A stretch of 38,476 nt of DNA. It comes from Chitinophaga pinensis (GTDB taxonomy: Bacteria > Bacteroidota > Bacteroidia > UBA7662). Position numbers and translations under genes: made by a program. The notes beneath the pieces were generated by a model, which was given only the letters and a program-made list of their open reading frames with translations, ran no database searches and was not told the DNA's origin. Below, in pieces: positions 1 to 38,476 of this stretch (position 1 is its first letter; every line of letters begins with the position of its first letter). The stretch covers positions 1-38,476 of the forward strand of contig CAMCHJ010000018.1 in the NCBI GenBank assembly GCA_945874665.1. The letters run 5' to 3'.

Positions 1-3000
1 ACTGCCTACGCACAGCCCACCAATTTACCAGCAGGTGTATCAGTAAGGTTTTTCACTTCCTTTCAAAACACGAATCCATTTGATAGTACCACTTCTGTAG
101 GTACTCCTGGTTGGGTTCCTGATGCTGCATACCAATTTCCTGCTGGCTCAGGTGGTCAAGCCGTACGCGGTAGGTTTGATGCCGTAACAGGCAATACGCT
201 TACAACGAATCCTTTTTCGACTTTGGGTCAGTTTAAGGTATGGTTGGATTTTGCGCATATTGCAAAAATTGAGCTTCTTGACTCCGCTGCTGTTCAAATA
301 TCAACAGATGGTGGCGTTACTTGGCTGCCTATTACTGGTCAGAATTGCTTGTATCTGGGAGCTTCTAACGACTTTAGAACCTCTGGACGCTTTTCGCATT
401 TCAGTTACCCAGCCGACTGGTCGCCAGTTAATTTATTAGCCATACCTACAGCAGCTTGGTGGAAATCAGAACGTTTTGATTTAACAAATCTTGCGAGTAA
501 TAAAGCGGATGTACGTCTCCGTTTCAGGATGCGTGACAACAATAACAATGGAATGGGTAATCCCCAGCCGGGTGGTTATGGCTGGTTGTTAGACAGCGTG
601 TTGGTTACCAGTGCTTTTTCAGAAATCATTCCGCCTGTCATTACCCATACTCCATTAACGGGACTTCAGTTTAATATCGGTCAAAACATCACCGCAACTG
701 TTCGTGATAGCTTTGGTTGCGATTCAACGGGCGTATTAGATGCTTGGTTGTATTACAAAATCAACGGTGGTGCACTCGATTCAGCACAAATGGTTCGTCA
801 GGGCACTACCTTGAATTGGTCATTTAACCTCGACACCAGTCGGGTGGTGGATGGAGATACCGTACAATATTACATTCGTGCACGAGATTCGTCACCTCGT
901 CAAAATATTCGTTATTTCCCTAATATGGCTACGCCAGGTGCTACTTTCATCACCTATTATGCCTCTATTTTTCCTACTGTAACAGGCCATACGCCCATCG
1001 TGGGTCAACAATTTTCAGCGGGTCCATTTGCCATCTCCGCCAACATTTCGGATGCATCTGGCATAGATTCTGCCATTTTGCACTATCGTTTAAACAGTGG
1101 CCCGTGGCAGTTGCGCAAAATGCCTTTGATCAGTGGCATTTTGTATCGCGATACCCTTGCGCCTTTAGATGGTGACACCGTAGATTATTACATCGAAGCA
1201 GTTGATAATTCCATTCGCCGTTTCCGCAGGGCTATTCCAGATACCGCAGCCTACTGGCGTTTTATTGCTTCTGGCAAGCCAACTGTTACTTGGCCAAACA
1301 GCTCAGCTCAGTGCGATGTATTTTTGGGTGCCTTGTTTGAGCTTGGTCCCTTTAACATTGGTGTAAAAGCCGAGGATGGCTCTGGCATTGACACTGTGTT
1401 TTTGTATTATCGTGTGAATGGAGGTGTATTCGATTCAGTAGGCATGATACGGAATACGGTTGCTGGTGCTTTTTGTAATTGGATTGGTAGCGTGCCTGCT
1501 GTGAGTGATAGCGATACTGTAGCTTATTACGTAAAGGCCATTGATGCCTCCTCGCGCGCCAATTTTAGAATAGATCCCGATAGCGGTCAAGTACGGCAGT
1601 TTGTTGCCTTAGCAGGTATTCGCTTCCCGTATGTCGATAATTTTGATGCGTCTGACGCTTGGAGATCGTTTATTGCAAGCGGCTTACCAAACAATCCTAC
1701 CACTGTTCCTGGTGGTTGGGTACGTGGCACACCTGCCAAATCGATCATTAATAGCGCTCGTTCGGCCCCAAATGCATGGGTTCCGGGTCCGTTAAACGCC
1801 AATTACCCGAACAATGCGTGGTTTATTTTGGAAACGCCTGTTTTTGATTTTGCTTTGGCCCAAAATGCAACACTATCATTTTGGCAGCGGAGAGATATTA
1901 ACAATGGAGGTGCCTCCACATCGCCTGGTATTCCTGGCAGTGGTGACGGGTTTTGGATTGAGTACACCACTCAAGTAAATGCAACAGTACCGGTATGGAA
2001 TAGACTTGGTAATTCCAATGTTGGCGATACCAATCAGACAGGATGGTACAATAGAGGCAATATAAATGGCTTAACAGGTGCCTCAGGTGGCGCTTGGGAT
2101 GGTCAATCGAATGGTTGGGAGCGTTCAGAGCGCCGTTTGATCGAGCCAGCCTTCCAAGGCGCCAATGGTGCCGGCCGCATTCGCTTCCGTTTTGTTTTCC
2201 GTTCAAATGCCAGTCTACAAGCAAACGGCGTTGCCATCGATGATTTTAGCATTGTACTACCAAAGCAGCGCGATTTAACGGTAACTACCATCGCCAGCAA
2301 CGCTCAAAGCACGCCTATTCAACCAAGCAATAATAATTTCCAAGTGATTGCTGGAGACCCAGTGGTTGTTTTTGCTAGACTTCGTAACCTGGGTTTAGCG
2401 GTTTTGGATACAATAGTTCCCATTGTTGTGGAGGTTGGAAGTTACAGAGACACAACGTTTTTAAGTACAGGGGCCATCCAGCCGAATGCATTTACTTTTA
2501 ACTCCCTGCGTCTCGATACTATTCCTGCTGCTCCAGCACGTTGGTTTACGGTTAAAGTGTACTCTATTCTGCCAGGCGATGAAAATCGACTGAACGATAC
2601 GATTCAAATTGAAATGTATGGCGTGCCACAAGTGAGCGTGCCGCATTCTGATAATTTTGATGGGGTAGATAATTGGTTGCCTGTGGCTACAGGTACCAAT
2701 CCGATTATTTGGCAACGGGGTACTCCTAGTGGCACACAATTAGGTGCTCCAGCTTCTGCTCCCAATGTATGGGCAACCATATTGGCTGGAAACCCACCCA
2801 ATAACGTTTCAGGATTTTTGTTATCCCCTTTATTCAATTTTAATAGCTCTGTAAATACAACACTTCGGTTCAAAATGAATCGCAGGATGTTAGCAGGTGG
2901 CGGTGTGCGTATTTCGTTTGCTGATGGCCTGTTCACCAACTGGCAAACTTTGGGTACTGCCAATGATGCCGCAGGTATTAATTGGTATAACGCAACCACT

Positions 3001-5667
3001 GCTGCTATTGGTGGTGTTACGGGGCCTGCGTGGACTGGTCAGTCTACCGCATTCACCCAACACACCTTAGAATTACCCCCTGCGTTTAATTACCGTTCAG
3101 GAAGAGGGGTTCGTTTCCGTTTCGATTTTCAGAACAACCCAACAGGTGGCTCAGAAGGTGTAATCATTGACGATTGGGAAATTTTACCGCCACCTCCAAG
3201 AGAGATTGGCTTGTTAGGATTTGTGGGTCCTGTAGCTTGTCCCGACAGCGTACGTGCCATAGATACCATACGTGTCATTATCAGAAATTTCGGCGGTGAT
3301 ACTTTGTATAGCGTTCCGTTTAACTATACCTTTAATAATGGGCCATTGCAATTGGTGAATAACTTCATCTACAACGATACCATACCACCTGCAGCAACTC
3401 GCATCGTAACCATTTTGCCAGGCTTTATTTCGCCTCAACCTGCTGCCAATTACGATTTGCGTGTATTTTCTTTATTGAGCAGTGATGCTCGAACGTCGAA
3501 TGATACTATTCTACGCTGTATCAAGACAATTCCGCCTATTGATTTGCTCATGGTTAGGCCCATTTCGCCTCCAAATTCGATCTGTTTTCCTAGTGGGCCG
3601 AGGGAAGTTAAGTTTTTGATTAGAAACATCGGGCACAGTGCCTCAAGTACATTTACGGCTGGGTTTATTCTTGACACCCTGCCGCCAGTGATACAAACCA
3701 TCAATTTGGTTATTCCTCCAAATGGATTTGACACAGTGACCTTAACCATTCCTGTCAATATCCCTAATGCTACCAGTATCTTAAAAATGTTCGTGAATGC
3801 CACCAACGACCCTGTTAGGCCGAACGATACATTAAGCGTGGAAATCACAGGTCGCATTCCGATCACCTTGACACACATTGATGATTTTGAACGTACTACG
3901 CCATTGCAATACTGCTTATTCTCTGGAGTAAATGGGCGTTTGGAAATCAGAGACAATCTAATCTCCTCAAATAACACCAGCTCGAAAGCCTTGTTTATGG
4001 GCGCTGCGGGTTCAGGTACCTCTTTTAACGTTAACGTGCCTGCTAATCCTTGGGTTAGTACTTGGAACGAGCCTTGGCTTACTAAAGTGGCTTTCCCTGT
4101 AGAGACATCAAATAGAGACAGCATTCGCATCCGCTTCCGCTTGTTACAAGTAGCGGGTAGCAACACAGCAGGCGATCGTATTTGTCTATTCCGTGTGGTG
4201 GCTAATGGGCGTCAAATTGGCGCTACACTGCAGCCAACGAGTGCTACTCCTGCCAACAATCCATACGTACAGTACGATTTGCGCTTAGATACTGTTTATG
4301 ATTCAGGCGGACCGCTATTAATTGAATTCCAATCCAAGGTGCGTTGGACCTTGTTAACCACGGGTACTTCACGCAATGGAAATTTCGTGGATGATGTGAT
4401 TATCTACAACGCCGTGGCCAATGGGGCAGAGGTGTTAGACGTAACATATACCCCACCATTCCCAAGTCAGACCACACCTGTAACGGCCATCGCACGCATT
4501 CGGAACAACGGAACGAACGTTTTGAATACGGTTCAAGCAAATCTGGTTGTAAACGGAACTACAGTGCAAACGGTGAATGCGCCTTTGAACTTGCCATTTA
4601 TGAAAGATACGCTCTATGCGTTCACTACTACTTTCAATCCATTGCTAGGTGTTAACGACATCTGTGTATTTACAGCCAATCCAAATGGTCAGCCAGACGG
4701 TTTTCCGCTTGATGATACGCTGTGTACAGAAGCCATTGGCTTTCCTGTAATAAGTAACTTCCCTTATTGCAACGACTTTGACAGTAATCTGCCTGAATGG
4801 CTCACCAGGAATCCATTTACCTTAAGGAATGGCGGTAATTCGTGGAGGCTCGGAACGCCAGATAAGACGTTCATTAATGGAACAGCCAGTGGTGCCAATG
4901 CTTGGTACACGGCAGATAGTTTGTACGGAGCTTATGATAGTTCGGCGCTTTATACACCAATTTTCGAGGTAAGTACAGGTGAATGTTACAGAATTAGCTT
5001 TAAGACTAAGTTTATGGCGGATTTCTGGAACAACGATCCGAACAATGCACCTTTGTTAGGAGATGGTGGCACCTTGGAGTATTCAACCGATGGTGGCGCG
5101 AACTTTACAAACTTTGGCCGCTTGGATACTTTTGCTTTTGAATGGTACAACAATTCTGTTTTCTCTTTGAGGGACTTTAACAGCACGCCAAACAGTTTAG
5201 GTTTGGGCTGGTCGGCTATTTCGGATTCGAGTTGGATGACCATGAAACAAATATTTAACACCACTAACAATACCTTGGTGTTATTCAGGTTCCGTCATGG
5301 ATCAGACGATGCCTTCCATGGTGAAGGTTTTGCAGTGGACGATTTTTGCTTCGAGATAGTACCGGGTCCATGCGGCTTGGTAAATGTTGAAGAGGAATCC
5401 TTGGCAGGTTTTGAACTCAAGCAAAACTATCCAAATCCGTTTGCTGATCGCACCACTGTTGAGTACGTTCTGCCTTCAAATGGTGAGTTGAGCGTACATG
5501 TTAAAGACATGCTGGGTCGTACCATCTATGACAGGAATGAAGGTTTCTTGACAGCGGGCACACACCAAACCGATTTAGATCTTACACGCATGGAAGCAGG
5601 AGTTTATTTCTATACGGTTACCTTCAAAGGCATCAGCATCACTAAAAAGATGATTGTAAGCAAATAA
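1..5667 (+). CDS. Giant T9SS-secreted multidomain adhesin-like protein (5' partial)
   Basis: The frame is open from base 1 to the TAA at 5665-5667, giving 1888 visible residues. The first residues read TAYAQPTNLPAG, which looks like the end of a signal peptide, so the true start probably lies only a few dozen bases to the left; the TTG at 223 is internal. From N to C terminus I see: a jelly-roll-like region; three Ig-like modules ending in DTVxYYI/VxAxD (about residues 210-530); then beta-sandwich modules of the MAM or choice-of-anchor type, each opening with (D)NFD or DDFE and closing with IDDF/IDDW, alternating with CARDB-like modules rich in N(D)T. The last 80 or so residues, from NYPNPFADRTTVEY to KKMIVSK, are a type A T9SS sorting domain. 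No catalytic motif is visible. Probable role: a cell-surface or released adhesin or matrix protein. Its substrate is unknown. Confidence 0.9.
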   Translation, partial: TAYAQPTNLPAGVSVRFFTSFQNTNPFDSTTSVGTPGWVPDAAYQFPAGSGGQAVRGRFDAVTGNTLTTNPFSTLGQFKVWLDFAHIAKIELLDSAAVQISTDGGVTWLPITGQNCLYLGASNDFRTSGRFSHFSYPADWSPVNLLAIPTAAWWKSERFDLTNLASNKADVRLRFRMRDNNNNGMGNPQPGGYGWLLDSVLVTSAFSEIIPPVITHTPLTGLQFNIGQNITATVRDSFGCDSTGVLDAWLYYKINGGALDSAQMVRQGTTLNWSFNLDTSRVVDGDTVQYYIRARDSSPRQNIRYFPNMATPGATFITYYASIFPTVTGHTPIVGQQFSAGPFAISANISDASGIDSAILHYRLNSGPWQLRKMPLISGILYRDTLAPLDGDTVDYYIEAVDNSIRRFRRAIPDTAAYWRFIASGKPTVTWPNSSAQCDVFLGALFELGPFNIGVKAEDGSGIDTVFLYYRVNGGVFDSVGMIRNTVAGAFCNWIGSVPAVSDSDTVAYYVKAIDASSRANFRIDPDSGQVRQFVALAGIRFPYVDNFDASDAWRSFIASGLPNNPTTVPGGWVRGTPAKSIINSARSAPNAWVPGPLNANYPNNAWFILETPVFDFALAQNATLSFWQRRDINNGGASTSPGIPGSGDGFWIEYTTQVNATVPVWNRLGNSNVGDTNQTGWYNRGNINGLTGASGGAWDGQSNGWERSERRLIEPAFQGANGAGRIRFRFVFRSNASLQANGVAIDDFSIVLPKQRDLTVTTIASNAQSTPIQPSNNNFQVIAGDPVVVFARLRNLGLAVLDTIVPIVVEVGSYRDTTFLSTGAIQPNAFTFNSLRLDTIPAAPARWFTVKVYSILPGDENRLNDTIQIEMYGVPQVSVPHSDNFDGVDNWLPVATGTNPIIWQRGTPSGTQLGAPASAPNVWATILAGNPPNNVSGFLLSPLFNFNSSVNTTLRFKMNRRMLAGGGVRISFADGLFTNWQTLGTANDAAGINWYNATTAAIGGVTGPAWTGQSTAFTQHTLELPPAFNYRSGRGVRFRFDFQNNPTGGSEGVIIDDWEILPPPPREIGLLGFVGPVACPDSVRAIDTIRVIIRNFGGDTLYSVPFNYTFNNGPLQLVNNFIYNDTIPPAATRIVTILPGFISPQPAANYDLRVFSLLSSDARTSNDTILRCIKTIPPIDLLMVRPISPPNSICFPSGPREVKFLIRNIGHSASSTFTAGFILDTLPPVIQTINLVIPPNGFDTVTLTIPVNIPNATSILKMFVNATNDPVRPNDTLSVEITGRIPITLTHIDDFERTTPLQYCLFSGVNGRLEIRDNLISSNNTSSKALFMGAAGSGTSFNVNVPANPWVSTWNEPWLTKVAFPVETSNRDSIRIRFRLLQVAGSNTAGDRICLFRVVANGRQIGATLQPTSATPANNPYVQYDLRLDTVYDSGGPLLIEFQSKVRWTLLTTGTSRNGNFVDDVIIYNAVANGAEVLDVTYTPPFPSQTTPVTAIARIRNNGTNVLNTVQANLVVNGTTVQTVNAPLNLPFMKDTLYAFTTTFNPLLGVNDICVFTANPNGQPDGFPLDDTLCTEAIGFPVISNFPYCNDFDSNLPEWLTRNPFTLRNGGNSWRLGTPDKTFINGTASGANAWYTADSLYGAYDSSALYTPIFEVSTGECYRISFKTKFMADFWNNDPNNAPLLGDGGTLEYSTDGGANFTNFGRLDTFAFEWYNNSVFSLRDFNSTPNSLGLGWSAISDSSWMTMKQIFNTTNNTLVLFRFRHGSDDAFHGEGFAVDDFCFEIVPGPCGLVNVEEESLAGFELKQNYPNPFADRTTVEYVLPSNGELSVHVKDMLGRTIYDRNEGFLTAGTHQTDLDLTRMEAGVYFYTVTFKGISITKKMIVSK

Positions 5668-5684
5668 GTTCTTGACACTTAAAG

Positions 5685-5713
5685 AAAAAGGAGGTCATTG
5701 GCCTCCTTTTTTT
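5685..5713 (+). terminator. Rho-independent terminator of the giant adhesin gene
   Basis: A perfect 10-bp stem AAAAAGGAGG/CCTCCTTTTT with a 7-nt loop runs straight into a T tract, 17 bases after the stop codon. The A-rich foot makes it potentially bidirectional. Confidence 0.9.
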
Positions 5714-5724
5714 ATTTGCTCCTT

Positions 5725-5754
5725 TTGAATTACGTATTCCGTTTGCTATATTTG
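5725..5754 (+). promoter_or_regulatory. Bacteroidota-type promoter of the L31 gene
   Basis: A -7 box TATATTTG at 5747-5754 fits the TAnnTTTG consensus, and a TTG (within TTTTG) at 5725-5727 lies 19 bases upstream, matching the -33 element and its usual spacing. The predicted transcription start falls about 10 bases before the ATG at 5771. Confidence 0.75.
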
Positions 5755-5770
5755 CAGTCCGATTAAAAGC

Positions 5771-6049
5771 ATGGCCAAAATCATGCACAAAAAAAAGCTT
5801 ATGAAAGAAGGAATCCATCCTACTAATTACAGAGTTGTAGTATTCAAAGACATGTCTAACGAATACACTTTTTTAGGTAGATCTACTGCCGAGACCCGCG
5901 ACACAATTGTGTTTGAGGATGGCAAAGAGTATCCATTGATTAAATTGGATATTTCATATAAGTCACACCCTTTTTACACTGGTAAGCAGGTATTGGTTGA
6001 CACCGCTGGTCGTGTTGACAAGTTCAATCAGCGTTACAAAAAGAAATAA
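5771..6049 (+). CDS. rpmE2: Ribosomal protein bL31, type B
   Basis: This 92-residue protein carries the type B L31 signature: GIHPTNYR, VVFKDMSN, SHPFYTGK and VDTAGRVDKF. It belongs to the large ribosomal subunit. It has no cysteine at all, so it is the zinc-independent form (type A L31 binds zinc through a CxxC pair). Family members usually begin at the equivalent of MKEGIHP (Met11, ATG at 5801); here ten extra basic residues (MAKIMHKKKL) precede it. The promoter box ends only 16 bases before the first ATG, so both starts are possible. The gene stands alone between two terminators and has its own promoter. Confidence 0.95.
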   Translation: MAKIMHKKKLMKEGIHPTNYRVVVFKDMSNEYTFLGRSTAETRDTIVFEDGKEYPLIKLDISYKSHPFYTGKQVLVDTAGRVDKFNQRYKKK

Positions 6050-6065
6050 GCGATATGCTTATGTT

Positions 6066-6090
6066 AACCCCGCAATTGCGGGGTTTTTTT
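6066..6090 (+). terminator. Rho-independent terminator of the L31 gene
   Basis: An 8-bp GC-rich stem AACCCCGC/GCGGGGTT with an AATT loop is followed by a run of T, 16 bases after the L31 stop codon. Confidence 0.93.
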
Positions 6091-6123
6091 ATGCCCTTTG
6101 CTGTTTGAGTTGTATTTTTAGAA

Positions 6124-7431
6124 ATGAATATATTTTTAAAGCGATGTGTACTGGGCTGGACGGTCCTATTCATCTGCTTAGGGTTCGTGAGATTGCGTGC
6201 GCAAGGTATTGATACGGTAACGGTTATGACGTATAACCTGTTATACTATGGTGCGAATACAAGCTTTTGCACCACTGCTAACAATAATCTTCAAACCAAA
6301 AACGGTCATTTACGAACCATTGTTAATCACATACAGCCTGATCTTATTGGTGTGCAAGAAATGGGCAATAATGTGGGCACCACGCTTACTTTTTTAAATG
6401 ATGTTTTGAATTTTGGCGGGGTGAATAGATGGACTCGTGCCAATTTTATGAACACCACCTCTTCCAATATATTGAGCATACTCTATTACGATGTAACAAA
6501 GTTTGGAATGGCAAGCCAACAGCCCATCCAAACCAGTTTGCGTGACATTATGTATTACCGGTTGTTTTACCGGGAGATACCGCCGGCAGGGGATACGGTG
6601 TTTTTAAATGTGGCAGTTATGCACCTGAAGGCGGGATCTACTGCAGCGGATGTGGTTCAGCGTGGCGAAGAAACGCAAGCCATGATGAATTTTTTTAATG
6701 CAAAGAGTCTTCGTGAAAACCTATTGGTGATGGGCGACTTTAATACCAATACCAGCAGTGAAGTGGCTTATGTCAATATGATCAGCCATCCTAACATCCA
6801 TATCCGTTTGCTTGACCCAATAAATCGTTTGGGTGATTGGTGGAACAATCCGGCTTTTGCTGATGTGCATACGCAAAGTCCCAGGATAAACGGAGATGGC
6901 TGCAAGTCGGGTGGAGGGCTTGACGATCGTTACGACCAACTGCTGATCAATGAGTTTGTACGTGCCGATTCTGCCCGGGTGCGATACATTCCTGGCACTT
7001 ATAAAGCCATTGGTAACGATGGACAACGGTTCAATGGTAATTTAAACAGTCCTTTTAACGGCTCCGCGCCCAATAATGTAATTACGGCCCTGTATGAAGC
7101 CTCAGATCATCTGCCGGTGATACTCAAATTGCGTGTGAATACCGGCTTTGGTCTAAGCGTTTCGGAGGAGCTCAGTGCAGCTTGGGAGTTTAAACTGGGA
7201 ACCTTGGCCGAGGATGACTTACATTATTTTGTGAGTGCGGCCAACGAACTGCTGATGCGCTGGGAGGTGCTGAGCTTAACTGGACAAGCCTTACTCAAGG
7301 GAATACTCGCCGTAGATCGGGGTGATTTTAGGGGGGCGTTGCCGATTTATAGTTTGTCGCCTGGCCTCTACCTGTTGCGTGTGCAAGACCAATCGGGCCA
7401 GCAGCGCTTCATTCGTTTTGTAAAGCAGTGA
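6124..7431 (+). CDS. Secreted endonuclease/exonuclease/phosphatase-fold protein with T9SS sorting domain
   Basis: 435 residues. A signal peptide covers about residues 1-26 and ends RAQ. The EEP fold (residues 30-338) shows its metal and catalytic motifs in order: MTYNLL with Asn38, GVQEM with Glu79, MHLKAG with His167, GDFN with Asp205 and Asn207, and SDHLPV with Asp328/His329. These are the residues DNase I-like phosphodiesterases use to bind Mg2+ and cleave phosphodiesters. The C-terminal 85 residues, ending in GLYLLRVQDQSG and RFIRFVKQ, form a short T9SS sorting domain, so export to the surface or medium is likely. A role as a secreted nuclease for phosphate or nucleotide scavenging, or as a phosphoesterase, is inferred; substrate choice cannot be read. 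The 3' end overlaps the convergent engB by 23 bases. Confidence 0.9.
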   Translation: MNIFLKRCVLGWTVLFICLGFVRLRAQGIDTVTVMTYNLLYYGANTSFCTTANNNLQTKNGHLRTIVNHIQPDLIGVQEMGNNVGTTLTFLNDVLNFGGVNRWTRANFMNTTSSNILSILYYDVTKFGMASQQPIQTSLRDIMYYRLFYREIPPAGDTVFLNVAVMHLKAGSTAADVVQRGEETQAMMNFFNAKSLRENLLVMGDFNTNTSSEVAYVNMISHPNIHIRLLDPINRLGDWWNNPAFADVHTQSPRINGDGCKSGGGLDDRYDQLLINEFVRADSARVRYIPGTYKAIGNDGQRFNGNLNSPFNGSAPNNVITALYEASDHLPVILKLRVNTGFGLSVSEELSAAWEFKLGTLAEDDLHYFVSAANELLMRWEVLSLTGQALLKGILAVDRGDFRGALPIYSLSPGLYLLRVQDQSGQQRFIRFVKQ

Positions 7432-8035
7432 GGATTTCTGCGCGGTAGGTCTCGTTGTTTTCTTTGATAAACTTGAGCAGCTCATCGCGCCCTTGTTGGT
7501 TTACCGATGATGTTTGAAAAATAGGCGGCAATTCCGTCCACCATTTCAGCATCTCGCGCTTAAAAGCCGCAATGTTTGACTGTACGGTAGAGGCGCCCAA
7601 TTTATCAGCCTTGGTGAATACCAATACAAAAGGCACTTGCAATTCTCCTAAAAAATTAGCGAACTCTATATCTGCTTTTTGCGGCTCATGACGGCAATCG
7701 ATCAGTAAAAAAGTATATAATAAATTGGGCCGGCCTTGGAAGTATTTGCGAATCATCAACTGCCATTTTTCGCGCTCTTTTTTAGAAACTTTGGCGTAAC
7801 CGTAGCCAGGCAAATCGACGATGTACCAGTTTTTTTGAATGATGAAGTGGTTAACAGTTTGGGTTTTGCCAGGACTGCCGGATGTTTTGGCCAGTTTTTT
7901 TTGACCAGTGAGCATGTTAATCAGCGACGATTTCCCCACATTTGAGCGCCCAATAAACGCATACTCAGGCAAAGTGGCCTTGGGCATATCGCTTACCATT
8001 ACGCTGCTCTTCACAAAAACCGATTCCAAATTCAT
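7409..8035 (-). CDS. engB: Ribosome biogenesis GTP-binding protein EngB (YsxC/YihA)
   Basis: 208 residues from the ATG at 8035. GTPase motifs in order: G1 GRSNVGKSS (29-37), G2 threonine in GKTQT (near 58), G3 DLPGYGYAKV (74-83), G4 TKAD, and G5-like SSVNQQG. This is the TrmE-Era-EngA-EngB-Septin class; EngB acts in assembly of the large ribosomal subunit. The frame extends ten codons further upstream to 8065, but homologues begin close to MNLESVFVKSS, so I take the inner start. The gene is divergent from ubiE, with 74 bases between the start codons, and convergent with the EEP protein gene. Confidence 0.95.
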   Translation of the reverse strand: MNLESVFVKSSVMVSDMPKATLPEYAFIGRSNVGKSSLINMLTGQKKLAKTSGSPGKTQTVNHFIIQKNWYIVDLPGYGYAKVSKKEREKWQLMIRKYFQGRPNLLYTFLLIDCRHEPQKADIEFANFLGELQVPFVLVFTKADKLGASTVQSNIAAFKREMLKWWTELPPIFQTSSVNQQGRDELLKFIKENNETYRAEILTALQNE

Positions 8036-8087
8036 GATGTAAAAGTAGGCTTTAACCTTGGTCAAACAAAGGCGCCTTTCTATTGTC

Positions 8088-8095
8088 TATATTTG
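8088..8095 (+). promoter_or_regulatory. -7 promoter box of the ubiE-porT-SDR operon
   Basis: TATATTTG followed by CAG is a perfect TAnnTTTG element and sits 14 bases before the ATG at 8110. It overlaps an in-frame TTG at 8083, which rules that TTG out as the start codon. No clear -33 TTTG stands at the normal distance. Confidence 0.7.
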
Positions 8096-8109
8096 CAGAA
8101 ATATTAAGC

Positions 8110-8841
8110 ATGCAAGAAACGGTAAAACCCTACCCGGGGCAAGAAGGTGGCAAGAAGGAGCAGGTAGCTTCGATGTTTGATAGCATTTCACCACGTTATG
8201 ATTTGTTGAACCGTGTTTTATCACTTGGCATTGACACCATTTGGCGCAAAAAAGCCATTAACCTATTAAGGGCCGATAAACCACAGTTGATATTAGATGT
8301 GGCTACGGGCACAGCGGATTTAGCCATTGAAGCGCTTCGCATTCATCCCAAGCAGGTTATAGGTGTAGATATTTCTGCGGGCATGTTGGCCATGGGGCAT
8401 GAAAAATTAAAAAAGCGCAAGCTGCAAGACCGCATTCAGTTGGTGTTGGGTGATTCAGAGGGCCTGCCTTTTGAGGAGAACAAATTTGATGCAGCCACGG
8501 TGGCCTTTGGTGTGCGTAATTTTGAGCATTTGTTGGAAGGGTTGAAAGATATTCAACGCGTTTTAAAACCTGGTGCCAAATTGGTAGTGCTCGAATTTTC
8601 ACGTCCGAACACCTTTCCTGTAAAGCAGGTGTACAACTTCTATTTTCGTTTTGTTTTACCTTTAGTAGGTCGTTTGGTGTCGAAAGACAGTGCTGCGTAT
8701 ACCTATCTACCGGCTTCAGTACAGGTTTTTCCCGAGGGAAATGCATTTTTAGGATACATGGAACAAGCAGGTTTTGTGAAAAATCAAGAGAAAAGATTAA
8801 CTTTCGGGATATGTTCGATTTACGTTGGTCAAAAGGGTTAA
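8110..8841 (+). CDS. ubiE: Demethylmenaquinone methyltransferase
   Basis: 243 residues. It is a class I SAM-dependent methyltransferase that converts demethylmenaquinone to menaquinone at the end of respiratory quinone synthesis (UbiE/MenG family; Bacteroidota normally make menaquinone). Family signatures seen: FDSISPRYDLLNRVLSLGID, the SAM-binding DVATGTADLA, VTVAFGVRNFE-like AATVAFGVRNFEH, and the C-terminal GICSIYVGQK. The ATG at 8110 was chosen because the upstream TTG lies in the promoter. It heads an operon: porT begins 31 bases before its stop codon, in another frame. Confidence 0.96.
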   Translation: MQETVKPYPGQEGGKKEQVASMFDSISPRYDLLNRVLSLGIDTIWRKKAINLLRADKPQLILDVATGTADLAIEALRIHPKQVIGVDISAGMLAMGHEKLKKRKLQDRIQLVLGDSEGLPFEENKFDAATVAFGVRNFEHLLEGLKDIQRVLKPGAKLVVLEFSRPNTFPVKQVYNFYFRFVLPLVGRLVSKDSAAYTYLPASVQVFPEGNAFLGYMEQAGFVKNQEKRLTFGICSIYVGQKG

Positions 8842-9509
8842 TTGTTACCCTGCTGTTGTTGTTTGCCGGCCAAGCGGCCGTAGCTCAAAAAAACAATCCT
8901 AATTACGACGAAAAGCCCATTCACTTTGGCTTTTTAGTTGGATTAAATTACAGTTCGTTGCAAATGCGGCTCGATGCCCCATCGGTTTACCGGAACGATA
9001 CCCTGCGGTACATCTACCCTAACCAGGGGCCTGGATTTCATTTGGGCGTAATCAGTGATTTGCGTATGACCGAGCACATGACCTTACGATTTACGCCAAC
9101 ACTCATGTTTTCGCAGCGAAACCTGCAATATTCGTTCGAAAATCCGACTAACGATATACGAAAAGCCATTCAAGTAGCCAATGTAGATTTGCCGATCAAC
9201 ATCAAATGGCGGTCTGATCGCATCAACAATTACCGTATTTATTTGATCAGTGGTTTTAAATACAGCGTCGATATGGCCTCGCAACAGCGGGTGGTGGAAG
9301 ATGTAGAGCGCGTGAAACTCATGCGGCATGATTTTGCCTATGAACTTGGTATTGGGGTGGATTTGTACTTGCCTTTTTTCAAACTATCGCCAGAGCTAAA
9401 GTTCTCGCAAGGGATGCGCAATTTAATGGTGCCAGAGACACATAAATTTGCAGCGTCTATTTTAGGATTGCAATCACGGTCTGTCATCATTTCTTTCAAT
9501 TTCGAATAA
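8811..9509 (+). CDS. porT: PorT-like outer-membrane beta-barrel protein, T9SS component
   Basis: 232 residues with a signal peptide at about 1-25 (LLLLFAGQAAVAQ), then an eight-strand-type barrel pattern of alternating residues ending in SVIISFNFE, with the final aromatic residue typical of outer-membrane proteins. The layout fits PorT (SprT in Flavobacterium), a T9SS protein required for export of sorting-domain cargo. Position supports this: from general knowledge porT homologues often follow ubiE in Bacteroidota. The ATG lies inside the end of ubiE (31-base overlap), so translation is probably coupled. The four sorting-domain proteins in this window would be its clients. Sequence-only identification of small barrels is less certain than for enzymes. 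Confidence 0.8.
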   Translation: MFDLRWSKGLIVTLLLLFAGQAAVAQKNNPNYDEKPIHFGFLVGLNYSSLQMRLDAPSVYRNDTLRYIYPNQGPGFHLGVISDLRMTEHMTLRFTPTLMFSQRNLQYSFENPTNDIRKAIQVANVDLPINIKWRSDRINNYRIYLISGFKYSVDMASQQRVVEDVERVKLMRHDFAYELGIGVDLYLPFFKLSPELKFSQGMRNLMVPETHKFAASILGLQSRSVIISFNFE

Positions 9510-10276
9510 TGGAATCAGGGTCCCTGGCGCTCATTACGGGCGCTACCTCAGGCATTGGGGAGGCGATAGCCATTAAACTTGCTGCTGCTGGTTATAGACT
9601 TATTTTAACAGGTAGAAGGGCCGATCGGTTAGCGAGTTTAGCGCAGCAATTACGATCAAATGCTGGAGTAGAAGTGTTGGAGTTGTGTTTTGATGTGCGG
9701 GATCGGGAAGCGGCTCGAGCGGCCTTTGCGCATTTATCACCAGCATGGCAGCAAATTGATGTGCTGGTAAACAATGCTGGTTTATCACAAGGCTATGAAC
9801 CGGTTCACACGGGTGACGAAAGCGACTGGGACACCATGTTGGACACCAATGTAAAAGGCTTGTTGACCATGGCCAAGGCGGTGAGTAACTTGATGATTGG
9901 CAATGCAAAGGGCCATATCATCAATGTGAGCTCAACGGCTGCCAAAGATGTGTATGCCAATGGAGCGGTTTATTGCGCTTCGAAACAAGCTGTGGATGCC
10001 ATTACCAAAGTGATGCGTTTAGAATTGCATGTTTATGGCATCAAAGTGAGCAGTATTGCGCCAGGGTTGGCTGAAACTGAATTTTCTGAGGTCAGGTTCA
10101 AAGGCGATAAGCAACGAGCAGCACAGGTTTATAAAGGCTTTGAGCCGTTACAAGCGGTTGATATTGCCGAAGCAGTTTGGTTTATGATAAACAGGCCAGC
10201 ACATGTGAACATTGCCGATCTTATCATCATGCCAACAGCTCAAGCCGCTTCTGGCGTTGTCAAAAAGCAGCTTTAG
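9509..10276 (+). CDS. Short-chain dehydrogenase/reductase, YdfG-like
   Basis: 255 residues with a complete classical SDR core: cofactor-binding TGATSGIG (10-17), NNAG (88-91), the active-site Asn114 in DTNVKG, Ser141/142 in NVSS, and YCASK with Tyr155 and Lys159. GRRADR after the second strand suggests NADP(H) preference. Closest recognised group is YdfG, which oxidises 3-hydroxy acids such as L-allo-threonine and serine; the exact substrate is inferred. Its ATG overlaps the porT stop by one base (TAATG), making it the third gene of the ubiE operon. Its stop overlaps the convergent dcd stop by four bases. Confidence 0.92.
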   Translation: MESGSLALITGATSGIGEAIAIKLAAAGYRLILTGRRADRLASLAQQLRSNAGVEVLELCFDVRDREAARAAFAHLSPAWQQIDVLVNNAGLSQGYEPVHTGDESDWDTMLDTNVKGLLTMAKAVSNLMIGNAKGHIINVSSTAAKDVYANGAVYCASKQAVDAITKVMRLELHVYGIKVSSIAPGLAETEFSEVRFKGDKQRAAQVYKGFEPLQAVDIAEAVWFMINRPAHVNIADLIIMPTAQAASGVVKKQL

Positions 10277-10809
10277 AATTTATTGCGCCACATTTGTGAA
10301 GCCACTGGCTTGACCGTGCGCACGTTGTACTTGGCGTTTTTCTTGGTGTTGTATTTGTTGATGATATCGCCTTCAACCGAAAAGTAGATCAACTGACCAA
10401 TAGGCATGCCGGCGTATACCCGCACGGGTTGTGTGCAAGATATCTCCAACGTCCATGTATTGCAAAAGCCCACGTCTCCTTTACCTGCGGTGGCATGAAT
10501 GTCGATTCCTAGGCGGCCAACACTCGACTTCCCCTCCAAAAAGGGTACATGCTCATGTGTTTCGGTGTATTCTTCCGTTACACCTAGGTAGAGCGTATTA
10601 GGTTGCAGCACAAAACCTTCAACAGGAATAATGACCTCCTCAATCGCATTGTCGGCACGTGCATCCAGAACACGGTCTTTATAAACCGCCAAAAACCTAC
10701 CCAAATGCACATCATAAGAATTGGTGCCTAGGTTTTCGGGACGAAAAGGTTCGATCAAGATGTTGCCTTTTTCAATTTCTTCAAGTATGCGGGCGTCGGT
10801 AAGGATCAT
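10273..10809 (-). CDS. dcd: dCTP deaminase
   Basis: 178 residues. It deaminates dCTP to dUTP, feeding dTMP synthesis, in the trimeric dUTPase-like fold. Seen: N-terminal MILTDARILEEI, GTNSYDVHLG, the substrate-binding GKSSVGRLGI (93-102), and the catalytic Glu122 in WTLEIS, followed by MPIGQLIYF. The length suits the Bacteroidota form. I see nothing that separates a monofunctional deaminase from the bifunctional deaminase/dUTPase type. It is transcribed towards the SDR gene and divergently from the glycosyltransferase. Confidence 0.95.
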   Translation of the reverse strand: MILTDARILEEIEKGNILIEPFRPENLGTNSYDVHLGRFLAVYKDRVLDARADNAIEEVIIPVEGFVLQPNTLYLGVTEEYTETHEHVPFLEGKSSVGRLGIDIHATAGKGDVGFCNTWTLEISCTQPVRVYAGMPIGQLIYFSVEGDIINKYNTKKNAKYNVRTVKPVASQMWRNKF

Positions 10810-10828
10810 GTGCTCAATTTTAGTGCTG

Positions 10829-10836
10829 CGAAAATA
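10829..10836 (-). promoter_or_regulatory. Possible -7 box of dcd
   Basis: Read on the minus strand this is TATTTTCG, one mismatch from TAnnTTTG, 19 bases before the dcd ATG. No convincing -33 element accompanies it. Confidence 0.4.
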
Positions 10837-11006
10837 GGCATTGTCAGCTGAAGATTAAGGGATAAAAATTATGGTTTGTTGCAATCAGCTGTGTTTACCG
10901 TTGAATTACGTGTGATTCCAGTTCTATTTTTGATTAATCATTTTATAATGTTTATTTTCAAGCAAATCGACGGCAGAAACCATCTTTTCAACGAATTTTG
11001 CATTTA

Positions 11007-12299
11007 ATGCAGGTGAAACACAATTTTGACGGAAAGCGCATTTTAATGCTCGGCTGGGAATTCCCGCCAGTGCATGCAGGTGGCTTGGGTATTGCCTGTT
11101 ATGGACTGGCCAAGGCAACGCGTAATTTTATTGATGTGACGTTGGTTTTGCCCAAATCTGATCCGCGGATGGCATTAGAAGGCGTACGCATTTTTGGTTT
11201 AAATGAGCTTTCTGAGGACCTCACCATCACCGATCCAGAGCTCAGCCGTTTGACTGGTGCCATGCCTGAGTTGGAGTATTACCAGTTGAGTGCGGCAGCT
11301 TGCGACTCGGTTCGAAAAGGGTATCAGGCGCAGTCGGCCTTGGGCAGAACCAGCTTCAAAGAGCTATTTTCTGATGCTGAGGTATACGGGACTCAGCTGC
11401 TCGCCAAAGTAAGTGCCTATGCTGAAGCCTTGGTGGAAGCTTTTGCTGATGCAGAATTTGATTTGATACATGCGCACGACTGGATGACCTATTTGGCAGG
11501 TGTGCGCTTGAAGAAGAAAACGGGTAAGCCCCTATTGATCCATGTACATGCCTTAGAAACCGACCGTGCGGGTAGAGAGGCGCGGAATACCATGTACCAC
11601 ATTGAGCGTTTTGGCATGCAAATGTGTGACCGCATTATCGCTGTAAGTGAATATACCAGGCAAAACATTGTATCCCTTTACAACATCCTCCCCGAAAAAA
11701 TAGAGGCCATTCACAATGGCATTGACCCACAACAAGTTTTTCGTGCTGAGCACCATGTGCCTGAGAAAATTGTAGCCTTTGTGGGGCGATTGACGCATCA
11801 AAAAGGGCCATACCACTTACTGGAAACGGCTGAGAAGGTGATTCGCCGTTTTCCTAACGTGCGTTTTGTAGTGGCGGGTACAGGCGAAAAGATGAAGGAG
11901 ATTATTGACTGGACAGCCTTTAAAGGGCTCAGCAGGCATTTTTTGTTTACTGGCTTTGTGTCGCGCGAAAAAGTAGAGCAGCTGCTCGCCGTAGCTGATG
12001 TGTACTTTATGCCATCGGTGTCTGAGCCTTTTGGGTTGTCGGCCCTGGAGGCAGCGCAATTTAACGTGCCTTGCGTTATTTCAAAGCAATCGGGTGTGGC
12101 GGAGATGTTGGAGCATGCGCTGCAAGCCGATTATTGGGATACGGATGTCTTCGCCGACCACATTGTGAATTTGTTGGCGGATGATGATTATCACAAAGAA
12201 GTATTAGCAGCAATGCAAGGTGATTTGCAACATATTTCTTGGGACGATGCCGCCACTCGTGTGATCAAAGAATACCGTAAATTCCTACTTAACGAATAG
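11007..12299 (+). CDS. GT4-family glycosyltransferase (glycogen synthase-like)
   Basis: 430 residues from the ATG at 11007; the in-frame TTG at 10998 adds three residues and sits in a possible -7 element. It is a GT-B fold retaining glycosyltransferase. The N-terminal domain opens with MLGWEFPPVHAGGLG, the Gly-rich loop typical of glycogen and starch synthases, and carries HAHDWMTYLAG. The C-terminal donor-binding domain has HNGID, VGRLTHQKGP and the E-x7-E motif in SEPFGLSALEA. The GH57 gene follows after two bases, so the pair is an operon. That partnership suggests cytoplasmic alpha-glucan synthesis and trimming from an NDP-glucose donor. The donor is inferred. Confidence 0.9.
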   Translation: MQVKHNFDGKRILMLGWEFPPVHAGGLGIACYGLAKATRNFIDVTLVLPKSDPRMALEGVRIFGLNELSEDLTITDPELSRLTGAMPELEYYQLSAAACDSVRKGYQAQSALGRTSFKELFSDAEVYGTQLLAKVSAYAEALVEAFADAEFDLIHAHDWMTYLAGVRLKKKTGKPLLIHVHALETDRAGREARNTMYHIERFGMQMCDRIIAVSEYTRQNIVSLYNILPEKIEAIHNGIDPQQVFRAEHHVPEKIVAFVGRLTHQKGPYHLLETAEKVIRRFPNVRFVVAGTGEKMKEIIDWTAFKGLSRHFLFTGFVSREKVEQLLAVADVYFMPSVSEPFGLSALEAAQFNVPCVISKQSGVAEMLEHALQADYWDTDVFADHIVNLLADDDYHKEVLAAMQGDLQHISWDDAATRVIKEYRKFLLNE

Positions 12300-12301
12300 C
12301 C

Positions 12302-13477
12302 ATGCCAGCCATTTGCCTATATTTTCAGGTCCATCAGCCATACCGCATAAAGAACTACGACTTTACCAGTATCGGTGGCGATCATCAGTATTTTGATGAG
12401 GCCATGAATCGCGCTAGTCTCGATTTGATGTGCGACGACTGTTATCTGCCTGCCAATGAGATGTTGCTCGAAGCGGTTGAGCGGAATCAGGGCAACTTTC
12501 GATTCGCCTTTTCGATCAGTGGATCGGCTTTAGAGCAATTAGAAGCGCACCGACCTGATGTCATGGAAAGCTTTTTGGAGCTCAATGCCACCGGTTGTGT
12601 AGAGTGGGTAGGTGAAACGTATTATCACTCCTTAGCTAGCCAGTATTCGCGCACTGAATTTGCGCGTCAGGTGGAGATGCATGCGGAATTGATAGCGGAG
12701 TTGTTTGGTAAGCGGCCAACGGTTTTTCGCAATACGGAGCTGCTTTTTAGCAATGAATTGGTGAATGAAGTTGCTCGGTTGGGCTTTCAAGGTATTTTGG
12801 TGCCGAGTACTGAAAAACTACTTAAACAACGGAGTCCAAATCACATCTATAAAACCCCATTGTCTAATAAATTGCTTTGCATACCCAAAAACAGCAGTCT
12901 AACCGCCGAACTTAGCCGCCATTTCTACCATGCTGCCCCAGCCGAATCGATGACCGCCCTGATGTTTACGGGTTTGCTTGACGATTTAAAAGAGGAGGCC
13001 GATTGTATCAATTTATTTATGGATTACGGGGTGCTTTCGAAGCAACCAGATAGCAGTCACGGTCTGTTAAGCATGCTAGAGCGCTTTCCTAAGTTGGCGT
13101 TGGCACACGGACATCCGTTTTACACGCCTAGCGAATTATTAACAAAGGTTGCGCCTACGGGTAAGTACGATGTGCCATACCCGATTACTTGGTCGTACCC
13201 TGATTATAATTTAGGGTATCTCACGAGCAATGAAATTCAGCAAGAGGCCATTAACCGGCTGTATGAGTTAGAAATAGCGGTTTTGGAAAAAGGAAATGCA
13301 GATTTATTGGCCGATTGGGGCCGCTTGCAAGCCAGCGATCACTTTTTTTACATGACCCATAAATTTGAGGAAAAGCAGGAGTCAAATATGTTTTCGCCAT
13401 TCAAAACGGCTTATGAAGCGTATAACTATTTTTTGAATGTATTGACTGATTTAGAGCTGCGTGTGCGGCGGTCGTGA
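12302..13477 (+). CDS. GH57-family protein (alpha-amylase/glucanotransferase-like)
   Basis: 391 residues, no signal peptide, so cytoplasmic. GH57 features: N-terminal ICLYFQVHQPYR with the HQP motif, SISGSALEQL, the third-motif region VFRNTELLFS with candidate nucleophile Glu146, and FMDYGVL with candidate acid/base Asp241, then LALAHGHPFYTPSE. Characterised GH57 enzymes use a Glu nucleophile and an Asp acid/base in these two regions. The stretch after Asp241 departs from the YETFGEHQ pattern I know from related bacterial proteins. It probably acts on an internal alpha-glucan with the preceding glycosyltransferase, with which it forms an operon. Hydrolase, transferase or branching activity cannot be told apart here. 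Confidence 0.85.
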   Translation: MPAICLYFQVHQPYRIKNYDFTSIGGDHQYFDEAMNRASLDLMCDDCYLPANEMLLEAVERNQGNFRFAFSISGSALEQLEAHRPDVMESFLELNATGCVEWVGETYYHSLASQYSRTEFARQVEMHAELIAELFGKRPTVFRNTELLFSNELVNEVARLGFQGILVPSTEKLLKQRSPNHIYKTPLSNKLLCIPKNSSLTAELSRHFYHAAPAESMTALMFTGLLDDLKEEADCINLFMDYGVLSKQPDSSHGLLSMLERFPKLALAHGHPFYTPSELLTKVAPTGKYDVPYPITWSYPDYNLGYLTSNEIQQEAINRLYELEIAVLEKGNADLLADWGRLQASDHFFYMTHKFEEKQESNMFSPFKTAYEAYNYFLNVLTDLELRVRRS

Positions 13478-13603
13478 AGGTAGCGCAGTATATGTAAGTG
13501 CTTTAGTTTGCTTGATGCTGTAAACGACAGCTGATGTATTTTTTTGGCGCTCCTTTAGCAGTCATGCAGCCATCCAACTAAAACCTCATTCTCTTAAATA
13601 AAA

Positions 13604-13635
13604 AAAAGGGCTGTCTCCTGCGAGACAGCCCTTTT
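13604..13635. terminator. Bidirectional terminator between convergent genes
   Basis: A perfect 14-bp stem AAAAGGGCTGTCTC/GAGACAGCCCTTTT with a CTGC loop, flanked by A on the left and T on the right. It lies between the ends of the GH57 gene (+) and the 1504-residue secreted protein gene (-) and can serve both. Confidence 0.93.
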
Positions 13636-13653
13636 CAATTAAGGTATTACCGA

Positions 13654-16600
13654 TTATTTGGTAACCACGAGTTGACGTGAAATTTGCTCTGAGCCATTGA
13701 ACATGCGGACATGGTAAATGCCTTCAGACCAGTGTTGAACGTTCAATTTGATGGTGCCAGTAGTAATGTCTTTCTCGATGATTTGAGAAACCATTTTGCC
13801 ACGTGCATCATAAACAGTTACATTCAAATCGCTAGGAGTTTGGAACTCGTAAGCGATGTGTGTTTCCGCATTGGTAGGGTTCGGGTACATGCGAATCGCA
13901 CTTCCGAGGCTACCAGCTTCAAACACATTTACACCACAGGCTTCGCAACGACCGAAACATACCAAAGGAGTAGTAATGGCTGATGTGTCGACTACAACAA
14001 AACGGTTGTTGTTTTGGGCACAAGCAGCAGGAACAGCTTCATCGAAGCCAGTGCCCCACTGGTTGCCATTGATAAACTTGTATTGATAAGTTGAATCGCG
14101 ATCTAACAGGGTAGTGTAAGTGTAGATGCCGTTACCTTGGCTCACCATCGGCGTAGCGCTTGGGCTCCAGCCTTGGAAATTACCAGCGATGTGAATGCCG
14201 TTTGGCGATACTGTTTCGCGGCTCATGTCGACCTGGAAGGTAACAGACACTCGCGGAGCAGCTGCTGGGCAAACCACCTGGAAGTTCAAAGAATCCCATG
14301 AAACTACGTTTGCTGCACCACCGCCATAAGGGAAGGCGCCGCCACCGTCGAAGAGGGTAGTTTGTGTGCCACCGCAATCGATGCTCACATCGAAAGTACC
14401 AGTGTTGGTGCCATCGAACAAACCATCACCGTACGAGTCGTTGATGCGGAAGATTACGTTAGCGCTGTCAGGTACACATACCACAGCAACGTGGGTAGCC
14501 GCAGCTACGTTGTAAGGGTTAACGTCGGGGTAAGGACCACCAGTTGCGTAAATGGCATTGGTGGTAGCATCACGTAATGACCAAGTAGTTTCAGTACCGA
14601 AGATGTCGGTAATTACTTCTACGGTAACCTCGGTTCCAGCACAGGTAGTTGTGATGTTCACATCGTCTAACGCGAAACCATCTGCCCACAGACCACCGTC
14701 ATTGTGGCGGAAAGCGAAACGTACGTTGGCTTGGCCAGCGAGGCTGTTCAAGTTAACGGTACGGGTTCCCCAAGCTGTGAGGGTAGTACTTGGCAGAGAG
14801 TCTATCAAGTTATAAGTAACACCACCATCGGTAGAGGCTAATACAGTACCTCTTGAACCATAGTTTCCTGGCAAGAAGTAATCGAAAGTCATCTCTAAGT
14901 TATTCAATGCGCCAAATGAGCCGAAGTTGAATGCTGGAGTGATCAAACGATCATTGCCCATGTTACAGTTACAAGTGTCATCATTGCTCGCAACGAAATT
15001 ACCGTTGGCAGGAATTATGAAGTAAGTAGAACTCAAAGTAGCAGCATTACCCGCTTTCCAGCCGGTAGAACCTGTGTTCTGCGTACGCTGCCAATCACAA
15101 GCGAGGCCTGTGGCGAAAGTTTCAGCGTAAGGCAAGGTAGTAACCGAGCTAGGCGCATAAGTGGCCAAGGCGTTAACACCTGTACCGAAGCACATTTCGC
15201 TTACTTTCCAATTGAGGAAGTAGTAAACGCGGTTTAAATTACCTGGGCTGTTAAGGCCTAACCAAGCACTGTCGATGCTCATCACACCAGGAACGGTGTA
15301 AGGATAAACGGCACCGCCGGTTGAACGCCACAAGAGTCCGCTTCCAGTATTAAGCCCAATGTTAACGTAGTAGCTACCTGGCGAGAATGCCATATCAACA
15401 GGCACCTGAATATCACCGGCTCCACTCACACTGAAGTTCTTGCTCTGGATAAGCTTGGCATTCGGGAAGTTGGTTGGGTTACTGTCCCACACACGAATCA
15501 CACCACTAGCTGCGCCTTGGGCACGGAAAGTAACCGAATCCCAATAGAATGCCGAAATGGCCGTGAAATACTGACCGTTTGAGAAGTTGCCAAAACCACC
15601 GGTAGTGATGCTGGTTGGAGGGCCTGGACTGAAGTTCCCAGAAGAAATCTTAGCATCATGCGCTTTGAAATTGTAGTTAGCAGTCAAAGGCGAAGTAGTG
15701 TAAGGACTTCCTGTACCAACAATGGTGTTTGATGAATCAGACCAAACCACAAAGGCAGTTGAATCACCAGCTGTGGCTGATAATACAGCGCCATTCGGAC
15801 CACAAGCGATACCACCTGTGGCGGTTGGGGTTGTAGTGATGGGACAGGCATTAGCCGTTCCTCCGAAAAAAACTGAGTCTAAATAAAATATAGAACCGTT
15901 TCCTGCTGTGCCGAAGTTGTAAAACACAGAAATCATGTTGTAGGTATTGGCCAGGTTTATGGCTGCTGTACCCGTTGCTTGGTTACTAAAATCGAACAAC
16001 AAAGTCTGCCATCCGGCTCTAAATGTAGTGGCCTCTGTTTCTACTGAAATAGTCGGTGTACCAGCTGTTTCAGCTTTCATGCGTACAGGGATACCAGCAG
16101 CAGGTGCGAAAACTTTAGCAGAAATTCTGGTTGCACCCGTGGCGAAAGGAATGGCAGGAATAATGCCTGTAGTAGGTGTGATGGTAGTACCTGCCCAAGT
16201 TTGAGCGCCTGCCGTCTTTGTAGAACGCAAGGTGATGTTTGTGCTGTCGTTTGGTGCACCAGCTAAAGCCGAAACATTTCCTCCGAAGTCAGTGAAGGAA
16301 TAGGTGATGGCACTGTTGTCCCATGTAATTGGCAAGTTTACCGGGGTAGGTACTGGACCGCCGCCACCGCCTGTTGCGCCACCAAAGAAAATGGAGTCGG
16401 CAAAAAATATGGCGCCGTTACCTGCTGTACCGAATCCGTAGAAGATCGACAGCATGTTATAGGTGTTGGCGAAGTTGATTGCTGGCGTTCCAGGGACTTG
16501 GTTGGCAAAATTAAATACTAAGGTTTGCCAGCCAGCCGCTGTTGTTGTGTCTTCGGTTTCGACAAAAATGCCACCATTGGCTGCATTTTCTGTCTTCAAA

Positions 16601-18168
16601 CGCACAATGATGTTGGCGGCAGGGGCATAAATTTTAGCTGAAATAGCAGTTGCTCCACTGGCAAAAGGAATGGCGGGGTTAAGGCCTCCTGTAGGAGTGA
16701 TGGTAGTGCCAGCCCAAGTTTGAGCGCCCACTGTCTTAGTGGTACGCAAAGTAGTGTTCGTAGAATCGGTTGGTGATGGCGCAAGCACAGAGGCATTTCC
16801 GCCAAAGTCGGTAAAGGTATACGTAAGCGCTGGGCTATCCCAAGTGATGGGTAAGTTTACAGTGGCTGGTGCGGGACCACCTGTACTTCCTCCAAAAAAC
16901 ACAGAGTCAGCATAAAAGGTTGCTCCAGTGCCTGCGCTGCCAAATCCATAAAAAATGGAGAGCATGTCGTAGGTATTGGCAAAGTTGATGGCTGCTGTGC
17001 CTGTGGCTTGGTTGGCAAAATTGAATACCAAGGTCTGCCAGCCCGCAGCGGTGGTAGTAGCTTCTGTTTCAACTGAAATAGTTGGTGTTCCAGCTTTTTC
17101 AGCTTTAAGTCGAACTACCACGTTGGCAGCAGGGGCATTTACCTTTACCGACAGGGTAGTTGCTCCCGCGGCAAAGGGGATGGCAGTGGTTAGGCCTGAA
17201 CCAGGGGTGATGGTAGTGCCTGCCCAAGTTTGAGCGCCTGTGGTTTTTACAGTGCGTAAAGTGGTGTTGGAAGCATTGGTTGGGTCTGGAACTAAAGTAG
17301 AAACGGTGCCACCGAAATCGGTAAACGCGTAGTTGATTGCTGTATTATCCCATGTGATAGGGAGGCTTGATTGTGCAGGAGGAGGCAGTAGGCCCCAGTT
17401 TGTCTTAACAATGAGACCATCTACGGTGATGTTTTGTGTCGAGCTGTATTGACGTAATACTGCTAGCTGAACAAAACTCAGATCGGGAGCCAAGATGCCG
17501 CTGACAGCAGTGGCTGCAAGTGGTCCAATGGCTGGAGTAGCAGGTTCGTTAGCAATATTGCTACCGTCAGCAAAAACGAAAAGACTCACCGAATCGTTGA
17601 GTGCGCCAGCTACAATCTGATACTTCACTACAACCAAATAAGTTGTGCCAGTATCAAGATTTAAGGCCGTTAAGTTGGTTGCTGTGGATGAATTGAATTC
17701 CAAGCCAAGCTTATATTGTGCAGCAGTTGGCCCAGGCGCCACAAACGTTCTTGCGCGAAAGGCTGTACTTACGGAAGTAAATACAGGAGTTGTGGTGTTT
17801 GTGTATTCTCCTACGTGAAAGAAATAACCCGCATTAGAAGTGGTTACGGCCCCATTTACGCGCATCAGGAAAGAGGAATATACGTTTCCTGAATTAACAG
17901 AAGTCGAAAATGGCTTGTTTTCGTCTGAGCCAGTGTTATTCACTGCAGCTGCATTACCTACACCGCTGCCGATGTAAGGTGTAGTCGTCCAGCTCAATCC
18001 GCCATTGGTTACGCGAATCGGATTGGTTGTGCCGCTATGGCTGAACCATCCATTGCTTTGTAACAAGGAATCGGCTGGGTAATTAAAGTGCTCCGTAAGC
18101 AGCACGTTTTGTGCAATGCCACTAAAATAACTTAGGCATAAAAACACAAGGGTGTAAATTTTCTTCAT
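13654..18168 (-). CDS. Large T9SS-secreted protein with three carbohydrate-binding-like repeats
   Basis: 1504 residues from the ATG at 18168 (MKKIYTLVFLCLSYF, signal peptide ending GIAQ); an in-frame ATG at 18201 adds a charged leader and is unlikely. Domains: an N-terminal domain of about 235 residues (TEHFNYPADSLL to VKTNWG) shared with the protein at 29880-30923; three tandem modules of about 160 residues that start LPITWD and end DSxFFGG; an Ig-like Cys-rich linker; a region similar to MAM/anchor domains (ETFATGLACDWQ to FALDDVNI); a second beta module; a CBM20/48-like module (VTFQVDMS, IHIAGNFQGW, YQYKFING); and a T9SS sorting domain ending SRQLVVTK. No catalytic residues are evident, so it is probably a surface binding protein. 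A composite operator lies 60 bases upstream of its start. Confidence 0.92.
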   Translation of the reverse strand: MKKIYTLVFLCLSYFSGIAQNVLLTEHFNYPADSLLQSNGWFSHSGTTNPIRVTNGGLSWTTTPYIGSGVGNAAAVNNTGSDENKPFSTSVNSGNVYSSFLMRVNGAVTTSNAGYFFHVGEYTNTTTPVFTSVSTAFRARTFVAPGPTAAQYKLGLEFNSSTATNLTALNLDTGTTYLVVVKYQIVAGALNDSVSLFVFADGSNIANEPATPAIGPLAATAVSGILAPDLSFVQLAVLRQYSSTQNITVDGLIVKTNWGLLPPPAQSSLPITWDNTAINYAFTDFGGTVSTLVPDPTNASNTTLRTVKTTGAQTWAGTTITPGSGLTTAIPFAAGATTLSVKVNAPAANVVVRLKAEKAGTPTISVETEATTTAAGWQTLVFNFANQATGTAAINFANTYDMLSIFYGFGSAGTGATFYADSVFFGGSTGGPAPATVNLPITWDSPALTYTFTDFGGNASVLAPSPTDSTNTTLRTTKTVGAQTWAGTTITPTGGLNPAIPFASGATAISAKIYAPAANIIVRLKTENAANGGIFVETEDTTTAAGWQTLVFNFANQVPGTPAINFANTYNMLSIFYGFGTAGNGAIFFADSIFFGGATGGGGGPVPTPVNLPITWDNSAITYSFTDFGGNVSALAGAPNDSTNITLRSTKTAGAQTWAGTTITPTTGIIPAIPFATGATRISAKVFAPAAGIPVRMKAETAGTPTISVETEATTFRAGWQTLLFDFSNQATGTAAINLANTYNMISVFYNFGTAGNGSIFYLDSVFFGGTANACPITTTPTATGGIACGPNGAVLSATAGDSTAFVVWSDSSNTIVGTGSPYTTSPLTANYNFKAHDAKISSGNFSPGPPTSITTGGFGNFSNGQYFTAISAFYWDSVTFRAQGAASGVIRVWDSNPTNFPNAKLIQSKNFSVSGAGDIQVPVDMAFSPGSYYVNIGLNTGSGLLWRSTGGAVYPYTVPGVMSIDSAWLGLNSPGNLNRVYYFLNWKVSEMCFGTGVNALATYAPSSVTTLPYAETFATGLACDWQRTQNTGSTGWKAGNAATLSSTYFIIPANGNFVASNDDTCNCNMGNDRLITPAFNFGSFGALNNLEMTFDYFLPGNYGSRGTVLASTDGGVTYNLIDSLPSTTLTAWGTRTVNLNSLAGQANVRFAFRHNDGGLWADGFALDDVNITTTCAGTEVTVEVITDIFGTETTWSLRDATTNAIYATGGPYPDVNPYNVAAATHVAVVCVPDSANVIFRINDSYGDGLFDGTNTGTFDVSIDCGGTQTTLFDGGGAFPYGGGAANVVSWDSLNFQVVCPAAAPRVSVTFQVDMSRETVSPNGIHIAGNFQGWSPSATPMVSQGNGIYTYTTLLDRDSTYQYKFINGNQWGTGFDEAVPAACAQNNNRFVVVDTSAITTPLVCFGRCEACGVNVFEAGSLGSAIRMYPNPTNAETHIAYEFQTPSDLNVTVYDARGKMVSQIIEKDITTGTIKLNVQHWSEGIYHVRMFNGSEQISRQLVVTK
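15859..17364 (-). repeat. Three tandem coding repeats of about 480 bp
   Basis: Copies at 16888-17364, 16378-16854 and 15859-16335 encode modules from LPITWD to FFGG. Shared blocks include FTDFGG, GAQTWAGTTITP, APAA, GWQTL and NxANTY. Spacers are short Gly/Pro/Ala stretches. The strong DNA identity between copies points to recent duplication and possible copy-number change. Confidence 0.9.
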
Positions 18169-18227
18169 TCTTTCGGTTTTAGTATAAATTACTATAAACA
18201 TAAAAAAAAGTAAATGAACGAAAGTAC

Positions 18228-18257
18228 TACCAGTGAAATTATTTATAGCATACCAGT
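18228..18257 (+). promoter_or_regulatory. Composite operator A (TACCAGT-N16-TACCAGT)
   Basis: Two identical direct copies of TACCAGT begin at 18228 and 18251, 23 bp apart. The near copy lies 60 bases upstream of the start of the minus-strand 1504-residue protein gene and just upstream of a weak promoter-like pair on the minus strand (TTTC, then TATGTTTA at 18202-18195). An activator site at the edge of the promoter would fit. Operators B and C share the spacing and orientation relative to the target. Confidence 0.7.
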
Positions 18258-18312
18258 TGGCGGACTCAGGTTGAAGGTAGCGGATTCACCTTGTAAATGG
18301 GCGTATGCCGAG

Positions 18313-19806
18313 CTACAACAATGAAATGAGCTGCTGTGTCTTCTGTTTAATGACGACTGGTCTTACCGTGCTATAGCCAATAATAAATCCGACTTGGGCA
18401 GCTGTTTTAATGTAACACTTGCTCAGTGGGTGTACTGAAATCTCGTTTTTTTCTAGTTTATCAACCAAATGCCGTTCCTCATCTATGCTTTTTGGTTTAT
18501 TGAAATGTGCCAATAGGTGCAGGCTATTGAAAGCTTGTTCCTGTATAAACATGGTCGAATTATGCTCAGCAAATTGGGTTTTAAAATAAAGGGCACGTTC
18601 TTGAGCAACTTCACTCAAGTTTTTGAGGTGCTGAAAAAGGTAGTTTCTCTCAATAAATTGCCCCATTACCATTTGCAAGGAGGGAGGCACAAAACGATGC
18701 GAATGTTCTTGCAGTGCCTCTACTACGGGCACTAAGTGCGCAGGCAAAATCATGTAGCCTAGTCTAATCGACGGATAAAGCAGTCGGTTAAAAGTGCCTA
18801 GGTAAATGGTTCTTTGTTCTTTGTCGAGACTAAACAAAGTAGGCAAGCTATTTTTAAGGTTGCCAATTTCATGCTCATAGTCATTTTCTATGAGGTAGCA
18901 ACTGTGCTTTGAAGCCCATTGTAACAAATCGAGACGACGTTGCAGGCTCATTTTGATGCCGAGCGGATAATGATCTGAAGGGGTAACATGGATCAGCTTC
19001 GGTTGTTCGTGTGCAACGGCATTTAAAGCCTGCATGTCAATGCCTGCATCATCTAAAGGCACCGGCAGTAATTTGGCCAAAGTGCTTTTAAAGATTGAAT
19101 GGACGTTGGGGAAGGTAGGGTCTTCCAGTACCACCCCATCTCCCTGATTGATGAGCGCGCTGGCAATCAGGTAAATCGATTGCAAGGACCCGGATACAAT
19201 AAGGACCTGTTCGGGTGTGCATTTAATGTTTCGACTTACGTGTAAATAATGGCAAATTTGGGTTTTTAAAAGTGCCGAACCTGCTGATTCACCGTAAGAA
19301 AGGTCTGAAGCCTTGATGTAGCGCCAGTAGGTATTGAGTAGATTTTTCCATTGGTTGATGGGGAAAATATCGATGGGCGGCAACCCAGGCGTGAAGGCTA
19401 TTGTTTGGTTGCTTTGTCGATTGAGAATGCTCACATTTTGCAAAAACGCGGCCCCTCGCTCTGATACACTGGGGTAATGCGCTGCACTTAAATTTTCGTT
19501 GGTGTTCGCTTTAAGTTCGGAAGTGGGTGTGCCAAGAACGCGATATCCTGACCCTGCTTTAGCTGTGATTAATTTCTCTAGCAAGAGCAGTTCGTAGGCT
19601 TTGATTACAGTGGTGCGGCTGAGTTGTAAAGCTTCACTTATGCTTCTGGTAGATGGTACAACCCAGTTATGAGGCAGTTCTTGCTCTTGAATACACTGTT
19701 TGATGGCTTTGTACAACGAAATATATTTATTTCCTTCCTTGTCCTTTTGGTGATTCTGAAAGGAAACCGTAATCCGATGTAGCGCAAATTCGTAATTGGT
19801 ATTCAT
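18313..19806 (-). CDS. MocR-type transcription regulator (GntR HTH plus aminotransferase fold) lacking the PLP lysine
   Basis: 497 residues. Residues 27-92 form a winged helix-turn-helix of the GntR family (VVPSTRSISEALQLSRTTV, GSGYRVL). Residues 135-497 are an aminotransferase class I-like domain with LSYGESAGSALL, VSGSLQSI, VTPSDHYPLG, IENDYEHE (Asp309, the residue that holds the PLP ring nitrogen) and YLGTFNRLLYPSIRLGY. MocR proteins such as GabR and PdxR normally have GTFSK here, the Lys binding PLP; this protein has Arg341, so covalent PLP binding is not expected. GabR-type proteins bind direct ATACCA repeats, and the same core occurs three times in this locus, including over this gene's own start codon. 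Likely role: activator of the flanking genes and autorepressor. Confidence 0.93.
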   Translation of the reverse strand: MNTNYEFALHRITVSFQNHQKDKEGNKYISLYKAIKQCIQEQELPHNWVVPSTRSISEALQLSRTTVIKAYELLLLEKLITAKAGSGYRVLGTPTSELKANTNENLSAAHYPSVSERGAAFLQNVSILNRQSNQTIAFTPGLPPIDIFPINQWKNLLNTYWRYIKASDLSYGESAGSALLKTQICHYLHVSRNIKCTPEQVLIVSGSLQSIYLIASALINQGDGVVLEDPTFPNVHSIFKSTLAKLLPVPLDDAGIDMQALNAVAHEQPKLIHVTPSDHYPLGIKMSLQRRLDLLQWASKHSCYLIENDYEHEIGNLKNSLPTLFSLDKEQRTIYLGTFNRLLYPSIRLGYMILPAHLVPVVEALQEHSHRFVPPSLQMVMGQFIERNYLFQHLKNLSEVAQERALYFKTQFAEHNSTMFIQEQAFNSLHLLAHFNKPKSIDEERHLVDKLEKNEISVHPLSKCYIKTAAQVGFIIGYSTVRPVVIKQKTQQLISLL

Positions 19807-19824
19807 TTGTAATTGGTACTGGTA
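19795..19824 (-). promoter_or_regulatory. Composite operator C (TACCAGT-N16-TACCAAT) over the regulator start
   Basis: On the minus strand TACCAGT (19824-19818) is followed 23 bp later by TACCAAT (19801-19795). Part of the second motif recurs between them: GTAATTGGTA occurs on the plus strand at 19792 and 19809. The ATG of the MocR gene (19806-19804) lies between the half-sites, suggesting autorepression. The divergent hydrolase gene starts 43 bases away, in the same relative orientation as for operators A and B. Confidence 0.7.
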
Positions 19825-19866
19825 TTACGAATATAGCTGAAAAATAGACGATTTTCGAAATTTCTA

Positions 19867-20799
19867 ATGAAGTCCTATTTGAATAACCTTCTTAACATTG
19901 GCAGTGGCTGTAAGTTGCTTCTCCTAGCAATGGCATTGTTGCTGGCCTGTAAAAAGGAGCAACCCAGTGTACCCAGCTCCGAATGGCAGGGCAGCGGGTT
20001 GGAGGTGTTTGTTGATTATGAGCCATTAGCAGCTAAAAACCTGCGCCTTTTTTACTTCGTACCGGCCAATGCAAATGCCACCAGTCCGATTGTTTTTATT
20101 TTTCATGGAGCCGAGCGCAACGCTTTGGAATACCGCAATGCGATCATCAACAAAGCCACAGCCATGAATTTTATTGTGGTGGTGCCTGAATTTTCGGAGG
20201 CGAGTTTCTCTGATGTAAATGGCTATCAGCTAGGTAATGTATATATCGACGGCGATCAACCATCTGCAGCTACCTTAAACGCAGAGGCCATTTGGTCGTT
20301 TTCGTTGGTTGAGCCCCTGTTCGCTTTTGTGAAGAATAAGACCAAAAATACCAATGCTACATATTTGGCGATCGGGCATTCGGGTGGCGCGCAGTTTTTA
20401 CATCGCTTTTTGATGTTCAAGCCTGCCGCCAAATGTGAACGGGCCATAGTTTCGGCAGCAGGTTGGTACACGGCTACAGATAAAAACATCGATTTTCCAT
20501 ATGGATTGCGGTCTTCGCCGCTTGAAAGCCTGGATTTGGCTCCACTGTACACTAAAAACATCACCGTTCAGGTAGGGACTTCCGATAATAATCCCAATTC
20601 CTCCAGCTTGCGCCGCAATGCACAAGCCGACGCACAAGGATTGCATCGATTGGCCCGGGCTCAGTATTTTTACAACAAAGCAGCGCAAAACGCCAGCATT
20701 TTAAGCCTGCCTTTTACGTGGCAATTGGCCATCATCCCTGGCTTGAGTCACGATTATGTGGCTGCCCTGGGACATGCTGCAGACCTGCTTTTTCCCTGA
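19867..20799 (+). CDS. Lipoprotein alpha/beta-hydrolase (PHB-depolymerase-like serine hydrolase)
   Basis: 310 residues. A lipoprotein signal ends in LLLACKK, with Cys28 as the lipidated residue, so the enzyme sits on a membrane, probably facing outwards or the periplasm. The alpha/beta-hydrolase triad can be read: Ser172 in GHSGG, Asp240 in GTSDNNPN and His295 in GLSHDY, with an oxyanion-type FHGAERN at 79-85. The arrangement resembles esterase/PHB depolymerase family members. As established background, a poly(aspartic acid) hydrolase (PahZ1) and a polymalate hydrolase are related to this group, which is why an acidic polymer is a candidate substrate; this is inference. It is divergent from the regulator across operator C and followed after 29 bases by the SLC13 transporter gene. 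Confidence 0.88.
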   Translation: MKSYLNNLLNIGSGCKLLLLAMALLLACKKEQPSVPSSEWQGSGLEVFVDYEPLAAKNLRLFYFVPANANATSPIVFIFHGAERNALEYRNAIINKATAMNFIVVVPEFSEASFSDVNGYQLGNVYIDGDQPSAATLNAEAIWSFSLVEPLFAFVKNKTKNTNATYLAIGHSGGAQFLHRFLMFKPAAKCERAIVSAAGWYTATDKNIDFPYGLRSSPLESLDLAPLYTKNITVQVGTSDNNPNSSSLRRNAQADAQGLHRLARAQYFYNKAAQNASILSLPFTWQLAIIPGLSHDYVAALGHAADLLFP

Positions 20800-20828
20800 G
20801 CCACCCCTCTAAAACCCCTTCTAGCTCA

Positions 20829-22277
20829 ATGAAACTCACCAAAAAAACAGTCGGCTTGTGGCTTGGTCCCTTCTTATTTGTATGGATTCAGTTTTTTTTG
20901 GAACTACCTGGCCTCAGTTCAGAGGCCACGGCCGTGCTTGCCTGTGCGGCTTGGATGGCTGTTTGGTGGATTACTGAAGCCATTTCAATCGCCGCCACAG
21001 CCTTGCTGCCAATCGTACTTTTCCCCTTAACCGGCGGCTTGAGCTTATCGGCCACCACTGCCAACTACGGGCACCAATACATTTTTCTGTTTTTGGGGGG
21101 ATTTATTTTGGCCATTGCCATTGAAAAATGGCAATTACATCGCCGCATTGCGTTGAGCATCATTGCCTTGGTGGGTACCAATGTGCGATTTATCATTCTT
21201 GGTTTTATGCTGGCTACAGGGTTTTTATCGATGTGGATTTCGAATACAGCCGCTGCAGTGATGCTTTTACCCGTGGGCATGGCCATTGTGATGCAATTGC
21301 GCGACAATCCTGCCACCATCGAGAATGAAAACCTCAAGTTCGGGAAAGCGCTCATGCTCGCCATAGCTTATTCAGCTTCAATCGGCGGCATGGCCACGCT
21401 CATTGGCACGCCGCCTAATTTGGTGATGGCAGGGGTGATAAAGGAGACTTACGGCGTAGAAATTACCTTTCTCGATTGGTTTTTATTGGCTTTCCCAATC
21501 AGCGTCGCCATGTTATTCATGTGTTGGTGGTACTTGACCAAGGTGGCTTTTAAGTTTGAACAGCAGACTTTTCCAGGAGGCAAAGCCGAAGTACAGCGCC
21601 AATTGGCCGGATTGGGCAAGATGTCGAGGGCCGAAAAGCGCGTTTTAACGGTGTTTGTATTGATGGCCTTGGCCTGGATCAGTCGCTCGTTTGTATTGGT
21701 ACAGCTATTTCCGGGCATCGACGATACCATCATTGCCATTGTGGGTGCCTTGGTGCTTTTTATCCTACCAGCAGAGCGCGGCAAACCTTTGGTAAATTGG
21801 GAGGATACCCACCAATTGCCTTGGGGCATTATCGTATTGTTTGGCGGAGGCATTGCTTTGGCAACGGGCTTTGAGGATAGCGGTTTGGCAGCATGGATCG
21901 GAAGTCATTTAACTGCACTGCATGCGATGCCGTTTTGGTTACTGCTGCTGTTGCTGGTGGCGAGCGTGAATTTCCTTACCGAAATCACGTCCAATCTGGC
22001 TACTACCGCCATGATCCTACCGGTGCTGGTGTCGATTGCGGCAAGCATGGAGGTTCATCCTTTTTACTTGGTGATGGGCGCCACCTTAGCTGCTTCCTGC
22101 GCCTTTATGCTCCCCGTGGCCACGCCACCAAACGCCGTAGTGTTTGGCTCAGGCTATCTCAAAATAGAGGAGATGGTAAAAAACGGCTTTTGGATGAATG
22201 TGATTTCTATTTTGATTGTGGCAGCGGCGGTTTACTTTTTATTGCCGTTGGTGTGGGACTTACAACTGGTCGATTAA
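20829..22277 (+). CDS. SLC13/DASS family sodium:dicarboxylate symporter
   Basis: 482 residues from the ATG at 20829; a longer frame from 20718 would overlap the hydrolase gene and adds a non-membrane leader, so I reject it. About 11 hydrophobic segments. The two DASS substrate and sodium motifs are present: WISNTAAAVMLLP and the pseudo-symmetric LTEITSNLATTAMILP, together with IGTPPNLV and LPVATPPNAVVFGSG. The family imports C4-dicarboxylates such as succinate, malate or aspartate, or sulfate in some branches, with Na+. It forms an operon with the lipoprotein hydrolase under operator C. Its stop codon overlaps the convergent porin stop by four bases. Confidence 0.93.
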   Translation: MKLTKKTVGLWLGPFLFVWIQFFLELPGLSSEATAVLACAAWMAVWWITEAISIAATALLPIVLFPLTGGLSLSATTANYGHQYIFLFLGGFILAIAIEKWQLHRRIALSIIALVGTNVRFIILGFMLATGFLSMWISNTAAAVMLLPVGMAIVMQLRDNPATIENENLKFGKALMLAIAYSASIGGMATLIGTPPNLVMAGVIKETYGVEITFLDWFLLAFPISVAMLFMCWWYLTKVAFKFEQQTFPGGKAEVQRQLAGLGKMSRAEKRVLTVFVLMALAWISRSFVLVQLFPGIDDTIIAIVGALVLFILPAERGKPLVNWEDTHQLPWGIIVLFGGGIALATGFEDSGLAAWIGSHLTALHAMPFWLLLLLLVASVNFLTEITSNLATTAMILPVLVSIAASMEVHPFYLVMGATLAASCAFMLPVATPPNAVVFGSGYLKIEEMVKNGFWMNVISILIVAAAVYFLLPLVWDLQLVD

Positions 22278-23488
22278 AAAGCAATTTGAAGCATACATTC
22301 TGCCACGGTCGTATTTACGTTGGCGCGGTTTAACAGGGTATAAGCCAGTTGTGCTTTGAGGTTGTGGCCCTTAAAATAGCGGGTCAATCCCAAGGTGTAA
22401 CTGTCGGTATCGGTCATTAAACTGTTGGTATAATTGGCAAACTCTGGCAGGGCTTGGCCGTAACGTAAATCAACACTGTAGCCCTTAGGGGTTACATAGC
22501 CCAACTGTGCGTTGTAGCTGTTGCCAAGTTGCAAAAGACTGCTGATTTGCTGCGGGGCCAGTAAAAGCACGGCATTGGCATCTTCATAATTTTCGCCGAG
22601 TCCAGCTGCTGACGCATTGCCAAATTCAACCAACATCGAAAAACCTCTGTACTTAGCGAGGGCGTCGATGTAGAGTTGGCGGTAATTGGGCAAGCTTACT
22701 TTGCCTTTGTTGTCGTAAAGTAAAAAATCGCCATGGCCTTCACCTAAAGCATGACTGGCCCCATGGTTGATGCTGAAGGCCGATCCAACGACCATTTTAA
22801 GGCTTTCCTCGCGCTGTAAATCGGCACTGTAAAGCTCGTTACCGGCTTTGAAGTAGCCGAGGGGGTAAAGGTCGAGTCGACCGCCGTACTTTAATCCGCC
22901 CAAATCTGTATCGCGCGAGTCAGCACCAAACGAGTTGCGGCCGTCGCCCGAGGTGATGGCCAACATGGGCGCGATGCCGAAGTTTTCGCCGTAGCGACTT
23001 TCGAAGAAGAGGCCAAATTCACGGCCGCTAACGCTTAGTTGTTCGCTCAACAGGCCTCTTTCGGTGAACTGAAAGCGGTCTTCGCGGTACAACATCTCGC
23101 GGTTGTTTACGAACGTCTGTTTTTGGCCAAAGGTAATGGTCGTGTTTTTGCTGGGATGGTAAGCCACCCAAGCGTCGAGCAAGGGACGTTGTTCGCTGAA
23201 GTTTGTTTGGATGAGGAAGCTCACTTTTTCTTGCACGGCCTGACCGCTGAGTCGGAAAAACGACCGTTTGGCATTGAAAAACTGCATGGCATCGGCGTTT
23301 TCGGTCGTGCTGTAGCGGTAAGCAGGCTGGATAAAGCCACCGAGACCAAATTTGTAAGCACCATTGTTGAGCGAAAACTGCAAACCATTATCGGCATCAA
23401 ATTGCGCCTGGTTTTGCATGCGCAGGGCTTGAGCTTGCGTGCTTAAACTACCAGCACTGAGGAGTATGAGGAGGACGATTTTTTTCAT
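22274..23488 (-). CDS. OprO/OprP-like outer-membrane porin (first of two)
   Basis: 404 residues with a signal peptide (MKKIVLLILLSAGSLSTQAQA). The mature part is a long barrel: FGLGGFIQPAYRY, AKRSFFRLSGQ, SFLIQTNFSE, WVAYHP, TFGQKQTFVNNREM, EFGLFFESRYG and a C-terminal Phe (MLQIAF). These features match the phosphate-selective porin O/P family, which forms anion-selective channels. In this setting it may admit acidic peptides or dicarboxylates. It is the last gene of the seven-gene minus-strand operon, 12 bases after the M14 peptidase gene. It shares its overall plan with the protein at 25033-26340, so the two are paralogues. Confidence 0.87.
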   Translation of the reverse strand: MKKIVLLILLSAGSLSTQAQALRMQNQAQFDADNGLQFSLNNGAYKFGLGGFIQPAYRYSTTENADAMQFFNAKRSFFRLSGQAVQEKVSFLIQTNFSEQRPLLDAWVAYHPSKNTTITFGQKQTFVNNREMLYREDRFQFTERGLLSEQLSVSGREFGLFFESRYGENFGIAPMLAITSGDGRNSFGADSRDTDLGGLKYGGRLDLYPLGYFKAGNELYSADLQREESLKMVVGSAFSINHGASHALGEGHGDFLLYDNKGKVSLPNYRQLYIDALAKYRGFSMLVEFGNASAAGLGENYEDANAVLLLAPQQISSLLQLGNSYNAQLGYVTPKGYSVDLRYGQALPEFANYTNSLMTDTDSYTLGLTRYFKGHNLKAQLAYTLLNRANVNTTVAECMLQIAF

Positions 23489-23500
23489 GTCGTTACATTT

Positions 23501-25030
23501 TTAGGGAGTCAATCGATAAATGGGGAGGATTTCACCAGCTTTTGTGGGCAAAACACCAAAACTAACGAAGCTGTTGGGAGCTTCGGGCTCTAACAATTCA
23601 AATAAAATAGGGCTACCGGCTTGGTTTACGGGGATGTAAAAACTGCCTGCTTCAAAAGTTTTGGTAAGCGTGCTGAGGGTAGTGGTGACCTCTTGCAGCG
23701 TCATTTTTTCGTATTTTTCAGCCGCTCGCTGGTTATTTTGAACTGTATATTGCTCTACCTTAAAGGCCTGAGGGGTGTCGAGCCGCTGCACTTGCAAGCC
23801 ATAGGCTTCGATTTTGGCAACGAGTACGCTTTGACTGGCCTCGAGGAGATAGGCAACGGGCCTGCTGCGACTGAGGGTGGCCTTCGATTGCCAAGCATCT
23901 CGCAGGGTAACGTCGAGGGCGATGCGTTCGGTTTTTTCGAGATCGATAAAGTCGAGTTTACCCGCGTAGATGTGCTTTTTGGAGCTCACAGTGATGTTGT
24001 CTGTGCTTGCATCGGCTTTTTCGAGCGCAGTAAGCAGCCGCTCGCCTTCACTGGCCGCGATGTTGAGGTAGGCTTGGGCTACCAAGTAGCCAGTAAAAAT
24101 TCTGCGTTTGAAGGAGGTGCGGCCGATACCAACGCCCCGAACTTCTACAAGGGTTGAAACAATGTTTTGCAAGGCAAAATTGGTGGCGCTCGACCGGGCG
24201 TTGTTAGAGCCTTGGTTGAAATGGATTTCGCCCTGATAAGTATCGGTGCTCACATAATCGTGGTGTGTAAGCTTGTGCTGGTCGAGTTGCGCAAGGGTGG
24301 GCTTTAAAAACACCTCTTGGGTGTAGGTACGCAAATAGGCAGGTACATTGAGGTTGCCTGAGTATAAAAACATCACATCATAGGCACTGGTGACGCCAAA
24401 AGTGCTCATTTTGGCAAAATCGCGGCGATAAGGCCTGAATTCGTGAAAGTCGAGGGCCACATGCGGCTTGAAAGCACTGAAGGCTTTTTTGAACAAGGCG
24501 CTTTCGGTAGCCATTAGCTTTGTTTGATCGCGGTTGAGGTCGAGGTTCTCGGCATTGTTGCGCGTTTGCTTGAGGTAACCATCGATGTTGGCCATCGGCA
24601 AGACTGCTAAATCTATTTTTTGAAGCAGGTTGGTAAGGGTTGGGTCGTGCAGCAACTGGTGCAAAAGGTACAGCAGGGCTTCGGTGCTGGCAGGCTCATC
24701 GCCGTGCAAGCCGCCTTGCATCCACACCCTTACTTTAGGTCCGGGTGAATTGCTTTTGAGCTGCACCAGCGGAATGGCGAGTCCTTTTTTAGTGCTACCA
24801 ATGTAGCTCAAGCTGATTTGGTTAGGGAATTTTGCGCACAAATCTTGCAAAAAGACATTGAGCTCCTCGTAATCGGTAAAGCCTTTCTGCTTTTTCAAGG
24901 CAGGAGTTACCTCCGGTAAGTCGTGTTTTTCGGGAAAAAAAGTGTCGGTTATGCGCGATGATTGAGGGTTAAACTGACTCATCAGCAGCAAACCTGGCAA
25001 AATCCACAAAAACCGAGTGAAGCGTTTCAT
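23501..25030 (-). CDS. M14-family zinc metallopeptidase (carboxypeptidase-like), exported
   Basis: 509 residues with an N-terminal hydrophobic signal (FLWILPGLLLMSQF). Zinc ligands of the M14 family are seen: GGLHGDEPAS gives His109 and Glu112, and ALDFHEF gives His196. DLNRDQ holds the substrate-binding Arg167, and the catalytic Glu lies in TLVEVRGVGIG. A C-terminal extension of about 190 residues has no motif I recognise. It is probably periplasmic or surface exposed and trims amino acids from the C terminus of peptides. It begins 2 bases after the upstream porin stop in the operon with iadA and dcuC, which suggests acidic or isoaspartyl-containing peptides as substrates (inference). Confidence 0.9.
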   Translation of the reverse strand: MKRFTRFLWILPGLLLMSQFNPQSSRITDTFFPEKHDLPEVTPALKKQKGFTDYEELNVFLQDLCAKFPNQISLSYIGSTKKGLAIPLVQLKSNSPGPKVRVWMQGGLHGDEPASTEALLYLLHQLLHDPTLTNLLQKIDLAVLPMANIDGYLKQTRNNAENLDLNRDQTKLMATESALFKKAFSAFKPHVALDFHEFRPYRRDFAKMSTFGVTSAYDVMFLYSGNLNVPAYLRTYTQEVFLKPTLAQLDQHKLTHHDYVSTDTYQGEIHFNQGSNNARSSATNFALQNIVSTLVEVRGVGIGRTSFKRRIFTGYLVAQAYLNIAASEGERLLTALEKADASTDNITVSSKKHIYAGKLDFIDLEKTERIALDVTLRDAWQSKATLSRSRPVAYLLEASQSVLVAKIEAYGLQVQRLDTPQAFKVEQYTVQNNQRAAEKYEKMTLQEVTTTLSTLTKTFEAGSFYIPVNQAGSPILFELLEPEAPNSFVSFGVLPTKAGEILPIYRLTP

Positions 25031-25032
25031 GT

Positions 25033-26340
25033 TTAAAAGGTAAAGGTGACAATCATGCGACTGATGAGCTCGTTGCCAGTAACGGGCAAGCCTGCATTGT
25101 TGTTGATGCCGCCGTTGTTGCGCACATAGGTAACATCTCCCTGGATTTTTGCGCCATAGTTGCGGGCTAGGTATTTACTCAGTCCCAAGGTGTAATAATT
25201 CGGTCGGTTGTAAAAAGTACCATTGTTCAAAAACGAATGTTGATCGGCTCTTATGTAAGTATAACGCCCATCTACCGATATGCCGTTTTTGAAAAGATAG
25301 CCAAATTGAATGTTGTAAGCCTCACCGATCATCATGCGGCCGCGGATGTAGTTGGGCATGTCTTCAATGCCGTTTACGTCGAAGCTGGTAGATGTGCTGC
25401 CATCAATACGAACCCGCTGGGTGATGCCTTCGGGTACCGTGGCGCCCGTTTTCACAAATTCACCGAGCATCGAAAAACCACGGAATTTGAACAGGAAATC
25501 GAGACCGTACTTGCTGAAGTTGGGTAGCAGCTCGTCATTGTTGTTGTCGAGGTACAAAATAGCGCCACTTTCACGGCCGCGGCGACTGCTCATGCCTTGG
25601 TTGTGACTGTAATTGGCGCCTATCACCAGTTTTGGGGTAAGTTCTCGCACCACATCTACTTGATTAAACTGTCCGAGGTTGGTAAACAAACCAAATGGCA
25701 AGTAGTCGATGCGGCCACCAACTTTCAAGCCACCGCGGTCGCGTCCAATTACATTCAAGCCATCGCCATTGGTAAGCACAAAGTAGGGCTTGAAGTATTG
25801 GCCATTGGCTGTTCTAAAGGTGCCTTCTACAAACAAACCAAACTCGCGGATGGTGGCAAAAGCAGAGGTCAGTCTACTTCTTTCTACCAATTGCAAACTG
25901 TAGGAGTTCATAAATAGCTCTCGGTTGTCGGTAAAGGTGGCGCGTTGACCAAAGCTGGCTTTGATGCGGTTAGTGATGCTGTACGATACATACGCATCGA
26001 GTAAGAAATTACTATTTCCCTCAAGCTCTTCGCCGGTGCCGCTTAAATCGGCTTGAAAACGGTAGCTAAAACGTTCGTTGGCGGTGTTGCCCTCAACTCG
26101 CATGCGTAACCGGCGCATTCGAAAGCGGGTGGCGAGGTCTTCCTCTTCAGCGCCCAACAACATTTTGGTTTCGGCAAAGGGTTGGATGAAGCCAGAGATG
26201 CGCACTAAACTACCTGTATTATCGGTAATCCGAATGCCATTGCCGAAGCTGTAGCTGTCGATTACAGGATTTTTTTGAGCTAGGCTGATTTGGCTGCCAA
26301 GAAGGATGCTAAAAAGCAGCAGCAATAAGCGGTTTTTCAT
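25033..26340 (-). CDS. OprO/OprP-like outer-membrane porin (second of two)
   Basis: 435 residues from the ATG at 26340 (MKNRLLLLLFSILLGSQISLAQ, signal peptide). The frame opens at 26382, but that start would overlap iadA by 38 bases and places a polar leader before the signal. Barrel features parallel the protein at 22274-23488: GFIQPFAETK, RMRRLRMRVEG, YRFQADLSG, YVSYSITNRIKASFGQRATFTDNRE, REFGLFVEG, and a C-terminal aromatic (RMIVTFTF). It belongs to the phosphate-selective porin O/P type and is probably anion selective. Spacing to iadA is 4 bases and to the M14 gene 2 bases. Confidence 0.87.
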   Translation of the reverse strand: MKNRLLLLLFSILLGSQISLAQKNPVIDSYSFGNGIRITDNTGSLVRISGFIQPFAETKMLLGAEEEDLATRFRMRRLRMRVEGNTANERFSYRFQADLSGTGEELEGNSNFLLDAYVSYSITNRIKASFGQRATFTDNRELFMNSYSLQLVERSRLTSAFATIREFGLFVEGTFRTANGQYFKPYFVLTNGDGLNVIGRDRGGLKVGGRIDYLPFGLFTNLGQFNQVDVVRELTPKLVIGANYSHNQGMSSRRGRESGAILYLDNNNDELLPNFSKYGLDFLFKFRGFSMLGEFVKTGATVPEGITQRVRIDGSTSTSFDVNGIEDMPNYIRGRMMIGEAYNIQFGYLFKNGISVDGRYTYIRADQHSFLNNGTFYNRPNYYTLGLSKYLARNYGAKIQGDVTYVRNNGGINNNAGLPVTGNELISRMIVTFTF

Positions 26341-26344
26341 AGGC

Positions 26345-27487
26345 TTAGTCAAAGGCAGGTTGAAGGAGTATTTTTTGCTCACGCATCACGGGTTCACCGT
26401 TGGCAAATACGTCGCAGAGGTTCCAGTCTTGGTCGAACCAACACAAATCAGCATCTACCCCAACCGCAATGTGGCCTTTATTGGTGATGCCGAGGTTGGC
26501 AGCAGGACCCGTTGTAACGAGTTGCAGGGCTAGCTCGGCAGGTAGGCCGCCTTGACGGATGAGCTGCTGTATTTGTAGCAGGTTTTCGTTGATCGGTGCT
26601 TTTTTGAAACCGATGGCGTTGCCTTGGGCGTCGGTTTTGGTAAGCCCGGCGTGCCCATCGGTACTGAAGGTCATTTTGGCTAAGGGCGCACCTTGGTCGA
26701 GGGCGTAAAGCACCGATAAGTAAGGGTCAGTGTATTTAGAGGCACCTGTAGTGATGTCGATGCTGCCGCCAAGCTTGGCAAAGGCAATGGCTTGGTCGAA
26801 TAAACTCTTACTGCGGCCAACGTGCGTAGGCGAGATGTGGGCAATGGGGAATTGATACTGCTGCACCAGCTCAAAAAGGACATCCATTTGTGTTGGCAAA
26901 TCGCCTAAATGCACATGCATGATGCCTTTTTTATTGCTCAGTAAGCCTCCAACACGCACTTCGCGCAGCTTGCGCACCAGCTCGATGGCAGTAGGGTATG
27001 AGGAGCGAATGTCGCTGATGGCGATTTTGAAACCAAGCACTGGCGCAACAAAAACCATGTCGCTTTGGATGCTTTCGGTGATTGTAACGGTGTCGCTGCC
27101 GTAATAGCCCGAATACATATAGGCCGATAAGCCTTCTTGCCGCAGTGCGCAAACCTTGCCGTAAAGGGCGCGGATGTTGCGAGCGGTGCCGTCGGTGCCG
27201 AGCAGACCTACCGCCGTGGTGGTGCCACAAGCAATGAGTTCTTGTGCCTTTATTTCAGGTGTCATCGATAAAAAGCCATCTTTACCACCAGCCCCTGTGA
27301 TGTGGATGTGCTGGTCGATGAGGCCTGGAGTGACTTTTTTGCCAGCAGCGTCAATGGTTGTAGCCAGACTGGCAGGCAGGTCTATTTTTTTGTCGATGGC
27401 CACGATTTTTCCTTGCGCTATAAGTAAATCGCGCATACCCAAATGGCTTGGCGCATATACGTCGGCATTTTTGATGAGGTACAGCAT
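26345..27487 (-). CDS. iadA: Isoaspartyl dipeptidase (beta-aspartyl-peptidase)
   Basis: 380 residues, no signal peptide, cytoplasmic. It hydrolyses beta-aspartyl dipeptides (isoAsp-X) to aspartate and an amino acid. The amidohydrolase metal site is complete: DQHIHI gives His60 and His62, GFKIAISD gives Lys154 (the carboxylated lysine), HVHLGD gives His193, PTHVGR gives His222, and FSTDGHA gives Asp277. VGLLGTDG, SGYYG and ESRVGG-like REVRVGGLL also match IadA, which fits far better than other dihydroorotase-type amidohydrolases. It follows dcuC by one base and precedes a porin by four, so it is translated within the operon. Its presence gives the strongest clue to the substrate of the locus. 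Confidence 0.95.
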   Translation of the reverse strand: MLYLIKNADVYAPSHLGMRDLLIAQGKIVAIDKKIDLPASLATTIDAAGKKVTPGLIDQHIHITGAGGKDGFLSMTPEIKAQELIACGTTTAVGLLGTDGTARNIRALYGKVCALRQEGLSAYMYSGYYGSDTVTITESIQSDMVFVAPVLGFKIAISDIRSSYPTAIELVRKLREVRVGGLLSNKKGIMHVHLGDLPTQMDVLFELVQQYQFPIAHISPTHVGRSKSLFDQAIAFAKLGGSIDITTGASKYTDPYLSVLYALDQGAPLAKMTFSTDGHAGLTKTDAQGNAIGFKKAPINENLLQIQQLIRQGGLPAELALQLVTTGPAANLGITNKGHIAVGVDADLCWFDQDWNLCDVFANGEPVMREQKILLQPAFD

Positions 27488-27488
27488 C

Positions 27489-28847
27489 TTAAATAAAATG
27501 ATAAACGAGCATCACCAATAATGCTGCGCTGAGTGGAATGAGGTTGCGTTTAACGATGTCCATGCTGCTTACCTTGGCAATTTCAGCCGTGGCAATGAGT
27601 ACGCCCGAAACAGGTGAAACGGTTCGGCCCATGGAAGCCGCTAATTGCATGGGGAGCAGGAGGGTGGTGGTTTCCATGCTGAGCTGGCCGGCGATTTTGG
27701 GTACCAAAGGACCAAAAGCGAAAAAAGCTGCATTGCCGCTGCCCATGAGCATGGCGGCTAAAAAAATCATGATGGTCATGGCTATTCCAATGCCCGTCAT
27801 GCTGAAGCCCAGCGAGCTCGTGCTGCTGATTAAACCGTCGATAAAACCCAAGCTGATAAGTCCTTTTGCAAAAATATCGGCTGTAATGATGAGCGTAACC
27901 ACCGATTTGAAGATGTCGCCCATGCCGTTCCAAAAAACTTGTAAGGAGGCCAGCAGGGTTTTGAGTTGTCGGTGACGGATGGCTTCGAACAGCAAGGCTA
28001 CAAACAGGCTGATGAACATCACGGTGGTGGTATCGAGGTAGATGGGCGTTTCGAAAAAGCTAAAAATCTCTGAAAAAACCAACAGCAGTACGATGGGGAG
28101 GATGGGAAGCAGGGCGTAAATGGCAGGTACGCTGGGTTTGGCTACCTCCGTGGCGGGTACTTCTTCGGTTTTGGTCCTGTTTTTTTGGTCGTAGTAGCGG
28201 TTGGTGAAATAATAAGTTACCATCATGACTATACTCAGCGGCCAAACCAAAGGAATTTGGTGGTGGAGGAAGTAAAAAACGGTGTCCATGTCCATGATTT
28301 CAATGGCGCTGGCGGTGGTGGCGCAGGCGGGACCGATGCCGAAGGCGGTGCTGGCCGTGATGACTGAAACGGCCGAAAGTCGACTTACGCCCAGGCGAAG
28401 GAGGATGGGGAATAGCGAGGCCATGAGCAAAAGACTGAGTCCTGCGGCCGACGGAATAGCTATAAACAGCACCTGAGCAATGGGAATGACCATGCTGGCG
28501 GCCAAATAGGGGTTCTTTTTGAATAGCTGCAAGGGCCGCATCGAAAGGTGCACGAGTATGTCTGACGCGCCAATTTTATCCATATAGGCCACAAATCCGC
28601 CAATGGCCATGATCATGAGGCCTACGCCAGCGTTGGTTTTGCTGAAAGACTCTTTGATGGAGGCGAAGAAGTCGAAACCACTGACCCCCGTTGGCTGCTG
28701 TAAATCGGGCAGAGGCATTTTTAAAGCCGCTGCAGCTAAAAGCATGGCAAGTCCCGAAAGCAGCAATACTGCTTGTGGATTGTATTTACGCAGCAGCAGT
28801 CGCGCTACAACAGCGATAAATAAAACCGAAACAATTGGACCGAGCAT
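27489..28847 (-). CDS. dcuC: DcuC-family C4-dicarboxylate carrier
   Basis: 452 residues with about 12 hydrophobic segments. DcuC signatures in order: the N-terminal LLLRKYNPQAVLLLSG, MIMAIGGFVAYMDKIGASDI, SAAGLSLLLMASLFPILLRLG, ALLPILPI, GMGDIFKSVVTLIITADIF, AAMLMGSGNAAFFAFGPLVPK, and GRTVSPVSGVLIA. The family exchanges or imports fumarate, succinate, malate and aspartate across the inner membrane. A second, unrelated dicarboxylate carrier (SLC13) lies in the same locus. It starts 9 bases after the lamin-tail lipoprotein gene and is followed directly by iadA. Confidence 0.93.
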   Translation of the reverse strand: MLGPIVSVLFIAVVARLLLRKYNPQAVLLLSGLAMLLAAAALKMPLPDLQQPTGVSGFDFFASIKESFSKTNAGVGLMIMAIGGFVAYMDKIGASDILVHLSMRPLQLFKKNPYLAASMVIPIAQVLFIAIPSAAGLSLLLMASLFPILLRLGVSRLSAVSVITASTAFGIGPACATTASAIEIMDMDTVFYFLHHQIPLVWPLSIVMMVTYYFTNRYYDQKNRTKTEEVPATEVAKPSVPAIYALLPILPIVLLLVFSEIFSFFETPIYLDTTTVMFISLFVALLFEAIRHRQLKTLLASLQVFWNGMGDIFKSVVTLIITADIFAKGLISLGFIDGLISSTSSLGFSMTGIGIAMTIMIFLAAMLMGSGNAAFFAFGPLVPKIAGQLSMETTTLLLPMQLAASMGRTVSPVSGVLIATAEIAKVSSMDIVKRNLIPLSAALLVMLVYHFI

Positions 28848-28856
28848 GCTTGGAGC

Positions 28857-29858
28857 CTAGAAATTGCTGCCGTTTACTTTCCTACCAGGCGAGAAGAGGG
28901 CGCCGTTGGCCGCTGGAATGGTGGCGTGCTGAACAAAATCGCCGGTAATGTCGGGGTTGCGGCTGTAGGCTTCATCGGGATTGCCTGATAAACCGTTGAT
29001 GTCGAAAACGGCTACCACATTGCCCAGACTGTCGCGCAGGGTGAGTATGTCGCCGGCGTTGTTGAGGTTGAGCTGGCCCTCAGTGGCGGTTTGAACGATG
29101 GCACCCCCGAAGCTGCCGGTAGGATTGCCACCGCCGAATACTACAATTACACCATTGCTAGGTACAATGGTGCCAGCAGGGAAGGTGTGGCGCACTTGTG
29201 CGGCGTCAGATAAAGTAAAACCACTGATGTCGAGTGCTGGATTCGAATTAAAGAGTTCTACAAATTCATCAGCCAAAGGATCACGCACCCCATCACCATT
29301 GGCATCTCCGGCGGTATCGGCCGCTGGGTCATACAACACTTCATTAATGAGCAAGCCGAGCCAAGGACAGCCGTTGTTGGCGGCAGGACCAAAGTCATCT
29401 GGACAATCGTCATCTATGTCAGGTACCCCGTCGCCATCGCGGTCGGCATTGGCGCGGACCAAAGTAACCACAAAACTATTGGGTGTTTGTGGCAATACAT
29501 CAGCAATAGCGCCTAAGGCGATGATGATTTGTTTACTACTGGTATCCGTGCCCGGGATAGCCGTGATGGTTATAAAGCCAGAATCAACACCTGCAGGGAT
29601 CGTGATTTCGCCAGCAGATACACTGAAGTTTTGCCCTAAAACAGCATTCCCCGAAAAGGTAATCGGTACCGAAAGTGGTTCTGAAACAGCTCCATTGAGG
29701 CGTGCCATTACGCGCATGGTACCACCATCGTCGTTCAAATTTGTGGTGCTGACCGCCAAGGTAAGTGTTGGAAAAACATCTTGGGTTTTGCAGGCCGACA
29801 GCAACAAGCTACAGGCTAAGAGCAATAATGGTCGCGCGGGGGCAGACATCCATTTCAT
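28857..29858 (-). CDS. Lipoprotein with Ig/Calx-beta-like, thrombospondin type 3 and lamin-tail domains
   Basis: 333 residues. A lipobox LLSAC makes Cys23 the lipidated residue. Residues 30-132 form a Calx-beta or Ig-like sandwich (LAVSTTNLNDDGG, ITIPAGVDSGFITI). Residues 133-160 hold a calcium-binding thrombospondin type 3-like repeat (DRDGDGVPDIDDDCP). Residues 165-333 are a lamin-tail domain (LLINEVLYDPA, DEFVELFNS, DISGFTLSD, GDILTLRDSLG). In Bacteroidota such proteins are surface exposed and often scaffold or bind partners. It lies between the T9SS protein gene and dcuC in the operon, 21 and 9 bases away. It may anchor the substrate or the co-expressed T9SS protein; this role is inferred. 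Confidence 0.87.
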   Translation of the reverse strand: MKWMSAPARPLLLLACSLLLSACKTQDVFPTLTLAVSTTNLNDDGGTMRVMARLNGAVSEPLSVPITFSGNAVLGQNFSVSAGEITIPAGVDSGFITITAIPGTDTSSKQIIIALGAIADVLPQTPNSFVVTLVRANADRDGDGVPDIDDDCPDDFGPAANNGCPWLGLLINEVLYDPAADTAGDANGDGVRDPLADEFVELFNSNPALDISGFTLSDAAQVRHTFPAGTIVPSNGVIVVFGGGNPTGSFGGAIVQTATEGQLNLNNAGDILTLRDSLGNVVAVFDINGLSGNPDEAYSRNPDITGDFVQHATIPAANGALFSPGRKVNGSNF

Positions 29859-29879
29859 AGGGAATGATTTAAAGCGATA

Positions 29880-30923
29880 TTAACGGATCACCAGCTTTTT
29901 GATGGCTACTTGACTGGCTTGTTCGAGCCGCAGCAGGTACAAACCAGCAGTTTGTGCAGGCAGGTTTATTTGGCCATCCTGCACTTCAGTTTCAAGGATG
30001 ATGCGACCAGTGAGGTCAACCAAACGGGCCTTCATAGGAGCATCGTTGTGCGATTTTATATACAAAGCACCACCGGTGTAAGGGTTTGGATACATTTCAA
30101 GCTGAGCGCCAAAGGCAGCGTCTTGTACACTTGTATTTGCGGGCTGCAGCAACCAATGGTCGCGTACATAAAGGCCATCCACCATTACCTTTTGGTCGGC
30201 GTTGAATTGTCGTAAAGCAACGCCTTGTAAAACAGTTGCATCCACTGCCGTGCCGCCGTAAGGCCCGAGGGTAGGTGTAGCTGGTTCGTTGCGCAGGGTA
30301 TCTCCCTCGTCGAATACAAACAAACTCACTTGGTCGTTGTCGGCCCCGCTTACAAAACTGTATTTTACCACTACCAAATAGGTTTTGGCTGTGTCGAAGT
30401 CGTTGGTTACATCAACGCCTGCGGTACTTGGCACGGTGGCGGAGTTGAAGGTAAGTCCCAAACGAAAGCTGGCCGCTGTGCTACCAGTGGTGATAAAAGT
30501 ACGTGCTCGCCAAGCGCTGCTTATCGACGTATAATCGGGAGTGGTTGTATTGCTGTAAGTAACAAAATGAAAGAAAATACCGCTTCCATCGGTTGTTACA
30601 GGGCCGGTTGTTTTGAGGAGAAAGGAGGCGTAAACGTTGCCAGAGTCGCGGTTGGCTGTAAAAGGACGGTTTTCGTCTGACCCCGTATTGTTTACCAAAG
30701 CCGCATTGCCAATGCCGTTGCCGAAATATACAGTGCTGCCAAGAGTGAGGCCGCTGGCGGCTACTGTTTGCGGGTTTGTTGCTGCAGCGCTGTGAGCGAA
30801 CCAGCCGTGGTCGCGAAGTTGCGCTCCTGCGGGGTAATCGAAGTTTTCAATGAGGAGCAGACTTTGGGCATCTGCACTGCCAAATACTGCCGTGAGTAAG
30901 GTGATTAAGTATATCTTTTTCAT
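29880..30923 (-). CDS. T9SS-secreted protein sharing its N-terminal domain with the 1504-residue protein
   Basis: 347 residues, signal peptide MKKIYLITLLTAVFGSADAQ. The N-terminal 235 residues are clearly homologous to those of the gene at 13654-18168: ENFDYPAGAQL against EHFNYPADSLL, the shared NNTGSDEN, SGNVYxSFL, AxRARTF, KTYLVVVKY against TTYLVVVKY, and VDGLYV against VDGLIV. The C-terminal 75 residues, from EMYPNPYTGGALY to IKKLVIR, are a T9SS sorting domain. It has no catalytic motif I can see, and its small size makes it the minimal version of the shared domain. It is the first gene of the seven-gene operon, with composite operator B 55 bases upstream of its start. Confidence 0.9.
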   Translation of the reverse strand: MKKIYLITLLTAVFGSADAQSLLLIENFDYPAGAQLRDHGWFAHSAAATNPQTVAASGLTLGSTVYFGNGIGNAALVNNTGSDENRPFTANRDSGNVYASFLLKTTGPVTTDGSGIFFHFVTYSNTTTPDYTSISSAWRARTFITTGSTAASFRLGLTFNSATVPSTAGVDVTNDFDTAKTYLVVVKYSFVSGADNDQVSLFVFDEGDTLRNEPATPTLGPYGGTAVDATVLQGVALRQFNADQKVMVDGLYVRDHWLLQPANTSVQDAAFGAQLEMYPNPYTGGALYIKSHNDAPMKARLVDLTGRIILETEVQDGQINLPAQTAGLYLLRLEQASQVAIKKLVIR

Positions 30924-30977
30924 GCTGTAATACTGATTATAGCACGCAAGATGGTATTTTCACCTTGCTTGATGCAA

Positions 30978-31007
30978 TACCAGTGGTTAATAATAAGAAA
31001 TACCAGT
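30978..31007 (+). promoter_or_regulatory. Composite operator B (TACCAGT-N16-TACCAGT)
   Basis: Two identical direct copies start at 30978 and 31001, again 23 bp apart; both are preceded by A (ATACCAGT). An inverted copy of the core, TGGTAT, lies at 30952-30957. The near half-site is 55 bases upstream of the first gene of the seven-gene minus-strand operon, in the same relative orientation as operator A. Confidence 0.72.
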
Positions 31008-31024
31008 TAACGAGCAGGCACCCG

Positions 31025-31363
31025 CTATTCATCGCCCAAGGAGTTGAGCCCAAATTGCTGTTGCAATAAATGCCGCAGAATGTGCTGCCATTCGTGTAAG
31101 TCTGTCGTATCTACAAAGCCTAAACAAGTGCCTTGGCCACAAAAATTGCACTTTTGAGCGAGTATAAGGCAGTTGTCTTTGTCGAGGTGGATGTCGATAT
31201 CGCCCGCATGGTTGTGGGGCAGGCCGCAGCAGTGGCAGGTCATAAGGTCGGTGCCCACCTGCGCTAGCAAGCCTTCCTCATCGCCCAGCAAAACCTTGAG
31301 CTCGGCCAAGGGCAGGTCGAGTTGAATGGTTTGTTGCAAGTGCACAAAGGCTACACGTTTCAT
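31025..31363 (-). CDS. Small Cys/His-rich protein of unknown function, likely metal binding
   Basis: 112 residues, no signal peptide. I do not recognise the family. Two Cys clusters, TCHCCGLPHNHAGD (near 43-55) and KCNFCGQGTC (near 71-80), with nearby His residues suggest one or two zinc sites or a small redox centre. The rest is acidic and helical (LLGDEEGLLAQVG, HEWQHILRHLLQQQFG). It is transcribed towards operator B but ends before it, so it does not appear to belong to the neighbouring regulon. The coding sequence looks genuine: a promoter-like pair precedes it and no better frame covers the stretch. Confidence 0.65.
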   Translation of the reverse strand: MKRVAFVHLQQTIQLDLPLAELKVLLGDEEGLLAQVGTDLMTCHCCGLPHNHAGDIDIHLDKDNCLILAQKCNFCGQGTCLGFVDTTDLHEWQHILRHLLQQQFGLNSLGDE

Positions 31364-31367
31364 ACCG

Positions 31368-31399
31368 GTAAAATAGAACCTCGCTTTGGTTCATGCAAA
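31368..31399 (-). promoter_or_regulatory. Possible promoter of the Cys/His-rich protein
   Basis: On the minus strand TTTG (31399-31396) is followed after 20 bases by TATTTTAC (31375-31368), close to TAnnTTTG. The ATG at 31363 follows four bases later, so the transcript would be nearly leaderless. The remaining bases up to 31510 show no other feature. Confidence 0.35.
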
Positions 31400-31510
31400 C
31401 GATTTAAAACTTTCGCTTAGAAATTAAAAGAAAGCAATTGCTGTCTGTTTTAAAGGCTGCGCTGTAAGACTATTGAGCGGCTATTGGACCTGGTTTTTGA
31501 AGGCTGCTTT

Positions 31511-32443
31511 TTATTTTTCAGGTGCTGTTGCAGCAATTTGCCAAATAATCACTTTTCGGTCGTCGCCTATCGAAATGAGTTGTTTTTGAGCTGGGCGCCA
31601 GCTCAATTTATTCACCGAATGGCTGTGTGCCATGCCTGGGAATTTATCATAGTTGGCCACTTTCACCAGCTCTAAACTTTTATCATCCCACAATTTGATG
31701 GTTTTGTCGCGGCCAGCGCTGGCTACCAAGCCTACTTCTGGCAAATGGAGGAGGTGATTGATGGTGAACAGGTGCGCTGGGAATTTGTCAAGCAGCTTGC
31801 CCGAAGCCGTTTCCCACACAGCTAAATGGGCATCTCGGGAGCCGCTGAGCAGGTATTTGCCGCCCGACAGCCATAGCAAACTGAAAACAGAGCTGTTGTG
31901 CGCAGCTAAGGTTTGCAGCAGCTCGCCTTTTTGGTTGTGCAAGCGCACAGCCCCATCACTACAACCGCTGGCAAAAAGAGGTTCGGTGGGATGCGCCAAA
32001 AGGCAACGAATGGCGGCGGTGCTCACGGTAATGCTTTGTTGGAGTCGCAAGCTTTGCAGACTTTCAGTATTCCACTGGCTCACTACGCCATCGCCATGGG
32101 CTACAAAAAGTTGGTCACCGAGCCAGTCCATATCAAAAATAGCGTGCTCCGACCGCTGGTAGTGGTGCAGCTCTTGGTGCTGCAACAAATCAACCAGGTG
32201 CAAGCCGCCCTGCATGCTGCCTACCAGTAAACTTGAACTGTTGGGTATAAATTTCATGCAGTAAATGCCGTGGCTCAATTGGGCGGCGAGGGTAGCATCT
32301 TTTGGCTCCTGCAAGTCCCAGCGCGCCACCAAACCATCACTGCCAGCTGTGTAGAGGTGCTGTTGGTTAGAGGCTAAAACACTGCTGTACAAGCAATTTT
32401 TGTGGCCTGTTAACTTATGTAATGGTATAATTTCGAATTTCAT
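31511..32443 (-). CDS. WD40-repeat beta-propeller protein
   Basis: 310 residues forming seven WD40-like blades, so probably one closed seven-bladed propeller. Blade ends include GSDGLVARWDL, HGDGVVSQWNT, GCSDGAVRLHN, GSRDAHLAVWE, GRDKTIKLWD and GDDRKVIIW. It has no signal peptide, so it is cytoplasmic, and it carries no attached enzymatic domain. WD40 propellers are protein-interaction scaffolds; a partner cannot be named. It is divergent from the phosphopantetheinyl transferase gene with only 22 bases between start codons. Confidence 0.9.
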   Translation of the reverse strand: MKFEIIPLHKLTGHKNCLYSSVLASNQQHLYTAGSDGLVARWDLQEPKDATLAAQLSHGIYCMKFIPNSSSLLVGSMQGGLHLVDLLQHQELHHYQRSEHAIFDMDWLGDQLFVAHGDGVVSQWNTESLQSLRLQQSITVSTAAIRCLLAHPTEPLFASGCSDGAVRLHNQKGELLQTLAAHNSSVFSLLWLSGGKYLLSGSRDAHLAVWETASGKLLDKFPAHLFTINHLLHLPEVGLVASAGRDKTIKLWDDKSLELVKVANYDKFPGMAHSHSVNKLSWRPAQKQLISIGDDRKVIIWQIAATAPEK

Positions 32444-32445
32444 CG

Positions 32446-32463
32446 TATGTTTACGTAAATCTA
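32446..32463. promoter_or_regulatory. Overlapping divergent -7 boxes with a palindromic centre
   Basis: TATGTTTA (32446-32453, plus strand) and TAGATTTA (32463-32456, minus strand) both match TAnnTTTG except for the last base. Each ends exactly 12 bases before the start codon it faces. They share the palindrome TTTACGTAAA (32450-32459). No good -33 element was found for either. Confidence 0.45.
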
Positions 32464-32465
32464 AA

Positions 32466-33095
32466 ATGCCTTTTATTCATACTTCCGCCTTTGATCAGCA
32501 AGGAGAGCTTGTGCTTTGGCGGGTTGATGAAACTCCCAACTGGTTCATCGATCAGCTGAGTCTCGCACCCCATTTATGGAGCGAGTACCATCAGATTGCG
32601 GTTCCAGCCATCCGTTTGCAATGGCTGGCCAGTCGTTTTGCCTTGCAGCAAGTGGCCAAATCACGCGAGATGGATGTGCACAAAGATATCTATGGCAAGC
32701 CACACTTGGTAAACGATAGCCGATTTATAAGTATAAGTCATTGCCAAGGCTACGCCGCTGCCATGGCCGCCAACCAAGCCGTTGGGGTGGATGTGGAGCG
32801 GGTGAGCCCGCGCGTTCAACGCATCAAAAACCGTTTTTTAACCGAACAGGAACAAGCCATTGTAGGAGCAACGGATGCCGATTTGATGTTGGCTTGGAGT
32901 GTAAAAGAAGCTGTTTATAAAATGTATGGCAGTAAAAAGCTGCTTTTTAAGGAGCATATCCGCCTTACTGATCGCAACAACGAGGTGCAGGTGGTGCGGG
33001 TTGATTTGGTAACGCCCGAGTATCAGCAGCACCTGCAGGTAGCCTTTTGCTTTTTGGAAGAGGTGGTGCTGAGCTGGGTCAAACAGCCGGCTTAG
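32466..33095 (+). CDS. 4'-phosphopantetheinyl transferase superfamily protein
   Basis: 209 residues from the ATG at 32466; a longer frame from 32400 would overlap the divergent WD40 gene. It has the Sfp-type transferase motifs: YGKPHL, ISISHCQGY, the Mg-binding GVDVERV (Asp109, Glu111) and WSVKEAVYKMYG (Glu148, Lys152). It transfers the phosphopantetheine arm of CoA to a serine on acyl or peptidyl carrier proteins. The carrier is not in this window. With 209 residues it is closer to the Sfp/AcpT group than to the short AcpS type. Its stop codon overlaps the dnaG stop by four bases. Confidence 0.9.
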   Translation: MPFIHTSAFDQQGELVLWRVDETPNWFIDQLSLAPHLWSEYHQIAVPAIRLQWLASRFALQQVAKSREMDVHKDIYGKPHLVNDSRFISISHCQGYAAAMAANQAVGVDVERVSPRVQRIKNRFLTEQEQAIVGATDADLMLAWSVKEAVYKMYGSKKLLFKEHIRLTDRNNEVQVVRVDLVTPEYQQHLQVAFCFLEEVVLSWVKQPA

Positions 33096-35011
33096 TGACT
33101 GATGCTGGTGCCGAGGGCATCGGCCAATGACCTGTGAATTTCTTTGAGCCCCATGTATTCGGTGAGCAGTATTTCCTGTTCTTCCACGGTTAAATCGGCG
33201 ACTTTCATTTTGTTTTCGCAAGCACGCAGCATGCCTACTACTTTTTTGAGGTTGAGTCGGGTAACGGCGCTGGTGACTTCAGCCTGTAATTTCACTTCTT
33301 TGGTGGGCGTGAGAATTTCGTGCCTCACCTCCCAATTAACACTCAACTGGTACTCGTCGGCGTATAAATGCAGCGCCGTTTGCGCCATGTCTTTGTCGTC
33401 ATGGTTAAAAAGCAAATTGCGATCGGGAAACAGCTGCTCTTCTTTCCAGGCTTTTTCAAAGATTCGGAACATTTTTTCGTAAACCGCGCCGTCCCACGCA
33501 ATTTCATCTAACATCTCCACCACAAACTCCAGCACGCCTTGTTCTTCGTTCAGGGCGCTATCGCCATACTGCAGCAAAATGCGGATGATATCGGCTTCCT
33601 GCGGCTCGTCGTTGAGCACGGGGGCTTGGGGCGCGGCGATGGGGGCAGACAGCGGCATCGACTCGGGCTGCTCGCGGTAGGCGGCATTGCCACGCTTTTG
33701 TCGCGCAAACTGGTGCTGGTTCACCGCCTGAATAAACAGTTGCTCAGCGAGGCCCAGCATGTCGGCCGTGCTGCTGCTGTAGGTGGCCCGCGTAATGGGA
33801 TCGCTGATAAAACTCACCGTTTCGGCGAGGTCGTGTATGGCTTCCGACTTCTTGATGGGGTCACCGGCAGCGTCTTTGAGCAATAAATCGACTTTAAACC
33901 GCACAAAGTCGGTGGTATGGGCATCTAAATAGGACTTAAAATCGCTGGCACCTAGCTTGCGGCTGTATGAATCGGGATCTTCACCCTCCGGCAAGGGCAC
34001 CACAGCCACCTGCAAATCGTTTTCGAGCAAAATGTTGATGCCCCGCAAGGAAGCCTTGATGCCCGCATAGTCGCCATCGTAAATCACCGTTACCTTTTTG
34101 CTGAAGCGGTGTATTAAACGGGCTTGCTCTTGGGTGAGCGAGGTGCCCGAGCTGGCCGCCACGTTTTCGATACCCACTTGATGCAGTCCAATCACGTCGG
34201 TATAGCCTTCAACCAAATAGCAATTTTCATTTTTTTGGATGGCTTTTTTGGCTTGAAAGAGGCCGTAAAGCGTCTCACTCTTCTTATACAACAGTGTTTC
34301 AGGCGAGTTGAGGTATTTGGCCTCTTTTTTATCGTTTTTGAGGGTGCGTCCGCCGAAGCCGATGACCTTGCCGCTGAGGTTGTAAAATGGGAAAATGACG
34401 CGCCCGCGGAATCGGTCAATCAAGCTGCCACGTTGGGTGCGGATGCTGAGTCCAGATGCTTCGAGCTCCGCCTCCTTAAAATCGCTGGTGCTGGCAAAGG
34501 CGCTGAAGGCTTCGTAGGCCTCAGGCGAATAGCCGAGTCCAAACTTCACGATGCTCTCTTCGCTGATGCCGCGTTCGCGAAAGTAGCTGAGTCCAATGGC
34601 TTTGCCCTCTTCAGTTTCGGTGAGCTGCATGTGAAAGTAGCTTTGCGCGAAACTGTGAAGGTTGTATTGGCGGTCGCGCTCGCTGAGTTCAGCTTTGCGT
34701 TCCTCGGTTAGTTCCCGCGCATCCTCCTCTACCGCGATGTTGTAGCGGGCGGCCAGGGCCTTGATGGCATCGGGATAGGCGAGGTGTTCGTGTTCCATCA
34801 AAAAACCGACGGCATTGCCGCTGGCACCGCAGCCAAAGCATTTGTAGATGCCTTTGTGGGCGGTTACGGTGAAGGAAGGCGACTTTTCGTTGTGGAAGGG
34901 GCAGAGGCCGATGTAATTGGCACCGCGTTTTTTGAGGGTCACAAAGTCACCAACCACTTCCTCTACACGGGCGGTCTCCATAACGCGGTCGATGGTGGAG
35001 CGGGAGATCAT
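33092..35011 (-). CDS. dnaG: DNA primase
   Basis: 639 residues. It makes RNA primers at the replication fork. The N-terminal CHC2 zinc finger is complete (Cys37, His40, Cys58, Cys61 in GLCPFHNEKSPSF and YKCFGCGASG). The RNA polymerase domain has RGRVIFPF and GFGGRTL. The TOPRIM fold has LVEGYTDVIGLHQ, SSGTSLT and VIYDGDYAGIKAS. After a linker rich in Pro and Ala (about residues 435-475), a C-terminal helical region should bind the DnaB helicase. The upstream side carries a heptamer repeat array starting four bases from the start codon. Confidence 0.97.
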   Translation of the reverse strand: MISRSTIDRVMETARVEEVVGDFVTLKKRGANYIGLCPFHNEKSPSFTVTAHKGIYKCFGCGASGNAVGFLMEHEHLAYPDAIKALAARYNIAVEEDARELTEERKAELSERDRQYNLHSFAQSYFHMQLTETEEGKAIGLSYFRERGISEESIVKFGLGYSPEAYEAFSAFASTSDFKEAELEASGLSIRTQRGSLIDRFRGRVIFPFYNLSGKVIGFGGRTLKNDKKEAKYLNSPETLLYKKSETLYGLFQAKKAIQKNENCYLVEGYTDVIGLHQVGIENVAASSGTSLTQEQARLIHRFSKKVTVIYDGDYAGIKASLRGINILLENDLQVAVVPLPEGEDPDSYSRKLGASDFKSYLDAHTTDFVRFKVDLLLKDAAGDPIKKSEAIHDLAETVSFISDPITRATYSSSTADMLGLAEQLFIQAVNQHQFARQKRGNAAYREQPESMPLSAPIAAPQAPVLNDEPQEADIIRILLQYGDSALNEEQGVLEFVVEMLDEIAWDGAVYEKMFRIFEKAWKEEQLFPDRNLLFNHDDKDMAQTALHLYADEYQLSVNWEVRHEILTPTKEVKLQAEVTSAVTRLNLKKVVGMLRACENKMKVADLTVEEQEILLTEYMGLKEIHRSLADALGTSISH

Positions 35012-35015
35012 GGGG

Positions 35016-35106
35016 ATTTATGATTTATGATTTGGGATTTATGATTTATGATTTCCGATTTGTGAATAGCGATTCGTGATCGGCGATTAGCGATTTTGGA
35101 TTGGGG
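35016..35106. repeat. Heptamer tandem array (ATTTNNG), about 13 units
   Basis: Thirteen consecutive 7-base units starting at 35016, each beginning with A and ending with G. Five of the first seven are ATTTATG, ATTTGGG or close forms; the right half is more degenerate (AATAGCG, ATTCGTG, ATCGGCG). It lies directly upstream of dnaG, on its 5' side. The stretch from 35107 to 35252 holds nothing else I can name. Confidence 0.85.
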
Positions 35107-35252
35107 GAATTTGGTCGCGTTGCTACAGGTCAAAAATAGGGAATATTGGAGAGTTGCCAAGTTTTTGTGGGGATTTTGGAAAAGGGTGGTGGAGAGGGCT
35201 GCAGGAGGCGGCTTTGGGGTTGGTAGGACTTCTTTGGCGATGAAAAAATGGC

Positions 35253-35260
35253 TACCTTCG
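35253..35260 (+). promoter_or_regulatory. -7 box of the cystathionine gamma-synthase family gene
   Basis: TACCTTCG is one mismatch from TAnnTTTG, 23 bases before the ATG at 35284. A TTTG at 35233 is closer than usual (16 bases). It overlaps an upstream in-frame ATG at 35248, arguing against that start. Confidence 0.5.
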
Positions 35261-35283
35261 TGAAAACGAAAAAGCATATTTCA

Positions 35284-36429
35284 ATGAAATTCGGAACCAA
35301 AGCCATTCATGCAGGGGTGCATCCCGACCCAACCACGGGCGCCATCATGACCCCCATTTATCAAACTTCTACCTACGTACAAGCCTCGCCAGGCAACCAC
35401 AAGGGCTACGCTTATGCAAGGGGTAAAAACCCTACCCGCACGCAGTTGGAGGCTAATTTGGCGGCTTTGGAGAATGCGGCGCACGGACTTTGTTTCGCGA
35501 GTGGCATGGGCGCCATCGATGCGGTGATTAAATTGTTGCTGCCAGGCGATGAGGTGATTACCGGCGACGACATCTACGGAGGTTCTTACCGCATGTTTAG
35601 CAAAATTTACGAGCCCTATGGCATCAAGTTCCACTACATTGATTTGTACGATGCAGAGAACGTGAAGGCCTATTTAAACGATAAAACCAAGTTGATTTGG
35701 GCCGAAACGCCGACCAATCCCACCATGAAAATTGTGGACATTGCCGCGCTGGCAGCCATTGCGAAGTCGGCCAAGGTGCTGTTTGCGGTGGATAATACTT
35801 TTGCCTCGCCTTATTTGCAAAACCCCCTCGACTTGGGTGCAGATTTGGTGATGCATTCGGCTACTAAATATTTGGGCGGTCACAGCGATGTGGTGATGGG
35901 TGCACTTTGCACCAACGACAGCGCCTTGCACGAGCGCTTGGCCTTTATTTTGAACAGTTGTGGCGCCAATCCTGGTCCGCAAGACTGCTTTCTAGTGCTC
36001 CGCGGTGTAAAAACCCTGCACCTGCGCATGAAAGCGCATTGCGAAAATGGGGCGGCTGTGGCACACTATCTTAAAAACCACCCGAAAGTAGGCAAGGTCA
36101 ATTGGCCGGGCTTTCCTGAGCACCCTGGTCACGACATTGCCAAGCGCCAAATGCGCGATTTTGGCGGCATGATTTCGTTTACTTTGGCCAGCGACGACTT
36201 CGACGCTGCCATGAAACTCGCCTCGTCGATGCACATTTTTTCGTTGGCCGAGTCGCTGGGCGGTGTTGAGTCGCTCATCGGTCACCCTGCCAGCATGACC
36301 CACGCCAGTATCCCACGCGAAAAGCGCTTGGCCGCTGGAGTAGAAGACGGTTTGCTGCGTTTGAGCGTAGGCGTAGAGGATATTGAAGATATTTTAGCCG
36401 ACTTAGAGCAGGCATTGGCTGGGGTTTAA
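35284..36429 (+). CDS. Cystathionine gamma-synthase/lyase family PLP enzyme
   Basis: 381 residues from the ATG at 35284. It is a Cys/Met metabolism PLP enzyme: GTKAIHAG, PIYQTSTYV, YARGKNPTR, GLCFASGMGAI, DDIYGGSYRMF, AVDNTFASPYLQ with Asp170, and the PLP lysine Lys195 in SATKYLGGHSD. The C-terminal SLAESLGGVESLIGHPASMT and LRLSVGVED complete the family pattern. The reaction is either gamma-replacement (cystathionine synthesis from an activated homoserine) or gamma-elimination of cystathionine; sequence alone does not separate these. A terminator follows after about 65 bases, so the gene appears monocistronic. Confidence 0.93.
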   Translation: MKFGTKAIHAGVHPDPTTGAIMTPIYQTSTYVQASPGNHKGYAYARGKNPTRTQLEANLAALENAAHGLCFASGMGAIDAVIKLLLPGDEVITGDDIYGGSYRMFSKIYEPYGIKFHYIDLYDAENVKAYLNDKTKLIWAETPTNPTMKIVDIAALAAIAKSAKVLFAVDNTFASPYLQNPLDLGADLVMHSATKYLGGHSDVVMGALCTNDSALHERLAFILNSCGANPGPQDCFLVLRGVKTLHLRMKAHCENGAAVAHYLKNHPKVGKVNWPGFPEHPGHDIAKRQMRDFGGMISFTLASDDFDAAMKLASSMHIFSLAESLGGVESLIGHPASMTHASIPREKRLAAGVEDGLLRLSVGVEDIEDILADLEQALAGV

Positions 36430-36495
36430 GTCCTTTGCTGATTTAAACGCAGCGCCTCTTGCCCACAAAGCATGGTAGCTTTCTGCTATTACATG

Positions 36496-36524
36496 AGCCG
36501 TTGGTACTCCCAGCGGCTTTTTTG
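36496..36524 (+). terminator. Rho-independent terminator after the CGS-family gene
   Basis: A 9-bp stem AGCCGTTGG/CCAGCGGCT with one T-G wobble and a TACTC loop is followed by six T. It falls within the frame upstream of the next gene, which shows that the next gene starts beyond it. Confidence 0.82.
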
Positions 36525-36558
36525 TTTTGTGCTGCTGCAGGAGGTGGAATCCTGCAAA

Positions 36559-37389
36559 ATGCCTTTGCTTTTTGCCCCCAAATGCGGAGCTTTGACGACC
36601 TTGAAGCCTCGCCAAAATCTCATAAAAGCGCAACTCGACAGCTTTACAGCTGCCTACAACCGCCGCGATTTTATTGCCGACGACCCCATTGTGGTGCCGC
36701 ATGGCTTTAGTAAGCAGCAGGACATAGAAATAGCTGGCTTTTTTGCAGCCATATTTGCGTGGGGACAGCGAAAAACGATCATCTCCAAAGCCCAAGAGCT
36801 CATGCAACGCATGGATGGGGCGCCGCACGCCTTTGTTTTGAGTGCCAATGAGCGCGAGTTGCGGGGATTGGCGGGTTTTGTGCACCGCACCTTTAACGAT
36901 ACAGATTTGCTGTACATGGTCGATTTTTTGGGCAGGCATTATCGTCAGCACCACAGCTTAGAGCAGGCCTTTGTACCGTTGGGGGCAGTCGATTGGAGCG
37001 TAGAGCAGGCCTTGTTGCACTTTCATCAGCAAGTTTTTATACCCGATTGGGCGCCACAACGCAGTCGCAAACACATTCCCACGCCCGCCCGTCACTCGGC
37101 CTGCAAACGCCTCAATATGTACCTGCGCTGGATGGTGCGCCAAGATGCGCAGGGGGTTGATTTTGGATTGTGGCAGCAATTAAAGCCTGCCGATTTAATC
37201 GTTCCACTCGACCTACACGTGCAGCGGGTAGCCATCAAAATGGGTTTGTTGCAGCGCACGCAGAGCGATTGGCAAGCGGCACTTGAACTCACCCAAGCCT
37301 TGCGGCAATTTGACCCGAACGACCCCGTAAAATACGATTTTGCGCTTTTTGGGATGGGTTTGGAAGTAAGGAGAGGGGCGGATTGGTAG
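36559..37389 (+). CDS. TIGR02757/DUF2400 family protein
   Basis: 276 residues from the ATG at 36559. It matches a conserved bacterial family of unknown function (DUF2400, TIGR02757): YNRRDFIADDPIVVPHGF, QDIEIAGFFAAIFAWGQRKTI, NMYLRWMVR, LIVPLDLHVQRVA and FDPNDPVKYDFALFGMGLE. The frame opens at 36472, but that start lies before the terminator at 36496-36524. An in-frame TTG at 36601 would give 262 residues, closer to the usual family start, and a TGCCTTTG -7-like box at 36560 would support it, so the start is uncertain. The conserved Trp, Gln and Asp/His positions suggest an enzyme or nucleic acid-binding role, but none is established. Confidence 0.85.
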   Translation: MPLLFAPKCGALTTLKPRQNLIKAQLDSFTAAYNRRDFIADDPIVVPHGFSKQQDIEIAGFFAAIFAWGQRKTIISKAQELMQRMDGAPHAFVLSANERELRGLAGFVHRTFNDTDLLYMVDFLGRHYRQHHSLEQAFVPLGAVDWSVEQALLHFHQQVFIPDWAPQRSRKHIPTPARHSACKRLNMYLRWMVRQDAQGVDFGLWQQLKPADLIVPLDLHVQRVAIKMGLLQRTQSDWQAALELTQALRQFDPNDPVKYDFALFGMGLEVRRGADW

Positions 37390-37395
37390 GAGGCG

Positions 37396-37797
37396 TTACT
37401 CCTCCGGCGCCGTCCAAGTAGCGAGATCTACCACCACCAGGTCTACCACCTCGTCGCGGTACATGAGGTCGGCCAGCACTTCAGGCTTTTTTACCATTTT
37501 AGCGGCTTTTTTTGGGTCCTCTTCGCCCGTATCCTCCATGTACATCTCAATGTAGTACTCTATTTCAGTATGGTCCACCGGGTTCACCACCCCATAAAGC
37601 AGGGTTTCGTTGAGCCGGTACTTGCGGCAGGCCTCAAACACCTCTAACTCATCGCCTAAAAGCATGATATCAGCCACATCTTCTTGGATGAGGGCTTTGG
37701 CAATTTTTACAACTTCCGGATCTAGTCCATTCACAAAGAGGATGATTGGACTATCTTTGTCTTCCGCCCAGTCTCGTATGGCTTCAAATTTATTCAT
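37396..37797 (-). CDS. Stand-alone N-terminal PTA/PTB-like domain, function unknown
   Basis: 133 residues from the ATG at 37797; a TTG at 37815 lies in a possible -7 element and is rejected. The sequence resembles the first half of the phosphotransacetylase/phosphotransbutyrylase (PTA_PTB) fold: IILFVNGLDPEVVKIAKALI, VADIMLLGDELEVF, VVNPVDH and a Tyr/Glu-rich helix followed by KAAKMVKKPEVLADLM. It stops where the family continues into its phosphate- and CoA-binding second half; no such half is encoded downstream, where DUF2400 ends 6 bases away. It may be a regulatory or relic domain. The match is by pattern only, so the family call is tentative. Confidence 0.6.
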   Translation of the reverse strand: MNKFEAIRDWAEDKDSPIILFVNGLDPEVVKIAKALIQEDVADIMLLGDELEVFEACRKYRLNETLLYGVVNPVDHTEIEYYIEMYMEDTGEEDPKKAAKMVKKPEVLADLMYRDEVVDLVVVDLATWTAPEE

Positions 37798-37848
37798 GAC
37801 GCTATTGCGGTTCAAATTAAATACTTTTGGGCGACAATTAGGTGTGTT

Positions 37849-37880
37849 TTTGCGTCATTGTGTTGAAAAAATGACGCAAA
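37849..37880. promoter_or_regulatory. Perfect inverted repeat upstream of mnmE
   Basis: TTTGCGTCATT (37849-37859) and AATGACGCAAA (37870-37880) are perfect 11-base complements around a 10-base spacer. No T tract follows on either strand, so it is not a terminator. It lies between the divergent PTA-like gene and mnmE and may be an operator or an RNA hairpin. Confidence 0.6.
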
Positions 37881-37936
37881 TTGGAGAGAAACCGCTCGCG
37901 ACGGCTATTTATGCCAAAAGGAAGTTGAAAAGATGA
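37871..37936 (+). CDS. Possible 21-residue leader ORF overlapping mnmE
   Basis: A short frame (MTQIGEKPLATAIY, then a basic AKRKLKR tail) ends in TGA that overlaps the mnmE ATG (ATGA at 37933-37936). Its own ATG lies inside the right arm of the inverted repeat, so a hairpin would hide it. Whether it is translated is unknown, and a chance frame of this length is common. Confidence 0.25.
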   Translation: MTQIGEKPLATAIYAKRKLKR

Positions 37937-38476
37937 AGTTATTCGATAAAAACGATACCATAGTAGCCTTGGCGAGTCCTGCCGGCATTGGCGCCCTCGG
38001 GGTCATTCGCCTTTCGGGACCAAACGCCATCCAAATAGCCCAGCGGCTGTGCCCGCGCACCAAGGTGCTCCAAATGCCCTCGCACCAAGCGCGATTGGCG
38101 ATGATTTACGAGCAGGGCCGCTTGGTTGACGAAGCCTTGCTTATCTGTTTCAAAGCCCCCAAAAGTTTTACGATGGAAGACGTGGTAGAGTTTAGCGTGC
38201 ATGGCTCTACCTACATCCTCGACCAAGTGATGCGGCTGTGTTTGCAGCAGGGCGCGCGTTTGGCCGAGCCGGGCGAGTTTACGTTCCGGGCCTTTTTAAA
38301 CGGCAGGTTCGATTTGAGTCAGGCCGAAGCCGTAGCCGACCTCATTGCTGCCGACAACGAACATGCCCACCGAGTGGCGCTCAACCAAATGCGCGGCGGT
38401 TTTGCCCAAGAAATCCGTGAACTGCGCGAGGAGCTCATTCATTTTGCGTCGATGTTAGAGTTGGAGCTCGATTTTA
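37933..38476 (+). CDS. mnmE: tRNA modification GTPase MnmE (3' partial)
   Basis: 181 codons are visible before the window ends. MnmE works with MnmG on the wobble uridine (U34) of certain tRNAs. The N-terminal folate-binding domain is seen: DTIVALASPAGIGALGVIRL, MEDVVEFSVHGSTYI, the family block EPGEFTFRAFLNGRFDLSQA, and AVADLIAA. A helical domain follows and the GTPase domain should lie beyond the window. The start ATG at 37933 fits family length, and the gene runs away from the PTA-like gene. No ribosome-binding site is evident. Confidence 0.96.
   Translation, partial: MKLFDKNDTIVALASPAGIGALGVIRLSGPNAIQIAQRLCPRTKVLQMPSHQARLAMIYEQGRLVDEALLICFKAPKSFTMEDVVEFSVHGSTYILDQVMRLCLQQGARLAEPGEFTFRAFLNGRFDLSQAEAVADLIAADNEHAHRVALNQMRGGFAQEIRELREELIHFASMLELELDF

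Follow-up and report, generated by a model that had tools for sequence, protein, structure and literature searches.

A Bacteroidota clade of MocR regulators lacking the PLP lysine, associated with a putative beta-aspartyl-peptide utilization locus

We propose, with a probability of roughly 0.6, that mocR of Chitinophaga pinensis encodes a PLP-independent MocR regulator that is dedicated to a Bacteroidota locus for the utilization of beta-aspartyl peptides and that responds to an acidic compound inside the cell. In the literature MocR regulators depend on PLP, and the 1331 AAT domains of one survey, with only 57 Bacteroidetes sequences among them, had Asp279 and Lys312 (numbering of Bacillus subtilis GabR) conserved across all MocR clusters (PMC6677901). 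The clade described here is a natural one in which both of these residues are replaced while the DNA target, the fold, and the linkage to a single locus appear to be kept. We found no report of this clade with Asn308 and Arg341, and full-text literature searches returned no paper on a lysine-less MocR (older subscription reviews may mention one) and none that places a MocR at a locus for isoaspartyl peptides or polyaspartate. Within the window, by which we mean the whole stretch of 38,476 nucleotides that was analyzed, the gene and the two codons at issue lie as follows.

18313..19806, reverse strand: mocR, 497 amino acids, with a wHTH at residues 28-90 and an aminotransferase-like domain at about 130-497; a MocR regulator without the PLP lysine
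18784..18786, reverse strand: codon CGA for Arg341, at the position of GabR Lys312
18883..18885, reverse strand: codon AAT for Asn308, at the position of GabR Asp279

The product has the architecture of the MocR subfamily, in which a GntR wHTH precedes an aminotransferase-like domain of fold type I (Pfam PF00392 GntR and PF00155 Aminotran_1_2), and is also matched by NCBIfam MocR models. Its ligand-free AlphaFold model (mean pLDDT 88.9) has a fold nearest to those of GabR, PdxR, and aminotransferases, with a VIA-align Z of about 41 for GabR (PDB 4n0b, 5x03), which bears out the view of a first-pass annotation that the rest of the fold is intact. The best PDB sequence match is PdxR (E=1e-44; Bacillus clausii, PDB 7pq9, 7zla), and the score of 349.3 against the NCBIfam PdxR model NF052282 exceeds the cutoff of 320, so automatic annotation would name the protein PdxR. 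Unlike PdxR, however, the window protein has neither the PLP lysine nor the Asp, and its locus contains no pdx genes; we therefore rejected this identity, and the name, which denotes a pyridoxine-biosynthesis regulator, is most likely wrong. As judged from sequence, architecture and descent make the protein a MocR, whereas the residues that define the PLP-dependent members of the subfamily are missing from it. No viral relatives of the regulator were found.

The same annotation had proposed that Arg341 (codon 18786-18784) takes the place of the PLP lysine, and this stands: the residue lies opposite GabR Lys312 in both phmmer and MAFFT alignments, within a motif that reads GTFNRLLYPSIRLGY in the mocR ORF. 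Its statement that the functional aspartate is intact as Asp309 does not. The GabR segment IEDDY, in which Asp279 is the first aspartate and Tyr281 the last residue, aligns with IENDY in the window protein, so that Asp279 corresponds to Asn308 and Asp309 to GabR Asp280. In GabR, Asp279 contacts the pyridine nitrogen of PLP (PMC6917764, Table 2). Among the GabR residues in that table, Lys312, Asp279, Tyr205, and Arg207 are changed here to Arg, Asn, Phe, and Asn, and His114, Phe250, and Arg430 to Pro, Tyr, and Lys; Tyr281 and the phosphate-binding Arg319 are retained as Tyr310 and Arg348. Because the lysine is absent, no internal aldimine can form, and the sequence of the mocR product thereby implies that covalent PLP binding is lost. 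The additional loss of the pyridine-nitrogen Asp strengthens the earlier suggestion that the regulator senses its ligand, perhaps an acidic one, without covalent PLP. That suggestion fits all of our findings, although the retained Arg348, Thr338, and Tyr310 would still permit non-covalent PLP or a PLP adduct.

The first-pass annotation described the substitution in one protein; it is a property of a whole clade. Asn308 and Arg341 are fixed in 60 of 60 sequences of a single Bacteroidota clade (NR type), none of which retains the lysine or the pyridine-nitrogen Asp of PLP-dependent MocR proteins, whereas all eight close sister sequences have Asp and Lys (DK type; L132-L134, L143-L146, and L076, with intact PLP residues). 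No lysine is invariant across the NR clade, the best alignment columns being K270 (57/60), K181 (56/60), and K463 (54/60), and we accordingly regard replacement by another lysine as improbable and rejected it. A scan of GTDB genomes yielded 54 relatives, whose record titles name Bacteroidota lineages in every case save one. The scan was seeded with the peptides IFPINQW and IENDYEH and so favors the recovery of Asn308; claims about the clade therefore rest also on HMM and protein searches made without choice of a motif, and the additional relatives found in this way all agree on the residues. An orthologue from the same genus, 75% identical, has the same residues at 308 and 341 and the same neighborhood but encodes them with synonymous codons (CGA/CGG at 341 and AAT/AAC at 308), which argues against both chance and sequencing error; dS was saturated in the dN/dS comparison.

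Five positions fully separate the NR from the DK sequences: Gln209/His, Phe232/Tyr, His273/Tyr, Asn308/Asp, and Arg341/Lys. In a maximum-likelihood tree built with columns 308 and 341 masked, the NR sequences fall on one branch (SH-aLRT 99) beside the DK sisters, although the tree is of the quick type and the branch that joins the sisters is supported at 86 only. One transition is thus enough, and the sequences indicate that the Asn308/Arg341 pair arose once, together with Phe232, Gln209, and His273, with the fold, the phosphate Arg, and the DNA site unchanged. Both types occur together in one genome (G753), where the locus holds the NR copy and the DK copy lies at another site.

Around mocR, the window holds a set of genes that recurs with the clade.

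19867..20799, forward strand: pahZ1, a poly(aspartic acid) hydrolase-1 homologue with a lipoprotein-type N-terminus (PDB 9o7u, E=1.1e-52; 6ve6, E=8.4e-50); near mocR in 33/54 loci
20718..22277, forward strand: DASS-family carrier (TIGR00785), with the true start probably near 20829 (MKLTKKTVG)
22274..23488, reverse strand: porB, a second conserved outer-membrane-type protein with no Pfam match, 35/54 loci; 'porin' is a putative reading
23501..25030, reverse strand: M14 zinc carboxypeptidase of secreted type, 40/54 loci
25033..26382, reverse strand: porA, porin O/P-like, 38/54 loci, with the true start probably near 26337
26345..27487, reverse strand: iadA, isoaspartyl dipeptidase, 42/54 loci (TIGR01975, 332.1 bits against a cutoff of 331.25, a marginal score; PDB 7cdh, E=8e-76; 1onw, E=5e-74)
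27489..28847, reverse strand: dcuC, DcuC-family carrier, 42/54 loci
28857..29858, reverse strand: lamin-tail-domain (LTD) lipoprotein, 42/54 loci
29880..30923, reverse strand: T9SS-sorted protein, the first operon gene in this genus

Some or all of the locus genes (LTD, DcuC, IadA, the two porin-like proteins, M14, PahZ1, and DASS) lie near an NR-type regulator in 52 of 54 loci, and many of the partial sets are accounted for by the ends of contigs; in the two exceptions, dcuC (58% identity) is found elsewhere in the genome. The dcuC-iadA-pahZ1 set is absent from all eight DK sister loci, although two of them contain a DASS carrier and another single locus count applies to an LTD protein, present in one. 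Of 295 sampled genomes of the class, eight carry the clade regulator, and precisely these eight also carry the locus DcuC (Fisher p 8e-16, with genomes counted as independent). T9SS-sorted proteins at 13654-18201 and 29880-30923 flank the locus and have related N-terminal regions.

By full-length alignment to the solved PahZ1 structures, in which its GHSxG-type motif keeps the serine, the pahZ1 product is a PahZ1 homologue and is predicted to cleave beta-Asp amide bonds. Degradation of tPAA by PahZ1 is known from Sphingomonas sp. KT-1 and from Pedobacter sp. KP-2, which is also a member of the Bacteroidota (PMC4456602). Here a homologue of the hydrolase adjoins a regulator, whereas the cited paper deals with the enzyme and describes neither a regulator nor this multigene locus. 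IadA hydrolyzes beta-aspartyl dipeptides (PMC10206079), and the pairing of iadA with a transporter for such dipeptides is shared with cyanophycin-utilization loci (cyanophycinase, iadA, and transporter; PMC10206079). Unlike those loci, the one in the window lacks a cyanophycinase, and there is no peptidase S51 match in the window's genome; cyanophycin is thus an unlikely substrate in this genome, and we rejected a cyanophycin locus for it. The N-termini suggest that the PahZ1, M14, and LTD proteins are surface or periplasmic and that IadA, in which we see no signal peptide, is cytoplasmic. The simplest reading of the gene set is the uptake and digestion of beta-linked aspartate peptides, and the first-pass hint at isoAsp compounds gains support from the conserved iadA/pahZ1/dcuC locus and its shared operators.

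Two predicted operators connect the regulator with these genes.

19797..19825, reverse strand: operator 1, ATACCA-N17-ATACCA, which overlaps the start codon of mocR and precedes the pahZ1 ORF by 42 bp
30977..31005, forward strand: operator 2, ATACCA-N17-ATACCA, which precedes the first gene of the operon by 54 bp

Known GabR sites are direct repeats of ATACCA (PMC4494728), and mocR carries a GabR-like direct repeat at its own promoter. Upstream regions of the clade contain a direct repeat with the consensus CATACCAaTT. It is present with at most one mismatch in 43 loci, 42 of which have a box spacing of 23 bp, and the window has two exact ATACCA-N17-ATACCA sites against 0.01 expected. Operator 2 precedes the T9SS-LTD-dcuC-iadA-porA-M14-porB run, the T9SS-sorted protein gene at 29880-30923 being the first behind it. 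Among 51 exact sites across loci, 34 are at mocR, 13 are at other recognized locus genes (pahZ1, LTD, and DASS), and four precede ORFs that were not classified; in two of these four cases the ORF is the T9SS-sorted first operon gene of this genus. A single further site in the rest of the genome (C29:9135) lies inside an 883-amino-acid ORF; we took it as chance and rejected it as an operator. Several DK sisters carry the same boxes, indicating that the DNA side was retained while the ligand side changed. Since the operator type is common to these sisters, the operator alone cannot tell which genes the regulator binds. Taken with the locus, however, it suggests that the regulator very probably controls the conserved gene set for beta-linked aspartate peptides, and on the sequence evidence we consider both locus and regulon well supported. 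The resemblance to GabR extends over architecture, operator, and the equivalents of Arg319 and Tyr281, whereas GabR itself is found at gabTD. Operator 1 overlaps the mocR start codon (ATGAATACCAAT), and its second box falls within codons 2-4 of mocR (AAT ACC AAT; 19794-19806 of the window). Because of this overlap, part of the sequence that encodes the conserved MNTN start belongs to the operator, and what keeps these residues constant may be DNA binding, not a role in the protein.

By analogy with GabR, a head-to-tail dimer would bridge both ATACCA boxes, and mocR would repress its own gene through the box that overlaps the start codon. A ligand held non-covalently would close the aminotransferase-like domain and thereby switch on the catabolic genes. 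Contacts read from the GabR alignment place Arg341 with Arg348, Arg371, Lys463, His273, and His279 in what could be an anion-binding pocket, in which D308N would remove one negative charge, that of a carboxylate, while the phosphate Arg348 is retained and conserved His residues are gained. EnuR, a MocR of ectoine catabolism, has been shown to sense an intermediate of the catabolism that its target locus encodes, as we propose here. EnuR, however, requires covalent PLP at Lys302, a residue completely conserved in 278 EnuR proteins, and its K302H variant is unable to bind PLP and represses constitutively, with induction lost (PMC8739950). Loss of the lysine thus normally abolishes induction, and a conserved lysine-less clade must be induced in another way; by its residues this clade must sense its food differently from every characterized relative. 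Because IadA has no visible signal peptide and would meet its substrate in the cytoplasm, an intracellular beta-aspartyl peptide appears to be the likeliest ligand. We hold only tentatively, at somewhat less than even odds, the fuller account in which an entire old clade left PLP chemistry altogether and, on one branch, had its pocket rebuilt around arginine to serve as a receptor that binds beta-aspartyl (isoaspartyl) peptides non-covalently. Counting against our best explanation, beta-aspartyl peptides have a free amine that an ordinary PLP-dependent MocR could sense, and chemistry alone leaves the loss of PLP unexplained.

A PLP-independent regulator could instead respond to free aspartate or to another C4-dicarboxylate, such as malate, fumarate, or succinate. 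The locus encodes DcuC and DASS carriers, families known for C4-dicarboxylates, and aspartate is the shared end product. These compounds are, however, central metabolites and poor specific signals, and the hydrolases of the locus recognize beta-Asp bonds, so we regard this alternative as somewhat unlikely. Less probable still is continued use of PLP or PMP, held non-covalently by the phosphate cup, with PMP, or an aldimine that has formed in solution, as what the regulator senses. The residues Thr338, Arg348, Ser207, and Tyr310 and the aromatic residue at 232 are conserved in the clade, and Phe232 and Tyr310 are aromatics that could stack on the ring. Against this stand the Asn at the Asp279 position in all 60 sequences, the loss of PLP in EnuR K302H (PMC8739950), and the lack of any recurring aminotransferase or pdx gene among the neighbor clusters of the clade loci.

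It is very improbable that the aminotransferase-like domain is a ligand-free dimerization scaffold, with expression set by dosage or by another regulator. The losses of the Lys, the Asp, and the equivalent of GabR Arg207 would agree with such a role, but seventy positions are near-invariant in the clade, including Asn234, His273, Tyr280, Asn308, Tyr310, Arg341, His370, and Arg371, which argues for a constrained binding site. A sporadic loss-of-function mutation or a sequencing artefact in one genome, conceivable when nothing beyond a single sequence had been seen, was rejected as having a negligible chance in view of the clade-wide fixation across many independent assemblies with intact open reading frames.

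If the fuller account of a rebuilt, PLP-free receptor for beta-aspartyl peptides is correct, this would be, as far as we have found, the first known sensor of isoaspartyl peptides and the first natural PLP-free MocR. The proposed regulated Bacteroidota locus would act on beta-linked poly-aspartate and isoaspartyl peptides, which arise as proteins age and also from an industrial polymer that is biodegradable. Comparison of the NR clade with its close sister clade of PLP type also makes the role of PLP, and PLP-free sensing by this fold, directly testable. Recurrent neighbors of the DK sisters, named from their sequences, are N-acyl-D-amino-acid deacylase-like, class IV aminotransferase-like, dehydrogenase-like, and M14/M20 genes, and SusCD-like genes are also among the neighbors. 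The sister clade, which as far as we have found is undescribed too, probably regulates the use of D-amino acids or peptides.

Arginine is also found in place of the PLP lysine in four distant Bacteroidota MocR proteins (GSFGRS, GSLARS), L111 (G268:C9:36687-37526), L113 (G190:C8), L115 (G118:C24), and L117 (G098:C5), all of which keep Asp279; the phosphate Arg is additionally lost in L113, L115, and L117. These would represent at least one independent loss of the lysine. Two paralogues in Chryseobacterium angstadtii, L130 (G307:C5:216220) and L131 (G307:C3:735170), have GTFSRS and GSFNTS at the lysine position, and L131 also has Tyr for Asp279; the two would represent another separate loss, within a genome that bears an NR-type gene as well.
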